Assembly: GCF_009758015.1 (NCBI RefSeq)
Contig: NZ_WSEL01000003.1
Span: 186,001-250,000 of the forward strand
DNA from: Ramlibacter pinisoli
GTDB taxonomy: Bacteria > Pseudomonadota > Gammaproteobacteria > Burkholderiales > Burkholderiaceae_C
Direction: 5' to 3'
Length of the DNA: 64,000 nucleotides
Both the position numbers and the translations under genes were made by a program. Each line of letters begins with the position of its first letter. Positions within the stretch are counted from its first letter, which is position 1. Positions 1-64,000 of the stretch are shown here, piece after piece. Under the pieces are notes generated by a model. The model was not told the DNA's origin and ran no database searches. It saw only the letters and a list, made by a program, of their open reading frames with translations.

Positions 1-1708
1 CGTGCGCGGCGATGAACGCGGCCACGCTGTCCGGGAACGGGAACGCCCGCAGGCGCATCGCATCGACGTGGATGCCCTCGGCCTGCAGCACCGCGAGCGC
101 CTCGGCCATGGCCGGGCTGGTCGAGCCGAAGTAGATGACCCCCAGGCGGGTCGGCTGCGCGGCCATCGCGATGACCGGCTGCGGCACGAGGTCAGCGGCA
201 GTGCGGAACTTCTTGAGCAGGCGCTCGACGTTGTAGATGTAGTCGGGGCCCCGCTCCGAATAGCGGGCATAGGGATCGCGCGTCGTGCCCCGGGTGAAGT
301 AGCTGCCCCGCGTCGGGTGCGTGCCCGGCAGGGTGCGCCAGGGAATCCCGTCGCCGTCCACGTCCTTGTAGCGGCCGAAATCCCGGCCGGCCTCGAGTTC
401 CTCCGCCGTCATCACCTTGCCACGATCGTAGGAACGGCCCTCCTCCCAGGCGAACGGCCTGCACAGGCGCTGGTTCATGCCGATGTCCAGGTCGGTCATG
501 ACGAACACCGGTGTCTGCAGCCGGTCGGCCAGGTCGAGCGCGCAGGCGGCATGCTCGAAGCACTCGTGCGGGTCCTCCGGCAGCAGCAGCACGTGCTTGG
601 TGTCGCCATGCGAGGCGTAGGCACAGGCCAGCAGGTCGGCCTGCTGGGTCCTCGTCGGCATGCCCGTGGACGGCCCGCCGCGCTGCACGTTGATGATGGT
701 GACCGGGATCTCGGCGAAGTACGCCAGGCCGATGAACTCGGTCATCAGCGAGATGCCGGGGCCGGAGGTCGCCGTGAAGGCCCGCGCGCCGTTCCACCCG
801 GCCCCCACCACCATGCCGATGGAGGCGATCTCGTCCTCGGCCTGCACGATGGCGTAGCAGTTCTGCCCGGTGGCGGGATCGACGCGGAACTTCGCGCAGT
901 ACTTCTGGAAGGCCTCGGCCACCGACGACGACGGCGTGATCGGGTACCAGGCCGCCACCGTCGCACCGCCATAGACGCAGCCGAGCGCCGCGGCGCTGTT
1001 GCCGTCGATGAAGATGCCGTCGCCCACGCGGTCGGCCCGCCGCACCCGCACGCCCAGCGGCCCCTGCAGGTGCTCCTTGGCGAAGTCGCGCCCCAGGTGC
1101 AGCGCCTGGACATTGGACGCCAGCAGCTTTTCCTTGCCGCGGTACTGCTCGCCGAACAGCTTCTCGATCACCTGGTCGTCGATCTCGAGCAGCACCGAGA
1201 GCGCGCCGACATAGACGATGTTCTTGAACAGCTGGCGCTGCCGCGGGTCGCTGTAGACGGCGTTGCAGATCTCGGTCAGCGGCATGCCGATGACGTGGAT
1301 GTCGGGGCGGAACCGGGAAGCCGGCATGGGCCGCGTGCTGTCGTAGAACAGGTAGCCGCCGGGTTCGAGCTCCGCGACGTCGGCATCCCAGGTCTGCGGG
1401 TTCATCGCGACCATCATGTCGATGCCGCCGCGCCGGCCCAGCCAGCCGTCCTCGCTCACCCGCACCTCGTACCAGGTGGGCAGGCCCTGGATGTTGCTGG
1501 GGAAGATGTTGCGCGGGCTGACCGGCACCCCCATCCGCAGGATGGCCTTGGCGAACAGTTCGTTGGCCGATGCCGATCCCGAGCCGTTGACGTTCGCGAA
1601 CTTGATGACGAAGTCGTTCACCGCCTCGATGCGCGGCGGCACCGGACGCTCGCCGTGGACGCCCGGCACCAGGTCGCTTGCGCCGCGGAAGGGTTCGACG
1701 GCGCTCAT
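1..1708 (-). CDS. korA: 2-oxoacid:acceptor oxidoreductase subunit alpha (KorA type), 3' end outside window
   Basis: This is the alpha subunit, with fused gamma domain, of a thiamine-diphosphate-dependent 2-oxoacid:ferredoxin oxidoreductase, which decarboxylates a 2-oxoacid to its acyl-CoA. The N-terminal third is the gamma domain (start MSAVEPFRGA, then GSGSASANELFAKAILRMG). The second half has the pyrimidine-binding core with AWYPITPSSSVAEAF, GPGISLMTEF and QRGGPSTGMPTRTQQADLL. About 569 codons are visible and the frame is still open at the left edge, so the C-terminus is missing and the beta subunit presumably follows beyond it. The ATG overlaps the stop of the upstream flavoprotein gene by 4 nt (ATGA), so the two are translationally coupled. 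The subunit type is secure; the 2-oxoacid used cannot be read from the sequence. Confidence 0.88.
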   Translation of the reverse strand, partial: MSAVEPFRGASDLVPGVHGERPVPPRIEAVNDFVIKFANVNGSGSASANELFAKAILRMGVPVSPRNIFPSNIQGLPTWYEVRVSEDGWLGRRGGIDMMVAMNPQTWDADVAELEPGGYLFYDSTRPMPASRFRPDIHVIGMPLTEICNAVYSDPRQRQLFKNIVYVGALSVLLEIDDQVIEKLFGEQYRGKEKLLASNVQALHLGRDFAKEHLQGPLGVRVRRADRVGDGIFIDGNSAAALGCVYGGATVAAWYPITPSSSVAEAFQKYCAKFRVDPATGQNCYAIVQAEDEIASIGMVVGAGWNGARAFTATSGPGISLMTEFIGLAYFAEIPVTIINVQRGGPSTGMPTRTQQADLLACAYASHGDTKHVLLLPEDPHECFEHAACALDLADRLQTPVFVMTDLDIGMNQRLCRPFAWEEGRSYDRGKVMTAEELEAGRDFGRYKDVDGDGIPWRTLPGTHPTRGSYFTRGTTRDPYARYSERGPDYIYNVERLLKKFRTAADLVPQPVIAMAAQPTRLGVIYFGSTSPAMAEALAVLQAEGIHVDAMRLRAFPFPDSVAAFIAAH

Positions 1709-3531
1709 GCGGCGACTCCATGCGCGGCGGCGGCATCGCGGGCACGCGGGCCGGCCTGGGTGGTGCGAAGCAGGAACTTCTGCATGTCCCAGGCGCCGGT
1801 CGGGCAGCGCTCCGCGCACAACCCGCAGTGCAGGCACACGTCCTCGTCCTTGACCATGATCCGTCCCGTCTTGAGTTCACCGCTGGTGTAGAGGTCCTGC
1901 GCGAGGTTGAGCGCCGGCGCCTTCAGCCGCGGCCGGATGTCCTTCTCGTTGCCGTTCTCGGTGAAGGTGATGCAGTCCATCGGGCAGATGTCGACGCAGG
2001 CATCGCACTCGATGCAGGCGTTTTCGGCGAAGACCGTCTGGACATCGCAGTTCAGGCAGCGCTGCGCTTCCTTGAAGGCGGTGGCGGCATCGAAGCCCAG
2101 CTCGACCTCGACCTTGATGCTGGCCAGCGCGATCTCGGCCTTGGCCCACGGCACCTTGTAGCGCAGGTCCACCGACGTGTCGTTGTCGTAGCTCCACTCG
2201 TGGATGCCCATCTTCTGCGACATCAGGTTGACCATCGGGGCGGGCCGCTGGGTCGTGTCCAGTCCGTGCAGGAAGCGGTCGATCGAGACCGCGGCCTCGT
2301 GACCGTGGGCGACGGCGGTGATGATGTTCTTGGGCCCGAAGGCGGCGTCCCCGCCGAAGAAGACCTGCGGCAACGTCGACTGGTGGGTGTCCTTGGCCAG
2401 CCTGGGCAGGCCGTGCTCGTCGAAGGCCAGGCCGCAGTCGCGCTCGATCCAGGGGAACGCGTTCTCCTGGCCGACGGCCACCAGCACGTCGTCGCAGGGG
2501 AAGAACCGGTCCGGCTCGCCGGTGGGCACCAGGCTGCGGCGGCCGCGCTCGTCGTACACCGCCTGCACGATCTCGAACGTCATGCCGGTGAGCCGCCCCC
2601 CCTCGTGCACGAAGGCCTTGGGCACGTGGAAGTTGAGGATCGGGATGCCCTCGTGCATCGCGTCCTCCTTCTCCCAGGGGGACGCCTTCATCTCCTCGAA
2701 GCCGCTGCGCACGATGACCTTGACGTCGCTGCCGCCCAGGCGGCGGGCCGACCGGCAGCAATCCATCGCGGTGTTGCCGCCGCCGAGCACGATGACGCGC
2801 TGGCCGATGGAGGTGACATGCCCGAAGGAGACGGACGCGAGCCAGTCGATGCCGATGTGCACGTGCGCGGCCGCCTCGCGGCGACCCGGCAGGTCGAGGT
2901 CGCGGCCGCGCGGAGCGCCGCAACCGACGAACACGGCGTCGTAGTCCTGCGCCAGCAGGGCTTTCATCGACTCGATGCGCCGGTTCGCCTCGAACCGCAC
3001 GCCCAGCCCGAGGATGTAGCCGACCTCCTCGTCGATGACGGACTCGGGCAGGCGAAAGCGCGGGATCTGCGTCCACATGAAGCCGCCCGCCTTGGCTTCA
3101 CCGTCGAACACGGTGACGTCGTAGCCCAGCGGCGCCAGGTCGCGGGCCACCGTCAGCGAGGCCGGACCCGCGCCCACGCAGGCAACGCGCCGGCCGTTGG
3201 AAGGCGCGACCGTGGGCATGCGGTGGCGCACGTCCTCCTTCATGTCGGCGGCGGCGCGCTTGAGGCGGCAGATGGCCACCGGCTCGGGCTGCTGCGCATT
3301 CACCTCCTCGACCCGGCCCCGCCGGCAGGCCGGCTCGCACGGGCGGTCGCACGTGCGGCCGAGGATGCCCGGGAAGACGTTGGACACCCAGTTGACCATG
3401 TAGGCGTCGCCGTAGCGGCCCTGTGCGATCAGCCGGATGTATTCGGGAACGGGGGTGTGGGCGGGGCACGCGTACTGGCAATCGACGACCTTGTGGAAAT
3501 AGGCCGGATTCGCGGTGTCGGTTCGCTGCAA
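1705..3531 (-). CDS. GltD-like FAD/NAD(P) oxidoreductase with N- and C-terminal iron-sulfur domains
   Basis: This 608-residue electron-transfer protein probably links the neighbouring 2-oxoacid oxidoreductase to NAD(P). An N-terminal Fer4_20-type region carries cysteines in DCQYACPAH and GRTCDRPCEPACRRG. A glutamate-synthase-small-subunit-like core follows, with an FAD motif (CVGAGPASLTVARDL) and an NADPH motif (VLGGGNTAMDC). The C-terminus holds two 4Fe-4S motifs, CIECDACVDICPMDC and CLHCGLCAERCP. The start is taken as TTG at 3531, because GAGGAG lies about 8 nt upstream and the protein then begins just before the conserved cysteines. An in-frame ATG at 3651 would add 40 residues that look like noise. 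PadH-like subunits of phenylglyoxylate oxidoreductase have a related design, so NAD(P)-linked oxidation is an inference. The gene is translationally coupled to the downstream KorA gene. Confidence 0.85.
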   Translation of the reverse strand: MQRTDTANPAYFHKVVDCQYACPAHTPVPEYIRLIAQGRYGDAYMVNWVSNVFPGILGRTCDRPCEPACRRGRVEEVNAQQPEPVAICRLKRAAADMKEDVRHRMPTVAPSNGRRVACVGAGPASLTVARDLAPLGYDVTVFDGEAKAGGFMWTQIPRFRLPESVIDEEVGYILGLGVRFEANRRIESMKALLAQDYDAVFVGCGAPRGRDLDLPGRREAAAHVHIGIDWLASVSFGHVTSIGQRVIVLGGGNTAMDCCRSARRLGGSDVKVIVRSGFEEMKASPWEKEDAMHEGIPILNFHVPKAFVHEGGRLTGMTFEIVQAVYDERGRRSLVPTGEPDRFFPCDDVLVAVGQENAFPWIERDCGLAFDEHGLPRLAKDTHQSTLPQVFFGGDAAFGPKNIITAVAHGHEAAVSIDRFLHGLDTTQRPAPMVNLMSQKMGIHEWSYDNDTSVDLRYKVPWAKAEIALASIKVEVELGFDAATAFKEAQRCLNCDVQTVFAENACIECDACVDICPMDCITFTENGNEKDIRPRLKAPALNLAQDLYTSGELKTGRIMVKDEDVCLHCGLCAERCPTGAWDMQKFLLRTTQAGPRARDAAAAHGVAA

Positions 3532-3716
3532 GGCTGGGTCTCCTCTGCGATGTCCCGCGCGCCCGCAGCGCGTCCGGGGGTGGTGGCCGCGGTGGCCCCA
3601 CCCCCTCACTATGCGTTCGGCTTCGCACGCCGGGTCGGGGGAATACCCCAAGCCCCGCGGCCCTCAACTCGACCGTGCGCCACGCGGTGTGCCTGCGCGT
3701 GGCCGGTCGCCAGCGC

Positions 3717-4754
3717 TCAGTCCGCCGGCGGGGCCTCGCCCAGCACCACGCGTTCGTACGCGTGCAACGACGGCAGGCCGCCGGTGTGCAGGAACAGCAC
3801 GTTTTCGTCCGGCTTGAGCACGCCCTTGCGCGCCAGGCCGATCAGGCCCGCCAGGATCTTGCCGGTGTAGACCGGGTCCAGCGGGATGCCTTCGGTGCGC
3901 GCGAGCAGTTGCACCGCCTCGACCATGGCGGCATTGGGGATCGAATACTTGGGTTGCCAGTAGCCGCCCACGCTCTGCACCGCCTCGCGCGGCACGGTGA
4001 TGCCGGTCCCGAGCAGGTCCATGACGGCCTGCGCCTCCTTGTGCACCAGCGGCTCCTGGTCCGCCGGGTCGCGGCTGACGCCGATGCCGGTGATCGGGAT
4101 GCCGATGTTGTTGCCCAGGAAGCCGGCCACCATGCCGCCGTGCGTGCCCGAACTGCCGGAACCGACGATGAGCCGGTCGATGCGCAGCCCCGTCTCGAAC
4201 AGTTGCTGCTGCAACTCCTGCGCACAGGCGACATAGCCCAGCCCGCCGAGCGCGTTGGAGCCACCACCCGGGATGATGTAGGCCTTGCGGCCCTGCGCCG
4301 CCAGGTCGTCGGCGATCTTCTGCATCTCGGCGGCCATGTTGCTGCCGCCGGGCACGACGGTGATGGCCTCCACGCCCAGCAGCCGGAACATGAAGTTGTT
4401 GCCGCTGGCCTGCGGGTCGTAGCTGTCCGGCACGCGTTCCTCGATGACGAAGCGGCACTTCAGCCCCTCCTTCACCGCGGCCGCCAGCGTGATGCGGCAA
4501 TGGTTGGACTGCGGCGCCCCGCAGGTGACCAGCGTGTCGGCGCCCTGAGCCAGGGCATCAGCCACCAGGAACTCGAGCTTGCGGGTCTTGTTGCCGCCCG
4601 GGAACAGGCCGAGCATGTCGTCGCGCTTGATCCAGATGCGCGGCCCCTGCCCGCCCGGGCAGGTGGCGGCCAGGGCCCGGCTGAAGTGGGGGAGGAATTC
4701 GATCGGGGTGGCGAACGGCGTGTAGCGCCGGCGGGGGAAGCGTGAAAGGTCCAT
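3717..4754 (-). CDS. D-cysteine desulfhydrase / ACC-deaminase family PLP enzyme
   Basis: This 345-residue fold-type II PLP enzyme belongs to the D-cysteine desulfhydrase, ACC deaminase and L-cysteate sulfo-lyase family. The Schiff-base lysine lies in GGNKTRKLEF near residue 58. The conserved CGAPQSNHCR and the phosphate-cradling loop IVGSGSSGTHGG are present, and VFLHTGG-like LFLHTGGLPSL closes the fold. D-cysteine desulfhydrase (D-cysteine to pyruvate, sulfide and ammonia) is the best guess, but a CuyA-like sulfo-lyase is possible because both share these motifs. It is divergent from a Bug receptor with 65 bp between the start codons, so a shared promoter region and a joint role in amino-acid or sulfonate use are plausible. 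Confidence 0.8.
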   Translation of the reverse strand: MDLSRFPRRRYTPFATPIEFLPHFSRALAATCPGGQGPRIWIKRDDMLGLFPGGNKTRKLEFLVADALAQGADTLVTCGAPQSNHCRITLAAAVKEGLKCRFVIEERVPDSYDPQASGNNFMFRLLGVEAITVVPGGSNMAAEMQKIADDLAAQGRKAYIIPGGGSNALGGLGYVACAQELQQQLFETGLRIDRLIVGSGSSGTHGGMVAGFLGNNIGIPITGIGVSRDPADQEPLVHKEAQAVMDLLGTGITVPREAVQSVGGYWQPKYSIPNAAMVEAVQLLARTEGIPLDPVYTGKILAGLIGLARKGVLKPDENVLFLHTGGLPSLHAYERVVLGEAPPAD

Positions 4755-4819
4755 CGCCCGATCTTAATCAGGCCGCCCTCCTAGAATCGACGCTCCACAT
4801 GACAACCGGAACCACAGGC

Positions 4820-5760
4820 ATGACTCTCCGCTGGATCGGCGCCCTCGCGCTCACCCTGGGCACTTCCTTCAGCTTCGCGCAGGGCTTCCCGGCCAAGCCG
4901 ATCCGCTTCGTCGTGCCCTACCTCGCGGGCGGCACGACCGACCTGGTCGCGCGCACGGTCGGCGAACAGGTCGGACGCAAGCTCGGCCAGCCGGTCGTCA
5001 TCGAGAACCGTCCCGGCGCGGGCGGCAACATCGGCATGGACGCGGTGGCCAAGGCGCCGGCCGACGGCTACACCATCGGGTTCGGCGCCATCTCCACCAA
5101 TGCGCTCAACCCGCACCTGTACAAGAAGATGCCGTTCGATCCGCGCAAGGATTTCACCGCCATCAGCATGCTGGGCTATTCGACCATCGTGCTGGAGGTG
5201 GGCCCGGGCGTGCCGGTGAAGGACGTCAAGGAGTTCATCGCCTACGCGAAGAAGAACCCCGGACTGCAGTTTGGCACCGCCGGCGCCGGCACCTCGATGC
5301 ACCTGGCCGGCACCATGTTCGCCCAGATGGCGGGGGTCAACCTCGTGCACGTTCCCTACAAGGGCAGCGTGCCCGGCATCACCGACATGATCGGCGGCCA
5401 CCTGCCGGCGATGTTCGACAACCTGCCGGCCTCGCTGCCCCACATCCAGGCCGGCAAGCTCAAGGCGCTGGCGGTGGCGGGCAAGCACCGCTCGCCCTCG
5501 CTGCCGGACGTGCCGACCATCGCCGAGGCCGGCCTGGCCGGCTACGAGGTCGATCCCTGGTTCGGCGTGTACGGCCCGGCCGGCCTCGATGCGCGCATCG
5601 TCAAGGCCCTGAACGAGGCCTTCGCCGAGGCGCTGGCCATGCCCGCGATCAAGGAGAAGCTGGAGAAGGCCGGCTTCACGCCGCAGGGCTCGACGGCACA
5701 GGAACTGGAGACGCTCACGCAGGCGGAATACGTGCGCCTGGGCAAGGTCGCCACCCAGGC

Positions 5761-5779
<19 letters not shown>
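4820..5779 (+). CDS. Bug/TctC-family periplasmic solute-binding receptor
   Basis: This is a periplasmic tripartite tricarboxylate transporter (TTT) receptor of about 319 residues. A signal peptide ([20 protein letters not shown]) precedes the standard mature start [12 protein letters not shown]. The family hallmarks [21 protein letters not shown] and a late YGPAGL segment are all present. The ATG at 4820 puts the signal peptide at the N-terminus; an in-frame ATG at 4799 would add seven residues. Neither has a strong ribosome-binding site. No TctA or TctB membrane partner is encoded in the window. The 3' end overlaps the convergent VOC gene by 19 nt. The ligand, probably a carboxylate, is unknown. 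Confidence 0.88.
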
Positions 5780-6245
<466 letters not shown>

Positions 6246-6249
<4 letters not shown>

Positions 6250-7295
6250 GCGGGAACTTTCAGTTCGTCGAAGGACAGGGCCAGGCTGCGCGCCACGCGC
6301 GCCTGGCCGTCGATGAGGTTGAGCAGCAGGCCGCGCCCCGCCCAGTCGATGTCGACGGCGCCGAAGTGCAGCTCGGTGAAGGGGTCGCCGATGCGGTTCG
6401 GCCCCGCCTCCCGCACGCCCCGGAAGGTGTGGGTGAAGCCGCTGGCCGTGCATTCGGTCAGGGGATAGGGCAGGCGTTCGGTCTCGCGGTAGAAGGCGCC
6501 GAAGTGCCGGTCGCCCGACAGCAGCACCACGCCGGTGGCGCCGGTCTCGCGCAGCACGCGGAACAGCCGCTCGCGCTCCAGCGGCAGGTTGCCCCAGCGC
6601 TCCCAGCCGTGGCCCTCTGCCAGGAGCTGGATGCCGGACATCACCAGCCGGATCTCGGCCGGCTCGCGCAGCTGCTGCTCCAGCCAGCGCCACTGCGCCG
6701 GGCCCAGCATCGTCTTGGCCGGATCGGGGTCGGGCAGGTAGCGCTCCTTGCCCGGCGCGTTGCGCTGGTCGGTGCGGCGCAGCGGCGAGCGGAACCAGCG
6801 GTCGTCCAGCAGGATGACCTGGACCCGTCGCCCCGCGGGGCCGAACACGCGCGCGTCGTAGAGCCCCTCGCGCAAGCGCCGCGGGTCGCCGGCGGGCACC
6901 TGCCAGTAGTCCAGGAAGGCGTCCTTGGAGGCCTGCCTGCCGGCGAATTCGGCGCCGCCGTCGTTCAGGCCGTAGTCGTTGTCGTCCCAGATCGCCATGT
7001 GCGGCACCGTCGACCGCAGCCGCACCAGCCGCTCGGAGCGCTCGGCCTGGGCATAGGCGTCGCGCAACCTCTCGGCGGTGAAGGGCTCCTCGCAGTAGAC
7101 GTTGTCGCCGCCGAACAGGAACAGGTCCGGGCGCGATGCCAGCACGGCGTCCCAGATGCCCTGCGGCAGCTTCTGGTCGCAGCACGAGCCGAAGCCGATG
7201 CGCCGCAGCGGCTCGCCGCCACCGGCCCCGGGCAGCGCGCAGGCGCCGAGCGCCAGCGACGCGCCGGCCGCCAGGAGCTCGCGTCGTTGCAGCAC
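6246..7295 (-). CDS. PhoD-like alkaline phosphatase family protein, exported lipoprotein
   Basis: This 349-residue metallophosphoesterase is of the alkaline phosphatase D type, which hydrolyses phosphate mono- or diesters outside the cytoplasm. The N-terminus combines twin arginines (QRRELLAAG) with a lipobox (LGAC near residue 19), suggesting Tat export and lipidation. Core motifs are [27 protein letters not shown] and [12 protein letters not shown], which supply the metal-binding Asp, Asn and His residues. The start is GTG at 7295, four nt after the pccA stop, so it is co-transcribed with pccA, and it overlaps the following VOC gene by 4 nt. Its presence inside a propionyl-CoA operon is unexplained. 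Confidence 0.82.
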
Positions 7296-7299
7296 GGCC

Positions 7300-9348
7300 T
7301 CAGGCGAACTCGATGATCGGCTGGTCGACGGCGAGCGATTCGCCCTTGGCCGCCAGCACCTTGCCCACCACGCCGTCGGCGGTGGCGAACAGGACGTTCT
7401 CCATCTTCATCGCCTCGATGACGGCGACGCGCTCGCCCGCCTGCACCTTCTGGCCCGGCTGCACGGCCACGTCGACCAGCAGCCCAGGCATGGGCGACAG
7501 CACGAAGCGGCTCATGTCCGGCGGCGCCTTGTACGGCATCAGCGCATGCAGCTGCGCCGTCCTCGGCGTCAACACCATGGCGGTGAGGCGCGTGCCGTGG
7601 TGGTCGATGGCGATGGCCAGCGGGTTCTTCGGCAGCCCTCGCTCCACCAGCGCGGTGAACGGCTGGCCGCCCACGGTGCCGCGGATGCGTGCGGCGCCCA
7701 GGTGCCAGCTGGTGCAGATCTCGTAGCGCTTGCCGTTGGTCTCGACCACGCTGGAGCCGGACACGGCCTGGAAGTCGGAGACCTTGGCCGGGTGCGCCTC
7801 GGTCACGCCGCCCTCGCCCAGCTTGACCACCACGTAGTCCTCGCCGACGCGGAACTCGTGCCCGGACATCTGGCCGCTGATGCCGGCCGAGCGCTGCAGG
7901 GCGCGCCGGTTCACGAAGGCCGCCAGCGCCACCAGGAAATCGGGATCGCCATGCGCCACGTCCTCGGCCCGGAAACCCTTGCCGTAGTGCTCGGCGATGA
8001 AGCCGGTGTTGAACTGGCCGCTGACGAAATCGGGATGCGCCAGCAGCGCGGCCTGGAACGGCACGTTGCTGGAGATGCCGCGGATCACGAAGCCGTTGAG
8101 CGCCTCGCGCATCTTGGCGATGGCTTCCGCGCGGTCCTTGCCGTGCACGATGAGCTTGGCGATCATCGAGTCGTAGGTCATGGGGATCTCGCCGCCCTCG
8201 GTCACGCCGGTGTCCACCCGCACGCCGTGCAGGTGGCCGGTGTCCGCGGCCCACATGCTCTCGCGCGGGGGCTGGAAGCGCACCAGCCGGCCGGTGGACG
8301 GCAGGAAGCCACGGAACGGGTCCTCGGCGTTGATGCGGCACTCGATGGCCCAGCCGTCGCGCTTGACGTCGTCCTGCGTGAGCGGCAGCTTCTCGCCGGC
8401 CGCCACGCGGATCATCAGCTCCACCAGGTCCAGCCCGGTGATGCACTCGGTCACCGGGTGCTCCACCTGCAGCCGGGTGTTCATCTCCAGGAAGTAGAAG
8501 CTCTGGTCCTTGCCGACCACGAATTCGACCGTGCCGGCCGACTGGTACTTCACCGCCTTGGCCAGCGCCACCGCCTGCTCGCCCATGGCCCGGCGCGTGG
8601 CCTCGCTGATGAAGGGCGACGGCGCCTCCTCGATCACCTTCTGGTGGCGGCGCTGGATGGAGCACTCGCGCTCGTTCAGGTAGATCACGTTGCCGTGCGC
8701 ATCGCCCAGCACCTGGATCTCGATGTGGCGCGGCTCCTCGACGAACTTCTCGATGAACACGCGGTCGTCGCCAAAGCTGTTGCGCGCCTCGTTGCGGCAG
8801 GAGGTGAAGCCCTCGAGCGCCTCCTTGTCATTGAAGGCCACGCGCAGGCCCTTGCCGCCGCCGCCGGCAGACGCCTTGATCATCACCGGGTAGCCGACGT
8901 CGCGCGCGATCTGCACGGCCTGCTCGGCCGACTCGATGGCATCGTTCCAGCCGGGGATGGTGTTCACCTTGGCCGCGCCGGCCAGCTTCTTGGAGGCGAT
9001 CTTGTCGCCCATCGCCGCGATGGAGTGGTGCTTGGGCCCGATGAAGGTGATGCCCTCCTCCTCGACCTTGCGTGCGAACTCCTCGTTCTCGGACAGGAAG
9101 CCGTAGCCCGGGTGCACCGCCTGCGCGCCGGTCTGTTTGCAGGCCTCGATGATGCGGTCCATCCGCAGGTAGCTCTCGCGGCTGGGGGCCGGGCCGATGT
9201 GCACCGCCTCGTCGGCCAGCTTCACGTGGCGCGCCTCGCGGTCGGCGTCGGAATAGACGGCCACGGTCTTGATGCCCATCTTGCGGGCCGTCTTGATGAC
9301 GCGGCAGGCGATCTCGCCACGGTTGGCGATCAGGATCTTGTCGAACAT
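7300..9348 (-). CDS. pccA: acetyl/propionyl-CoA carboxylase biotin-containing alpha subunit
   Basis: This 682-residue subunit biotinylates itself and carboxylates the biotin with ATP and bicarbonate; its partner PccB transfers the carboxyl group to propionyl-CoA. Biotin carboxylase occupies about residues 1-450 (start MFDKILIANRGEIACRVI, ATP loop ASAGGGGKGLRV, EMNTRLQVEHPVTE). A linking BT domain follows, and a C-terminal carrier domain holds the biotinyl lysine in EAMKMEN at K648. The ATG at 9348 follows GAAGAGG by about 10 nt. It lies 14 nt downstream of pccB and four nt upstream of the PhoD-like gene. The next-door mutase and meaB favour propionyl-CoA as substrate over acetyl-CoA. Confidence 0.93.
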   Translation of the reverse strand: MFDKILIANRGEIACRVIKTARKMGIKTVAVYSDADREARHVKLADEAVHIGPAPSRESYLRMDRIIEACKQTGAQAVHPGYGFLSENEEFARKVEEEGITFIGPKHHSIAAMGDKIASKKLAGAAKVNTIPGWNDAIESAEQAVQIARDVGYPVMIKASAGGGGKGLRVAFNDKEALEGFTSCRNEARNSFGDDRVFIEKFVEEPRHIEIQVLGDAHGNVIYLNERECSIQRRHQKVIEEAPSPFISEATRRAMGEQAVALAKAVKYQSAGTVEFVVGKDQSFYFLEMNTRLQVEHPVTECITGLDLVELMIRVAAGEKLPLTQDDVKRDGWAIECRINAEDPFRGFLPSTGRLVRFQPPRESMWAADTGHLHGVRVDTGVTEGGEIPMTYDSMIAKLIVHGKDRAEAIAKMREALNGFVIRGISSNVPFQAALLAHPDFVSGQFNTGFIAEHYGKGFRAEDVAHGDPDFLVALAAFVNRRALQRSAGISGQMSGHEFRVGEDYVVVKLGEGGVTEAHPAKVSDFQAVSGSSVVETNGKRYEICTSWHLGAARIRGTVGGQPFTALVERGLPKNPLAIAIDHHGTRLTAMVLTPRTAQLHALMPYKAPPDMSRFVLSPMPGLLVDVAVQPGQKVQAGERVAVIEAMKMENVLFATADGVVGKVLAAKGESLAVDQPIIEFA

Positions 9349-9362
9349 GGTCTGCAACCTCT

Positions 9363-10895
<1,533 letters not shown>

Positions 10896-10917
10896 GAACT
10901 TTTCTCCTTGTTCGTGG

Positions 10918-11934
10918 TCAGGCCGGACCGGCCCCGGCGTCCGTTCCCGGAATGCCGAAGGCAGCCAGCAGGCGCCGCGCCGCGGTGGACGCCGGCAGGC
11001 GCCCCTCGTCGACGTCGGCGGAAATGGTCGGCAGCAACTCGCGCACCTGCGCGTCCTGCCGGAAGGCGGACCGCAGGCCGCCCTCGATGCGCTCCCACAT
11101 CCAGGCCATCGCCTGGTGGCGCCGGCGCTCCTGCAGACGGCCTTCGTCGGTGCGCACCTGGCGGAACCGGACCACGGCGGCCCAGAAGGCCTCGATGCCG
11201 GTGTTGCGCAGGGCGCTGAGCTGCAGCACCTGCGGATGCCAGGCGCCGCGCTCGCGGCCGTGCTGGGAGAACAGCCGCAGCGCGCTGGTGATCTGGGCCT
11301 GGGCGCGGGTGGCGGCATCGGCGTCGAGGTCGGCCTTGTTGATGACCACCAGGTCGGCCAGCTCCATCACGCCCTTCTTGATCGCCTGCAGGTCGTCCCC
11401 GGCATTGGGCAGTTGCATGAGGACGAACATGTCGGTCATGCCGGCCACGGCCGTCTCGCTCTGGCCGACGCCGACCGTCTCGACGATCACCACGTCGTAG
11501 CCGGCCGCCTCGCACACCAGCATGGCCTCGCGCGTCTTCTCGGCCACGCCGCCCAGCGTGCCGCTGGAGGGGCTGGGGCGGATGTAGGCCATCGGGTGCA
11601 CCGACAGGTGCTCCATGCGGGTCTTGTCGCCCAGGATGGAGCCGCCCGAGACGCTGCTGGACGGGTCGATGGTGAGCACCGCGACCTTGTGGCCCTGCGC
11701 GATCAGGTGCAGCCCGAGCGCCTCGATGAAGGTGCTCTTGCCGACGCCGGGCACGCCGGAGATGCCGAGGCGGAACGACGTCCCCGTGTGCGGCAGCAGC
11801 TCGGTGAGCAGGACGTCGGCCTGGACACGGTGGTCGGGGCGGGTCGACTCGAGCAGGGTGATGGCCTTGGCGATGGCCCGGCGCTGCTGCGCGCCCTCAC
11901 CATCCACCACCGCCCCGGCAAGCGGATGCGCCAT
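10918..11934 (-). CDS. meaB: methylmalonyl-CoA mutase-associated GTPase MeaB
   Basis: This G3E-family GTPase of about 338 residues gates cobalamin delivery to methylmalonyl-CoA mutase and protects the enzyme from inactivation. The P-loop is GVPGVGKST near residue 61, followed by [20 protein letters not shown], the switch region ETVGVGQSE and the NKAD guanine-specificity motif. The ATG at 11934 was chosen; a GTG six nt upstream is equally possible, and neither has a clear Shine-Dalgarno sequence because the repeat array lies directly upstream. It sits between the mutase gene and pccB on the same strand. Confidence 0.93.
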
Positions 11935-11945
11935 GGTCACGGGAG

Positions 11946-12053
11946 CTGGATCCCGGCCGATGCGGGGATTGCGTGGATGCCCGTGACAACGGGGACGACG
12001 TGGATCCCCGCGAAATCGGGGATGGCGTGGATCCCCGCCTTCGCGGGGATGAC
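11946..12053 (-). repeat. Four tandem copies of a 27-bp palindromic repeat (WIPAFAGMT type)
   Basis: Four head-to-tail units of exactly 27 bp occupy 11946-11972, 11973-11999, 12000-12026 and 12027-12053. The last two begin GTGGATCCCCGC and are the most alike. Each unit has an inverted core of the form CCCCGC-N-GCGGGG. Because 27 is a multiple of three, all units translate in phase to variants of WIPAFAGMT on one strand and IPAKAGIHA on the other, a signature widely seen in Burkholderiales and other proteobacteria. The array lies between the mutase stop and the meaB start and may form stacked hairpins in the transcript. The strand is arbitrary. Confidence 0.9.
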
Positions 12054-12079
12054 GCGGTTCAACGCGCCATGGGCGCGGC

Positions 12080-14239
12080 TCACCGTGTCACCTTGCGGAT
12101 CTGCTCCAGCACGTCCTTGGCGCTGGCGGGGATGGGCGTGCCGGGTCCGTAGATGCCCTTGACGCCGGCCTCGTACAGGTAGGCGTAGTCCTGCTGCGGG
12201 ATCACGCCGCCGACGAACACGATGATGTCGTCGGCGCCCTGCTCCCTCAGCTCCTGGATGATGGCCGGCACCAGCGTCTTGTGGCCGGCCGCCAGGGTGG
12301 AGACGCCGACGGCATGCACGTCGTTCTCGATCGCCTGGCGCGCGCACTCCTGCGGCGTCTGGAACAGCGGCCCCATGTCGACGTCGAAGCCCAGGTCGGC
12401 GTAGGCGGTGGCCACCACCTTGGCGCCGCGGTCGTGGCCGTCCTGCCCCAGCTTGGCGACCATCACGCGCGGGCGGCGGCCCTGCTCGCGGGCGAACGTG
12501 TCGATCTCGCCCTTCAGTCTGTCCCAGCCCTCGGCCGAGTCGTAGGCAGCCGCGTACACACCGGTCACCTTCTGCGTATCGGCGCGGTGGCGCCCGAACA
12601 CCTTCTCCAGCGCATCGGACACCTCGCCGACCGTGGCACGCAGGCGCATCGCCCGGATGCTCAGGTCGAGCAGGTTGCCGTCGCCGTTCCTGGCCGCCGT
12701 TGTCAGGGCCTCCAGCGCCGCCTGCACCTGGGCCTGGTCGCGCGTGGCGCGGATGCCGTTCAGCCGGGCGACCTGCTGCTCGCGCACCATGTGGTTGTCG
12801 ACCTCGAGGATCTCGATCGGATCCTCCTTGGCCAGCCGGTACTTGTTGACGCCGACGATCACGTCCTTGCCGGAGTCGATGCGGGCCTGCTTCTCGGCGG
12901 CAGCCGCCTCGATCTTCAGCTTGGCCCAGCCCGAGTCGACGGCCCGCGTCATGCCGCCCATGGCCTCGACTTCCTCGATGATGGCCCAGGCCGCGTCGGC
13001 CATGTCCTGGGTGAGCTTCTCCATCATGTAGCTGCCGGCCCAGGGGTCGATGACGCTGGGGATGTGCGTCTCTTCCTGCAGGATCAGCTGGGTGTTGCGG
13101 GCGATGCGCGAGGACGTCTCGCTGGGCAGCGCGATGGCCTCGTCGAAGCTGTTGGTGTGCAGCGACTGGGTGCCGCCGAACACCGCGGCCATCGCCTCGA
13201 TGGTGGTGCGCACCACGTTGTTGTAGGGGTCCTGCTCGGTGAGCGACCAGCCCGAGGTCTGGCAGTGCGTGCGCAGCATCAGGCTCTTTGGGTTCTTCGC
13301 GCCGAAGCCCTTCATGATGCGGCACCACAGCAGGCGGGCGGCGCGCATCTTCGCGATCTCGAGATAGAAGTTCATCCCGATCGCCCAGAAGAACGACAGG
13401 CGGCCGGCGAAGTCGTCCACGCCCAGCCCCTTGGCGGTGGCGGTCTTCACGTACTCCTTGCCGTCGGCCAGCGTGAACGCCAGTTCCAGCGCCTGGTTCG
13501 CGCCCGCCTCCTGCATGTGGTAGCCGGAGATCGAGATCGAGTTGAACTTCGGCATCTTCTGCGCGGTGTACTCGATGATGTCGCCGATGATCCGCATGCT
13601 CGGCTCGGGCGGGTAGATGTAGGTGTTGCGGACCATGAACTCCTTGAGGATGTCGTTCTGGATGGTCCCCGACAGCTGGTCCTGCCGCACGCCCTGCTCT
13701 TCCGCCGCCACCACGTAGCCGGCCAGCACCGGCAGCACGGCACCGTTCATGGTCATGGACACGCTCACCTGGTCGAGCGGGATGCCGTCGAACAGGATCT
13801 TCATGTCCTCCACCGAGTCGATCGCCACGCCGGCCTTGCCGACGTCGCCGGTCACGCGCGGATGGTCGCTGTCGTAGCCGCGGTGGGTGGCCAGATCGAA
13901 AGCGACCGACACGCCCTGCCCGCCCGCGGCCAGCGCCTTGCGATAGAAGGCGTTGGATTCCTCGGCGGTGGAAAAACCCGCGTACTGGCGGATGGTCCAC
14001 GGCCGCACGGCGTACATCGTGGCCTGGGGCCCGCGGATGTAGGGCGCGAACCCGGGCAGGGTGTCGGTGTTCGGCAGGCCCTGCAGGTCGGCCGCCGTGT
14101 ACAGCGGCTTGACGGTGATGCCGTCGGGCGTCACCCAGTTCAGGGCGTCGACGCTGCCGCCCGGGGCGGACTTGGCCGCCGCTTTCTTCCAGAGGTCCAG
14201 GTCCGGGGTATCGCTCATGTCTCGCTTCGGGTCGGTCAT
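12080..14239 (-). CDS. scpA: methylmalonyl-CoA mutase, single-chain
   Basis: This 719-residue adenosylcobalamin-dependent mutase interconverts (R)-methylmalonyl-CoA and succinyl-CoA, completing propionyl-CoA entry into the TCA cycle. The N-terminal TIM barrel includes [31 protein letters not shown] and [19 protein letters not shown]. The C-terminal B12-binding domain has the base-off motif [10 protein letters not shown] with the cobalt-ligating histidine near residue 602. The start is uncertain: ATG at 14239 gives typical length, ATG at 14218 is an alternative, and neither has a strong Shine-Dalgarno sequence. The gene is first in the operon and divergent from the RamB/ScfR-type regulator, with an operator-like inverted repeat between them. 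Confidence 0.95.
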
Positions 14240-14243
14240 AACA

Positions 14244-14332
14244 TCGCAATCTTCGCAAAAACCGGGCGATCGGACAACGGCTAAACTGTCCCTTAGGTGC
14301 AATTCAGCCCTGTGAATTTGCGAAGATTGCGA
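14244..14332. promoter_or_regulatory. Inverted 16-bp operator pair between mutase gene and its regulator
   Basis: TCGCAATCTTCGCAAA at 14244-14259 and its exact reverse complement TTTGCGAAGATTGCGA at 14317-14332 face each other across 57 bp. Each copy contains two TTGCGA half-motifs spaced by two bases. One copy is 5 bp upstream of the proposed mutase ATG and the other ends 2 bp before the regulator ATG. The motif resembles the TTTGCAAA-containing sites described for the RamB family. Autoregulation and control of the mutase operon are the inferred role. Confidence 0.8.
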
Positions 14333-14334
14333 AG

Positions 14335-15780
14335 ATGACCAAGACCTTCATGGGCGTCCGCCTCAAGACGTTGCGCGAGCAGCAGGGACTGACGCAGGCC
14401 GCCCTGGCGGCCTCGCTGAAGATCTCGCCCAGCTACCTCAACCAGATCGAGAACGACCAGCGTCCCCTGACGGTGCCGGTGCTGCTGCGGCTGCAGGCCA
14501 CCCATGGCATCGACCTGCAGCTGTTTTCGGACGACGAGAGCGCGCGCCGGCTGAGCGAACTGCGCACGGTGTTTTCCGACCACCCGGACGCCAACCTGGT
14601 CCCGCTGGCGGAGGCCAAGGTGGTGGCCTCGCAACTTCCCTCGGTGACGAAGGTGCTGTTGCACCTGCACAAGCGGTCGCGCGCTTCGGAGGAGCGGCTG
14701 TCGTCGATCGCGGCGGATGCGGACGGCGACCGCATGGCGTCCGATCGCGCATCGCCCCTGCAGCCCTACGAGGAAGTGCGCGAGTTCTTCTATGCCCGCC
14801 ACCACCACATGGCCGTGCTGGACGAGCGGGCGGAGCAGTTGTACGAGGCCGTGACCGGCGACTCGCGCGCGGCGATCGGCGCTTCCGAATTGCTGGGGTG
14901 CCTGCGGACGAGGCTGGTCGAACAGCACGGCGTCGAGGTGCGCGAAACCGTGGCCAGCCGCACGTCGGACCAGGCACTGCGCAGCTACGACGCCGGCGCG
15001 CGGACGATTTTCCTGGCGACCGACCTGGACCCGGGGCAGCAGGCGTTCCAGCTGGGCGTGCAACTGGCCTTCCTCGAAACCGGTCCGCTGATCGACTCGT
15101 TCACCACTGCCGATGCGTTCACGACCTCGCAGGCGCGAAGCCTCGCGCGGCTGGGCTTCGCCAACCACTTCGCCGGCGCGCTCGTGCTGCCGAACCGGCT
15201 CTTCCAGGATGCGGCCGAGGCGCTGCGGTACGACATCGAACTGCTGAGCGACCGCTTCGGCGTCAGCTTCGAGACCATCGGCCACCGCCTGTCGACGATG
15301 CGCCACACGCCGGGACGCGGCATCCCGTTCTTCTTCGTGCGGGTGGACCGCGCCGGCAACGTGTCGAAGCGGCAGTCCACCGGCGACTTCCATTTTTCGC
15401 GCCACGGCGGCACCTGCCCGCTCTGGAACGTCTACGAGGCGTTTTCGCATCCGGGCCAGATCCTCACCCAGCTCTCGAGCATGCCGGACGGGCGCACCTA
15501 CCTGTGGATCGCGCGCACGGTGGAACACCGGCGTGGCGGCTACGGCGCGCCCAAGCGCATCTTCGCGGTGGCCCTGGGCTGCGACGCGCGCTACGCGGAC
15601 CGCCTCGTGTATGCCAAGGGCCTCAACCTGGTCGATCCCGACGCGGCCACGCCGATCGGCGCCGGCTGCAAGGTCTGCGACCGCACGGACTGTGCCCAGC
15701 GCGCGTTCCCGCCGCTGGGACGCACGCTGCAGATCGACGAGAACCAGCGCGGCTTCGCGCCCTATGCCTCGAGCATGTGA
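14335..15780 (+). CDS. Short-chain acyl-CoA-responsive XRE regulator (RamB/ScfR/PrpR type)
   Basis: This 481-residue regulator has an N-terminal XRE helix-turn-helix (residues 8-62, [20 protein letters not shown]). A middle IrrE/DUF955-like domain and a C-terminal DUF2083-like domain follow, the latter with a cysteine cluster [16 protein letters not shown]. Members of this family sense propionyl-CoA or other short acyl-CoAs and control propionate or acetate genes. The metallopeptidase motif usual in IrrE proteins is absent: the corresponding helix reads [14 protein letters not shown], as is normal for the regulator branch. It is divergent from the mutase operon, and its ATG is preceded by one arm of the inverted repeat, suggesting autoregulation. 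Confidence 0.88.
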
Positions 15781-15793
15781 AGGACAGCCGGCC

Positions 15794-16696
15794 ATGCGCG
15801 ACCTCGATCCGATTTCCATCCGCCTGTTCCTGGCCACGCTGGAGGAAGGCAGCATCGCCCGGGCGGCGGCGCGCGAGAGCATCGTGCCGTCGGCGGTCAG
15901 CAAGCGCATCTCCGACCTGGAGGCGCAGCTGCGGGTGCCCCTGCTCGAGCGTGGCGCGAAGGGCGCGCAGGCCACCCCCGCCGGCCAGGCGCTGGCCCAC
16001 CACGCCCGCCACCTGCTGCAGTCCATGGAGCGCATGCAGCGCGAAATGGCCGGCTATGTCGAAGGCGTGCGCGGCGTCATCAGGCTGCTGGCCAGCGTGA
16101 CCTCGCTGGCGGGGGAGTTGCCGGCCGACATCATGCGGTTTCGCGCCGACCGGTCGCAGATCGAGGTGGACGTGGAGGAGCGTGTCACCCCGGCGATCTA
16201 CCGTGGCGTGCGCGAGGGACTGGCCGACGTGGGCGTGGCGTCCGAATTCGCCAGCCACGAGGGCCTGCAGGTGTTCCCGTACCGCCGCTATGCGCTGGCG
16301 GCCGTGCTGCCGGCCGGGCACGCGCTGGCGCGGGAGCCCGCCATCCCGTACGCCGACCTGCTCGACGACGACCTGGTGGAGCTGAGCCGGGACAGCGGGA
16401 TCGCGCAGGTCTTCGACGACGCCGCGCGCGAGGCCCGGACCTCGCGCACGGTGCGCGCCCGGGTGAGCTCGTTCGAGACCGTCTGCACGCTGGTCGCCCG
16501 CGGCATGGGCGTGGGGGTGGTGCCCCTTTACCTGAAAGCGGCCAAGGAGCGGGCGCTGGACGTGCGCTTCGTGCCGCTGACGGACGCCTGGTCGCAGCCG
16601 CGCAGCTTCGTGGCCGTGCGCGACTTCGACGCGTTGCCGGTCGCCGCCCAGGCGTTCGTGACCCACCTTCGCGCCAGCGCGGCAGCCGCAGGCTGA
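15794..16696 (+). CDS. LysR-family transcriptional regulator
   Basis: This 300-residue LysR-type regulator has an N-terminal winged helix-turn-helix (ISIRLFLATLEEGSIARAAA, then SAVSKRISDLEAQLRVPLLE). A periplasmic-binding-like effector domain starts near residue 90, with the late segment ARGMGVGVVPLYL. The ATG at 15794 follows AAGGACAG. It lies 13 nt after the acyl-CoA-responsive regulator and 121 bp before the CoA-transferase gene, all on the plus strand. The CoA-transferase/Bug/lyase genes are the likely target; the effector is unknown. Confidence 0.9.
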   Translation: MRDLDPISIRLFLATLEEGSIARAAARESIVPSAVSKRISDLEAQLRVPLLERGAKGAQATPAGQALAHHARHLLQSMERMQREMAGYVEGVRGVIRLLASVTSLAGELPADIMRFRADRSQIEVDVEERVTPAIYRGVREGLADVGVASEFASHEGLQVFPYRRYALAAVLPAGHALAREPAIPYADLLDDDLVELSRDSGIAQVFDDAAREARTSRTVRARVSSFETVCTLVARGMGVGVVPLYLKAAKERALDVRFVPLTDAWSQPRSFVAVRDFDALPVAAQAFVTHLRASAAAAG

Positions 16697-16817
16697 TCCG
16701 CAGCCTGCATCCGGGTTTTCCCCGGGTTCTCGGGACGAGAAGGCACCGGTTCCGAACCATTGCTTGGCGCGCCGGCGGCGAGCGCTGATGATTCGCGCGA
16801 CCCCACGACCGCCCCAC

Positions 16818-18023
16818 ATGACCGAGACCCCCACCTACCTTTCCGACGACTCCCTGCCCCTGCGCGGCATCAAGGTCCTGGAGCTGTCCCACATGATCAT
16901 GGGCCCGGCCGGCGGGCTGGTGCTCGCCGACCTCGGTGCCGAGGTCATCAAGGTCGAACCGCTGGACGGCGACCGCACGCGCCGGCTCAAGGGATCGGGC
17001 ATCGGCTACTTCCCGGTGTTCAGCCGCAACAAGCAGAGCCTGGCGGTCGACCTCAAGTCGGCCGAGGGCCAGGCGCTGGTGCGCGAGCTGGCGCAGGGCT
17101 GCGACATGCTGCTGGAGAACTTCCGCGACGACAGCCTGGTGCAATACGGCCTGGACTACCCGACGCTGAGCGCATCCAACCCCGGCCTGATCTACATCTC
17201 GCTCAAGGGGTTCCTGTCCGGCCCCTACAAGCAGCGCACGGCGCTGGACGAAGTCGTCCAGATGATGGGCGGCATGGCCTACATCAATGGCGGCACGGGA
17301 GCGCCGCAGCGCGTGGCGCCGTCGATCAACGACATCCTGGGCGGCACGTTCGGCGTGGTGGGCGCGCTGGCCGCCCTGCACGACCGCCAGCGCACCGGCC
17401 GCGGCCGGCACGTGCGCGCGGGCCTGTTCGAGAACAACCTGCTGCTGGTCGCGCAGTTCATCGCGCAATACCAGCTGACCGGCACCCCGCCCATCCCCAT
17501 GGGCGACAAGCGCACGCCACCCTGGGGCGTCTACGACATCTTCGACACCCAGGACGGCCGCGTCTTCGTGGCGGTGGTCAGCGACGCGAACTGGCAGACC
17601 TTCTGCCGCGACTTCCTGCCGCCAACTTTCGGCGAGGACGCGCGCCTGCGCACCGCCATCCAGCGCGAGGCGGCCCGGCCCTGGCTGGTGCCGGCCGTGG
17701 CCGAGGTGCTCAAGGAATGGAAGACGGCCGAGCTCTGTGCGGCGCTGGAGGCCGCCGGGCTCTCGTACGGGCCGATCCGCCAGCCGCACGACCTGCTAGA
17801 AGACCGGCACCTGAACGAGGGCGGCGCCCTGCTGCCGACCACCATGCCCGACGGCACGCGCGTGGCCGCCGCCGCGCTGCCCATCGAATTCGACGGCCGC
17901 AAGGTCGGCAAGCGCCTGGACCCGCAGCCCGTGGGCGCGCAGACGCGCGAGATCCTGCGCGGCATGGGCCTGGACGAGACGCGCATCGACGCCCTGGTGA
18001 GCCAGGGCGTGGTCGGTGCGTGA
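16818..18023 (+). CDS. Family III (CaiB/BaiF) CoA-transferase
   Basis: This 401-residue formyl-CoA-transferase-type enzyme moves CoA between carboxylic acids. It has the family start LRGIKVLELSHMIMGPAGG, the VIKVEPLDGDRTR loop, NKQSLAVDLKS and the catalytic aspartate in PSINDILGG (D172). A start at 16818 (MTETPTYLSDD) was preferred over an ATG at 16764, because the added 18 residues are arginine-rich and unlike the family. It opens a cluster with a Bug receptor 36 nt downstream and an HMG-CoA-lyase-like gene. That setting suggests it activates an imported dicarboxylate such as a hydroxy-methylglutarate-type acid; the substrate is inferred only. Confidence 0.88.
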   Translation: MTETPTYLSDDSLPLRGIKVLELSHMIMGPAGGLVLADLGAEVIKVEPLDGDRTRRLKGSGIGYFPVFSRNKQSLAVDLKSAEGQALVRELAQGCDMLLENFRDDSLVQYGLDYPTLSASNPGLIYISLKGFLSGPYKQRTALDEVVQMMGGMAYINGGTGAPQRVAPSINDILGGTFGVVGALAALHDRQRTGRGRHVRAGLFENNLLLVAQFIAQYQLTGTPPIPMGDKRTPPWGVYDIFDTQDGRVFVAVVSDANWQTFCRDFLPPTFGEDARLRTAIQREAARPWLVPAVAEVLKEWKTAELCAALEAAGLSYGPIRQPHDLLEDRHLNEGGALLPTTMPDGTRVAAAALPIEFDGRKVGKRLDPQPVGAQTREILRGMGLDETRIDALVSQGVVGA

Positions 18024-18059
18024 AGAAACCCTGACAAGACGAGAGCGCAAGGAGACACC

Positions 18060-19019
18060 ATGAACCGCCGCGACTTCACCCTGCTGGCCGCCAGCCTGGC
18101 CAGCATCCCCGCCTGGGCCCAGGCCTGGCCCGCCAAGCCGATCCGCATGATCATCCCCTCGACGCCGGGCGGCGGCACCGACTTCACCGGGCGCCAGCTC
18201 AGCACCAAGCTGGCGGAAATGAACGGCTGGTCGGTCGTGCCGGACAACCGGCCCGGCGCCGGCACCGCGCTGGGCCTGGCCGAAGCGGCGCGGGCCAAGC
18301 CCGACGGCTATGAGCTGGTGATCGCGCAGTCGGACAACGTCTCGCTGATCCCCCTCCTGCTGAAGGTCGCCTACGACCCGATCAAGGACCTCACGCCGAT
18401 CGCGCTGGCGGCCGTCACGCCGCTGGTGATCCTGGTCCCGGAGAACTCGCCCTACAAGACGCTGCCCGACCTGATCAAGGCGGCCAAGGAACAGCCCGGC
18501 CGCCTGACCTACGGCACCTCCGGCACCGGCGGCGGCGTGCACATCGCCCTGGAGATGCTGCAGCTGGCCGCTGGCTGCAAGATGCAGCACGTGCCCTACA
18601 AGGGGTCGACGCCGGCCCTGGCCGACCTGATGGGCGGTCACCTGAACTTCGCCGGCTCCTCGATCTCGTCGGCCGCCTCGCTGATCCATTCGGGCAAGGT
18701 GCGCGCGCTGGCGGTGACTTCCGCCAAGCGCAACGCCAGCCTGCCCGAGGTGCCGGCCGTGGCCGAGTTCGGCTACAAGGACTTCAACGCCATCAGCTTC
18801 TACGGCGTGATGGGCCCCGCCGGCATCCCGGCACCGGTGGTCGCCCGCCTGAACGCCGACATCAACAAGATCCTGCAGCGGTCCGACGTCAAGGCCGCAT
18901 TCCAGGCACAGGGCTTCGACGCCGGCGGCGGCACGCCCGAGGAGTTCGCCGCCCTGATCCGCGCCGACATCCAGAAGTCGCGCGAGATCATCACCACCGC
19001 CGGGATCAAGGTCGAATGA
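18060..19019 (+). CDS. Bug/TctC-family periplasmic solute-binding receptor
   Basis: This 319-residue TTT receptor has a signal peptide with a twin-arginine start (MNRRDFTLLAASLASIPAWA). The mature protein opens with WPAKPIRMIIPSTPGGGTD and carries DNRPGAGTALGLAEA and HVPYKGSTPALADLMGGHL. The ATG has AAGGAG ten nt upstream. It lies between a CoA-transferase and a lyase gene and overlaps the lyase by 4 nt (ATGA), so receptor and enzymes are expressed together. This makes it likely that it delivers the substrate of those enzymes. No TctA or TctB gene is nearby. Confidence 0.9.
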   Translation: MNRRDFTLLAASLASIPAWAQAWPAKPIRMIIPSTPGGGTDFTGRQLSTKLAEMNGWSVVPDNRPGAGTALGLAEAARAKPDGYELVIAQSDNVSLIPLLLKVAYDPIKDLTPIALAAVTPLVILVPENSPYKTLPDLIKAAKEQPGRLTYGTSGTGGGVHIALEMLQLAAGCKMQHVPYKGSTPALADLMGGHLNFAGSSISSAASLIHSGKVRALAVTSAKRNASLPEVPAVAEFGYKDFNAISFYGVMGPAGIPAPVVARLNADINKILQRSDVKAAFQAQGFDAGGGTPEEFAALIRADIQKSREIITTAGIKVE

Positions 19020-19939
19020 GCGCACACCCCGACTCCGTGCTGGTCTGCGAGGTCGGCCCGCGCGACGGCCTGCAGATGGCCCAGGGCCGCATGGCCACCG
19101 ACGTGAAGCTGCGCTGGATCCGCCAGCTCGCCGATGCCGGGCTGCGCGAGATCGAAGTGGGCAGCTTCGTCTCGCCGCGGATGATTCCGCAGATGGCGGA
19201 CACCGGCGAGGTGGTGCGCGGCGCGCTCGCCATCGACGGCCTGACCGTCTGTGCGCTGGCCTGCAACCTCAAGGGCGCCATCGCGGCGCACGAGGCCGGC
19301 GCGCACGTGGTCGCGATCCCGGTCTCGGTGAGCGATACCCACAGCCACGCCAACGTGAACAAGGGCACCGACGCCCAGGTCGAGATGGTGCGCAGCATCG
19401 TCGACTGGGTTCGCGCGCAGTCGCGCCCGATGCGCATCGACGTGGCCGCCGCGACGGCCTTCGGCTGCTCGATGGAGGGGGACGTGCCGCGGCGCCGGGT
19501 GGCGCAGGTCGCCGCCGCACTGGCGGCCACGGGCGCCGACCGCGTGGCGCTGGCCGACACGGTGGGCTATGCGCATCCGGCCCTGGTCCGCGAGACGGTC
19601 CGCGAGGTGCAGGATGCGATCGGCGCCACGCTGACCAAGCTGCACCTGCACGACACCATGGGCCTGGGCCTGGCCAATGCGCTGGCCGGGCTGGATGAGG
19701 GCATCCGCGAGTTCGATGCCTGCCTCGCCGGCCTGGGCGGCTGCCCCTTCGCACCCGGCGCCTCGGGCAACATCGTGACCGAGGACCTGGTGTTCATGCT
19801 GGAGAGCATGGGCCGCCCCACCGGCGTCGACCTGCCCCGGCTGCTCGAGGCCCGCTCGCTGTTGCGCCAGGCCCTGCCGCAGGAGCCGATGCGCAGCGGC
19901 GTGGCGGCGGCGGGCATCCCGCGCACGTTCAGGACCTGA
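19016..19939 (+). CDS. Hydroxymethylglutaryl-CoA lyase-family enzyme
   Basis: This 307-residue DRE-TIM lyase cleaves 3-hydroxy-3-methylglutaryl-CoA, or a close relative, to acetyl-CoA and acetoacetate. All expected active-site residues are present: R16 and D17 in GPRDGLQ, SFVSPRMIPQMADT, the metal-binding H210 and H212 in LHLHDT, and the catalytic C243 in GLGGCPFAPGASGN. The length is typical. It is translationally coupled to the Bug receptor by an ATGA overlap. Because the operon starts with a CoA-transferase rather than isovaleryl-CoA genes, the likely use is catabolism of a free imported acid rather than leucine breakdown. Confidence 0.9.
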   Translation: MSAHPDSVLVCEVGPRDGLQMAQGRMATDVKLRWIRQLADAGLREIEVGSFVSPRMIPQMADTGEVVRGALAIDGLTVCALACNLKGAIAAHEAGAHVVAIPVSVSDTHSHANVNKGTDAQVEMVRSIVDWVRAQSRPMRIDVAAATAFGCSMEGDVPRRRVAQVAAALAATGADRVALADTVGYAHPALVRETVREVQDAIGATLTKLHLHDTMGLGLANALAGLDEGIREFDACLAGLGGCPFAPGASGNIVTEDLVFMLESMGRPTGVDLPRLLEARSLLRQALPQEPMRSGVAAAGIPRTFRT

Positions 19940-20078
19940 GCCTCAAGCCCGAGCTGCACAGGCCGATCGCGACCGGTCGGCGGCGTGCGGTTGCATGGGG
20001 TGCTCACCTGGACCGCTTGGCGCGCCAGGCGTATCGTGACGACAGGCTGCGCACCGCCGCGCGGCGAAGGGGTACGCC

Positions 20079-20501
20079 ATGCAGATCCTTCTTCCCGTGG
20101 ACGGCAGCGAATACACCAAGCGCATGCTGGCCTACATCGGCACCCACCATGACCTGCTGGGCACGGAGCACGACTACACGGCTTTCACGGTCGTGCATTC
20201 GCTGTCCCCGCACGCCGCCCGCTTCCTCGATCCGGCCGTGCTGGCCGACTACTACGCCGAACAGGCCGACGAGGTGCTGCGGCCGGTGCAGGCTTACGCG
20301 GCCGAACAGGGCTGGCGGATGAAGGTGGCCCGTGCCCACGGCCCGGCCGCCAAGCTCATCGCCTTGTATGCGCAGGAACATGCCCAGGACCTGATCGTCA
20401 TGGGCGCCCACGGGCACTCGGCCCTCGGCAACATGGTGATGGGGTCGACCACCAATGGCGTGCTTGCCCGCTGCAAGGTGCCGGTGCTGCTGATCCGTTG
20501 A
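20079..20501 (+). CDS. Universal stress protein, UspA family
   Basis: This 140-residue single-domain UspA protein starts MQILLPVDGSEYTKRML. It keeps the ATP-binding signature G-2x-G-9x-G-S near its C-terminus (GAHGHSALGNMVMGSTTNGV), so it belongs to the nucleotide-binding branch. AAGGGG lies upstream of the ATG. It stands alone between the lyase operon and a convergent Bug receptor, 139 bp after the lyase stop. The physiological trigger cannot be read from the sequence. Confidence 0.92.
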   Translation: MQILLPVDGSEYTKRMLAYIGTHHDLLGTEHDYTAFTVVHSLSPHAARFLDPAVLADYYAEQADEVLRPVQAYAAEQGWRMKVARAHGPAAKLIALYAQEHAQDLIVMGAHGHSALGNMVMGSTTNGVLARCKVPVLLIR

Positions 20502-20526
20502 GGCGGCCGCCGGCCGTCGGGGTCGC

Positions 20527-21495
20527 TCAGTCGGGCTTGGCGCCCGACTCCTTCACCACCTTCGCCCACTTCACCATCTCGGTCTGCACCATGCCGGCCA
20601 GCTGCTCGGGCGTGCCGGGCGCCGGCTCGAGACCCAGGGTCGCGAGCTTCTCCTTCACGTCGGGCATCGCGAGCACCCGCGCCGTCTCGGCGTTGATCTT
20701 CAGCTGCACCTCGCGCGGCAGGTTGGCCGGTGCGAACAGCGCGAACCAGGACGTCGCCTCGAAGCCGGGCAGGCCCGACTCGGCCAGCGTCGGGATCTGC
20801 GGTGCGGCCGGCGAGCGCTGCGCGCTGGTGACGGCGATGGCGCGCAGCTCACCCGACTTCACCAGCGGCAACGCCGAGGGCATGTTGTCGAAGATCATCG
20901 TGATGCGCCCGCCCAGCAGGTCGGGAATGGCGGCGGCGCGGCCCTTGTAGGGGATGTGCTGCATCTTCACGCCGGCCAGCGTGTTGAACAACTCGCCCGA
21001 CAGGTGGATCGAGGTGCCGCTGCCACTGGAGCCGAAGCTCAGCGGCTGCTGCTTGGCCAGGGCGATCAGCTCGGGCACCGTCCTGGCGGGAACGCTGTTG
21101 TTGACCACCAGCAGGTTGGGCGTCGACGCCAGGAAGGCGATGGGCGTGAAGTCCTTCTGCGGGTGGTAGGGCATGTTGGGGTACAGCGCCGCGTTGATCG
21201 CATGCGTGCCCACCGTTCCCACCACCAGTGTGGCGCCGTCTGCCGGGCTCTTGGCCACGAAGTCGGCGCCGATGTTGCCGCCCGCCCCGGGCTTGTTGTC
21301 GACGGTGATGGTCTGGCCGAGCGAGCTCCACTTGTCGGCCAGGATGCGCGCCAGCGTGTCGGGCGCGCCGCCGGGCGTGAAGGTCACCACGATGCGGATC
21401 GGCTTGGTGGGCCAGGTGGCCTGTGCCGAGGCGGCCAGGCTGGCCAGGCCGAGGACGAGGCCGGCGCCCAGCCGGGCGATCCATGCTGCTGTCAT
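20527..21495 (-). CDS. Bug/TctC-family periplasmic solute-binding receptor
   Basis: This 322-residue TTT receptor has a signal peptide ([20 protein letters not shown], then AASAQ) and mature start TWPTKPIRIVVTFTPGGAPD. The family motifs [27 protein letters not shown] and HIPYKGRAAAIPDLLGG are present. It is transcribed alone on the minus strand, divergent from a secreted amidohydrolase with 151 bp between the starts. A shared promoter region and a shared substrate with the amidohydrolase are possible but unproven. Confidence 0.9.
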   Translation of the reverse strand: MTAAWIARLGAGLVLGLASLAASAQATWPTKPIRIVVTFTPGGAPDTLARILADKWSSLGQTITVDNKPGAGGNIGADFVAKSPADGATLVVGTVGTHAINAALYPNMPYHPQKDFTPIAFLASTPNLLVVNNSVPARTVPELIALAKQQPLSFGSSGSGTSIHLSGELFNTLAGVKMQHIPYKGRAAAIPDLLGGRITMIFDNMPSALPLVKSGELRAIAVTSAQRSPAAPQIPTLAESGLPGFEATSWFALFAPANLPREVQLKINAETARVLAMPDVKEKLATLGLEPAPGTPEQLAGMVQTEMVKWAKVVKESGAKPD

Positions 21496-21646
21496 GCACT
21501 GTCTCCTGCTTGTTTGCGAGGCATTCTGCCCAAGGCGCCTGGGCGCAAGCCCCGGGAAAGCGAGAGGTCCCGGGCCGGCCAGCGCAGCGCGTTGTCGGCC
21601 TTTCGCATGCCATCATGCGGCCCACCTCAACAAGGCTCAACCCAGC

Positions 21647-22690
21647 ATGCGACTGACCGTCTCCTTGCGTCTGGCTGTCGCCACGGCGTTCCTGGCTGGC
21701 TCCGTCTTTGCCCAGGACGCCCGCCCCCCCGCGGCCGCCACCCTGCCGCTGGCGGACGTCCATTTCCACCTGATGACCTTCATGACCCCGGCCGACCTGA
21801 AGGCCCGCATGGAGAAGCACAACATCCAGTGGACCATCAGCGCCGGTGCCTTCGGCATCCCCGATGTGGCGACCCCCATGGAACGGGACGCCGGGGCCCA
21901 GCAGTTGCTGAAGGACCGCTACATCCCGGCCACCGGCCTTTACGAGACCTACCACGCCGAACGCAAGGTCGGGGTCCGGCTCTACACCGACCAACCCAGC
22001 CCGGAGCGGGAAGAATTGCTGCGCAGCATCGAGGAGCAGCTGGCGGTGCAACCCCGGGTGGTGGCGGAGATGGTGCCGAATGCGGAGTCGTCCAGCGTGC
22101 TTCCGACGTTTCGGCGGCGGATCGCCACCGACGGACCGTACTACCGGCAGCTGCTCACGGTCGCGAAGAAGCAGGGCCGCCCGGTGCCGATGCACATGCA
22201 GTTCCACCGCGAGTCGGTCCAGCAGCTGTCACAGCTGCTGCAGGACCAGCCGGACGGCATCGTCCTGCTCTCGCACTGCGGCAAGGACAGCGCCGCCAAA
22301 GACGTCCGGGTCATGCTTGAGAAACACCCGAACCTGTACTGCGACCTCAGCTTCCGCGGGGCACCGCTGGCCACGGCGGAAAGCCGCCAGGATCCGGCGC
22401 GCCTCATCTTCTGGGGCAAGAGCCTGTTCCAGTCGGCCGGCATGAAGCCCGAGTGGCGGCAGCTGGTCGAAGACCATCCCGACCGCTTCATGGTCGGCAT
22501 CGACGACGTGCACAGCTGGGGCATCTACGACGACACCGTGACCGCCATCCGCGAAGGCGTGCTGGCCCAGCTCACGCCCGCGACGGCGGAAAAGGTGGCC
22601 TTCCGCAATGCGGTGCGGCTGTTCCGCCTGGCCGCGCCCGACGCGGCCGTGGCCGGCGCGGAGCCCGCCGCGCAGCAACGGGCGCCCTGA
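21647..22690 (+). CDS. Exported amidohydrolase (TIM-barrel, amidohydrolase-2 type)
   Basis: This 347-residue metal-dependent hydrolase has a signal peptide (MRLTVSLRLAVATAFLAGSV, cleaved after FAQ). The barrel opens with the HxH metal pair in LADVHFHLM. Further candidate ligands are the histidine of VPMHMQF, LLSHCGKDS and the aspartate of GIDDVHSWG, which fit the amidohydrolase-2 group of decarboxylases, lactonases and amidases. A periplasmic location is unusual for this group. The ATG at 21647 was chosen because it starts the signal peptide. The substrate is unknown; the divergent Bug receptor hints at a carboxylate or lactone. Confidence 0.78.
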   Translation: MRLTVSLRLAVATAFLAGSVFAQDARPPAAATLPLADVHFHLMTFMTPADLKARMEKHNIQWTISAGAFGIPDVATPMERDAGAQQLLKDRYIPATGLYETYHAERKVGVRLYTDQPSPEREELLRSIEEQLAVQPRVVAEMVPNAESSSVLPTFRRRIATDGPYYRQLLTVAKKQGRPVPMHMQFHRESVQQLSQLLQDQPDGIVLLSHCGKDSAAKDVRVMLEKHPNLYCDLSFRGAPLATAESRQDPARLIFWGKSLFQSAGMKPEWRQLVEDHPDRFMVGIDDVHSWGIYDDTVTAIREGVLAQLTPATAEKVAFRNAVRLFRLAAPDAAVAGAEPAAQQRAP

Positions 22691-22699
22691 GCGCCCATG

Positions 22700-22723
22700 C
22701 CGGCGGCCGGCGCCGGCCGCCGG
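22700..22723. terminator. 24-bp perfect GC palindrome between convergent genes
   Basis: A perfect 12+12 palindrome with arms CCGGCGGCCGGC and GCCGGCCGCCGG fills most of the space between the amidohydrolase stop (22690) and the gcdH stop, which it abuts. It can fold as a hairpin in both transcripts. There is no U-tract, so termination would depend on stem strength or on Rho. A protein-binding site is an alternative. Confidence 0.5.
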
Positions 22724-23902
22724 TCAGAACGCCGAGATGCCGGTCTGGGCGCGCCCCAGGATGAGCGCGTGGATGTCGTGCGTGCCCTCGTAGGTGTTCA
22801 CCACCTCGAGGTTGACCAGGTGGCGGGCCACCCCGAACTCGTCGCTGATGCCGTTGCCGCCCATCATGTCGCGCGCCAGCCGCGCGATGTCCAGCGCCTT
22901 GCCGCAGGAGTTGCGCTTCAGGATGGACGTGATTTCCACCGAGGCGGTGCCCTCGTCCTTCATGCGGCCCAGGCGCAGGCAGCCCTGCAGGCCGAGCGTG
23001 ATCTCGGTCTGGATGTCGGCCAGCTTCTTCTGGATCAGCTGGTTGGCCGCCAGCGGCTTGCCGAACTGCTTGCGGTCCAGCACGTACTGGCGGGCGCGGT
23101 GCCAGCAGTCCTCAGCGGCGCCGAGAGCGCCCCAGGCGATGCCGTAGCGGGCCGAGTTCAGGCAGGTGAATGGGCCCTTCAGGCCGCGCACCTCGGGGAA
23201 GGCGTTCTCCTCGGGGCAGAACACCTCGTCCATCACCACCTCCCCGGTGGTCGAGGCACGCAGGCCAACCTTGCCCAGGATCTTGGGTGCCGACAGGCCC
23301 TTCCAGCCCTTCTCCAGCACGAAGCCGCGGATGGCGCCCTCGTCGTCCTTGGCCCAGATGACGAACACGTCGGCAAACGGCGAGTTGGAGATCCACATCT
23401 TGCTGCCGGTGAGCTTGTAGCCGCCGTCGACCTTGCGGGCGCGCGTGATCATGCTGCCGGGGTCCGAGCCGTGGTTCGGCTCGGTGAGGCCGAAGCAGCC
23501 GATCCATTCGCCGGTGGCCAGCTTGGGCAGGTACTTCTGCTTCGTCGCCTCGTTGCCGAACTCGAAGATCGGCACCATGACCAGCGACGACTGCACGCTC
23601 ATCATCGAGCGGTAGCCCGAGTCGACGCGCTCGACCTCACGGGCGATGAGGCCGTAGCAGACGTAGTTGAGGCCGGCGCCGCCGTACTGCTCGGGGATGG
23701 TCGAGCCGAGCAGGCCCAGCTCGCCCATCTCGCGGAAGATCTTCGGGTCGGTGGTCTCGGTGCGGAACGCTTCGATCACGCGCGGAGCCAGGCGATCCTG
23801 GCTGTAGGCCTGCGCGGCATCGCGCACGGCTCGCTCGTCGTCGGTGAGCTGCTGGTCCAGCAGCAGGGGGTCGGCCCAGTTGAAAGCGGCTTTGGCAGCC
23901 AT
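22724..23902 (-). CDS. gcdH: Glutaryl-CoA dehydrogenase
   Basis: This 392-residue flavoprotein oxidises and decarboxylates glutaryl-CoA to crotonyl-CoA. The sequence is close to the GcdH pattern: [20 protein letters not shown] at the start, [42 protein letters not shown], and the catalytic glutamate E372 in [16 protein letters not shown]. The ATG at 23902 has AGGAG upstream. It is the last gene of the minus-strand aromatic-acyl-CoA operon, 11 nt after ridA. That position suggests the pathway ends in glutaryl-CoA or a C5 equivalent, although gcdH also serves lysine and benzoate breakdown. Confidence 0.93.
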
Positions 23903-23913
23903 GAACGATTCTC

Positions 23914-24315
23914 CTAATCCGGCAACACGGCCGTCACTTCGATCTCGACCTTGGCTCGGTCCTCGATGAGGGCCCTCACCTCCACCGCCGTCATGGCGAT
24001 GTCGTAATGGCCGATCAGCTCGCGGAACGCGGCGCCGACCTTCTTGCCGGCCGCCAGGTACTCGCGCTTGTCGGTGACGTACCACGTCATCCGGACGATA
24101 TTTTCAGGCCTGGCACCGGCCTCCCGCAGCACGTCGGCGACATTGCGCAGCGCCTGCCAGGCCTGGTCGCCGAAATCGTCGCTGTGGAACACGCCCTGGG
24201 CGTCCCAGCCGATCATGCCGGCGATGGACAGCAGCCGGCCGCGCGCGATCACCGCGTTGGCGTAGCCCTTGGGCCGGGGCCAGCCCTGGGGCAGCACCAC
24301 CTGGTGGTTGGACAT
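23914..24315 (-). CDS. RidA/YjgF-family enamine/imine deaminase
   Basis: This 133-residue Rid-family protein carries the fold's usual segments ([49 protein letters not shown]). Arginine and glutamate at typical active-site positions are visible ([18 protein letters not shown]). Rid enzymes hydrolyse reactive enamines and imines with release of ammonia. It has an excellent Shine-Dalgarno sequence (AGGAGG) and lies between the acyl-CoA dehydrogenase and gcdH. In an operon for a 2-amino-aromatic CoA ester, an enamine-hydrolysing step would be needed, so a pathway-specific role is inferred. Confidence 0.88.
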
Positions 24316-24344
24316 GGGGAAGCCTCCTGTGGTTCGTGGGGCGC

Positions 24345-26372
<2,028 letters not shown>

Positions 26373-26390
26373 GGTGTCTCCTGTGGTCGG

Positions 26391-28748
26391 TCAGACGCCT
26401 TGCGCCTGGTTGGCCTGCTCCAGCGGCGACAGCCCGGCGGCCTGGGCCGCCATCGTGCGCTCGCGCTCGAGGTTGCGTTCGAGCTGGTTCTTGCCCGCGA
26501 GATATTGCACCGGCCAGGGCACGTCGCGGTAGCCCAGCTTGGCAGCCTCCAGCAGCGTCCAGGCGGGGTTGGCCAGGTGCGGCCGCGCGATGGCGCACAG
26601 GTCGGCGCGCCCCGCGGCGATGATGCTGTCGACCTGGTCGGCCTCGGTGATGGCGCCCACGGCCATGGTGGCGATGCCGGCCTCGTTGCGGATGCGGTCG
26701 GCGAACGGGGTCTGGTACATCCGGCCGTACACGGGCTTCTGCTTCTTGCTCACCTGGCCCGACGAGCAGTCGATCAGGTCGCAGCCGGCTGCCCGGAACG
26801 CCTGGGCGATGGCCACCGCGTCGTCGGGCGTGATACCGCCCTCGACCCAGTCGTGGGCCGAGATGCGGACCGACATCGGCCGCTCCTGCGGCCAGGCGGC
26901 GCGCATCACCCGGAACACCTCCAGCGGATAGCGCAGCCGGTTGGCCAGGGAGCCGCCGTAGATGTCGGTGCGGTGGTTGGTCAGGGGCGACAGGAAGCTC
27001 GACAGCAGGTAGCCGTGCGCGCAGTGCAGCTCCAGCCAGTCGAAGCCGGCCTGCGCGGCCAGCCTGGTGCTGCGCACGAAGTCGTCGCGCACGCGATCCA
27101 TGTCGTCGCGGGTCATGGGGCGCGACCAGTCGCTCACGCCGTCCAGGTATTGCTGGGGCGACGCCGACAGCAACGGCCAGTTGCCGGCGGCCAGCGGCTG
27201 GTCCTCGCCTTCCCAGGGCACGCAGGTCGATCCCTTGGGACCGGCATGGCCGAGCTGCATGGCGATCTTCGCGCCGGTGTGGCGGTGCACGTAGTCGACG
27301 ATGCGCGTCCAGCCGGCCGCCTGCTCGTCGTTCCACAGGCCCGGGCATCCCGGCGTGATGCGTGCATCGGGGGTCGGGCAGGTCATCTCGACGAACACCA
27401 GCCCGGCGCCGCCCATGGCCCGGGCGCCCAGGTGCACCAGGTGGTAGTCGGCCGGCAGCCCGTCGGTGCAGGAATACTGCGCCATCGGCGAGACCACGAC
27501 CCGGTTCTTCAGCGTGGTGCCGCGCAGCGTGAACGGCGTGAGCATGGGCGGGACCGGCTGCTGAGCCGGACCGCGGCGCACGCCGGCGGCCTGCGCGATC
27601 CAGTCCTCGTACTGCTCGACATACCCCTTGTCGCGCAGCCGCAGGTTCTCGTGGCTGATGCGCTGGCTGCGGGTGAGCAGCGAGTAGGCGAACTGCGGCG
27701 GCGGCAGGTTGACGTAGCGCGCCACGTTCTCGAACCACTCGGTGGAGTTGCGGGCGGCGTTCTGGATCTTCAGCACCTCGACGCTGCGCACCGCCTCGTA
27801 GTCGGCCAGCGCCCGGTTCAGGTCGCCGGCCTGGCGGCCGATGCAGCGGGCCAGCTCGATCGCATCCTCCAGCGCCAGCTTGGTGCCCGAACCGATCGAG
27901 AAATGCGCCGTGTGCGCGGCATCGCCCATCAGCACCACCGGGGCGTGGCCGTTGTGGTGCACCCAGGTGCGGCAGACCACGCGCGGGAACCGGATCCACT
28001 GCGCCGAGCCGCGCAGGTGGGCGGCATTGGACATCAGCTTGTGGCCGTCCAGCGTGCGGGCGAACAGGCGCTCGCAGAACGCGATGGCCTCCTCCTTCTC
28101 CATGGTGTCCAGGCCGGCCCGGCGCCAGACGTCCTCCGGCGTCTCGACGATGAAGGTGGAGGTGGTGGCGTCGAACTGGTAGGCGTGGGCCTGGAACCAG
28201 CCGTGCTCGGTCTCTTCGAACGCGAAGGTGAAGGCGTCGAACAGCTTGTGCGTGCCCAGCCAGACGAAGCGGCACTGCCGCAGGTCGATGTCGGGCTGGA
28301 AGGCGGCGGCGTAGCGCGTGCGGATGCGGCTGTTCAGGCCGTCACTGGCGATCACCAGGTCGGCGTCGGCATAGGCCCGGTCGTCGGTGACGTCGGTCTC
28401 GAACACCAGCTGCACGCCCAGCTGCTCGCAGCGCCGCTGCAGGATGTTCAGCAGCCGCTTGCGGCCGATGCCGCAGAAGCCGTGCCCGCCCGAGCGGAAC
28501 TGCTGGCCGCGGATGTTGACCTCGATGTCGTCCCAGTGGTTGAAGGCGTCCAGGATCTCGCCGGCGGTCTGTGCGTCGGCCACCTGCAGGTTGCCCAGCG
28601 TCTGGTCGGAGAACACGACGCCCCAGCCGAAGGTGTCGTAGGGCTTGTTGCGCTCGACCACCACGATCTCGTGCCGCGGGTCCTGCTTCTTCATCAGCAG
28701 CGCGAAGTACAGGCCGGCCGGGCCGCCGCCGATGCAGACGATCTTCAT
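26391..28748 (-). CDS. Fused flavin monooxygenase/Old Yellow Enzyme: 2-aminobenzoyl-CoA (or salicylyl-CoA) monooxygenase/reductase
   Basis: This 785-residue fusion joins an FAD monooxygenase (residues 1-390; GGGPAGLY at 7-14, [24 protein letters not shown] near 274) to an Old Yellow Enzyme-type FMN reductase (from about 402; [36 protein letters not shown]). This architecture and length match the 2-aminobenzoyl-CoA monooxygenase/reductase of Azoarcus evansii. That enzyme hydroxylates and then reduces the CoA-bound ring, giving an alicyclic 2-amino-5-oxo product. Database names for such proteins often read bifunctional salicylyl-CoA 5-hydroxylase/oxidoreductase, so the substrate needs care; ridA in the operon favours the amino compound. 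No aromatic CoA ligase is nearby. GGAG precedes the ATG and an AT-rich palindrome lies just upstream. Confidence 0.87.
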
Positions 28749-28766
28749 GCAAATACTCCAAGCCTG

Positions 28767-28788
28767 GATATTTGAAGTTTAAAGTATC
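28767..28788. promoter_or_regulatory. AT-rich imperfect palindrome upstream of the monooxygenase operon
   Basis: The 22-bp stretch starting GATATTTGAAG and ending TTTAAAGTATC pairs at 8 of 11 positions. It stands out in a GC-rich context and is centred about 30 bp upstream of the monooxygenase ATG. Its size and composition fit a MarR- or TetR-type operator overlapping the promoter. No such regulator gene is adjacent. Confidence 0.55.
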
Positions 28789-28826
28789 TGGGCGCGCAGG
28801 GCCAGCCTCCCCGCCTCCGCGGCTGA

Positions 28827-29840
28827 TCAGGCGGCCTGGGCCAGCGGTTGGTGCGCCAGTGCCATCACCTCGCGCGGGTCACGGCCCTTCAGGCGGTGGT
28901 CGCTCCAGACCTGGCGCCAGCGCCGCGCGCCCGGCAGGCCGTTGTACAGCCCCAGCATGTGGCGCGCAATCGTGTTCCAGGGCGTGCCGTGGGCGCGGGC
29001 CTGCCCGGCCATGTAGTCGGCCATCGCCGCCTCGACCGCCTCCCGGCTGAGTTCGCGTTCCGGGGCACCGAAGAAGGTCTGGTCCCAGGAGGCCATCCAC
29101 CAGGGGTTGTGGTAGGCCTCGCGCCCGGCCATCACGCCATCGAGCACGCGCAGCTCGTTCTCGACCTGGCCGCTGGTGGTGATGCCGCCGTTGATGACGA
29201 AGTCGAGGTGCGGGAAGTCCCGCTTGAGCTGGCGCACGGTCTCGTAGCGCAGCGGCGGGATGTCGCGGTTCTCCTTGGGCGACAGGCCTTTCAGCCAGGC
29301 GTTGCGCGCGTGGACGATGAAGACCCGGCAGCCGGCCTCGCTGACGGTGCCGACGAAGTCGCGCACGAACCCGTAGCGCTCCTCGCGGTCGATGCCGATG
29401 CGGTGCTTCACCGTCACGGGCACGGCGACCGCGTCGACCATCGCCTTGACGCAATCCGCCACCAGCTGCGGCTCGGCCATGAGGCAGGCCCCGAAGGCGC
29501 CGCGCTGCACCCGCTCGCTCGGGCACCCGCAGTTGAGGTTGATCTCGTCGTAGCCCCAGCGCTCGCCCAGCCGGGCGCAGTGCGCCAGGTCGTCGGGCTC
29601 GCTGCCCCCGAGCTGCAGGGCAACCGGGTGCTCCTCGTCCGCGAAGTCCAGGTGCCGCGGCACATCGCCGTGCAGCAGCGCGCCGGTGGTCACCATCTCC
29701 GTGTACAGCAGCGTCTCGCGGCTGAGCAGGCGGTGGAAATGGCGGCAATGCCGGTCGGTCCAGTCCATCATCGGCGCGACGGACAGGCGGCGGGCGCGGC
29801 GGAGCGAATCGGGAGAAGGCTGGGGCAAAGCGACGGTCAT
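28827..29840 (-). CDS. dusA: tRNA-dihydrouridine(20/20a) synthase DusA
   Basis: This 337-residue flavoenzyme reduces uridine 20/20a in tRNA to dihydrouridine. It has the DusA-type start [20 protein letters not shown] and the catalytic cysteine C106 in [46 protein letters not shown] and INGGITT bind FMN and tRNA. The ATG at 29840 gives the normal family length; in-frame ATGs further upstream would add up to 80 arginine/alanine-rich residues with no family resemblance. It lies 78 bp upstream of the aromatic operon on the same strand, with no clear terminator between, so some read-through is possible. Confidence 0.93.
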
Positions 29841-30329
29841 GGCAGAAGCCGGCTCAGCCCGGCAGGTCGCCATTGTCTCAGTCGTCGCTACCGCTCGTGC
29901 GCACGTCACGTCCATGAGGCGGCGGCCACGGACGGTGAGACGGTCGCCGGCACATCGAGCCGGGGCGGCCATGTCCGATCGCGCGACGCCTGCGATGACC
30001 TGGGCCGTCGCCCGGCGCGGCGGCCGCGAGCAGCCGGGCCGCGGTGTCGACGGTGTCGCCGCTGACCGCATAGGTGCCACCGGGCACCGTGTCCGGGGCC
30101 GGCGGCGACCACCCGGTTGGACGCCGACGCTGCCCGGATGCTAGGGCAACCCCGGGGGTGCAATGGCCTCCACTGTATATAGTATCCCGCGATCGACGCG
30201 TAGAAGAAGGTGTGCGCGCCGGGTTGAATGCTCTATTGGCAAAGTCGAAGCGCGAACAGGACGGTCCACCTGGCATCGACTTTGCATACAGTATTCCTGT
30301 CGTCTTTTCATTCGCAAGGAGTCGTCCCG
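29841..30329. other. 489-bp non-coding stretch between divergent dusA and ABC transporter
   Basis: No convincing gene was found here. The part next to dusA is ordinary GC-rich sequence. Nearer the transporter the sequence becomes AT-richer, with ACTGTATATAGTAT at 30172-30185 and GCATACAGTATTCC at 30284-30297. The two share ACTGTAT in opposite orientations and could be regulator sites for the transporter operon. AAGGAG at 30316-30321 is the transporter's ribosome-binding site. Confidence 0.5.
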
Positions 30330-31334
30330 ATGATCTCGAAGAAGGTTCGTGGCTGGGCAATGACCGCCGCGCTCGTGCTGGGGCTGGCCGGCGGTGCCGC
30401 CGCCCAGGGTAGTCCCACCAAGGTGCGCTACGAGGAGGTGGTGCGCTCCGTGCTGTACCTGCCCGCCTACGTCGCCCTCAGCCAGGGCTACTTCAAGGAC
30501 GCCGGCCTGGACGTTTCCATGAAGACGTCGCAGGGCACGGACAAGGGCATGGCGGCACTGCTGTCGGGCAGCGCGGACATCGTCCTGATCGGCCCGGAGG
30601 CCTCCATCTACGTCGCCAACAGCGAGTCGCCCGTGAAGCCGAAGATCTTCGCCGGCCTGACGGCCACCGACGGCTTCCTGCTGGTCGCTCGCACGAAGCC
30701 GGCCGGCGCCTTCGACTGGAAGCAGGTCAAGGGCAAGAGCGTGATGGCGTTCCGCCCGGGCTCCAATCCCGACGTGTTCCTGCAGACGGCCATGCGCAAG
30801 CACGGCATCGACCCCAAGGCCGACGTCAAGATCGTCAACAACATCGGTCCGGCCGCGCGCACCGGCGCCTGGATGGCCGGCCAGGCCGACTTCGGCATCT
30901 TCCTCGAGCCGGAAGCGACCATGATGGAAAAGAACGGCCAGGGCTTCGTGGTCGCTTCCGTCGGCCGCGAAGTGGGCCCGGTCGACTACACCGTCTTCAC
31001 AGCCACGGACGCCTTCCTGAAGCAGAACCCCGGCGTGGCGCAGGCCTGGACCCAGGCCATCGTGCGCGCGCAGAAGCATGTCGCCACGGCGGCGCCGGCG
31101 CAGCTGGCCGGGCAGATCGCTTCCTTCTTCCCCGGCATGAGCGAGGCCGAACTGGTCGCCGCCGTGGAACGCTACCGCGGCATCGGGCTGTGGAAGGTCG
31201 ACCCGGTCGTGGAACGCCGCGCCATCGAGAGCCTGCAGGACATGCTGGTCGCCAGTGGCGTGCTCGACGCCGCCAAGCGCGTGCGCTACGAGGCCGTGGT
31301 GGTCAACGACTTCGCCAGCAAGGCGGTCCGCTGA
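30330..31334 (+). CDS. ABC transporter substrate-binding protein (NMT1/SsuA type)
   Basis: This 334-residue periplasmic binding protein has a signal peptide (MISKKVRGWAMTAALVLGLA, cleaved after GAAAQG) and an NMT1/THI5-like fold. Family features are VRSVLYLPAYVALSQGYFKD, a GTDKGMAALLSGSADI ligand region and GRTGAWMAG-like ARTGAWMAGQADFG. Relatives bind sulfonates, nitrate, pyrimidine precursors or aromatic and amide compounds. AAGGAG precedes the ATG. It is first in an operon with ATPase, permease and an isochorismatase-fold hydrolase, which hints that the ligand contains an amide or carbamoyl group. Confidence 0.88.
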   Translation: MISKKVRGWAMTAALVLGLAGGAAAQGSPTKVRYEEVVRSVLYLPAYVALSQGYFKDAGLDVSMKTSQGTDKGMAALLSGSADIVLIGPEASIYVANSESPVKPKIFAGLTATDGFLLVARTKPAGAFDWKQVKGKSVMAFRPGSNPDVFLQTAMRKHGIDPKADVKIVNNIGPAARTGAWMAGQADFGIFLEPEATMMEKNGQGFVVASVGREVGPVDYTVFTATDAFLKQNPGVAQAWTQAIVRAQKHVATAAPAQLAGQIASFFPGMSEAELVAAVERYRGIGLWKVDPVVERRAIESLQDMLVASGVLDAAKRVRYEAVVVNDFASKAVR

Positions 31335-32143
31335 TGTCCGCCGTGCTACAGGAATCGGCGCTTCCGCTCGCGCCGCGCGTGGCCCTGCGCGACGTGTCGC
31401 TGCGCTACTTCACCGCAGCCGGCGAGACGCAGGCCCTCGATCGCATCAGCCTGGAGGTGGGCGCCGGCGAATTCGTGAGCCTGATCGGCCAGTCCGGTTG
31501 CGGCAAGAGCACGCTGCTGTCGCTGGTCGCGGGCATCCTGCCACCGTCCTCGGGCGAGGTCCGTGTCGACGGAGTCCCGGTGCAGGGACCCTCCCCGCGC
31601 GTGGGCTACATGCTGCAGCAGGACTACCTGTTCGAATGGCGCACGATCCTGGACAACGCGCTGCTCGGTGCACAGATCCAGCAGCGTGACCTGAAGCAGG
31701 CCCGCGAGCGGGCCATCCACCTGCTGCACAAGTGCGGCATGGGGGCCTTCCTGCACCATTACCCGCGCCAGCTGTCCGGCGGCATGCGCCAGCGTGTCGC
31801 CCTGGCGCGCACGCTGGTCACCGAGCCCGACGTCGTGCTGCTCGACGAGCCGTTCTCGGCGCTCGACTCGCAGACCCGGCTGGCCATCGCGGACGAAGTG
31901 GTGGACGTGCTGCGCAGCGAGGGCAAATCAGTGCTCCTGGTCACCCACGACATCGGCGAGGCGATCGCCATGACCGACCGCGTGGTGGTGCTGTCGCGCC
32001 GGCCCGGACGCATCAAGAGCGAATTCAGCATGACGTTCGGCGGCGGCAAGCGGCCGACGCCGATGCAGGCCCGCGCACGCCCCGAATTCAACGACTATTT
32101 CCGCACGCTCTGGGATGAGCTGGACGTGCACGTGGAGGGCTGA
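31334..32143 (+). CDS. ABC transporter ATP-binding protein (SsuB/TauB type)
   Basis: This 269-residue ATPase energises the neighbouring importer. The Walker A motif is GQSGCGKST, the signature is LSGGMRQRVALA, and Walker B with its glutamate is VVLLDEPFSALD. The H-loop is LLVTHDIGEA. The ATG shares one nt with the stop of the binding-protein gene, so they are translationally coupled. It is of the nitrate/sulfonate/taurine group. Confidence 0.92.
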   Translation: MSAVLQESALPLAPRVALRDVSLRYFTAAGETQALDRISLEVGAGEFVSLIGQSGCGKSTLLSLVAGILPPSSGEVRVDGVPVQGPSPRVGYMLQQDYLFEWRTILDNALLGAQIQQRDLKQARERAIHLLHKCGMGAFLHHYPRQLSGGMRQRVALARTLVTEPDVVLLDEPFSALDSQTRLAIADEVVDVLRSEGKSVLLVTHDIGEAIAMTDRVVVLSRRPGRIKSEFSMTFGGGKRPTPMQARARPEFNDYFRTLWDELDVHVEG

Positions 32144-32144
32144 A

Positions 32145-32981
32145 ATGGCAACCACCTTGACCCTGGCGTCCACCCCCGACGCCGCCCCCGCCCCGAGCCC
32201 GGAATACCGGGCCTGGCGCACGCGCGAGCAGCGCCGCCGCTACTGGATCCTCGGCACGCAGGCGCTGCTGCTGGCGCTGTTCCTGGCGCTGTGGGAAGTC
32301 CTGGCCCGCACGCACCTGGTCAACCCGCTGCTCACCAGCTATCCCAGCGCTCTGTGGCCGGCCTTCCAGGACCTGCTGCGCAACGGCGACCTCCTGGGCC
32401 ACACCTGGGCCACCCTGAAGGCGACGCTCATCGGCTTCACGCTGAGCATGGCCATCGGCGTGGCGGTCGCGGCAGGCCTGTGGTGGTCCGGCTTCGCGAA
32501 CAAGGTGCTGGACCCGTTCCTGGTGGTGGCCAACGCCATGCCCAAGATCGCGTTCGTGCCCATCTTCTACATCTGGCTGGGCTCGGACTACTCGGTCTAC
32601 GGCATGGCCGTCGCGATCGCCGTGTTCGTCACCATCATGGTGATCTACGAGGGCTTCCAGGGCATCGACCCGAACAAGATCAAGCTGGCCCGCACGTTCG
32701 GCGCGAGCCGTGCGCAGGTGCTGCGCCTGGTCGTGCTGCCGGGCAGCGTGCCGACGCTGATCGCGGCCCTCAAGATGAACATCGGGCTGGCGCTGGTGGG
32801 CGTGATCGTGGGCGAGTTCCAGTCGGCCAACGCCGGCCTGGGCTTCCTGATCCTCAACGGCAGCCAGGTGTTCAAGCTGAACATCGTGATGACCGCGATC
32901 GTGGTGCTGGGCGTGCTGTCGGGCCTGATGTACCTGGGCATCGCGCGGATCGAGGCGGCCCTGTCCCGCCGCTACGCCTGA
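32145..32981 (+). CDS. ABC transporter permease (SsuC/TauC type)
   Basis: This 278-residue inner-membrane permease has about six hydrophobic segments after a polar N-terminus of some 35 residues. The coupling EAA-like loop reads GIDPNKIKLARTFGASRAQV followed by VLPGSVPTLIAALK. The start at 32145 lies one nt after the ATPase stop. It belongs with the binding protein and ATPase as one importer; a single permease gene implies a homodimer. Confidence 0.92.
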   Translation: MATTLTLASTPDAAPAPSPEYRAWRTREQRRRYWILGTQALLLALFLALWEVLARTHLVNPLLTSYPSALWPAFQDLLRNGDLLGHTWATLKATLIGFTLSMAIGVAVAAGLWWSGFANKVLDPFLVVANAMPKIAFVPIFYIWLGSDYSVYGMAVAIAVFVTIMVIYEGFQGIDPNKIKLARTFGASRAQVLRLVVLPGSVPTLIAALKMNIGLALVGVIVGEFQSANAGLGFLILNGSQVFKLNIVMTAIVVLGVLSGLMYLGIARIEAALSRRYA

Positions 32982-32994
32982 AGGAAGGGTGTCC

Positions 32995-33684
32995 ATGGAC
33001 TTTCCGCAGTGGGTGGTGGACCGGGTGCTCGCCCGCCAGGGCTGCCTGCATCCCTACGAGCGCTTCGACGCGGCACGCACGGCCTTCGTCGTCGTCGACA
33101 TGCAGAACTACTACACCCAGCCCGGGTACCTGGGCGAATGCGCGGCGTCACGGGCCACCTTCCCGGCCGTCAACCGCCTCGCGGACGCCCTGCGCGCCTC
33201 AGGCGGCCACGTGGTCTGGGTGCAGACCAGCGCCGACGGCGCCGACGAGTTCTGGTCGCACCACCATGCGTACATGCTGACCCCCGAGCGCAGTGCCCGC
33301 CGCCTGCGCGAGCTGGCCAGCAGCCATGCCGGCTACCAGCTCGCACCCGGGCTGCACGTGGCCCCGGCCGATGCCCGCGTGACCAAGCGCTGCTACAGCG
33401 CCCTGGCCCCGAACTCGTCGCCGCTGGACGCGGTGCTGCGCGAACGCGGCGTGACGCACGTGCTGGTGGGCGGCACGGTGACCAACGTGTGCTGCGAATC
33501 GACCGCGCGCGACGCCATGATGATGGACTACGCCACCGTCATGGTGCACGACGCGCTGTCCGCGGTGACGCCGCACGAGCACGAGACCAGCCTGCAGAAC
33601 TGGATGCTGTTCTTCGGCGACGTGCTGGGTACGCAGGACATCATCCGGCGCCTGCAGGCCGCGCCGGTCGCTGCCACCGCCTGA
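32995..33684 (+). CDS. Isochorismatase-family cysteine hydrolase (amidase/carbamoylase-like)
   Basis: This 229-residue cysteine hydrolase has the family triad: D35 in FVVVDMQNYY, K131 in VTKRCYSAL and C166 in TVTNVCCESTARDA. Relatives include N-carbamoylsarcosine amidohydrolase, biuret hydrolase and RutB, which cut C-N bonds of amides or ureides. AAGGAAGGG precedes the ATG, 13 nt after the permease stop. It probably processes what the ABC importer delivers. It also lies next to, and convergent with, the HyuAB-UbiD-UbiX cluster, which may or may not be linked. The exact substrate is unknown. Confidence 0.85.
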   Translation: MDFPQWVVDRVLARQGCLHPYERFDAARTAFVVVDMQNYYTQPGYLGECAASRATFPAVNRLADALRASGGHVVWVQTSADGADEFWSHHHAYMLTPERSARRLRELASSHAGYQLAPGLHVAPADARVTKRCYSALAPNSSPLDAVLRERGVTHVLVGGTVTNVCCESTARDAMMMDYATVMVHDALSAVTPHEHETSLQNWMLFFGDVLGTQDIIRRLQAAPVAATA

Positions 33685-33723
33685 GCGGCGCGGCAAGTTC
33701 TGCCACTTCCGGCCAGTGGGGTC

Positions 33724-34329
33724 TCAGTCGTCGGCGGGGGCGCGCCCGGTGCCGGCTGCCTTGCCCGTCCCCGACCAGCGGTCATACGAGCCTTCGGCCG
33801 TGATCCCGAACTGGTCGAGCACGCGCCAGACCGTGTGGTCGACCATCTCGTCGATGGAGCTCGGCAGCGCATAGAAGGCCGGCACGGGCGGCATGATGCG
33901 GGCGCCCATCTCGGTGGCATTGGTCATGTTGCGCAGGTGGGCCAGGGTCAGGGGTGTCTCGCGCGCCATCAGCACCAGGGTGCGCCGCTCCTTGAGCGTG
34001 ACATCCGCCGCCCGCGTGATCAGGTTGTCGTTGAAGCCATGCGCCACGGCCGCCAGGGTGCGCATGGAACACGGCGCGACGACCATGCCGCCGTGCCGGA
34101 AGGAGCCGCTGGCGATGGCCGCGCCGACGTCGTTGATGTCGTAATGGACGTCGGCCAGGGCCTGCACCGTGGACCGGGCCAGTCCCATCTCCTGCTGCAG
34201 GGTCAGCCAGCCCGAGCGCGACACGACCAGGTGCGTCTCGACGCCGAGCTCGCGCAGGCGTGCCAGGAGGCGCACCCCGTACACCGCGCCGGTGGCGCCG
34301 GTGATGCCGACCACCATGCGCGCGCTCAT
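33724..34329 (-). CDS. UbiX/Pad1-type flavin prenyltransferase
   Basis: This 201-residue flavin prenyltransferase makes prenylated FMN, the cofactor of UbiD decarboxylases. It has the Rossmann-like start MVVGITGATGAVYGVRLL, SGSFRHGGMVVAPCSMRTLA, and the flavin/phosphate-binding run DVTLKERRTLVLMARETPL, followed by NMTNATEMGARIMPP. Its ATG overlaps the UbiD stop by 4 nt (ATGA). Placement directly after UbiD indicates a dedicated cofactor supply for that decarboxylase rather than ubiquinone synthesis. Confidence 0.9.
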   Translation of the reverse strand: MSARMVVGITGATGAVYGVRLLARLRELGVETHLVVSRSGWLTLQQEMGLARSTVQALADVHYDINDVGAAIASGSFRHGGMVVAPCSMRTLAAVAHGFNDNLITRAADVTLKERRTLVLMARETPLTLAHLRNMTNATEMGARIMPPVPAFYALPSSIDEMVDHTVWRVLDQFGITAEGSYDRWSGTGKAAGTGRAPADD

Positions 34330-35666
34330 GTGCCCAGCCCGCCCGGCAGGTAATCGGCCAGCCGCACCGCCTCGACGCCGGGGATGGTCTTGCGCTGGAA
34401 CTCGGCCTCCCGGCCCCAGGGCCGGGTGGCGTCCAGGCCGAGCCGGCCCCAGTGGTCCTTGTGGGGGTCTCGGTAGAAGCCGGGCACGTCGGGCACGACC
34501 ATCGTGCGGGTGTCGGCCCGGCCCCTCGTCAGGAAGGCCCACACCACCTCGTCGAGGTTGTCGATGTCGACGTCCTCGTCGACCACCACCACCAGCTTGT
34601 TGTAGTCGAGGTGCGAGCCCATCGCGGCCAACAGCACGTGCTGCGCGTGGCCCTCGTACTGCTTGCGGATCTTGACGATGGTGTTCATCACCGTCGGCCG
34701 GCAAGAGACGTCCAGCACCCCGCGCACCTGGCTCTTCAGGACGCGGTAGATGCGTGCGGCGGTGGCCGCCTCCAGCGGCCGCAGGTCCTCGTCGGAGCCG
34801 CAGATGAGCCCGTGGAACACGGCGCCGCGACGCCAGCTGACGTGGGTGACCTCGAACACGTGGTTCTCGCCGACCTCGACGTAGTAGCCCATGAACTCGC
34901 CGAACGGGCCTTCCGGCCGCCGGACACCGGGCAGGATGCGGCCCTCGATCACGATCTCGGCGTCGGCCGGCACGTCCAGGTCGATGGTGCGGCAGCGCCG
35001 CACCGGCAACGGCTCGCCGCGCATGGAGGCGGCCAGCGCCATCTCGTTGCCCTCCGGCGGCAGCGAGACGCAGGCGGCCATGAACACTTCCGGCGCGGTC
35101 CCGATCAGGATGGCGGCTTCCAGCGGCTGGCCGCGCGCTTCGGCGGCCAGCTGGTACTTCGCCAGGTCGTGCGAGCTGCCCAGGCGGATGCGCAGCTCGT
35201 CGTCCGATACCAGCATGGACCGGTGGAATGACAGGTTGGGCACGCCGCTGTCGGGGTCCCTGGCGAGGAAGATGCCCGAGGTGATGTACGGCGCACCATC
35301 GCGCCCGTGGTAGGTCAGGATGGGCAGGTCGGACAGGCGCCCCGACTCCAGTTCCTCGCCGGCGCCATCGGGCACCCGCACGAACCAGTCGTCGAGGCGC
35401 TCGGAGGCGGCGATGTGCTCCTGCAGCCGCTCGCAGAAGGTCTGGCCGGCCCCGCAGCGGATCATTTCGCGCAGCCTCGCATGCTGGCTGAAGACGTTCA
35501 GCACCACCGGCATGCGATGGCCCTTCACGTGGCGGAACAGCACCGCCTTGGGCGATGCCTGCTGCAACCGGCGGGCGACCGCGGCCGCCTCGAAGCGCGG
35601 GTCGACCTCGCGCTCGACTTCCAGCAGGTCGCCGCGGGCGCGCAGCTGGTCCAGGTACTGTCTCAT
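34326..35666 (-). CDS. UbiD-family (prenyl-FMN) decarboxylase
   Basis: This 446-residue UbiD-family enzyme reversibly decarboxylates aromatic, heteroaromatic or alpha,beta-unsaturated acids with prenylated FMN. The conserved core is visible in LARDPDSGVPNLSFHRSML, the E-R-E region around ILPGVRRPEGPFGEFMGYY, and YNKLVVVVDEDVDIDN. The gene overlaps the fused HyuAB gene upstream and UbiX downstream by 4 nt each, making an obligate operon. The substrate is not predictable from sequence; the ATP-dependent HyuAB partner suggests that a nitrogen- or oxygen-containing ring acid is handled. Confidence 0.9.
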   Translation of the reverse strand: MRQYLDQLRARGDLLEVEREVDPRFEAAAVARRLQQASPKAVLFRHVKGHRMPVVLNVFSQHARLREMIRCGAGQTFCERLQEHIAASERLDDWFVRVPDGAGEELESGRLSDLPILTYHGRDGAPYITSGIFLARDPDSGVPNLSFHRSMLVSDDELRIRLGSSHDLAKYQLAAEARGQPLEAAILIGTAPEVFMAACVSLPPEGNEMALAASMRGEPLPVRRCRTIDLDVPADAEIVIEGRILPGVRRPEGPFGEFMGYYVEVGENHVFEVTHVSWRRGAVFHGLICGSDEDLRPLEAATAARIYRVLKSQVRGVLDVSCRPTVMNTIVKIRKQYEGHAQHVLLAAMGSHLDYNKLVVVVDEDVDIDNLDEVVWAFLTRGRADTRTMVVPDVPGFYRDPHKDHWGRLGLDATRPWGREAEFQRKTIPGVEAVRLADYLPGGLGT

Positions 35667-38600
35667 GGCCGCATTGTGGCCGCGGCCAGGTAGCCCAGGC
35701 GCTCGTCCTCGGCCACCGCGCGCGGGTCGCGCTGCGCCGCCGGGCCCAGGCCCGCGCCGCCGGGAACGTCGATGCGCAGCACCTCGCCCGCGGGGACGGT
35801 CTGCAGTCCCATGGACCGCAGCGCCTGTCCGCTGGCCAGCCCGACCCAGCCCGGCGCGCCGTCGTCGCCGCCGTCGCGTCCCCGCGCCGGGTTGCGCACG
35901 CGGTCGAAGATGCCGAACACCTGGAACGGCGAGCCGTCCAGCGTGGCCACCTCGACCCGCTGGCCGAGACCGCCCCGGAACCGCCCTGCCCCGCCGGAGC
36001 CGGGCAGCAGTTCCTTGCGCCAGATGACGATCGGGGCCGCGCTTTCGCACACCTCGACCGGGATGGCGCGGATGCCGCTCGGGAAGGCGGTGGCGGACAG
36101 GCCGTCGCTCGCCGGCCGGGCACCCGAGCCACCGGCGTTGAAGAACAGGATCTCGAACGGCGGGACCTTGCAGCCTTCGCTGCCGGCCGCGCGGGCGACG
36201 GCCGGGCCGCCGCGCAGCTGCAGGCCCCAGTTGCAGGCCGCGCCCTCGGCCGGGATCCGGCCCGGCATCGCGCCGGCCAGCGCGGCCAGCACGACCTCGG
36301 GCAGGAACTGGCCGATGATGTGGCGCGCGCACACCGGCGCCGGGTGCTGGGCATTCAGGATGGACCCTGCCGGCGCGTCGACCTCGACCAGCGCCAGTGA
36401 CCCGGCGTTGTTCGGCACGTCGGGCGCCACCGCCGCGCGGACCCCGAAGGCGGCATAGGCACGGGTGTAGTTCAGCACCAGGTTGATGCCGTGGCTGCTG
36501 GCCGGCGAGCTGCCGTCGAATCCCACCCGGATGCGGCCGTCGCCGATGGTCACCGAGCACTGGATGTGCACCGGCGCGTCGTAGCCGTCCAGCTGGAGGC
36601 TGGAGCGGTACGTGCCGGGCGGCAGCGCATCGATCGCCCGGCGCATGCCGGCGGCCGACCGTGCCATCACGGCCTGGGCGATCGACGCCAGCCCGCGCTC
36701 GCCGAACTCGTCGAGCATGGCGGCCAGCCGGCGCCCGCTGACTTCGTTGGCCGTGATGTACGACAGGATGTCCCCCACCACCAGATCGGGCTGGCGCACG
36801 TTGGCCCGCACGATGCTGAGCAGGTCGCCGTTCACCTGCCCGGCGCGCGCCAGCGGCAGGATAGGGATGTAGAGGCCCTCCTCGTGGACGGACCGGCCAT
36901 CGGGGCCCTGCCCCAGTCCGCCGACATCGACCTGGTGGCAGGTGCAGGCGAAGAAGCCGATCACCTCGCCGGCCTGGAACACAGGCGACAGCACGGTGAC
37001 GTCGTGCAGGTGGCCCGAGGTGAGCCAGGGATCGTTGGTGATGAAGTGGTCGCCCTCGCGCATCGCCGCGGCCGGGTACTTGGCCAGGAAGTGCACGGCG
37101 CAGGCGGCCATCGAGTTCACATGGCCCGGGGTGCCGGTCACGGCCTGGGCGATCAGGCGGCCCTGCAGGTCGAACAGGCCGGCCGACAGGTCGCCGGCTT
37201 CGCGCACCGTGGGCGAGAAGGCGGTGCGCATCAGCGTGCGCGCCTGCTCCTCGACCACCGAGATCAGCCGGCCCCAGAGCACCTGCACGCGGATGTCGTC
37301 GGGCATGGCGTCAGCCGGGGCGTCCGTGCTGCCGGCGAGCAGCAGCTGCAGGTGGCCGCCCGGTGCCCCCGCGACCTCGAACCCGGCCGGCACGACGACG
37401 GTCGTCTCTTCCTCGCGCAGCAGGGCCGGACCGGCAAGCCGGCCCGCGCGGGCGACGGCGCGGGCCGAGGTGGCACGGCCGTCGGTCCACTGGCGGCGGC
37501 CCTGGTCGAAGAAGCGACAGGCAGTCCCACCCGCCTGTTCGCGGCCGGCGTCGGTCATCGCGGGAATCCGGCGCGGCGCCGCGGCTTCCACCCGCACCGA
37601 CCAGCCGAGCACCTCGACGGTCGCGCCATCGATCACCCGGCCGTACAGCGACCGGTAGGCGGCCTCGAAGGCTTCGCGCAGTCCGGCACCGTCCTCCGCC
37701 TCCAGCTCGCGGCCCGGCACGGGCACGCGGATCTCGTGTCCCTGGCCCTGGTAGCGCATCCAGGCGGTGCGCGCCTCCCGCAGGTCCTCGCCGGAGGCGG
37801 CGCGCCGCACCACCTCGTGCATCGCAACGGCCATGGGCGCCAGCAACGCGTTGGCGGCGGCGGCATCGAACTGCGGCAGCGGCATGCGGACGCTGCGCGT
37901 GCTCTCGAAGGCGATCGCCGCGCGCAGGAACCCGAGCGCGGAGCCGACGCCGGCACCGTCGGGCACCACCACCTGCTCCAGCCCGAGCTTGCGGGCCAGC
38001 CGGGCCGCGTGCAGCGGCGCCATGCCGCCGATGGCGACCAGCGTGCGCCCTTCCACGCCCTTGCCGACCTCGACGGCATGCTCGTGCACGGCGGTGGCCA
38101 TGCTCTCGTCCACCAGCTCGCAGATGCTCCAGGCGGTGTCGGCCACGGACAGGCCGAGCGCCTCGGCCAGCGGCCGCAGCGCCTCGTTGGCCGCGTCGAC
38201 GTCGAGCGGCATGCGGCCGCCGGCGAACGATCGGGCGTCCAGGCGCCCCAGCACCAGGTGGGCATCGGTGACCGTCGGCAGCCGGCCGCCCCGGCCGTAG
38301 CACGCCGGTCCCGGCTCGGAGCCGGCGCTCTCGGGCCCGACCCGCAGCCGGCCGAGCGCATCGACGTGGGCGATGGAGCCGCCCCCGGCCCCGATCTCCG
38401 CCAGTTCGACCACCGGGAAGCGCAGCGGGATGCCGCTGCCGGCCTTGAACCGGGCCAGCCGCGCCACCTCCATGGTGCGGGCCGTCTGCGGCGCCCCACC
38501 ATCGATGAAGCAGAGCTTGGCCGTGGTGCCGCCGATGTCCACCAGCAGGGCCTTGTCGATGCCCAGTTCGGTGGCGACGCTCGCGGCCAGGATGGCACCG

Positions 38601-39415
38601 CCCGCCGGACCGGACTCGAGCAGCCGCACGGGGAAAGCACGTGCCGTGGCGACGTCGCACAGGCCGCCGTTCGACAGCATCAGCGCCAGCGGGGCGCGGA
38701 CGCCGCGCTGCGCCAGGGCCGCCTCGAGGCGGCCGAGGTAGCCGGCCATCAGCGGCTGCACGTAGGCATTCACGCAGGCGGTAGCGAACCGCTCGTACTC
38801 CCGGATCTCGGGCGCCACCTCGGCCGACGTGGAGACGAACAGGTGGGGCCGGTGACGGCGCAGGAACTCGGCCGCGCTTCGCTCGTGCGCCGGGTTGGCA
38901 TGGCTGTGCAGGAAGCCGACGGCCACAGCGCTCACGTCGGCCGCGTCGAGGGCCGGCAGCAGGGCCTGCAGGGCCTCGTCGGTCAGCGGCCGCAGCACGC
39001 GGCCCGAGGCGGCCATCCGCTCCGGGAGCGTGAAGCGCAGATGACGCGGAACCAGCGGCGCCGGCTTGTCGACGTTCAGGTCGTAGTGGTCATAGCGGCT
39101 CTCGCTGCCCATCTCGAGCGTGTCGCGGAAGCCCTCGGTGGTGACGAAGGCCAGCCGGGCACCGCGGCGCTCGATCACCGCGTTGGTCGCCAGGGTCGTG
39201 CCGTGCAGGACCGATTCCAGCTCGGCCGGACGGATCGCGGCATCGGCCAGCAGCCGGTCGAGTCCTTCCAGGACGGCACGTTCCGGAGCGTCCGGGGTCG
39301 TGAGGACCTTGGCGAAGAAGCGCTGGCCGACGCCGCCGCGCTCGACCTCGAGCGCGAAGTCGGTGAAGGTGCCGCCGATGTCGATGCCGACGCGGGCACG
39401 CAGGGCGGGGCTCAT
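35663..39415 (-). CDS. Fused hydantoinase/oxoprolinase A-B protein
   Basis: This 1250-residue chain carries both halves of an ATP-dependent hydantoinase/5-oxoprolinase/carboxylase. The HyuA half (about 1-700) starts RVGIDIGGTFTDFALEVERG, with HGTTLATNAVIERRGAR and LLVDIGGTTAKLCFIDGG as ASKHA nucleotide motifs. The HyuB half (about 705-1250) starts near DIRVQVLWGRLISVVEEQAR and includes AVTGTPGHVNSM and FITNDPWLTSGHLHDV with likely metal ligands. In most bacteria the halves are separate genes; a fusion is the 5-oxoprolinase-like layout. Family members open lactams or hydantoins or carboxylate ketones using ATP. The ATG overlaps the GntR stop and its own stop overlaps the UbiD start, 4 nt each. 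Confidence 0.88.
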   Translation of the reverse strand: MSPALRARVGIDIGGTFTDFALEVERGGVGQRFFAKVLTTPDAPERAVLEGLDRLLADAAIRPAELESVLHGTTLATNAVIERRGARLAFVTTEGFRDTLEMGSESRYDHYDLNVDKPAPLVPRHLRFTLPERMAASGRVLRPLTDEALQALLPALDAADVSAVAVGFLHSHANPAHERSAAEFLRRHRPHLFVSTSAEVAPEIREYERFATACVNAYVQPLMAGYLGRLEAALAQRGVRAPLALMLSNGGLCDVATARAFPVRLLESGPAGGAILAASVATELGIDKALLVDIGGTTAKLCFIDGGAPQTARTMEVARLARFKAGSGIPLRFPVVELAEIGAGGGSIAHVDALGRLRVGPESAGSEPGPACYGRGGRLPTVTDAHLVLGRLDARSFAGGRMPLDVDAANEALRPLAEALGLSVADTAWSICELVDESMATAVHEHAVEVGKGVEGRTLVAIGGMAPLHAARLARKLGLEQVVVPDGAGVGSALGFLRAAIAFESTRSVRMPLPQFDAAAANALLAPMAVAMHEVVRRAASGEDLREARTAWMRYQGQGHEIRVPVPGRELEAEDGAGLREAFEAAYRSLYGRVIDGATVEVLGWSVRVEAAAPRRIPAMTDAGREQAGGTACRFFDQGRRQWTDGRATSARAVARAGRLAGPALLREEETTVVVPAGFEVAGAPGGHLQLLLAGSTDAPADAMPDDIRVQVLWGRLISVVEEQARTLMRTAFSPTVREAGDLSAGLFDLQGRLIAQAVTGTPGHVNSMAACAVHFLAKYPAAAMREGDHFITNDPWLTSGHLHDVTVLSPVFQAGEVIGFFACTCHQVDVGGLGQGPDGRSVHEEGLYIPILPLARAGQVNGDLLSIVRANVRQPDLVVGDILSYITANEVSGRRLAAMLDEFGERGLASIAQAVMARSAAGMRRAIDALPPGTYRSSLQLDGYDAPVHIQCSVTIGDGRIRVGFDGSSPASSHGINLVLNYTRAYAAFGVRAAVAPDVPNNAGSLALVEVDAPAGSILNAQHPAPVCARHIIGQFLPEVVLAALAGAMPGRIPAEGAACNWGLQLRGGPAVARAAGSEGCKVPPFEILFFNAGGSGARPASDGLSATAFPSGIRAIPVEVCESAAPIVIWRKELLPGSGGAGRFRGGLGQRVEVATLDGSPFQVFGIFDRVRNPARGRDGGDDGAPGWVGLASGQALRSMGLQTVPAGEVLRIDVPGGAGLGPAAQRDPRAVAEDERLGYLAAATMRP

Positions 39416-40098
39416 GCGCGGCTCCGCCGGCGGGCCGGCGCCAGGCCCAGCATGCAGTCGCTGGCCTCGCGCATCAGCTGGCGCATCTGTGCCTCGGCCT
39501 GCTCGTGGGCGCCGGCGCGGATGGCTTCCACCAGCGCCCGGTGGTGCTTGACCACGGTCGCGCGGTGCTCCGGTCGGGCCAACGTAGCACGGCGCAGCGC
39601 CTGGATAGACGCGTCATAGCGGCTGGCGGCTTCGGCCAGCCGCCCGTTGCCCGCCAGCCGCATCAGCCCCTGGCGGAACGCATGGTTGGCGATCGAGAAC
39701 TTCTGCGGCGACTTCAGCGGCAGCGCCCGCTCCTCGTCGGCCAGCGCGGCTTCGAGCTGCTGCACCCCGGCCGGGGTGGCCCGGTCGGCCGCGCGGGCGG
39801 CGATGTAGGGCTCCATCAGCAGCCGCACCTCCATGATCTCCTCGATGTCGGCCCGCGTGAGGGTCGATACGACGCGGCGCGCGCCGGAATCGACCAGGCC
39901 TTCGCGCCGCAGCCGCGCCAGCGCCTCGCGCACCGGCGTGCGCGACACGCCCAGCAGCGTCGCCAGCTGGGTCTCGGTGAGCTTTTGCGCCGGGTCGAGC
40001 GCGCCGCTGGCGATCTTCTGGTGCACCGCCCGGTACACCTTCTCGGACAGAGGCTCGCCGCGGCGCAGCGGCGCCAGCGGGGGATCGGGCTGTTTCAT
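39412..40098 (-). CDS. GntR-family (FCD domain) transcriptional regulator
   Basis: This 228-residue FadR-type regulator has a winged helix-turn-helix at residues 15-80 (LSEKVYRAVHQKIASGALDP, LLGVSRTPVREALARLRREG). A helical FCD ligand-binding domain follows, with the histidines and acidic residues expected to hold a metal-bound carboxylate (MEVRLLMEPYIAARAADR, ANHAFRQGLMRLAG). It is the first gene of the operon with HyuAB, UbiD and UbiX and is divergent from a Bug receptor. It therefore probably represses both units until a carboxylate inducer is present. Confidence 0.9.
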   Translation of the reverse strand: MKQPDPPLAPLRRGEPLSEKVYRAVHQKIASGALDPAQKLTETQLATLLGVSRTPVREALARLRREGLVDSGARRVVSTLTRADIEEIMEVRLLMEPYIAARAADRATPAGVQQLEAALADEERALPLKSPQKFSIANHAFRQGLMRLAGNGRLAEAASRYDASIQALRRATLARPEHRATVVKHHRALVEAIRAGAHEQAEAQMRQLMREASDCMLGLAPARRRSRA

Positions 40099-40285
40099 GC
40101 CGGTCAATGTAGCAGCGGGGGCCGCCCGCACCAACCCGAAAAATGCCGCGGAACGACAAATACAAATGTTTTTTTCTGTCCAGCCGGAGCAGCGGCGCCA
40201 GTCGAGGAAGCCGCCATTGCGCCGTCCGGCAGGGCCGCATACACTGAAAAAACAATTGCATTTGCGCAGCACTTCCGGAGGCTCC
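40099..40285. promoter_or_regulatory. Divergent control region between GntR operon and Bug receptor
   Basis: These 187 bp hold the promoters of two divergent units. Two AT-rich patches stand out: ACAAATACAAATGTTTTTTT near 40153-40172, and GCATACACTGAAAAAACAAT near 40238-40257, followed by TGCATTTGCG. FCD-type GntR regulators often bind such short AT-rich pseudo-palindromes. No exact operator can be assigned. CGGAGG before 40286 is the receptor's ribosome-binding site. Confidence 0.5.
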
Positions 40286-41263
40286 ATGAACCCGCATCGC
40301 CGCTCGCTGGCCCGCTTCGGCGCCGCCGCCCTCCTCGCCCTGGCCGCCGGCGCCGCGCCGGCCCAGGATGCCCCCATCCACCTGCTGGTGGGCTTCGCCC
40401 CGGGCGGCATGACGGACGTGGTCGGCCGGGTGCTGGCACAGGGCCTGCAGGCCGAGCTGGGCCGCACCGTGCTGGTGGAGAACCGGCCGGGCGCCGGCGG
40501 ACAGATCGCCGCACAGGCGCTCAAGGCGGCGCGGCCGGACGGCAACACGCTGTTCCTGACCAACAACCACACCACGGCCATGATCCCGCTGACCACGGTC
40601 AACCCCGGCTACGAGGCCAGGGACTTCGCGGCCGTGGGCCTGGTGGCCACCAATCCGAACTTCTTCATCGTCAACCCGGCCGTGGTCGGCCCGTCGGTCG
40701 ACAGCGTCAAGGCGTTCGTGCAATGGGCCAAGGCCAATCCGGCACGCGGCAACATCGGCGTGCCGGCACCTGCCAGCGCGCCCGAGTTCTCGGTCACCGT
40801 CATGGGCCAGTCGCTCGGGGCCGACCTCAAGCCGGTGGCCTACCGCGGCGACGCACCGCTGGTGCAGGACCTGCTGGGCGGGCAGATCGCCGCCGGCATC
40901 TCCGGCATCTCCTCGGCGCTGCCGCACGTCAAGGCGGGCAAGCTCAAGCTGGTGGCCGTCGACGGGCCGAAGCGCCTGGCCGGCTTCCCGGACATCCCGA
41001 CCTACGGCGAGTTGGGCATCCAGGGCCTGGACGACGTCATCTTCATCGGCGTGGTCGCGCCGGCCGGCATGCCCGCCGACCTGATCGCCCGCTACAACGC
41101 CGCCATCAACAAGGTGGTGGCGTCCCGGGCCTTCCTCGAGCGCACCAGCGAGGCCGGCATCGTGCCGCTGACCGGCACGCCGGAGGAGATGGCTCGCCGC
41201 ACCGAGGCCAGCCGGCTGGCCAACATCCCCCTGGTGAAGGCGGCCGGCTTCAAGCCGCAATAA
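40286..41263 (+). CDS. Bug/TctC-family periplasmic solute-binding receptor
   Basis: This 325-residue TTT receptor has a signal peptide starting MNPHRRSLARFGAAALLALA and cleaved after APAQD. The mature protein shows [38 protein letters not shown] and AYRGDAPLVQDLLGGQIAAG; here the usual VPYKG is replaced by VAYRG. The ATG follows CGGAGG. It is divergent from the GntR/HyuAB/UbiD/UbiX operon and is the likely capture protein for that pathway's substrate. Confidence 0.9.
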   Translation: MNPHRRSLARFGAAALLALAAGAAPAQDAPIHLLVGFAPGGMTDVVGRVLAQGLQAELGRTVLVENRPGAGGQIAAQALKAARPDGNTLFLTNNHTTAMIPLTTVNPGYEARDFAAVGLVATNPNFFIVNPAVVGPSVDSVKAFVQWAKANPARGNIGVPAPASAPEFSVTVMGQSLGADLKPVAYRGDAPLVQDLLGGQIAAGISGISSALPHVKAGKLKLVAVDGPKRLAGFPDIPTYGELGIQGLDDVIFIGVVAPAGMPADLIARYNAAINKVVASRAFLERTSEAGIVPLTGTPEEMARRTEASRLANIPLVKAAGFKPQ

Positions 41264-41500
41264 GCCTCCACTCGCCGTCGCGACGCCTCGCGGGCGACGG
41301 CTGACGGTGGCGTTGGGCCGCAGCAGCAGGTGCAGCGCGTCGCGGGTCTGCGCGGCCGACACCATGGAGTCGATTCCGCCCGGCGCCAGCATGTGGCGGG
41401 GCACGGCGGCGGCGCGCGACCGCTCCTACAGGGGTCGCCCTCGACTGCCGACAGCGGCGGGCGACAAGCCGCGCTGCAATAGCTGTCCCACGGAGCACCC

Positions 41501-41905
41501 ATGAAGCACTTCGAACTCAGCCAAGACATGCTCAACCTGCGTGGCCAGTTCTACCCGACCGGCCACATCGTCGCCATGTTCGCCACTGCCGACGCGGCCG
41601 AGGCCGCCGGAAGCGCGCTGCAGTCCGCAGGGTTGGACGCCGACGACATCAGCCTGATCACGCCGGAAGCGATGTTGCGCGACATCGTGCGCACCGTCGG
41701 CAGCTCCGGCGCGACCCTGCCCTCAGCCGGCACCGAGGCCGACACGGTGCGACGCTACGCCGACTACGCCTCGAGCGGCCATTACGGCCTGCTGGTGAAG
41801 GCGCCCGACCATGACGACAGCGACCGGGTCATGGAAGTGCTGCAGCGCCACCAGGTGGCGCATGCGCAGAAGTACCGGATGCTGGTGATCGAAGACCTGG
41901 CCTGA
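41501..41905 (+). CDS. Small conserved protein of unknown function
   Basis: I do not recognise a characterised family for this 134-residue protein. It starts MKHFELSQDMLNLRGQFYPT and has no signal peptide or membrane segment. The pattern GHIVAMFATADAAEAAGSAL followed by DDISLITPEAM resembles small ferredoxin-fold stress proteins that compare paired beta-alpha units, and a second half ends VMEVLQRHQVAHAQKYRMLV. GGAG precedes the ATG. The gene stands alone; a strong hairpin follows it. The 237 bp before it (41264-41500) show nothing else convincing. Confidence 0.7.
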   Translation: MKHFELSQDMLNLRGQFYPTGHIVAMFATADAAEAAGSALQSAGLDADDISLITPEAMLRDIVRTVGSSGATLPSAGTEADTVRRYADYASSGHYGLLVKAPDHDDSDRVMEVLQRHQVAHAQKYRMLVIEDLA

Positions 41906-41925
41906 TCGGCGCAGCCCACAAGGCA

Positions 41926-41949
41926 CGAAGCCCGCGCGAGCGGGCTTCG
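41926..41949. terminator. Hairpin between the small protein gene and phaB
   Basis: The arms CGAAGCCCGC and GCGGGCTTCG pair perfectly over 10 bp around a GCGA tetraloop. The element lies between two convergent genes (stops at 41905 and 41993) and can act in both directions. No clear U-tract follows. Confidence 0.7.
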
Positions 41950-41992
41950 AAGCATTCGGCCGGGGTGCGGAAGCCGAGGCCTCCGCGCCGTT

Positions 41993-42730
41993 TCAGCCCA
42001 TGTGCAGGCCGCCGTTGACCGAGAAGTCGGCGCCGGTCGAGTAGCCCCCGTCCTCGGACGCCAGCCAGGCGATGATGGAGGCGATCTCCTCGGGCTGGCC
42101 CAGCCGCTTGACCGGGATGGTGGAGACGATCTTGTCGAGGACATCCTGGCGGATCGCCTTGACCATGTCGGTGCCGATGTAGCCCGGGCTCACGGTGTTG
42201 ACCGTGACGCCCTTGCCCGCCAGCTCCTGCGCCAGGGCCATCGTGAACCCGTGCATGCCCGCCTTGGCGGCCGAGTAGTTGGTCTGCCCGGCCTGCCCCT
42301 TCTCGCCGTTGACGGACGAGATGTTGACGATGCGGCCCCAGCCCCGCTCGACCATGTCGCCGACCACCTGCTTGGTGACGTTGAACATGGAGTTGAGGTT
42401 GGTCTCGATCACTGCGTCCCAGTCTTCCCGGGTCATCTTCAGGAACATGCGGTCGCGCGTGATGCCCGCATTGTTGACCAGCACGTCGATGGGCCCGTGG
42501 TCGGCCTTCGCCTTGGTGAACGCTTCGACGGTGGAGCTCCAGTCGCCGACGTTGCCGACCGACGCGTAGAACGTGTAGCCCTTGGCCTTCTGTTCATCGA
42601 GCCACTTCGCGTAGTCGCGCGTCGGGCCGCAACCCGCGATGACCGTGAAGCCTTCCTTGTGCATGCGCTGGCAGATGGCGGTGCCGATGCCACCCATGCC
42701 GCCCGTGACGTAAGCCACCTTTTGTCCCAT
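41993..42730 (-). CDS. phaB: Acetoacetyl-CoA reductase
   Basis: This 245-residue NADPH-dependent short-chain dehydrogenase reduces acetoacetyl-CoA to (R)-3-hydroxybutyryl-CoA for PHA synthesis. The cofactor motif is YVTGGMGGIGTAIC. NNAGITRD, the catalytic serine in NISSVNGEKGQ, and Y-x3-K in TNYSAAKAGM are present. Length and sequence match PhaB closely. The ATG has AAGGAG upstream. It is the last gene of the phaC-phaA-phaB operon, 76 bp after phaA. Confidence 0.95.
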   Translation of the reverse strand: MGQKVAYVTGGMGGIGTAICQRMHKEGFTVIAGCGPTRDYAKWLDEQKAKGYTFYASVGNVGDWSSTVEAFTKAKADHGPIDVLVNNAGITRDRMFLKMTREDWDAVIETNLNSMFNVTKQVVGDMVERGWGRIVNISSVNGEKGQAGQTNYSAAKAGMHGFTMALAQELAGKGVTVNTVSPGYIGTDMVKAIRQDVLDKIVSTIPVKRLGQPEEIASIIAWLASEDGGYSTGADFSVNGGLHMG

Positions 42731-42806
42731 CGTGTTCTCCTTGCAAGTTGCGTCAAACCGACTTCGGCCCGACCGGGTGGCCCGGGTCGAAATTCACTCT
42801 ATCCAC

Positions 42807-43988
<1,182 letters not shown>

Positions 43989-44073
43989 GGGAACTCCTTT
44001 GATGGGCTGAAGCTGTGAGCGAAGGGAAATCGGCTGTGCAGCACGGGGCATGCCCGGACCGCCGGAGGGTGGA

Positions 44074-45768
44074 TCAGGCCTTGGCCTTGACGTAACGGCC
44101 GGGCGCCGGCTCGATGGGCTGGTAGGCGGTGCCCTTGCCGTAGCGCTTGGGCGCGGGGACCTGCTTGCCCGCCAGCGGCTTGAGCCAGCCGGACCAGTCG
44201 GACCACCAGCTGCCCGGGTGCTCGGTCGCTCCCGCCAGCCAGTCGGCATGCACGTCGGGCAGCTTGTCGTTGGTCCAGTACGAGCGCTTCTTCTTGGCCG
44301 GGGGGTTGATCACGCCGGCGATGTGGCCGGACGCGCCCATGACGAAGCGCTTCTTGCCGGGCAGGTGGTTGACGCTGGCGTAGGCCGAACCGATGGGCAC
44401 GATGTGGTCCTCGCGCGAGCCGTAGACGTAGACCGGCATGTCGAGCTTGCCCAGGTCGATCTTCTCGCCGCAGACCGTCACCTTGCCGGGCTTGGTGAGG
44501 TTGTTCTCGAGGTAGGTGTTGCGCAGGTACCAGGCGTACATCGGCCCCGGCAGGTTGGTCGAGTCGCTGTTCCAGTACAGCAGGTCGAAGGCCGGCGGCG
44601 TCTCGCCCTTGAGGTAGTTGCCCACCACGTAGTTCCACACCAGGTCGTTGGGGCGCAGGAAGCTGAAGGTGGACGCGAGTTCCTGGCCCTTGAGCAGGCC
44701 GCGCTGGCCCATCTGGAGCTCGCGGTACTGGACGAAATGCTCGTCGATGAACAGGTCGAGGACGCCGGTCTCGGTGAAGTCGAGGAGCGTGGTGAGGAAG
44801 GTGGCGGAGGCCACCGGCTTCTCGCCGCGCGCGGCCAGCACCGCCAGCGCCGTGCCCAGCAGCGTGCCACCGACGCAGAACCCCAGCGCATTGATCTGCT
44901 TGCTGCCGGCGATCTCGCGCACGACGCGAATGGCCTCGACGGGGCCCTCGCCCACGTAGTCGTCCCAGCCCTTGTCCTGCAGCGTCTGGTCGGGGTTGCG
45001 CCAGCTCACGACGAAGGTGCGGTGGCCCTGGTCGACCAGGTACTTCACCAGCGAATTCTCCGGCTGCAGGTCGAGGATGTAGAACTTGTTGATGCAGGGC
45101 GGCACGACCAGGTACGGCCGTTCGTACACCTTGGCAGTGCTCGGCTTGTACTCGATGAGCTGCATGAGCTCGTTCTCGAACACGACGGCGCCCTCGGTCG
45201 TGGCGACGTTGCGGCCGACCTCGAACTGGCTCTCGTCGGTCATCGAGACGTAGCCCTGCTGCAGGTCGTTCAGCAGGTTCTGGATGCCCTTGGCGATGCT
45301 TTCGCCGCGCGTCTCGATGGCCTTCCTCTGCGCTTCCGCGTTCAGTGCCAGGAAGTTGCTAGGAGCGGATGCCGCCATCCACTGCTCGACCGCGAAGCGC
45401 AGCCTGGCCTTGGTCTTGGGGTCGGTGTCGGTCGCCTCGACCAGGCCCAGCAGCGTGCGGCCGTTGAGCAGGTACGTCGCCGCCGAGAACGCGGCAACGG
45501 GATTGCTGCCCCAGTCGGGCGACGCGAAGCGCTTGTCGCCACTGGCGACACCGGCGAGCCCGTGGTTCCACAGCTCGGCCGCCTCCTTCAGGTAGGCCTG
45601 CTGCAGGGCAGCCAGCTTGTCGGGCGAGAAAGAGAGGTGGGGAATGGAATGGCCGTTGGCACTCGCGGTACCGGCCTTGCTGATGGCCTGCATCGCCTTG
45701 CTCCAGCCGTCGCCTAGGGCTTGCTGGAACTGCTGCGTGGCGGCGGCCCAGCCTGGGTCAGAATGCAT
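44074..45768 (-). CDS. phaC: Class I poly(3-hydroxyalkanoate) synthase
   Basis: This 564-residue synthase polymerises (R)-3-hydroxyacyl-CoA on the granule surface. The lipase-like box GFCVGG holds the nucleophile C298. The aspartate of SREDHIVP and the histidine of GASGHIAGV complete the triad. N- and C-terminal regions (LLNGRTLLGLVEA, GSWWSDWSGWLK) are of class I type, so no PhaE or PhaR subunit is needed. AGGAG precedes the ATG. It is first in the pha operon, with a PhaR-like palindrome upstream. Confidence 0.95.
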   Translation of the reverse strand: MHSDPGWAAATQQFQQALGDGWSKAMQAISKAGTASANGHSIPHLSFSPDKLAALQQAYLKEAAELWNHGLAGVASGDKRFASPDWGSNPVAAFSAATYLLNGRTLLGLVEATDTDPKTKARLRFAVEQWMAASAPSNFLALNAEAQRKAIETRGESIAKGIQNLLNDLQQGYVSMTDESQFEVGRNVATTEGAVVFENELMQLIEYKPSTAKVYERPYLVVPPCINKFYILDLQPENSLVKYLVDQGHRTFVVSWRNPDQTLQDKGWDDYVGEGPVEAIRVVREIAGSKQINALGFCVGGTLLGTALAVLAARGEKPVASATFLTTLLDFTETGVLDLFIDEHFVQYRELQMGQRGLLKGQELASTFSFLRPNDLVWNYVVGNYLKGETPPAFDLLYWNSDSTNLPGPMYAWYLRNTYLENNLTKPGKVTVCGEKIDLGKLDMPVYVYGSREDHIVPIGSAYASVNHLPGKKRFVMGASGHIAGVINPPAKKKRSYWTNDKLPDVHADWLAGATEHPGSWWSDWSGWLKPLAGKQVPAPKRYGKGTAYQPIEPAPGRYVKAKA

Positions 45769-45824
45769 CGCTTGTCTCCTGATGTTCTGTCTTATTGGGG
45801 TGAACCCTGAGTATCACATCATCC

Positions 45825-45841
45825 ATGTTGCACTGCAACAT
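45825..45841. promoter_or_regulatory. 17-bp perfect palindrome, probable PhaR operator upstream of phaC
   Basis: ATGTTGCACTGCAACAT is a perfect palindrome with 8-bp arms around a central C. Its TTGCA/TGCAA core matches sites bound by PhaR, the polymer-sensing repressor of PHA genes. It lies 56 bp upstream of the phaC ATG and 18 bp upstream of the divergent small membrane protein start. Confidence 0.75.
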
Positions 45842-45859
45842 TTTTCGCCGCACCACCCC

Positions 45860-46147
45860 GTGTACCTGATCGCCATCGGCTGGCTCTACGTCGTGCTGAT
45901 GATGTCCGTGGCCGAAGCCACGAACACCACCGGCACGGTGCTGGGCGCCATCTTCACGTTTCTCCTGTACGGACTCGGGCCCGTTGCTCTCCTGATGTAC
46001 ATCATGGGCACCCCGGCGCGCAAGCGGGCAATCCGCTTACGCGAGGAAGCCGAAAGGCGCGAGCAGGTCGCGCCTGGCTCAGCCCAGCCAGACGGCGGCA
46101 GCGAAGCGTCCGCTGACGCGGTCGCGCCGGTGCGAAAAGAACCGTGA
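45860..46147 (+). CDS. Small inner-membrane protein, about 95 residues
   Basis: This short membrane protein has two hydrophobic stretches (YLIAIGWLYVVLMMSVAEAT and TVLGAIFTFLLYGLGPVALL). A basic, then proline/alanine-rich cytoplasmic-like tail follows (RKRAIRLREEAERR). The start is taken as GTG at 45860, because the conserved-looking part begins with YLIAIGWLY; upstream in-frame sequence runs through the phaC promoter. Its last 69 nt overlap the 3' end of pgeF on the other strand. Similar small proteins accompany pgeF or pha genes in relatives, but the function is unknown. Confidence 0.65.
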   Translation: MYLIAIGWLYVVLMMSVAEATNTTGTVLGAIFTFLLYGLGPVALLMYIMGTPARKRAIRLREEAERREQVAPGSAQPDGGSEASADAVAPVRKEP

Positions 46148-46870
46148 GGGATTGCTGACGGTGCACCAGGCCGGCGTGCCGTCATTGCCGTGGACGGCAC
46201 GCAGGCCCAGCGCGCGCAAACGGTCTCGCGCCAGGCCCTGCAGGTTGGCCAGCCACTTGCCCGGCGAGGAAGCAGTGAACCGGCGCGCGGCATCGCTCGC
46301 TGTCGACTCGAACGCCGTCTTCACCTCGTCGCCCACTTCGAACGCGCTCGGGCCGATGCAGGGGCCGAGCCACACGAGGGTGCGGGCGGCGGCATCCTCC
46401 GGCGAGGACGCGACCTGTGGCCAGTACGCGCGCCACAGCGCCTCCAGCACGCCCTGCCCCTGGGTGCCGGCCAGGCCACGCCAGCCTGCGTGCGCCGCCG
46501 CGACGCAGCGTCCCTGCGTGTCCGCCAGCAGGACCGGCAGGCAGTCGGCCACCATGATCGTGCACGCCATCTGGCGCTCGGTGGTCCAGCAGGCGTCGGC
46601 GACGGTGCCGTCGACGCTGTGCGCAGCGAGGCGAGCAACGTCACTCCCGTGCACCTGCTTCAGGAACACCGGACGCGCACCAAGGGCGCGCGCATAGCGC
46701 TGGCGGTTCTCGGCGACGGCCTGCGCGTCGTCGCCCACGTGATCGCCCAGGTTCAGGCTCGCATAGGAGTCGACTGACACCCCGCCCTCGCGCACCGAGC
46801 ACGCCGCGTGCACGCCGGCCGGCATCGGCCAATCGGGCACCAGCCAGTCGCAGGGCAATGCCGTGGTCAA
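46079..46870 (-). CDS. pgeF: PgeF/YfiH-family protein (laccase-domain, peptidoglycan-editing/purine nucleoside enzyme)
   Basis: This 263-residue DUF152 protein has the zinc-binding set for the family: the histidine in KQVHGSDVARL, the cysteine in VADCLPVLLAD and the histidine in AAAHAGWRGLAGT. Relatives edit peptidoglycan precursors in E. coli and show purine nucleoside phosphorylase or laccase activity elsewhere. No ATG fits; the start is taken as TTG at 46870, whose TTGA overlaps the stop of the upstream isomerase gene and places the N-terminus at the family's usual position. The last codons overlap the convergent membrane-protein gene. Confidence 0.87.
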   Translation of the reverse strand: MTTALPCDWLVPDWPMPAGVHAACSVREGGVSVDSYASLNLGDHVGDDAQAVAENRQRYARALGARPVFLKQVHGSDVARLAAHSVDGTVADACWTTERQMACTIMVADCLPVLLADTQGRCVAAAHAGWRGLAGTQGQGVLEALWRAYWPQVASSPEDAAARTLVWLGPCIGPSAFEVGDEVKTAFESTASDAARRFTASSPGKWLANLQGLARDRLRALGLRAVHGNDGTPAWCTVSNPSRFFSHRRDRVSGRFAAAVWLG

Positions 46871-47508
46871 GCTTCGTTGTCCGGGCAGGCGGACGGCTGC
46901 GCCTTCTGGAACGCGGGCAGCCGCATGCAGGCCTCGAAGGCGGCCATGGTGCGATCGAGTCCCGAGAAGTCGACGCCGAAGCGCTGCCCGTTGAAGATCT
47001 GGGGCACCAGGCAGCAATCGGCCAGCGTGGGCGCCTCGCCATGGCTGTAGGTGCCGCGCGGCAGCTGCGCCAGCTCGCGCTCGTAGGCCAGGAGCCCGTC
47101 GCGCACCCAGTGCCGGTACCAGGTGTTCTTGGCTTCCTCGGCCACCTTCATCTCACGCACCAGGTACTTGAGCACGCGCAGGTTGTTGAGCGGATGGATC
47201 TCGCACGAGACCAGCTGCGCCAGGGCCCGGACCCGGGCCCGGCCGAGTGCATCGGCCGGCAGCAAGGGTGGCTGCGGATGCGTCTCGTCGAGGTATTCGA
47301 TGATGGCCATCGACTGCCCCAGCCGCTCGCCGCCGTCGGTCTCCAGGGTCGGCACCAGGCCGGTCGGGGAGACGGCGGCGTAGGCCGGCTGCTTGTGGTC
47401 GCCGCGCACCAGGTGCACCGGGAGGTACTCGTACGACAGTCCCTTGAGTTCCAGCGCGATGCGCACGCGGAACGAGGCAGAGGACCGGAAGTAGTTGTGC
47501 AGCTTCAT
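46867..47508 (-). CDS. Zeta-class GST-type isomerase (maleylacetoacetate/maleylpyruvate isomerase)
   Basis: This 213-residue protein has a thioredoxin-like N-domain with the zeta-class motif FRSSASFRVRIALELKG, close to the SSCSWRVRIAL of maleylacetoacetate isomerases. The helical C-domain has EIHPLNNLRVLKYL and APTLADCCLVPQIFN. Glutathione-dependent cis-trans isomerisation of maleylacetoacetate or maleylpyruvate is expected. The gentisate operon 5 kb away lacks a maleylpyruvate isomerase, so this enzyme may serve it. ATG at 47508 was chosen over 47532. It lies 30 bp after GntR and is coupled to pgeF. Confidence 0.88.
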   Translation of the reverse strand: MKLHNYFRSSASFRVRIALELKGLSYEYLPVHLVRGDHKQPAYAAVSPTGLVPTLETDGGERLGQSMAIIEYLDETHPQPPLLPADALGRARVRALAQLVSCEIHPLNNLRVLKYLVREMKVAEEAKNTWYRHWVRDGLLAYERELAQLPRGTYSHGEAPTLADCCLVPQIFNGQRFGVDFSGLDRTMAAFEACMRLPAFQKAQPSACPDNEA

Positions 47509-47538
47509 GCGGCGAGCATAAACCGCAGCCACGGCGGA

Positions 47539-48261
47539 TCAACCGCCGACCACGAGCCGGATCGCGGGCATCAGCTGTTCGGTTTCGGCGCGCCGCTCCA
47601 GGGCCAGCCGCATGTTCACCTGCGCGACCTCGGTGTGCTCGATGGCCAGCGCCTGGGCCCGTGCACCCTCCCCGCGGCACATGGCATCGACCAGCATGTG
47701 GTGCTGGCGATGCGCGTAGCGCATCCAGTCGCGGTCCTGCTCGGCGGTGGACATCATCGGCAGCATGGCCGAGGCCGGCGCGAACGGCAGCGCATTGTTG
47801 AGGGCGACGGCGCGCTGCAGGGCCCGGTTGCCGCTGGCGTCCAGGACCAGGGCGTGGAACCGGTCGTTCATGGCTGCGTAGCCGGCATAGGCGGCGATGT
47901 CCAGCGTCGGCGGCGCCAGCAGCCGATCGCCCTCGGCCAGGCAGGCTTCCAGCCCGTGCTGCAACTGGCGTGGCACGCCGTGCTCGGCCACCAGCCGCGC
48001 CGCCATGCCCTCGAGGTGGCCGCGCACCGCAATGGCATCGGCGATCTCGCGCGGCGTGAACTGGCGCACCAGGTACTTGCCGGTCTCGCTGACGTCGATC
48101 AGCCCTTCCTGCTCGAGCGTCACCAGTGCCGCGCGCACGGGTGTGCGTGACGCACCGAGCCGTTCGGCCAGTTGCTGCTCGGCCAGGTGCTGGCCGGGCG
48201 CGAACTCGCCGCGCAGGATCAGGTCCCGAAGCTGCATCAGCACCGACTCTTGCAGGTTCAT
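47539..48261 (-). CDS. GntR-family (FCD domain) transcriptional regulator
   Basis: This 240-residue FadR-type regulator has the winged helix-turn-helix at residues 5-70 (LMQLRDLILRGEFAPGQHLA, LGASRTPVRAALVTLEQEGL). An FCD effector domain follows, with MNDRFHALVLDASGN and the histidine-rich YAHRQHHMLVDAM expected to bind a metal and carboxylate. It is divergent from the Rieske oxygenase/glutamine-synthetase/ferredoxin operon, with 54 bp between start codons that contain small perfect palindromes. It is the obvious regulator of that operon. Confidence 0.9.
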   Translation of the reverse strand: MNLQESVLMQLRDLILRGEFAPGQHLAEQQLAERLGASRTPVRAALVTLEQEGLIDVSETGKYLVRQFTPREIADAIAVRGHLEGMAARLVAEHGVPRQLQHGLEACLAEGDRLLAPPTLDIAAYAGYAAMNDRFHALVLDASGNRALQRAVALNNALPFAPASAMLPMMSTAEQDRDWMRYAHRQHHMLVDAMCRGEGARAQALAIEHTEVAQVNMRLALERRAETEQLMPAIRLVVGG

Positions 48262-48290
48262 GGCACCGACTGTACACTGAATCGCAATTT

Positions 48291-48300
48291 CGGTATACCG
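48291..48300. promoter_or_regulatory. Palindromic GntR-type operator CGGTATACCG
   Basis: CGGTATACCG is a perfect 10-bp palindrome 15 bp upstream of the Rieske oxygenase ATG, and TGTACA at 48271-48276 is a second, shorter one. GTATAC-centred sites are typical of FCD-type GntR regulators, and the gene for one starts only 30 bp away on the other strand. Confidence 0.65.
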
Positions 48301-48315
48301 TTTCAAGGAGCGCGG

Positions 48316-49704
48316 ATGAAGGCCGACCAGAACGAACTGCTCACCCGCATCGGGCCGGGCACCGCCTGTGGCGCAGTGCTGCGCCAGTACTGGCAACCCG
48401 TGGCCCTGGTCGACGAGTTCGATCCGCGGCTGGACCCACGCATGGGCCAGCGGCCCGTCAAGGCCGTCCGCGTGCTGGGCCAGGACCTCGTGCTGTTCCG
48501 TGACGCCCAGGGCCAATGGGGCCTGATCGACCGCGACTGCCCGCACCGCGGCGCCGACCTGTCGTTCGGCCGGCACGAGGGCGACGGCCTGCGCTGCCCC
48601 TTCCACGGCTGGAAATTCGCTGCCGACGGCCGGTGCCTCGAGACGCCGGCCGAGCCGGCCGGCAGCAAGCTGTGCGAGCGGGTGCGGCAACGCAGCTATC
48701 CCGTGCTGGAGCGCAGCGGCATCCTGTTCGGCTGGTTCGGCGAACCGGGCAGCACGCCGCCGCCCTTCCCCGCCTTCGACTGCTTCCAGGCCCCCGCCAC
48801 CCACAGCTTCGCGTTCAAGGGGCTGTGGCAGTGCAACTGGCTGCAGGCCTTCGAGGTCGGCATCGACCCGGCGCACCCCTCGTTCCTGCACCGGTTCCTG
48901 AACGACGCCTCCCTCGACGCCGTGGGCGACAACGCCGCCGGCCGGCAATTCCGCAGTGCCAGCGCCGGCCAGGCCGCAGGCGGCGAGCGCTGGCCGATGA
49001 CGCGCATCATGCGGGAGTTCCACCAGCCGGAGATCAGCTTCGAGCCGCGTCCCTGGGGCCTGCAGCTCACGGCCTTGCGGCCGATGACCGACGAGCTCAC
49101 GCACGTGCGGGTCACGCATGCCATCTTCCCGCACACCTTCGTCATCCCGCTGTCGGAGACGCTCACCATCACGCAGCTGCACGTGCCGGTGGACGACACG
49201 CGCACCTACTGGTATTCGGTGTTCACGAGTTTCGCGGGCCCGGTCGACCAGGAGGCGATGCGCAACCAGCGGCTGCAGTTCATCTCCCTGCCCGACTACG
49301 TGCCCAAGTCCGGCCGCCACAACAACTGGGGCTTCAATGCCGACGAGCAGCGCTCGACCACCTATCTCGGCATGGGCGAGGACGACATCAACGTGCACGA
49401 CCAGTGGGCGGTGGAAAGCATGGGCGCGATCCAGGACCGCACCCGCGAGCACCTGGGCACCAGCGACAAGGTGATCATGGCCAACCGGCGGATGCTGCTC
49501 AAGGCGATCGAGAGCGTCCAGGCAGGCGGCGCGGCGCCCGGCGTGGCCGACGCCACCCTGGCCGCGCAGATGCAGGGCCCCGACACGGTCGACGGCATCG
49601 CACCGGCCGGCGAGTGGCCCACCTGGTGGCGCGAGCGCGTGCAGGCCAAGCGCGATGGCGCACCCTGGATCGCCCAGGCGCCGACAGCCGTCCAGCCCGC
49701 ATGA
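48316..49704 (+). CDS. Rieske non-heme iron oxygenase, phthalate-dioxygenase type
   Basis: This 462-residue oxygenase alpha subunit binds a Rieske cluster through C75, H77, C94 and H97 (CPHRGADL, CPFHGWKF). Its mononuclear iron site is D184, H187 and H192 (DPAHPSFLH). The layout is that of the phthalate/vanillate (alpha-only) group, which hydroxylate or demethylate aromatic and N-methyl compounds. AAGGAG precedes the ATG. It overlaps the glutamine-synthetase-like gene by 4 nt and shares an operon with a ferredoxin, but no reductase is present. Its substrate may be a gamma-glutamylated amine. Confidence 0.88.
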   Translation: MKADQNELLTRIGPGTACGAVLRQYWQPVALVDEFDPRLDPRMGQRPVKAVRVLGQDLVLFRDAQGQWGLIDRDCPHRGADLSFGRHEGDGLRCPFHGWKFAADGRCLETPAEPAGSKLCERVRQRSYPVLERSGILFGWFGEPGSTPPPFPAFDCFQAPATHSFAFKGLWQCNWLQAFEVGIDPAHPSFLHRFLNDASLDAVGDNAAGRQFRSASAGQAAGGERWPMTRIMREFHQPEISFEPRPWGLQLTALRPMTDELTHVRVTHAIFPHTFVIPLSETLTITQLHVPVDDTRTYWYSVFTSFAGPVDQEAMRNQRLQFISLPDYVPKSGRHNNWGFNADEQRSTTYLGMGEDDINVHDQWAVESMGAIQDRTREHLGTSDKVIMANRRMLLKAIESVQAGGAAPGVADATLAAQMQGPDTVDGIAPAGEWPTWWRERVQAKRDGAPWIAQAPTAVQPA

Positions 49705-51179
49705 CGAGCTTCGCGCAACGCTGCGGCCTGCACGATGCCGCGCGCGCCGCGGCCGTCGACCGGGTCGCGCGGCAGGTTGCCGCCTCCGGCCTGGAGCTGG
49801 TGCGGGTGGCCTGGTGCGACCTGCATGGCGTCACGCGCGGCAAGACGCTGGTGGCCGCCGGGACCCGGCGCGCGCTCGACGAGGGCGTCGGCATGGTCAG
49901 CACGCTGATGCTCAAGGACACATCCGATCGCACCGCCTTCAAGGTGTTCGAGCCCGGGGGCACCGCATCGCTGCCCGGCTTCGGCCAGGCCAACAACCTG
50001 TTGCTGCTGCCCGATCCCGACAGCTTCCGGCAATTGCCGTGGACGCCGGCGACCGGCTGGCTGCGCGCGCAGCCGTGGTTCCAGGACGGCCGGCCGGTTC
50101 CCCTCGACACGCGCCACGTGCTGCAGGACGCCCTCGCGAAGCTGGATGCCGCGGGCTACGCGATGCGCTGCGGGCTCGAGGTCGAGTTCCACATCTACCG
50201 CATCACGGACGAGGCGCCGCAGCTCGATTCCGAGCTGGCCGCCTGGCCCGGCCTGCCGCCTGCCGTGCAGCTGGTCCACCCCGGCTACAACCTGCTGGCC
50301 GAGGGCTGGTACGACCAGGCCGAGGAGCCGCTGCGGATCGTGCAGACGACCGCCCAGGCGCTGGGCCTGCCACTCGCATCGCTGGAAATCGAGCTCGGCC
50401 CGAGCCAGGTGGAGGCGGTGTTCGACGTCACCGACGCCCTGACGGCGGCCGACAACATGGTGCTGTTCCGCAGCGCGGTGCGGCAAAGCCTGCGGCGGGC
50501 CGGCTACCACGCCACCTTCATGTGCCGGCCGCCGTTTCCCAACATCATGTCCAGCGGTTGGCACCTGCACCAGTCGCTGGTCGACAAGGCCACCGGCGTG
50601 AACGCCTTCCTGCGCGAGCTTCCGGCGGACGGCAGCACGGACGCCGACGCAAGCCACACCCTGTCGGCGGTGGGTGAGCAGTACCTGGCCGGCCTGCTGG
50701 CCCACGCACGGGGGATGGCGGTGTTCTGCACGCCAACCGTCAACGGCTTCGGACGCTTCCGGCCCAACGCGTTGGCGCCGCAATCGGTGCTGTGGGGCCG
50801 CGACAACCGGGGCGCCATGCTGCGCGTCATCGGCGGCTGCGGCGACGCCGCCACGCGCATCGAGAACCGGATCGGCGAACCGGCCGCCAACCCCTACCTC
50901 TACTTCGCCTCGCAGATCCACGCCGGGCTGGACGGCATCTTGCGCGGACTCTCCGCGCCGCCGGCCACCGACGCGCCGTATGGCGAGGCGAACGCGAAGC
51001 TGCCCACCACCCTGGGCGAAGCGCTGGACGCCTTGCGCGACGATCCGGCGCTCATCGAGGGCTTCGGTGGCGCCTTCTGCGACTACTTTACCCAGGTCAA
51101 GCGGTCGGAGCTGGCAAGGCACGACCAGGCCGAGGACAAGACCGACTTCATGCGCCGCGAGTACTTCTCGCGCTTCTGA
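49701..51179 (+). CDS. Glutamine synthetase-like gamma-glutamyl ligase
   Basis: This 492-residue protein has a complete glutamine-synthetase fold: an N-terminal beta-grasp with WCDLHGVTRGKTL, then metal and substrate motifs GLEVEFHIY, SLEIELGPSQVEAVF, GWHLHQSL and RIENRIGEPAANPYLYFASQ. The sequence NGFGRFRPNALAPQSVLWGR replaces the NSYKR loop of true GlnA, as in GS-like enzymes that glutamylate amines (PuuA, aniline-degradation GS). Coupling to a Rieske oxygenase by an ATGA overlap strongly suggests it conjugates the oxygenase's substrate to glutamate. Housekeeping nitrogen assimilation is unlikely here. Confidence 0.88.
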   Translation: MTSFAQRCGLHDAARAAAVDRVARQVAASGLELVRVAWCDLHGVTRGKTLVAAGTRRALDEGVGMVSTLMLKDTSDRTAFKVFEPGGTASLPGFGQANNLLLLPDPDSFRQLPWTPATGWLRAQPWFQDGRPVPLDTRHVLQDALAKLDAAGYAMRCGLEVEFHIYRITDEAPQLDSELAAWPGLPPAVQLVHPGYNLLAEGWYDQAEEPLRIVQTTAQALGLPLASLEIELGPSQVEAVFDVTDALTAADNMVLFRSAVRQSLRRAGYHATFMCRPPFPNIMSSGWHLHQSLVDKATGVNAFLRELPADGSTDADASHTLSAVGEQYLAGLLAHARGMAVFCTPTVNGFGRFRPNALAPQSVLWGRDNRGAMLRVIGGCGDAATRIENRIGEPAANPYLYFASQIHAGLDGILRGLSAPPATDAPYGEANAKLPTTLGEALDALRDDPALIEGFGGAFCDYFTQVKRSELARHDQAEDKTDFMRREYFSRF

Positions 51180-51184
51180 CACCG

Positions 51185-51508
51185 ATGCGGATCCACCTCT
51201 TCCCTGCCGGCGCCACCGAACCGGTGACGCTTGCCGGCAAACCCGGCCAGAGCCTGATGCAGGCGGCCGTCGACGCCAACGTGCACGGCATCGAGGCCGA
51301 GTGCGGCGGGCTGCTCACCTGCGCGACCTGCCACGTCTACGTGCGCGAGCCCTTCGCGTCGCAGTTGCCGCCGCCGGGCAGCGATGAGCTCGGCATGCTG
51401 GAATTCACTGCCTCTGCGCGCCAGGCCAACAGCCGCCTGTCGTGCCAGATCGCCCTCGTGCCCGCCCTCGACGGGTTGGCCGTCGACCTGCCGCCGACCC
51501 AGACCTGA
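51185..51508 (+). CDS. [2Fe-2S] ferredoxin, adrenodoxin type
   Basis: This 107-residue ferredoxin binds its cluster through C40, C46, C49 and C87 (ECGGLLTCATCHVYV and SRLSCQIAL). This adrenodoxin/putidaredoxin-type spacing is used to pass electrons to oxygenases. It lies five nt after the ligase gene and should feed the Rieske oxygenase. No ferredoxin reductase gene is present nearby. Its stop is three nt from the stop of the convergent lipoprotein gene. Confidence 0.9.
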   Translation: MRIHLFPAGATEPVTLAGKPGQSLMQAAVDANVHGIEAECGGLLTCATCHVYVREPFASQLPPPGSDELGMLEFTASARQANSRLSCQIALVPALDGLAVDLPPTQT

Positions 51509-51511
51509 GGC

Positions 51512-52213
51512 TCAGCGCACCTGCACGGCCGGGATGCCGGGGCTGGCGGCCGGCGCGCCGCTGGCCACGTTGGCCCGCTCCCCCAGGAAGATCTCGACGC
51601 GGCGGTTCCTGGACCGCCCAGCCTCGGTGTTGTTGTCGGCAATGGGCTCGTGTTCGCCCCGGCCGGCCGTGGCCACCCGGCGCGGGTCGACGCCACGTGC
51701 AGCCAGGTAGTCGCGCGCGGCATCGGCGCGGTGCTGGGACAACGGGTCGTTCACCGAGTCCGGCCCGGTGCTGTCGGTGTGCCCGATGATGCGCAACTCG
51801 GTGTTCGGCTGGCCCGACAGGCCGCTGGCGAACTGGTCCAGCACCGGCCGCAGGTTGGACTTGATGTCGGCCCGCCCGGTGTCGAACGAGATGTCGCTCG
51901 GGATCTCCAGCTTGAGCTGGTTGTCCGCCGTCTGGGTGACCGCAACCCCGGTGCCGACGGTGGCGCGCTGCATCGCCTGCTTCTTCTGCTCCATGTGCTG
52001 CGACCAGACATAGCCACCCAGGGCACCCAGGCCGGCCCCGATGGCAGCGCCCTTGGCATCGTGGCCGATCGCCGCCCCGGCAAGGCCGCCGACGCCGGCG
52101 CCGATGGCCGTGTTGCGTGTCGTGGGGCCCATTTGGGGGGCGGACATGTCGGCACAGCCGGCCAGGGCGGCCAGCGCGAGCGCCGTGGGTGCAAGGAGGG
52201 AACGTGTCGTCAT
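51512..52213 (-). CDS. OmpA-family outer-membrane lipoprotein with glycine zipper
   Basis: This 233-residue lipoprotein has a signal peptide with lipobox LAGC near residue 20. A glycine-zipper segment (NTAIGAGVGGLAGAAIGHDA, then AAIGAGLGALGG) and a C-terminal OmpA domain follow. The latter has SDISFDTGRADIK, GHTDSTGPDSVND and GRSRNRRVEI, the usual peptidoglycan-binding residues. It probably anchors the outer membrane to the cell wall. ATG at 52213 was preferred over one six codons upstream. It is a single-gene unit unrelated in function to its neighbours. Confidence 0.9.
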   Translation of the reverse strand: MTTRSLLAPTALALAALAGCADMSAPQMGPTTRNTAIGAGVGGLAGAAIGHDAKGAAIGAGLGALGGYVWSQHMEQKKQAMQRATVGTGVAVTQTADNQLKLEIPSDISFDTGRADIKSNLRPVLDQFASGLSGQPNTELRIIGHTDSTGPDSVNDPLSQHRADAARDYLAARGVDPRRVATAGRGEHEPIADNNTEAGRSRNRRVEIFLGERANVASGAPAASPGIPAVQVR

Positions 52214-52313
52214 GGCTGAACTCCGGATCAATGTCCCGATTGGACCGGCTGGGCGCAGCCCGGCGCGCCCGGGCCGGCCAACAGCCGCCGCAAGACGCCG
52301 CCGCCAGCCCGTG

Positions 52314-52757
52314 TCAGCCGCCGCCGCCCTCGTGCCCCTGCACCAGCTTGGCGAGCAGGCGCATCAGCTGCTCCTGCTCGCGTGCCTCGAGCGGGCCGAG
52401 GATGCGCCGCTGCGCGCGCGACACCGCCCGCTTCATGGACGCGGCGGCCTGTTCGCCCGCCGGCGTCACCCACAGCAGCTTGCGCCGGCGGTCGAGCCTG
52501 TCCGGCTCGCGCCGGACCCAGCCCTTGGCCTCCAGCCGGCCGACCACCGATCCGAAGGTCGCCGCGTCGAAGGCCACCCGTGAGGCCAGCGTGACCTGGT
52601 CCTCGCCCGGCTCGTCCATCAGGGCATTCAGGATCGCGAACTGGACCGGCGTGACGTCGTGCCCGTCCATCTCTTCCGCGAACACGGCCACGGCCACCTG
52701 GTGCGCCCGCCGGATCAGGTGGCCGGGGGCCTGCTGGAAGTCGAAGCTCTTGGGCAT
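52314..52757 (-). CDS. MarR-family transcriptional regulator
   Basis: This 147-residue MarR protein shows the winged helix-turn-helix in TPVQFAILNALMDEPGEDQV, RVAFDAATFGSVVGRLEAKG and the wing WVRREPDRLDRRRKLLWVTP. It is divergent from the 3-hydroxybenzoate hydroxylase gene with 88 bp between, where an AT-rich patch (GTATGTATGCTTATCAATTC near 52803) could be its operator. MobR of Comamonas, a MarR protein controlling 3-hydroxybenzoate use, is a precedent. Repression of the gentisate operon is inferred. Confidence 0.9.
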   Translation of the reverse strand: MPKSFDFQQAPGHLIRRAHQVAVAVFAEEMDGHDVTPVQFAILNALMDEPGEDQVTLASRVAFDAATFGSVVGRLEAKGWVRREPDRLDRRRKLLWVTPAGEQAAASMKRAVSRAQRRILGPLEAREQEQLMRLLAKLVQGHEGGGG

Positions 52758-52845
52758 GCGTCGAGTGTAGCCAGCAGGTGCACGTTGCGCGCCCTCCGGT
52801 TCGTATGTATGCTTATCAATTCCGCGCGCAACACCTCGCCTGACC

Positions 52846-54039
52846 ATGCCCTCTCCCTCCAACCTGATCGTGGCCGGCGGCGGCATCGGCGGCCTGGCTG
52901 CCGCCTACGTGCTGGCGCGCCAGGGCACGCCGGTCACCGTGCTCGAGCAGTCATCCGCATTCGGCGAGATCGGCGCCGGCATCCAGCTCGGTCCCAACAT
53001 CTTCCGGATGTTCGAGTACCTGGGCCTCACGAACGCGGTGCGTGACGTCGCCTACTTTCCTCCCGGCATGGGCATGAACGACGTGCGCACCGGCGAGGCC
53101 GTGGTGCGGGTGCCGCTGGCCGAGGCCGCCATCGCCGCCTACGGCTTCCCCTACGGCGTGATCTACCGGGCCGACCTGCACCAGGTGTTCCTGGACGCGT
53201 GCAAGGCGCTGCCCGGCGTCACCCTGCGCACCGCCGCCAAGGTCGAGGGGTTCGAGCAGGACGCCGCCGGTGTGCGGGTGCGGCTGGCCGGCGGCGACGT
53301 CGTCGAAGGGTCCGCGCTGGTCGGCGCCGACGGGCTCTGGAGCCGGGTGCGCGAGGCGGTCGTCGGCGACGGCAAGCCGCGCGTGTCGGGTCACATCGCC
53401 TACCGGGCGGTGCTGCCGCGCGCGGAGGTGCCGGCGCACCTGTGGCACGACGACGTGGTGCTGTGGGGCGGCGAGAAGACGCACCTGGTGCACTACCCGC
53501 TGCGCCGCGGCGAGCTGTTCAACCTGGTGGCCGTCTTCCACAGTAACAAGTACGACGAGGGCTGGAACACCTTCGGCGACACCGCCGAGCTGCAGGAGCG
53601 GTTTGCCCAGGCGGTGCCGCAGGTGCGCGAACTGCTGGGCAAGATCGAGACCTGGAAGATGTGGGTGCTGTGCGACCGCGAGCCGGTCGCCAACTGGACG
53701 AAGGGTCGCGTCACGCTGCTGGGCGACGCCGCCCATCCCATGCTGCAGTACCTGGCCCAAGGCGCCGGCCAGGCCATCGAGGACGCCGTGGTGCTCGGGG
53801 CGGCCTTGCGACATGCCGGGGGCGATGCCGCCCATGCGTTCCAGCTGTACCAGCAGGCGCGCTACCTGCGCACCGGCCGGGTCCAGCTGACGGCACGCTT
53901 CTACGGCGACATCTACCATGCGAGCGGCGTCGCCCGCGAACTGCGCAACCGCATGTTCCAGGGCGGCCAGGAATCGGCCGGCTTCGCCGGCCTGAAATGG
54001 ATGTACCAGGGCATAGACCCCGACCGACTGTTTGCATGA
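52846..54039 (+). CDS. FAD monooxygenase, probable 3-hydroxybenzoate 6-hydroxylase
   Basis: This 397-residue group A flavin monooxygenase inserts oxygen into an aromatic ring using NAD(P)H. Motifs are the FAD-binding IVAGGGIGGLAAAYVLARQG, the DG motif ALVGADGLWSRVR and the GD motif LLGDAAHPMLQYLAQGAGQA. The LQYLAQGAGQAIED segment is characteristic of 3-hydroxybenzoate 6-hydroxylases, and the downstream gentisate dioxygenase fits that product. A salicylate 5-hydroxylating role is less likely because those enzymes are Rieske systems. It overlaps the next gene by 4 nt. Confidence 0.87.
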   Translation: MPSPSNLIVAGGGIGGLAAAYVLARQGTPVTVLEQSSAFGEIGAGIQLGPNIFRMFEYLGLTNAVRDVAYFPPGMGMNDVRTGEAVVRVPLAEAAIAAYGFPYGVIYRADLHQVFLDACKALPGVTLRTAAKVEGFEQDAAGVRVRLAGGDVVEGSALVGADGLWSRVREAVVGDGKPRVSGHIAYRAVLPRAEVPAHLWHDDVVLWGGEKTHLVHYPLRRGELFNLVAVFHSNKYDEGWNTFGDTAELQERFAQAVPQVRELLGKIETWKMWVLCDREPVANWTKGRVTLLGDAAHPMLQYLAQGAGQAIEDAVVLGAALRHAGGDAAHAFQLYQQARYLRTGRVQLTARFYGDIYHASGVARELRNRMFQGGQESAGFAGLKWMYQGIDPDRLFA

Positions 54040-55391
54040 CCACCACCCGCACCCTCACCCTCACCGAACCCAGCCGCCAGACCCCCATCTACGGCGAGTA
54101 CGACGTCGTCGTGCTCGGCGGTGGCCCGGCCGGCATTGCCGCCGCCGTGTCCGCAGCCCGGGCCGGCCGCTCGACCCTCCTGGTGGAGCGCTACGGCTTT
54201 CTTGGCGGCATGGGCACCGCCGCCGGTGTCACCAACTTCTGCGGACTGCACGCCAACGTGCACGGCGACATCCGGCGCGTGGTGCACGGCGTGGCCAGCG
54301 AGCTGCTCGAGCGCATCGACCGCCTCGGCGGCCTGAACACGCCGCACGCCCTGTTCGGCAAGACGGTGGCCCAGGCCTACGACACGGCGGCATACAAGAT
54401 CGCGGCCGACGAGCTGATGGCCTCGGCCGGCGTGCACCTGCTGTTCCACGCACTCGGCGCCGGCGTGCTCATGGACGCGCCGGGCCGCATCGGCGCCCTG
54501 CTGGTCGAGACCAAGTCCGGCCGCCGGGCCATCGTGGGCCGCGCATTCGTCGACGGCTCCGGCGACGGGGACCTCGCCGCCTGGGCCGGCGCGCCCTGGG
54601 ACGCCGGCGACGGCGCCGGCAACTTCCTCTACCCCTCGACGATGTTCCGGCTGAACGACATCGACCCGGAGCGCGCCGGCAACGCCTGGGAAGTGATCCC
54701 CCGGCTGATGCTGCAGGCGCAGGCCGAGGGGCGGTACCACTTTCCGCGCAAGACGCCGATCGTGCGCCCGCAGAAGAGCGGCATCGAATGGCGGGTCAAC
54801 CTCACGCAGCTCGCCAACGTCGACGGCAATGCCATGGACGGCACCGACGCCGACGAACTGAGCCAGGCCGAGGTGCTGGGACGCCGGCAGATCGCCAGCG
54901 TGGCCGGTTTCCTGCGTGAAGTGCCGGGCTTCGAACGCGCCTACATCGTCGACATCGCGCCGCAGGTCGGCATCCGCGAAACCCGCAGGGTGCGCGGCCA
55001 CTACCAGCTGACCGAGTCCGACGTCCTCGACTGCGCCAGCTTTCCCGACACCATCGGCGTCAACGGCTGGCCGCTGGAGCTACACCTGAAGGGCGACGTC
55101 GAGTTCCGCTGGCCGAAGATCCCCGAGAGCCGCGGCTTCAACCACCTGCCCTATCGCATGATCGTGCCTCTGGGCGTCGACAACCTCTGGGTCGCCGGCC
55201 GTTGCGCCTCGATGACGCACGAGGCGCAGTCGGCCGCCCGGGTGACGGGCGCCTGCTTCGTCATGGGCGAGGCCGCGGGCGCAGCCGCCCACCTCGCGCT
55301 GGAGGAGGATGGCCGCGCCGCCGGCGTGGACACCGGTGCGCTGCAGGCCCGGCTCGAGGCGCAGGGCGCGTGGCTGGGACGCGAAGACTGA
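54036..55391 (+). CDS. FAD-dependent oxidoreductase of unknown role in the gentisate operon
   Basis: This 451-residue flavoprotein has an N-terminal dinucleotide site (VVVLGGGPAGIAAAVSAARA) followed by ERYGFLGGMGTAAGV, and a late FAD-contacting segment (NLWVAGRCASMTHEAQSAAR). These are the hallmarks of the FAD_oxidored (HdrA-like) family. It has no signal peptide and no cysteine cluster. It is translationally coupled to the hydroxylase upstream and lies 19 nt before gentisate dioxygenase. The 3-hydroxybenzoate-gentisate route has no step that needs such an enzyme, so it may process a related substrate or side product. Function unknown. Confidence 0.82.
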   Translation: MTTTRTLTLTEPSRQTPIYGEYDVVVLGGGPAGIAAAVSAARAGRSTLLVERYGFLGGMGTAAGVTNFCGLHANVHGDIRRVVHGVASELLERIDRLGGLNTPHALFGKTVAQAYDTAAYKIAADELMASAGVHLLFHALGAGVLMDAPGRIGALLVETKSGRRAIVGRAFVDGSGDGDLAAWAGAPWDAGDGAGNFLYPSTMFRLNDIDPERAGNAWEVIPRLMLQAQAEGRYHFPRKTPIVRPQKSGIEWRVNLTQLANVDGNAMDGTDADELSQAEVLGRRQIASVAGFLREVPGFERAYIVDIAPQVGIRETRRVRGHYQLTESDVLDCASFPDTIGVNGWPLELHLKGDVEFRWPKIPESRGFNHLPYRMIVPLGVDNLWVAGRCASMTHEAQSAARVTGACFVMGEAAGAAAHLALEEDGRAAGVDTGALQARLEAQGAWLGRED

Positions 55392-55410
55392 CAACCACCA
55401 GGAGGCCGCG

Positions 55411-56466
55411 ATGAACGCTCCCGACAGCACCCTGCTCGCCCGGCAACAGCTGTACCGCGACATGGATCCGCACCACCTCACGCCGCTGTGGGACGTGCTG
55501 CATGCCCTGGTACCGCCCAAGCCGGCCACGCCCTGCGTGCCGGCGCACTGGGAGTACGCCCGGGTGCGGCCGTTCCTGCTGCGCGCCGGCGAAGCCATCA
55601 CCGCGGCGGAGGCCGTGCGCCGGGTGCTGATCCTCGAGAACCCCGGCCTGCGCGGCCAGTCGGCGGTGACGCAGTCACTCTATGCCGGGCTGCAGCTGAT
55701 CCTGCCCGGCGAGGTGGCGCCCAGCCACCGCCACACGCAGAGCGCATTGCGCTTCATCGTCGAAGGCAGCGGGGCCTATACGGCGGTCGACGGCGAGCGC
55801 ACCACCATGCGCCCCGGCGACTTCATCATCACCCCCAGCTGGACATGGCACGACCACGGCCACGAGGCGCAGGGCCCCGTCGTCTGGCTGGACGGGCTCG
55901 ACATCCCCATGGTCCGCTTCTTCGATGCGGGCTTCGCCGAGAACGGCAGCAGCGCCTCGCAGGCGGTGAGCAAGCCGGAAGGCGGCAGCTACGCACGCTT
56001 CGGCCACAACATGGCGCCGGTGCGGCACGAGGCACCCTTCGGCGCGACCTCGCCGATCTTCAGCTACCCGTACGACCGCACGCTCGAGGCGCTGGCTCGC
56101 CTGGAACGCGATGCCCCCATCGATCCCTGGGACGGCGTCAAGCTGCGCTACGTCAACCCGCTCACCGGCGGCTGGCCGATGCCGACCATGGCGACCTTCA
56201 TGCAGAAGCTCCCGGCCGGCTTCCAGGGCAAGGGCTGGCGCCAGACCGATGGCGCCGTCTACAGCGTGGTCGAGGGCAGCGGCGTGGCGGAGATCGAGGC
56301 CGGCGACCAGCACTGGCGCTTCGAGCTCTCGCCGCGCGATCATTTCGTCGTGCCGTCGTGGCACACTGCCCGGCTCAATTCGGAGGCCGGCTGCGTGCTG
56401 TTCAGCTACTCCGATCGGCCAGTGCACCAGGCACTGGCCCTCCACAAGGAAGAAAGGTTGCCATGA
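55411..56466 (+). CDS. Gentisate 1,2-dioxygenase
   Basis: This 351-residue bicupin dioxygenase cleaves gentisate to maleylpyruvate. The N-terminal cupin carries the iron ligands in PSHRHTQSALRFIVEG and WHDHG. The C-terminal cupin repeats the fold (AVYSVVEGSGVAEIEAGDQH, VVPSWHT). Residues LTPLWDVL near the start and NPLTGGWPMPTMATFMQ are characteristic of gentisate dioxygenases. AGGAGG lies 9 nt upstream. It overlaps the hydrolase gene by 4 nt. Confidence 0.93.
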   Translation: MNAPDSTLLARQQLYRDMDPHHLTPLWDVLHALVPPKPATPCVPAHWEYARVRPFLLRAGEAITAAEAVRRVLILENPGLRGQSAVTQSLYAGLQLILPGEVAPSHRHTQSALRFIVEGSGAYTAVDGERTTMRPGDFIITPSWTWHDHGHEAQGPVVWLDGLDIPMVRFFDAGFAENGSSASQAVSKPEGGSYARFGHNMAPVRHEAPFGATSPIFSYPYDRTLEALARLERDAPIDPWDGVKLRYVNPLTGGWPMPTMATFMQKLPAGFQGKGWRQTDGAVYSVVEGSGVAEIEAGDQHWRFELSPRDHFVVPSWHTARLNSEAGCVLFSYSDRPVHQALALHKEERLP

Positions 56467-57158
56467 GTTTCGTCATCACCCCGCCGGCCCAGGTCTCCCT
56501 GCCGGTCGTCGGCCGCGGCGAGCGGTTCCCCGTGCGCCGGGTCTACTGCGTCGGCCGCAACTACGTCGAGCACGCCAAGGAGATGGGCTTCACCGGCCGC
56601 GAGCCGCCGTTCTTCTTCTTCAAGCCGGCCGACGCCGTGGTGCCGGTTGCGGCCGGCGAGACCGCCACCATCCGCTATCCCAGCCTCACCAAGGACCTGC
56701 ACCACGAGATCGAGCTGGTGGCGTGCATCGGCACGGGCGGCAAGAACATCAAGGCCGCCGATGCGCGCAAGCACATCTGGGGCTACGCGGTCGGCCTGGA
56801 CATGACCCGCCGCGACCTGCAGGGCGAGATGAAGAAGCAGGGCCGTCCCTGGGAGATCGGCAAGTCGTTCGAGGAGTCGGCCCCCACCGGGCCGGTGACG
56901 CCGGCCGCGCAGGCGGGCGACATCGAGAACGCCGAGATCTGGATCCAGGTGAACGGCAAGGACCGGCAGCGCAGCACGGTCACCAAGCTGATCTGGAACC
57001 TGGGGGAGATCATCGAGCACCTGTCCGCCGCCTGGGAACTGGCCCCCGGCGACCTGATCTTCACCGGCACGCCCGAAGGCGTGGCAGCCGTGGTTGCGGG
57101 CGACACCCTGGTCGGTGGCGTCGGCGGCATCGGCGAGTTGCGCGTGCGCATCGCCTGA
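56463..57158 (+). CDS. Fumarylpyruvate hydrolase (FAH family)
   Basis: This 231-residue fumarylacetoacetase-fold hydrolase cleaves fumarylpyruvate to fumarate and pyruvate, the last step of the gentisate pathway. It has the family start YCVGRNYVEHAKEMG, FFFFKPADAVVP, the metal-binding HHEIELVACIG, and VGLDMTRRDLQ with GDLIFTGTPEGV. The length is that of NagK-type enzymes. It is coupled to gentisate dioxygenase; the intervening maleylpyruvate isomerase is not in this operon. Confidence 0.92.
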   Translation: MSFVITPPAQVSLPVVGRGERFPVRRVYCVGRNYVEHAKEMGFTGREPPFFFFKPADAVVPVAAGETATIRYPSLTKDLHHEIELVACIGTGGKNIKAADARKHIWGYAVGLDMTRRDLQGEMKKQGRPWEIGKSFEESAPTGPVTPAAQAGDIENAEIWIQVNGKDRQRSTVTKLIWNLGEIIEHLSAAWELAPGDLIFTGTPEGVAAVVAGDTLVGGVGGIGELRVRIA

Positions 57159-57192
57159 CGTTTTTCGGCGACTGGCCCGTATTGCGGGCATG

Positions 57193-57222
57193 AAGAAAGC
57201 GGCCCTGCGTGGCCGCTTTCTT
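57193..57222 (+). terminator. 12-bp-stem hairpin after the gentisate genes
   Basis: AAGAAAGCGGCC and GGCCGCTTTCTT pair perfectly around a 6-nt loop, so the 3' arm ends in a pyrimidine-rich run as in intrinsic terminators. It lies 34 bp after the fumarylpyruvate hydrolase stop. A TACAAT -10-like element overlaps its end at 57222-57227, possibly for the TRAP genes. Confidence 0.72.
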
Positions 57223-57253
57223 ACAATCGGACACTCTTCCAGAAAGGGCTGCC

Positions 57254-57736
57254 GTGAAGTTGCTCGACCTCCTTGCCCGGGTGTGTGCCGTCCTTGCCGG
57301 CGTCCTCCTGACGCTGATCACCCTCATGACGTGCGTGAGTCTGATCGGCCGCAACACCATCGGCACCACGCTGGTGGGCGACTTCGAACTCACGGGGGTG
57401 GCCACGGGGGCGGCCATCGCGCTGTTCATGCCGTGGTGCCAGGTCCGGCACGGCAATATCATCGTGGACTTCTTCACCGCCAAGGCGAGCGAGCGGACCA
57501 ATGCGCTCCTGGACCGCTTCGGCTGCCTGCTCCTGGCGCTCGTGTTCGCCCTGCTCGCCTGGCGCACGACCCATGGCGCGCTGAGCGCGTGGGCCGGCCA
57601 CTCGGAGTCGCAGATCATCGGTTTCCCGGAGTGGGTGGTGCACACGACGATGGTGCCGCCGTTCATCCTGACCTCCGTGATCGCGCTGTGGCAGGCCGCC
57701 TTCGGGCTGGATGGGGCACCGGAGGCACACGGATGA
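57254..57736 (+). CDS. TRAP transporter small permease (DctQ type)
   Basis: This 160-residue inner-membrane protein has four hydrophobic segments (LLDLLARVCAVLAGVLLTLI, GVATGAAIALFMPW, LLALVFALLAW, PPFILTSVIALWQAAFG), the standard DctQ plan. The start is GTG at 57254 with AAAGGG upstream; an ATG at 57209 would place codons inside the terminator hairpin. It begins the dctQ-dctM-dctP unit that follows the gentisate genes, suggesting uptake of 3-hydroxybenzoate or another aromatic acid. Confidence 0.88.
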   Translation: MKLLDLLARVCAVLAGVLLTLITLMTCVSLIGRNTIGTTLVGDFELTGVATGAAIALFMPWCQVRHGNIIVDFFTAKASERTNALLDRFGCLLLALVFALLAWRTTHGALSAWAGHSESQIIGFPEWVVHTTMVPPFILTSVIALWQAAFGLDGAPEAHG

Positions 57737-57788
57737 TTCGCGCTGCCTCTCCCCAGGCCCATTGCGCCTTCCGTCCGGAGCTGTCCCT

Positions 57789-59105
57789 GTGAACGCGGTC
57801 GAACTGACGCTGGGCATCTTCGCCGTCATGCTGGTGCTGATGGCGGTGCGGGTGCCGATCTCCATCGCCATGTTCGTCGCCGGCACCGCCGGCTACCTGA
57901 CGCAGACCGGCTGGGGCCCGTTCTCCAACTTCCTGAACACCCAGGCGTTTGCACGCTTCGCGAGCTATGACCTGTCGGTCATCCCGCTGTTCATCCTGAT
58001 GGGGCACTTCGCCACCCAGGGCGGGATCAGCAAGGCGCTGTTCTCGTTCGCGGCCGCCATCATGGGTCGCTTCAAGGGTGGGCTGGCGATGGCGTCGGTG
58101 CTGGCGTGCGCCGCGTTCGGCGCGATCTGCGGGTCGTCGGTCGCGACGGCCGCCACCATCACCTCGGTGGCCCTGCCGGAGATGAAGCGCCACGGCTACT
58201 CCGGCCGGCTGGCCACCGGCACCCTGGCCGCGGCGGGCACGCTGGGCATCCTGATCCCGCCGTCGGTGCCGCTGGTGATCTACGCCATCCTGACCGAGCA
58301 GAACATCGCCAAGCTGTTCGCCGCCGCCATGATCCCCGGCATCATCGCCATGTTCGGCTACATGGTGGCCATCGCCATCTACGTGCGCCTGGTCCCGGGG
58401 CAGGCGCCCGAGACCGACGAGGCGCCCCGCCTCACGCGCGACGCGATCAAGGGGGTCATCCCGATCGTGCTGATCTTCCTGCTGGTGTTCGGCGGCATCT
58501 ACGGCGGGCTGTTCACGCCCACCGAGGGCGCCGGTGTCGGCGCAGCTTCCACCTTCGTGGCCGCGCTGATCAAGCGCGAGATCACCTGGGACAAGTTCAA
58601 GCAGTGCTTCTACGCCACGGCCGAGAGCTCGGCCATGATCTTCCTGATCTTCATCGGTGCCGACCTGATGAACTCGGCACTGGCGCTGACGCAGGTGCCG
58701 AACCAGTTGGCCTCGGTGGTGGGCAGCTGGGGCCTGTCGCCGCTGATGGTGGTGGCGGCCATCCTGCTGTTCTACGTCGTGCTGGGCGCCGTGATGGACG
58801 AGCTCAGCATGATCCTGCTCACCATCCCGATCTTCTTCCCGATGGTGATGACGCTCGACTTCGGGATGCCCAAGGAATCGGTGGCGATCTGGTTCGGCAT
58901 CATGGTCCTGATGGTGGTGGAGTTCGGCCTGCTTGCGCCACCGGTCGGGCTCAATGTCTACGTCGTCAACGGGATGGCCAAGGACGTGCCCATCGCCGAG
59001 AGTTACCGCGGCGTGATGCCCTTCCTGGTGAGCGACACGCTGCGCACCCTGCTGCTGCTGTTCTTCCCCGCGATCTCGCTCTGGCTGGTGAAGTACGTGG
59101 GTTGA
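57789..59105 (+). CDS. TRAP transporter large permease (DctM type)
   Basis: This 438-residue sodium-coupled permease has about twelve membrane segments. Family motifs include VPISIAMFVAGTAGY, CAAFGAICGSSVATAATI, GTLGILIPPSVPLVIYA and FTPTEGAGVGAASTF. The start is GTG at 57789 preceded by CGGAG; upstream in-frame codons lack any family resemblance. It works with the DctQ protein encoded 52 bp upstream and the DctP receptor downstream. Confidence 0.93.
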   Translation: MNAVELTLGIFAVMLVLMAVRVPISIAMFVAGTAGYLTQTGWGPFSNFLNTQAFARFASYDLSVIPLFILMGHFATQGGISKALFSFAAAIMGRFKGGLAMASVLACAAFGAICGSSVATAATITSVALPEMKRHGYSGRLATGTLAAAGTLGILIPPSVPLVIYAILTEQNIAKLFAAAMIPGIIAMFGYMVAIAIYVRLVPGQAPETDEAPRLTRDAIKGVIPIVLIFLLVFGGIYGGLFTPTEGAGVGAASTFVAALIKREITWDKFKQCFYATAESSAMIFLIFIGADLMNSALALTQVPNQLASVVGSWGLSPLMVVAAILLFYVVLGAVMDELSMILLTIPIFFPMVMTLDFGMPKESVAIWFGIMVLMVVEFGLLAPPVGLNVYVVNGMAKDVPIAESYRGVMPFLVSDTLRTLLLLFFPAISLWLVKYVG

Positions 59106-59203
59106 GGCCGGCGGCGTCGAACCGGCGCGGTTGCGGGAAAGCCCCGTAGGCCGGCGCGCCACGGCCGCGTTAAGGTCCCACGACCCACGTTTTGGAGCCC
59201 CCC

Positions 59204-60256
59204 ATGATCCAGCGCCGCACCCTCCTGAAGACCTCCGCTGCAGCGGCCCTGGCCGCGCCCGCCCTGAGCGGCCTGGCGCAACAGGGCGTCACGCTCAAGT
59301 TCCACACCTTCATGGCCCCGCAGTCCAACGTCTGGTTGAACATGCACAAGGCCTGGATGGACAAGGTCGAGAAGGATTCGGGCAGCCGCATCAAGTTCGA
59401 GGCCTACCCCGCCATGCAGCTGGGCGGCACGCCGGTGCAGCTGTACGACCAGGCGCGCGACGGGGTGGTCGACATCATCTGGACCCTGCCCGGCAACACC
59501 GCCGGCCGCTTCCCGCGCGTGGAGGTGTTCGAACTGCCGTTCATGATGTCCAACGCCGAAGCCACGTCCAAGGCGTACTGGGAGTACGTGCAGACCATGG
59601 CCCCGGACGAATTCAAGGACACGCAGGTCATCGCCCTGCACGTCCATGGCCCGGGCGTCATCCACACCGCCGAGAAGGCGGTGAAGAACGTCGGCGACAT
59701 GCGCGGCCTGAAGATGCGCGCCCCCACCCGCCAGGTCACCAAGCTGATGGGCGCGCTGGGCGCCACCCCGGTGGGCATGCCGCTGCCGCAGATCCCCGAC
59801 GCGCTGTCCAAGGGCACCATCCAGGGCTGCGTCATCCCTTGGGAGGTGGTGCCGTCGGTGAAGGTGCACGAGCTCACCAAGTTCCACGCCGAATTCGATC
59901 CGGCGGGCGGCTCGCTCTACACCACGACGTTCGTCATGGCGATGAACAAGAACAAGTACAACGCGCTGCCGCCGGACCTGAAGAAGGTGATCGACGCCAA
60001 TTCGGGCCTGGCCACCTCCGCCTGGCTGGGCAAGGTGCAGCAGAACGGCGACGTGGCCGGCCGCAAGGCCGCTGCCGACCGCGGCAACAACATCTTCAAC
60101 GTCAGCGCCACGGAAGCGCAGGAGTTCCGCCGCCGCTCGCGCCAGATCGAGGTCGAGTGGGTCGAGGACATGAACAAGCGCGGCTTCGACGGCCGCAAGC
60201 TGCTGGAGACGGCCCGCTCGCTGATCGACAAGCACACCAAGGGCACCAAGGCCTGA
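59204..60256 (+). CDS. TRAP transporter substrate-binding protein (DctP type)
   Basis: This 350-residue periplasmic receptor has a Tat-type signal peptide (MIQRRTLLKTSAAAALAAPA, cleaved near LAQ). The DctP fold shows KFHTFMAPQSNVW, FPRVEVFELPFMM and the carboxylate-binding arginine in LKMRAPTRQVTKLMGALGA. ATG at 59204 was chosen over one four codons upstream, since it puts the twin arginines at positions 4-5. It is the third gene of the TRAP unit. Operon context suggests an aromatic carboxylate such as 3-hydroxybenzoate; no ligand can be proven. Confidence 0.92.
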   Translation: MIQRRTLLKTSAAAALAAPALSGLAQQGVTLKFHTFMAPQSNVWLNMHKAWMDKVEKDSGSRIKFEAYPAMQLGGTPVQLYDQARDGVVDIIWTLPGNTAGRFPRVEVFELPFMMSNAEATSKAYWEYVQTMAPDEFKDTQVIALHVHGPGVIHTAEKAVKNVGDMRGLKMRAPTRQVTKLMGALGATPVGMPLPQIPDALSKGTIQGCVIPWEVVPSVKVHELTKFHAEFDPAGGSLYTTTFVMAMNKNKYNALPPDLKKVIDANSGLATSAWLGKVQQNGDVAGRKAAADRGNNIFNVSATEAQEFRRRSRQIEVEWVEDMNKRGFDGRKLLETARSLIDKHTKGTKA

Positions 60257-60276
60257 GGGGCCCTTCCATCTGGCCG

Positions 60277-60299
60277 AGGGCTCCCCGGGTGGGAGCCCT
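60277..60299 (+). terminator. Hairpin after dctP
   Basis: AGGGCTCCC and GGGAGCCCT pair perfectly over 9 bp around a 5-nt loop, 20 bp after the dctP stop, followed by TGCTGTTT. It is a good intrinsic-terminator candidate closing the TRAP unit. Confidence 0.75.
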
Positions 60300-60318
60300 T
60301 GCTGTTTACACTCGGTCC

Positions 60319-60867
60319 ATGCCCTTTCGCACGCCGATCAAGCACTGCCGCAACTGCGGGAAGGACGTGGTCTACCGGGTCCCCGACGACGGCGACACGC
60401 GCGAGCGCGCGGTGTGCCCGGCCTGCGGGACCATCCACTACGAGAACCCCCTGAACGTGGTGGGCACCGTGCCCTACCTGGGCGACAAGGTGCTGCTGTG
60501 CAAGCGCAACATCGAACCGCGCTGGGGCAAGTGGACCTTGCCTGCGGGCTTCATGGAGCTCGGCGAGACCACGATCGAGGGAGCCGAGCGCGAAACCGAC
60601 GAGGAAGCCGGGGCCCAGGTCGAGATGGGCGGCCTGCTCACCGTCGTGAGCGTGCCCCTGGTCGGGCAGGTGCACCTGTTCTACCTGGCGCGCCTGCTGA
60701 GCGACCGGTTCGAACCGGGGCACGAGACGCTGGAAGCCCGCCTGTTCGGCGAAGACGAGATCCCGTGGGACGAGATCGCGTTCAAGACCGTGCGCGAGAC
60801 CTTGCTGCGCTACTTCGAGGATCGGCGCCGCGGCACGTTCGCGGTGCACAACCTCTCGGTCACCTAG
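60319..60867 (+). CDS. NUDIX hydrolase with N-terminal zinc ribbon
   Basis: This 182-residue protein opens with a zinc ribbon (CRNCGKDV and CPACGTIHYENP). A NUDIX domain follows, with the full Nudix box GFMELGETTIEGAERETDEE continuing AGA. Relatives hydrolyse NADH, FAD or other nucleoside diphosphate derivatives. The start lies 20 nt after the upstream hairpin, with no strong ribosome-binding site. Its TAG stop lies within a CTAG that also supplies the stop of the convergent kinase gene. Confidence 0.9.
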   Translation: MPFRTPIKHCRNCGKDVVYRVPDDGDTRERAVCPACGTIHYENPLNVVGTVPYLGDKVLLCKRNIEPRWGKWTLPAGFMELGETTIEGAERETDEEAGAQVEMGGLLTVVSVPLVGQVHLFYLARLLSDRFEPGHETLEARLFGEDEIPWDEIAFKTVRETLLRYFEDRRRGTFAVHNLSVT

Positions 60868-62812
60868 TCTGCTGGGCCCTCTCGGCCTCGACCTGGTGTT
60901 GCCGCTGCTCCTCGCGTAGCCGGACGCAGAACGGATAGGCGCCGTACTCCGGCTTGCCGCACTCCGTGTGCAGGCACAGTGGCTTGGCCAGGAAGGTGCG
61001 GTCCTTGCAGGTTTCCATCGGCGACGCCAGGCGGGCGGCGGCTGCCGTGGCCGTCGGCTTCTCCTCGCGCTGCGCGACGACGGGCTCGGTTCTGGCAGCC
61101 GATGCGGCCGATGCCGGAGCGCCGGCGGCCGCCGGCACCGTGGGCTTCTGGCCAGCCGGTTGGGAGGAAGCGGAGGCCTTGCGTGCGCTGGCCGACGCGG
61201 CCGGCCTGGCGGCCGAGGCGGCCGCCAGTGCAGCGGACGCGGTCAGTGCCGGCCTGGAAGTGCCGGCACTCGCGGCGGCCACCGCAACGGACGCCCCGGG
61301 CGCCGGCTGTGCCGATGCCGGTGCGGCAGCAACGATGCTGTCCTGCGAAGGGGCACCGGCCACCGGCGTGGCGGCGCCTGGCCGCAGGGCGAACCACCCC
61401 GCGGCGACCACCACGGTGGCCAGGCCGACGCCGGCAATTGCAGCCATCGGGACCTTCCTGCGCGCCACCAGCGGCACGGTCGGCTCCGGCGCCCGCCGCG
61501 CGGCAGGGGCCGGCGTGGCCGCACCGAGGGCCGGCGTCGCCGGCACCGGCGAAGGCGCGGCAGTCGGTGCTGTCGGCGTCGGCGCGGGCACTGCCACGGC
61601 GGGCGGCACGGTGCCGCGCGTGAAGGGAACCGTCGGATCGCGGGTGAGTTCGTCGTCCTGGGCGGCCGACGCCACTGGTGCCGTCGGCGAGCCGGTCAAG
61701 GTGCCGCCCGGTGGCCGCGTCGTGCCTTGCAGCATGGTCAGGTCGGGATCGGGCTCGGCGCCCAGCCGCAGCAGGCGTCGGCGCGCCAGGTCGGCATAGA
61801 TGCCTTGCGGGAAGCGGGCCAGGAAACCTTCGAGCTCCTTGGTGTCGACCGTGTCGCGCACCGACCGCCAGTACTCGAGTTCGAGTTCCTGGTTGATGCC
61901 GCCCGGCAGGCTGGGCAACGGCGCGATCGGAGCCGTCGTGGTGTGCAAGCCCGGCAACGTGCGGCCGGGCTGTGTGGCCAGCCCCACCACGGCGATGCCG
62001 AAAGCGGCCTGGAGCGCGGCGGAAAACTCCCCGGCCGTCTGGTAGCGCTCGTCACGGTTCTTGGCCAGTCCCCGCAGCAGGACCTCGTCGGCGCCGGGTG
62101 GCAGCGCTGGCTGGATCGACGAGGGCAAGGCCGGGGCCTGTCCGATGATCTGGTGGATGATGGTGAAGTCGTTGTCACCCTCGAACGGCCGCACGCCCGT
62201 GAGCAGCTGGTAGGCCACGACGCCGGCCGAGAACAGGTCGGCGCGGGTGTCGACCTTCAGCCCCTGCACCTGCTCGGGCGCCATGTACTTCAGCGTGCCG
62301 ATCATGCTGCCCTGGGTGCGCGTGGCCTCCCCCGAGATGCGGGCCACGCCGAAGTCGGTGAGCTTGACCCGGCCGTCTGCCTCGATCAGCAGGTTGGCCG
62401 GCTTGATGTCCCGGTGGACGACGCCCTGCCGGTGCGCGAAGTCGAGTGCCGCCAGCAGGTCGCAGGTGAGCTGGAGGGCCTGCTCGGGCGTGGGCTTCAG
62501 CCCGCGGTCCAGGTGGTGCTTGAGGTCTTCGCCCTGGATGAACTCCATGACCAGGAACGCGGTGTCGCCGTGCCGGTCGCTGTCGTAGACGGTGACGATG
62601 TTCGGGTGCTGCAACCGCGCGGCGGAACGGGCCTCGATGCGGAACCGGGCTTCGTACTCGGCGGCGGCGTCGGGCCCGAGGTCGTCGACCATGATGGTCT
62701 TGATGGCGACGCGGCGATCGAGATTCGGATCGCGGCCTTCGTACACAACGCCCATCGCCCCCTTGCCGAGGACACGGAGCAACTCGTAGCGACCCAGCTT
62801 CTTGTACTGCAC
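60864..62812 (-). CDS. Membrane-bound Ser/Thr protein kinase (PASTA-less, cysteine-rich tail)
   Basis: This 650-residue Hanks-type kinase has the P-loop LGKGAMGVV, K38 in VAIK, VVHRDIKPANLL, TDFGVARIS and YMAPEQVQG, all intact. A proline/alanine/threonine-rich linker leads to one membrane segment near 456-474 (MAAIAGVGLATVVVAAGWFA). An Ala/Ser/Pro-rich region of about 125 residues and a short tail with four cysteines follow (METCKDRTFL, PLCLHTECGKPEYG, PFCVRL). The start is GTG at 62812. It lies 18 nt after the cyclase-FHA gene, so the FHA domain is a likely phospho-partner. The cysteine tail should be periplasmic and may be a disulfide-held sensor. Confidence 0.92.
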
Positions 62813-62830
62813 TCGGAGGCGGCCCGTCGA

Positions 62831-63721
62831 TCAGGAGGTGACGCTGAACTCGATCTGCGGGGCGCTCTCGGCGTCGCGGTCGCAGCCGAGGATGATGGTG
62901 CCCCGGCCGACCAGGTAGCACTCGGAGCGGCGCAGCACGATGGGCGCGCCCTGCCCGCCCACGTAGACCCAGGTGCCGAAGCTGGACTGGTCGTTCAGGA
63001 TGAAGTGGCCGCCGCGCCATTCGACCGTGGCATGCAGCCGGGACACCCGGGCGTCGTTGACCGACAGCGCAGCGGTGGTGGCCCGCCCCACGGTGACGGG
63101 CGCGCCGCGCGGGCCCAACTGCAGGGTGCGGCCGGGCGCGGTGAGTTCGAGCTGGGCCTCGGCGGTGGGCCTGAACATCGAACTGCCCATCATCGTGGCG
63201 TCGACGTCCCGCTCGGGCAGCCATTGCACGCGGAACACCTCGGTGGCCTCGGACTTGCCGCGCAGGTACATGGGGCCGATGCTGCGCAGTTGCACCTGCT
63301 GCCCGGGCGCGAGCGCATCGCGCACGCGATGCGTGGCCAGGATCTGGTCGGCGCCGGCCAGGTCGGCCAGTCGGGCAGCGCAGTTGACAGCATCGCCGTA
63401 GCAGTCGCCCTGGATCTCGACCACCTCGCCCGACTCCACGCCCATCTGCATCTGCACCGGATTGCCGGTGCCGTCCGGGTAGACCGGCGTGTCCTTCAGG
63501 CGCTGGAGGATGCCGATGCAGGCCGCGATGGCATCGGATTCGCGGGGGAACGTGACGAAGAGGCCGTCGCCCAGAAGCTTGACGACCCGGCCGTTGTGCT
63601 GCTCGAAGCTGCGCGACAGGGCCGTGGTCAGCTGCGTCACGAAGCGGCCGGCCGTCTCGTCACCGAGCCGTTCGAAGATGCCGGTGCTTCCGACCAGGTC
63701 AGCAAATACCACGGTGGCCAT
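62831..63721 (-). CDS. Class III nucleotidyl cyclase domain fused to FHA domain
   Basis: This 296-residue protein joins a class III adenylate/guanylate cyclase homology domain (residues 1-180) to a C-terminal FHA domain. The cyclase keeps the two metal aspartates (D8 in VFADLVGSTG and D52 in KLLGDGLFVTF) and YGDAVNCAARLADLAG with the catalytic Asn and Arg. The FHA part has VTVGR, VSRLHATVEW and NDQSSFGTWV, the phosphothreonine-binding set. No membrane segment is present. ATG at 63721 was chosen, since upstream codons run into the tRNA. It precedes a Ser/Thr kinase gene in the same operon, suggesting phosphorylation-controlled cyclic nucleotide signalling. Confidence 0.88.
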   Translation of the reverse strand: MATVVFADLVGSTGIFERLGDETAGRFVTQLTTALSRSFEQHNGRVVKLLGDGLFVTFPRESDAIAACIGILQRLKDTPVYPDGTGNPVQMQMGVESGEVVEIQGDCYGDAVNCAARLADLAGADQILATHRVRDALAPGQQVQLRSIGPMYLRGKSEATEVFRVQWLPERDVDATMMGSSMFRPTAEAQLELTAPGRTLQLGPRGAPVTVGRATTAALSVNDARVSRLHATVEWRGGHFILNDQSSFGTWVYVGGQGAPIVLRRSECYLVGRGTIILGCDRDAESAPQIEFSVTS

Positions 63722-63808
63722 TCGGCGCGATTGTATGCGCCTGGCTGAGCTGGAACAAAGAAGCCGGCGCAACGTGAGTTGCGCCGGCTTGGCCCATGGC
63801 TGGATTGT

Positions 63809-63885
63809 TGGTCGGCGTGGCGGGATTCGAACTCGCGACCCCTTGCACCCCATGCAAGTGCGCTACCAGGCTGCGCTACACGCCG
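63809..63885 (-). tRNA. tRNA-Pro (anticodon GGG)
   Basis: This 77-nt cloverleaf has acceptor arms CGGCGTG and CACGCCG, discriminator A and an encoded CCA. The anticodon stem-loop is CTTGC-ATGGGGT-GCAAG with anticodon GGG, and the T arm contains GTTCGAATC. It lies 87 bp upstream of the cyclase gene on the same strand. Confidence 0.95.
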
Positions 63886-63908
63886 AGCCCACAATTATAG
63901 CCTGCAGA

Positions 63909-64000
63909 TCAGTGACTGGCCGACAGCAGTTCGCGAATCTCGAACAACTCGCGGCGCACGAGCAGCAGCTGCTCGGACATCTCGCTGGCCTCGGGGGACG
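63909..64000 (-). CDS. C-terminal end of an unidentified gene, cut by the right edge
   Basis: Only the last 30 codons are visible, ending SEQLLLVRRELFEIRELLSA-SH and TGA at 63909. The segment looks like an amphipathic helix. In many Burkholderiales a MerR-type regulator gene lies just upstream of tRNA-Pro, after ihfA, and such a leucine/arginine-rich helix would fit its dimerisation end. This is a guess from gene order. Confidence 0.5.
   Translation of the reverse strand, partial: SPEASEMSEQLLLVRRELFEIRELLSASH

Follow-up and report, generated by a model that had tools for sequence, protein, structure and literature searches.

The window, a 64,000-nt stretch of Ramlibacter pinisoli DNA, contains an apparently acquired gene island in which a UbiD-family decarboxylase and a fused HyuAB protein are encoded in one operon. 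The island probably catabolizes one nitrogen-containing ring acid, combining decarboxylation with ATP-dependent hydrolysis of a ring amide. UbiD enzymes add or remove the ring carboxyl of aromatic compounds; HyuAB enzymes use ATP to open stable amide rings. A literature search turned up no paper that links UbiD with HyuAB, consistent with the original prediction that no characterized pathway uses both in one operon. In the portions of two auxin-degradation papers that were consulted, the terms "hydantoin" and "oxoprolin" occur 0 times (PMC10374108 and PMC12633357) and "UbiD" 0 times (PMC12633357). Several relatives keep the UbiD-HyuAB pair, which points to an undescribed breakdown route for a nitrogen-containing ring acid.

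Limits and gene content of the island

Approximately 11.6 kb is inserted between genes that are adjacent in 9/12 congeneric regions. The island extends from about 29790 to 41490 (left end 29,790-29,815, right end 41,404-41,490), between dusA and a gene at 41501, and host homology stops on either side of it. The congeneric regions come from 12 of the 54 other genomes in which PhaC had a match, picked by score and size of contig. dusA and the 41501 homologue are at most 1.6 kb apart in the nine regions and at most 0.3 kb apart in five of these; the exceptions are L149, without the 41501 homologue, and L141 and L151, without dusA. At E 1e-20 no island gene was found in the 12 regions except Bug paralogues with 28-38% identity. 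Judged by these sequence comparisons, the island is an acquired gene block. GC content gave no compositional sign of transfer (0.67-0.75 per kb in the island, 0.64-0.73 in the flanks), and a search for boundary repeats was uninformative, returning many weak repeats in GC-rich sequence.

The operon is encoded on the minus strand and consists of a GntR (FCD) regulator (39412..40098; PF00392, PF07729), the 1250-residue HyuAB (35663..39415), the 446-residue UbiD (34326..35666) and the flavin prenyltransferase UbiX (33724..34329). Open reading frames overlap by 4 nt (ATGA) at each of the three junctions, GntR/HyuAB, HyuAB/UbiD and UbiD/UbiX, and gene coordinates thereby bear out the original prediction of a single transcription unit with a fused HyuAB. 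The Bug/TctC solute receptor gene (40286..41263, plus strand) indeed diverges from it, 187 nt from GntR, and its product carries the TctC domain that defines Bug receptors (PF03401, E 1e-45, 156.9 bits). Pfam assignments were above cut-off for 5/5 of these proteins.

Four more genes, all on the plus strand, precede the operon. They encode an NMT1/SsuA-type ABC substrate-binding protein (30330..31334; PF09084, E 4e-21, with weak PDB relatives), an ABC transporter ATPase (31334..32143; PF00005), a permease (32145..32981; PF00528) and an isochorismatase-fold hydrolase (32995..33684; PF00857, E 1e-36). The system had been drawn as 33724..41263; its genes stand, and its limits omit roughly 3.9 kb on the left that belong to this insertion too (30330-32981 and 32995-33684). 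That the Bug receptor captures the cyclic acid, as also proposed, is unsupported, since the island encodes a complete ABC transporter itself and a TRAP transporter lies beside HyuAB in Pigmentiphaga.

A paired AT-rich motif lies between GntR and Bug. The first copy, CAAATACAAATGTTTTTT (40157..40174, plus strand), matches the inverted second copy, CAAATGCAATTGTTTTTT (40247..40264, minus strand), at 16/18 positions. Two Pigmentiphaga genomes have a counterpart upstream of GntR, and the AAAAAACAATTG half of the second copy is identical to the palindrome there. The pair is a putative GntR operator. No copy of the motif was seen in L018, L110, L111, L023 or L057, and a promoter scan gave no promoter.

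Catalytic residues of UbiD and HyuAB

UbiD scored 320 against TIGR00148 (cut-off 245). Its UbiD domains and intact E-R-E residues R149, E252 and E257, aligned with HmfF and AnInD, place it in the family. A ubiquinone-pathway UbiD was rejected (PRK10922, 191 bits vs cut-off 788). UbiX (TIGR00421, 243 bits, cut-off 108.9) is available from the overlapping gene, and UbiD would use the prenyl-FMN made by UbiX and release CO2. The best match both by sequence (E 1e-71) and by fold (TM 0.91, 38% identity) is HmfF (6h6v/6h6x), whose substrate we take to be 2,5-furandicarboxylate, the PDB title giving HmfF alone. HmfF shares the aligned E-R-E residues, but its H296 and R304, presumably the distal-carboxylate site, are Asp294 and Thr302 in the island enzyme. 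A fold search also identified AnInD (7p9q), a UbiD-family indole-3-carboxylate decarboxylase with 27% identity, whose R155, E261 and E266 align with R149, E252 and E257. AnInD D169, which contacts the indole nitrogen and is required for activity on indole-3-carboxylate (PMC8988006), is replaced by Gly163, and AnInD L409 by Arg399. Because pocket residues differ, neither the HmfF nor the AnInD substrate was assigned to the island UbiD.

Arg399, at the position of the AnInD gate leucine (L409), was present in 77/77 aligned UbiD loci; L059, whose tblastn segment starts late, was left out of the 78. R161, H166 and R399 form a distinctive conserved set. By sequence the island UbiD is best placed in an uncharacterized subfamily nearest to HmfF (38%). 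A second UbiD in the genome, at C9:1736924, differs at 161 and 399. Since the residue set is distinctive, one substrate assignment would help annotate Paraburkholderia, Caballeronia, Pandoraea, Pigmentiphaga, rhizobia and many MAGs.

HyuAB joins HyuA (residues 1-690) to HyuB (approximately 706-1242). The HyuA ATP motifs and the HyuB metal ligands D-H-D-H, judged against an excerpt of PMC8453981, are conserved. Together with the presence of alpha and beta parts only, they place HyuAB in the hydantoinase/oxoprolinase (Hyd) branch. Caprolactamase CapAB (6yra) and the fused N-methylhydantoinase (7hk5) are likewise two-part ATP-dependent amide hydrolases. CapB ligands D41, H99, D102 and H124 and the ATP motifs are conserved in the island protein, and its fused layout is that of 7hk5. 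One HyuA motif reads GGTTAK, where CapAB and N-methylhydantoinase have GGTSFD or GGTSAD. HyuAB scored 442.4 and 165.7 bits against the NCBIfam models of CapA and CapB (cut-off 1000) and far below the cut-offs of the acetophenone carboxylase models, which leaves it outside the acetone/acetophenone carboxylases. None of the genes called in the island encodes a gamma subunit. Predicted ring decarboxylation and ATP-dependent ring opening fit the intact catalytic residues and the lack of this carboxylase gene.

Co-location of UbiD and HyuAB in other genomes

Relatives were obtained by a search of genome contigs (best 80 of 170). Of 13 genomes whose UbiD has 72-75% identity, nine carry a HyuAB of this kind (52-73% in the HyuA part) on the UbiD contig, at a distance of up to about 17 kb. 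LB400 has two such clusters, so that 10/14 loci with at least 72% UbiD identity are linked; in the other four (L012, L016, L018 and L022) the best HyuA match in the genome is at most 43%. Linkage was found in 19/78 loci overall and in 14/78 with the first 10 kb flanks only, counts that are uneven because flanks beyond 10 kb were read only for 10 loci already known to hold HyuAB. The linked loci come from Beta- and Alphaproteobacteria plus a single Chloroflexota MAG; some are closely related, and they do not count as independent cases. No HyuA or HyuB was seen within the stretch read in 59/78 loci, many of them cut by contig ends, suggesting that this UbiD subfamily often acts without HyuAB or with HyuAB encoded elsewhere. 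The expected conservation of the pair is seen among close UbiD relatives and only partly across the wider subfamily.

Gene order varies. The exact order GntR-HyuAB-UbiD-UbiX was found in none of the 78 loci. The Pigmentiphaga cluster has the order UbiD-GntR-HyuAB without UbiX, and in L023 and L057 GntR and HyuA are divergent from UbiD. A dihydropyrimidinase-like hydrolase, which is a second kind of ring opener, lies near UbiD in 5/78 loci, none with HyuAB; the L054 copy is below the family cut-off. Neighbor families were assigned by inspection unless a family scan was done, and scans took single members. A Paracoccus plasmid carries a related HyuAB with a TPP enzyme and an aldehyde dehydrogenase, and no UbiD is annotated within about 10 kb. 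The best copy of the relatives' TPP enzyme in the R. pinisoli genome is at 43%.

HyuA was found near UbiD in 9/37 further loci, and in 9/9 the nearby copy is the genome's best match to the island HyuA. These 37 genomes, from 37 of the 65 loci L023-L087, hold 281 HyuA copies, from which chance neighborhood within 10 kb is estimated at about 3% per locus. A 64-row tree sampled 52 locus HyuAs and 120 listed database matches, the 28 fused ones among the latter coming from a capped candidate list; two supported clades (97/86 and 98/87) take in all 19 linked HyuAs. Unlabelled rows (34/64) were left uncounted, and three fused rows bear the linked label, hence 4 changes for "fused". Recurrent co-location and the clustering of linked HyuAs support the original prediction that the operon serves one pathway.

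It is improbable that UbiD/UbiX and HyuAB act on different compounds and were joined by gene transfer and shared induction. HyuAB families are numerous, as the HyuA copy number illustrates, and UbiD and HyuAB are apart in many loci. Against separate pathways stand the 4-nt overlaps, the recurrence of the pair in distant lineages with differing layouts, and the identity of the paired HyuA as the genome's best match.

Proposed route and candidate substrates

In the single pathway that we favor, GntR would keep the operon and the divergent receptor gene repressed until it binds an intermediate, and the ABC transporter would take up the compound. UbiX would make prenyl-FMN, a rare flavin cofactor, with which UbiD would strip a ring or ring-conjugated carboxyl. 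By family chemistry, the HyuA half would then use ATP to activate the amide carbonyl in the ring that is left, and the HyuB half would hydrolyze the activated amide at its metal site. The RutB-like hydrolase may then cut an amide or carbamoyl group exposed by ring opening. A conserved UbiD-HyuAB partnership, if true, would add a new module to heterocycle catabolism. More speculatively, and with low confidence, the new-subfamily UbiD with its invariant Arg for the gate Leu and the HyuAB of an uncharacterized branch could form a two-enzyme device that needs neither oxygen nor a molybdenum hydroxylase to convert a stable N-heteroaromatic acid to an amino or ureido acid with the ring opened. Here the sequence might be decarboxylation, ATP-dependent ring opening and decarbamoylation, e.g. 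orotate to uracil to ureidoacrylate.

Substrate hints diverge: the relatives point to tryptophan/anthranilate chemistry and the RutB-like hydrolase points to a cyclic ureide. It is possible, though unlikely, that an acid derived from tryptophan or indole loses its carboxyl to UbiD and that HyuAB opens a lactam of the oxindole or quinolone type, the carbon passing to anthranilate. Tryptophan/anthranilate genes lie near UbiD in 8/78 loci, 5 of these only in extended stretches. Tryptophan 2,3-dioxygenase and kynureninase are above NCBIfam cut-offs in L024, and L031 and L033 hold 81-88% relatives of both. Both Pigmentiphaga clusters contain tryptophan dioxygenase (61-62%) and arylformamidase, the latter above cut-off in L116. 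The anthranilate dioxygenase AndAc is above cut-off on LB400 chromosome 2, with 95-97% relatives on LB400 chromosome 3 and in P. silvatlantica, and L018 has an AndAc-like enzyme below cut-off. The cluster's substrate-binding proteins resemble 3lft, 3lkv and 6hni, which we take to be aromatic amino-acid binders. A lactam-opening precedent is the ATP-dependent 2-oxoindoleacetyl-CoA gamma-lactamase of anaerobic indoleacetate metabolism, presumably IaaCE. This enzyme belongs to the HyuAB family and has anthranilate-linked chemistry, as in the operon's near relatives; the excerpt of the account consulted mentions no UbiD step (PMC5214803). However, the island itself has no tryptophan/anthranilate genes. 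A salicylyl/anthraniloyl-CoA type cluster at 22.7-28.7 kb was rejected as a part of the system and as linked evidence because congeners without the island carry it too. The aspartate needed for indole-3-carboxylate is Gly163 in the island UbiD, and the RutB-like hydrolase would have no obvious role.

Less probably, the substrate of UbiD is a cyclic ureide acid, for example orotate or a hydantoin or imidazolone bearing a carboxyl. After its decarboxylation, HyuAB would open the ring with ATP to yield the ureido acid, from which the RutB-like hydrolase would free the carbamoyl group. The neatest case would run from orotate through uracil to ureidoacrylate. The island hydrolase shares the isochorismatase fold of the RutB (ureidoacrylate amidohydrolase)/N-carbamoylsarcosine amidohydrolase group. 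RutB is its closest solved relative (8bkd, E 1.6e-21), and biuret hydrolase and N-carbamoylsarcosine amidohydrolase are among its further matches. In the creatinine route, a HyuAB N-methylhydantoinase is likewise combined with an N-carbamoylsarcosine-type amidohydrolase. Dihydropyrimidinase-like, nitrilase-fold and molybdenum-hydroxylase genes occur at the UbiD loci L047, L048, L051, L054 and L058 (single members scanned). On the other hand, the hydrolase is not an assigned RutB member (TIGR03614, 93.1 bits, cut-off 377.95) and is far below the cut-off of the biuret hydrolase model. An orthologue of the RutB-like or NMT1 protein lies beside UbiD in none of the other 78 loci (E 1e-15), and the relatives' tryptophan genes do not fit a ureide. 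By eye, NMT1-type ABC genes were seen beside UbiD in L062, L070, L083 and L087 only.

Very improbable is a route in which HyuAB is an ATP-dependent ketone carboxylase and UbiD moves or removes the carboxyl, because a HyuAB with two subunit domains and no adjoining gamma subunit gene is hydrolase-like, and not a ketone carboxylase, by the criteria in the part of PMC5214803 consulted. In its favor, HyuA has Lys300 where CapA has Asp302, and an acetophenone carboxylase subunit has lysine at that site according to an excerpt of PMC8453981. Lys300 was rejected as a carboxylase mark since it is present in all 120 HyuA matches listed (28/28 fused and 92/92 unfused), and therefore marks a broad branch.

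Gene order and insertion of the island

The genes for GntR (39412-40098), a fused HyuA-HyuB (HyuAB, 35663-39415), UbiD (34326-35666) and UbiX (33724-34329) lie on the minus strand with ATGA overlaps at 3/3 junctions, bearing out the original prediction of a four-gene overlapping unit. As also predicted, the TctC/Bug receptor gene (40286-41263, plus strand) diverges from the operon, 187 nt from GntR. Pfam assignments were obtained for 5/5 of these genes. Pfam also identified an NMT1-type binding protein, ABC ATPase, permease and isochorismatase-fold hydrolase (30330-33684), convergent with UbiX across a 39 nt gap.

The PHA synthase flanking the region is present in 55/59 genus genomes, R. pinisoli itself counted, and its neighborhood was compared in 12 of the others. 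dusA (28827) and a homologue of the gene at 41501 are adjacent in 9/12 congeneric regions, separated by at most 1.6 kb, and by at most 0.3 kb in five of the nine. The exceptions are L149, which has no 41501 homologue, and L141 and L151, which have no dusA. At five junctions compared, DNA homology to congeners ends at ~29,790-29,815 and restarts at ~41,404-41,510, in region L145 only at ~41,684. Because dusA and the 41501 homologue adjoin in most of these congeners and homology ends on both sides, R. pinisoli carries ~11.6 kb extra from one or several insertion events. The ABC transporter and RutB-like hydrolase are inside the insertion. At E 1e-20 island genes had no match in the 12 congeneric regions, save Bug paralogues (28-38% identity). 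At the thresholds used, a close UbiD was found in 1/299 family genomes and a close HyuAB in 1/399, in each case R. pinisoli itself; within the genus, relatives of 40-42% occur in 5/59 other genomes. Base composition gave no added sign of insertion.

The cluster at 22.7-28.7 kb (22724-28748) is outside the insertion, common to congeners, and adjoins dusA in most of the 12 regions. It contains acyl-CoA dehydrogenases, a RidA-like gene (by eye), enoyl-CoA hydratase and, by family scan, PRK08255 (salicylyl-CoA 5-hydroxylase/oxidoreductase; 1409 bits, cut-off 1078).

Recurrence of UbiD with HyuAB

One scan of genome contigs with the island's UbiD, keeping the best 80 of 170 relatives, yielded 78 loci 48-75% identical to it. 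In 9/13 genomes behind loci L010-L022, the contig that carries UbiD also encodes, at most ~17 kb away, a HyuAB close to the window's. Since P. xenovorans LB400 has two UbiD and HyuAB clusters, conserved co-occurrence, expected under the original prediction, held at 10/14 loci with UbiD at least 72% identical. Over the whole set it held only in part: HyuAB was absent from the stretch read in 59/78 loci, many on short contigs. In the four unlinked loci of the 14 (L012, L016, L018 and L022) the genome's best HyuA match is at most 43%. HyuA and/or HyuB is near UbiD in 19/78 loci with extended flanks (14/78 without extension), spanning Betaproteobacteria, several alphaproteobacterial layouts and one Anaerolineales MAG.

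Because 37 genomes (loci L023-L053 and L055-L060) hold 281 HyuA copies, a chance HyuA neighbor within 10 kb of UbiD is expected, by our arithmetic, at roughly 3% of loci. Such neighbors were observed at 9/37 loci, five of them close relatives, and in 9/9 the neighboring HyuA is the genome's copy most like the window's. In a HyuA tree of 64 rows the 19 linked rows fell into two supported clades (97/86, n=12; 98/87, n=7), and the 14 fused rows formed a single clade (99/92). Linkage changed four times on the tree versus 9.1 in shuffles, with 0/500 shuffles as low, a clustering inflated by near-copies among the rows.

LB400 carries two similar copies of an extended cluster on chromosomes 2 and 3 (L072 with L102; L019 with L104), comprising ALDH, AraC, UbiD-UbiX, PF04392 ABC, FAD oxidase, TPP enzyme, porin, Asp/Glu racemase, anthranilate dioxygenase and HyuB-HyuA. 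This strain is a good genetic model for the UbiD-HyuAB system. Also counting against a fixed partnership, a Paracoccus yeei plasmid carries a related HyuAB whose neighbors encode a TPP enzyme, an aldehyde dehydrogenase and an aminotransferase; no UbiD is annotated within ~10 kb.

No report pairing UbiD with a hydantoinase/oxoprolinase was found among the papers listed from the open-licence literature, subscription papers being outside the scope, in keeping with the prediction that no characterised pathway is known to use both. These are known enzyme families in an undescribed and recurring combination.

Features of the enzymes

The nearest solved relative of UbiD is HmfF (2,5-furandicarboxylate decarboxylase), followed by fold (model pLDDT 92.8) by AnInD (indole-3-carboxylate decarboxylase). 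Catalytic residues R149, E252 and E257 are kept. In sequence alignment, AnInD D169, required for indole-3-carboxylate activity according to PMC8988006, is replaced by Gly163, and Leu409 by Arg399. Arg399 and Arg161 are present in 77/77 aligned UbiD loci but not in R. pinisoli's other UbiD. On our reading the island's UbiD would represent a subfamily with its own substrate.

HyuAB conserves the ATP motifs and the D-H-D-H ligands that caprolactamase needs (PMC8453981). By the subunit criteria of PMC5214803, it is of the hydrolase type, not a ketone carboxylase. Its HyuA motif is GGTTAK, whereas CapA (a caprolactamase part), ApcC and N-methylhydantoinase have GGTSFD or GGTSAD. The lysine is common to 28/28 fused and 92/92 unfused proteins among the matches listed, so it marks a broad HyuA branch. 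We know of no characterised member of this branch. RutB is the nearest solved relative of the hydrolase at 32995, which scores well under the RutB cut-off.

The genome has seven Hydantoinase_B matches including the window's, three in open frames >1200 aa. Elsewhere (L161:1486-4708), a related HyuAB adjoins a kynureninase-like gene (211.8 bits, under the 246.4 cut-off).

Control, proposed pathway and substrate

The GntR-Bug gap contains two inverted AT-rich 18-mers (40157-40174 and 40247-40264) matching at 16/18, a level reached in 1/200 dinucleotide shuffles of the gap. No other such site occurs in the 64 kb window with up to 4 mismatches. Two Pigmentiphaga genomes have a palindrome, AAAAAACAATTGTTTTTT (one of them with one base changed), ~16 nt ahead of the called start of a GntR that adjoins HyuAB. 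No motif was found at up to 5 mismatches in loci L018, L110, L111, L023 and L057. The putative operator pair lends support to control of the two divergent units by GntR.

In the pathway judged most likely, the substrate would be imported and decarboxylated by UbiD, HyuAB would hydrolyse a ring amide driven by ATP, and the RutB-like enzyme would free an amide or carbamoyl group, all under GntR control. Placing UbiD before HyuAB is a guess. Because the island's called genes include no TctAB membrane genes, Bug may function in sensing rather than transport.

Two substrate signals, tryptophan/anthranilate and ureide-type, disagree; their common theme is a nitrogen heterocycle. Tryptophan/anthranilate genes are near UbiD in 8/78 loci, 5/8 seen only in extended stretches: tryptophan dioxygenase with kynureninase (L024, L031, L033) or with arylformamidase (both Pigmentiphaga), and anthranilate dioxygenase (LB400 twice, P. 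silvatlantica). Paraburkholderia-type clusters further hold a PF04392 ABC system, FAD oxidase, TPP enzyme and aldehyde dehydrogenase. The island's own ureide-type gene is the RutB-like hydrolase. Ureide-type genes near UbiD are a dihydropyrimidinase-like hydrolase, accompanied by nitrilase-fold hydrolase and molybdenum hydroxylase genes, in 5/78 loci and urocanase in 7/78. Across the 78 loci no orthologues of the RutB-like or NMT1 proteins were found near UbiD; judged by eye, UbiD has NMT1-type ABC genes next to it in L062, L070, L083 and L087.

Gammaproteobacterial MAGs (L047, L048, L051, L054, L058) offer a second combination of UbiD with a ring opener: there the same UbiD subfamily occurs together with genes for a dihydropyrimidinase-like hydrolase, a nitrilase-fold hydrolase, molybdenum hydroxylase and, by eye, a CobW-type GTPase. 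One branch of the UbiD subfamily is rhizobial; on S. meliloti pSymA (L172:9464-17412) and at several rhizobial loci in the L063-L087 range, its genes neighbor one annotated as histidine utilization repressor, and genes for TPP enzyme, ALDH, racemase and FAD oxidoreductases are also there. Also recurrent in the vicinity of alphaproteobacterial UbiD genes is a DUF2390/TIGR02444 protein of unknown function (L031:11326-11853, L172:18468-18995). The window also contains an ordinary gentisate cluster (52846-57158) with 3-hydroxybenzoate 6-monooxygenase and gentisate 1,2-dioxygenase, both over cut-off, and a fumarylacetoacetate-hydrolase-family gene under cut-off, then a TRAP transporter (by eye).
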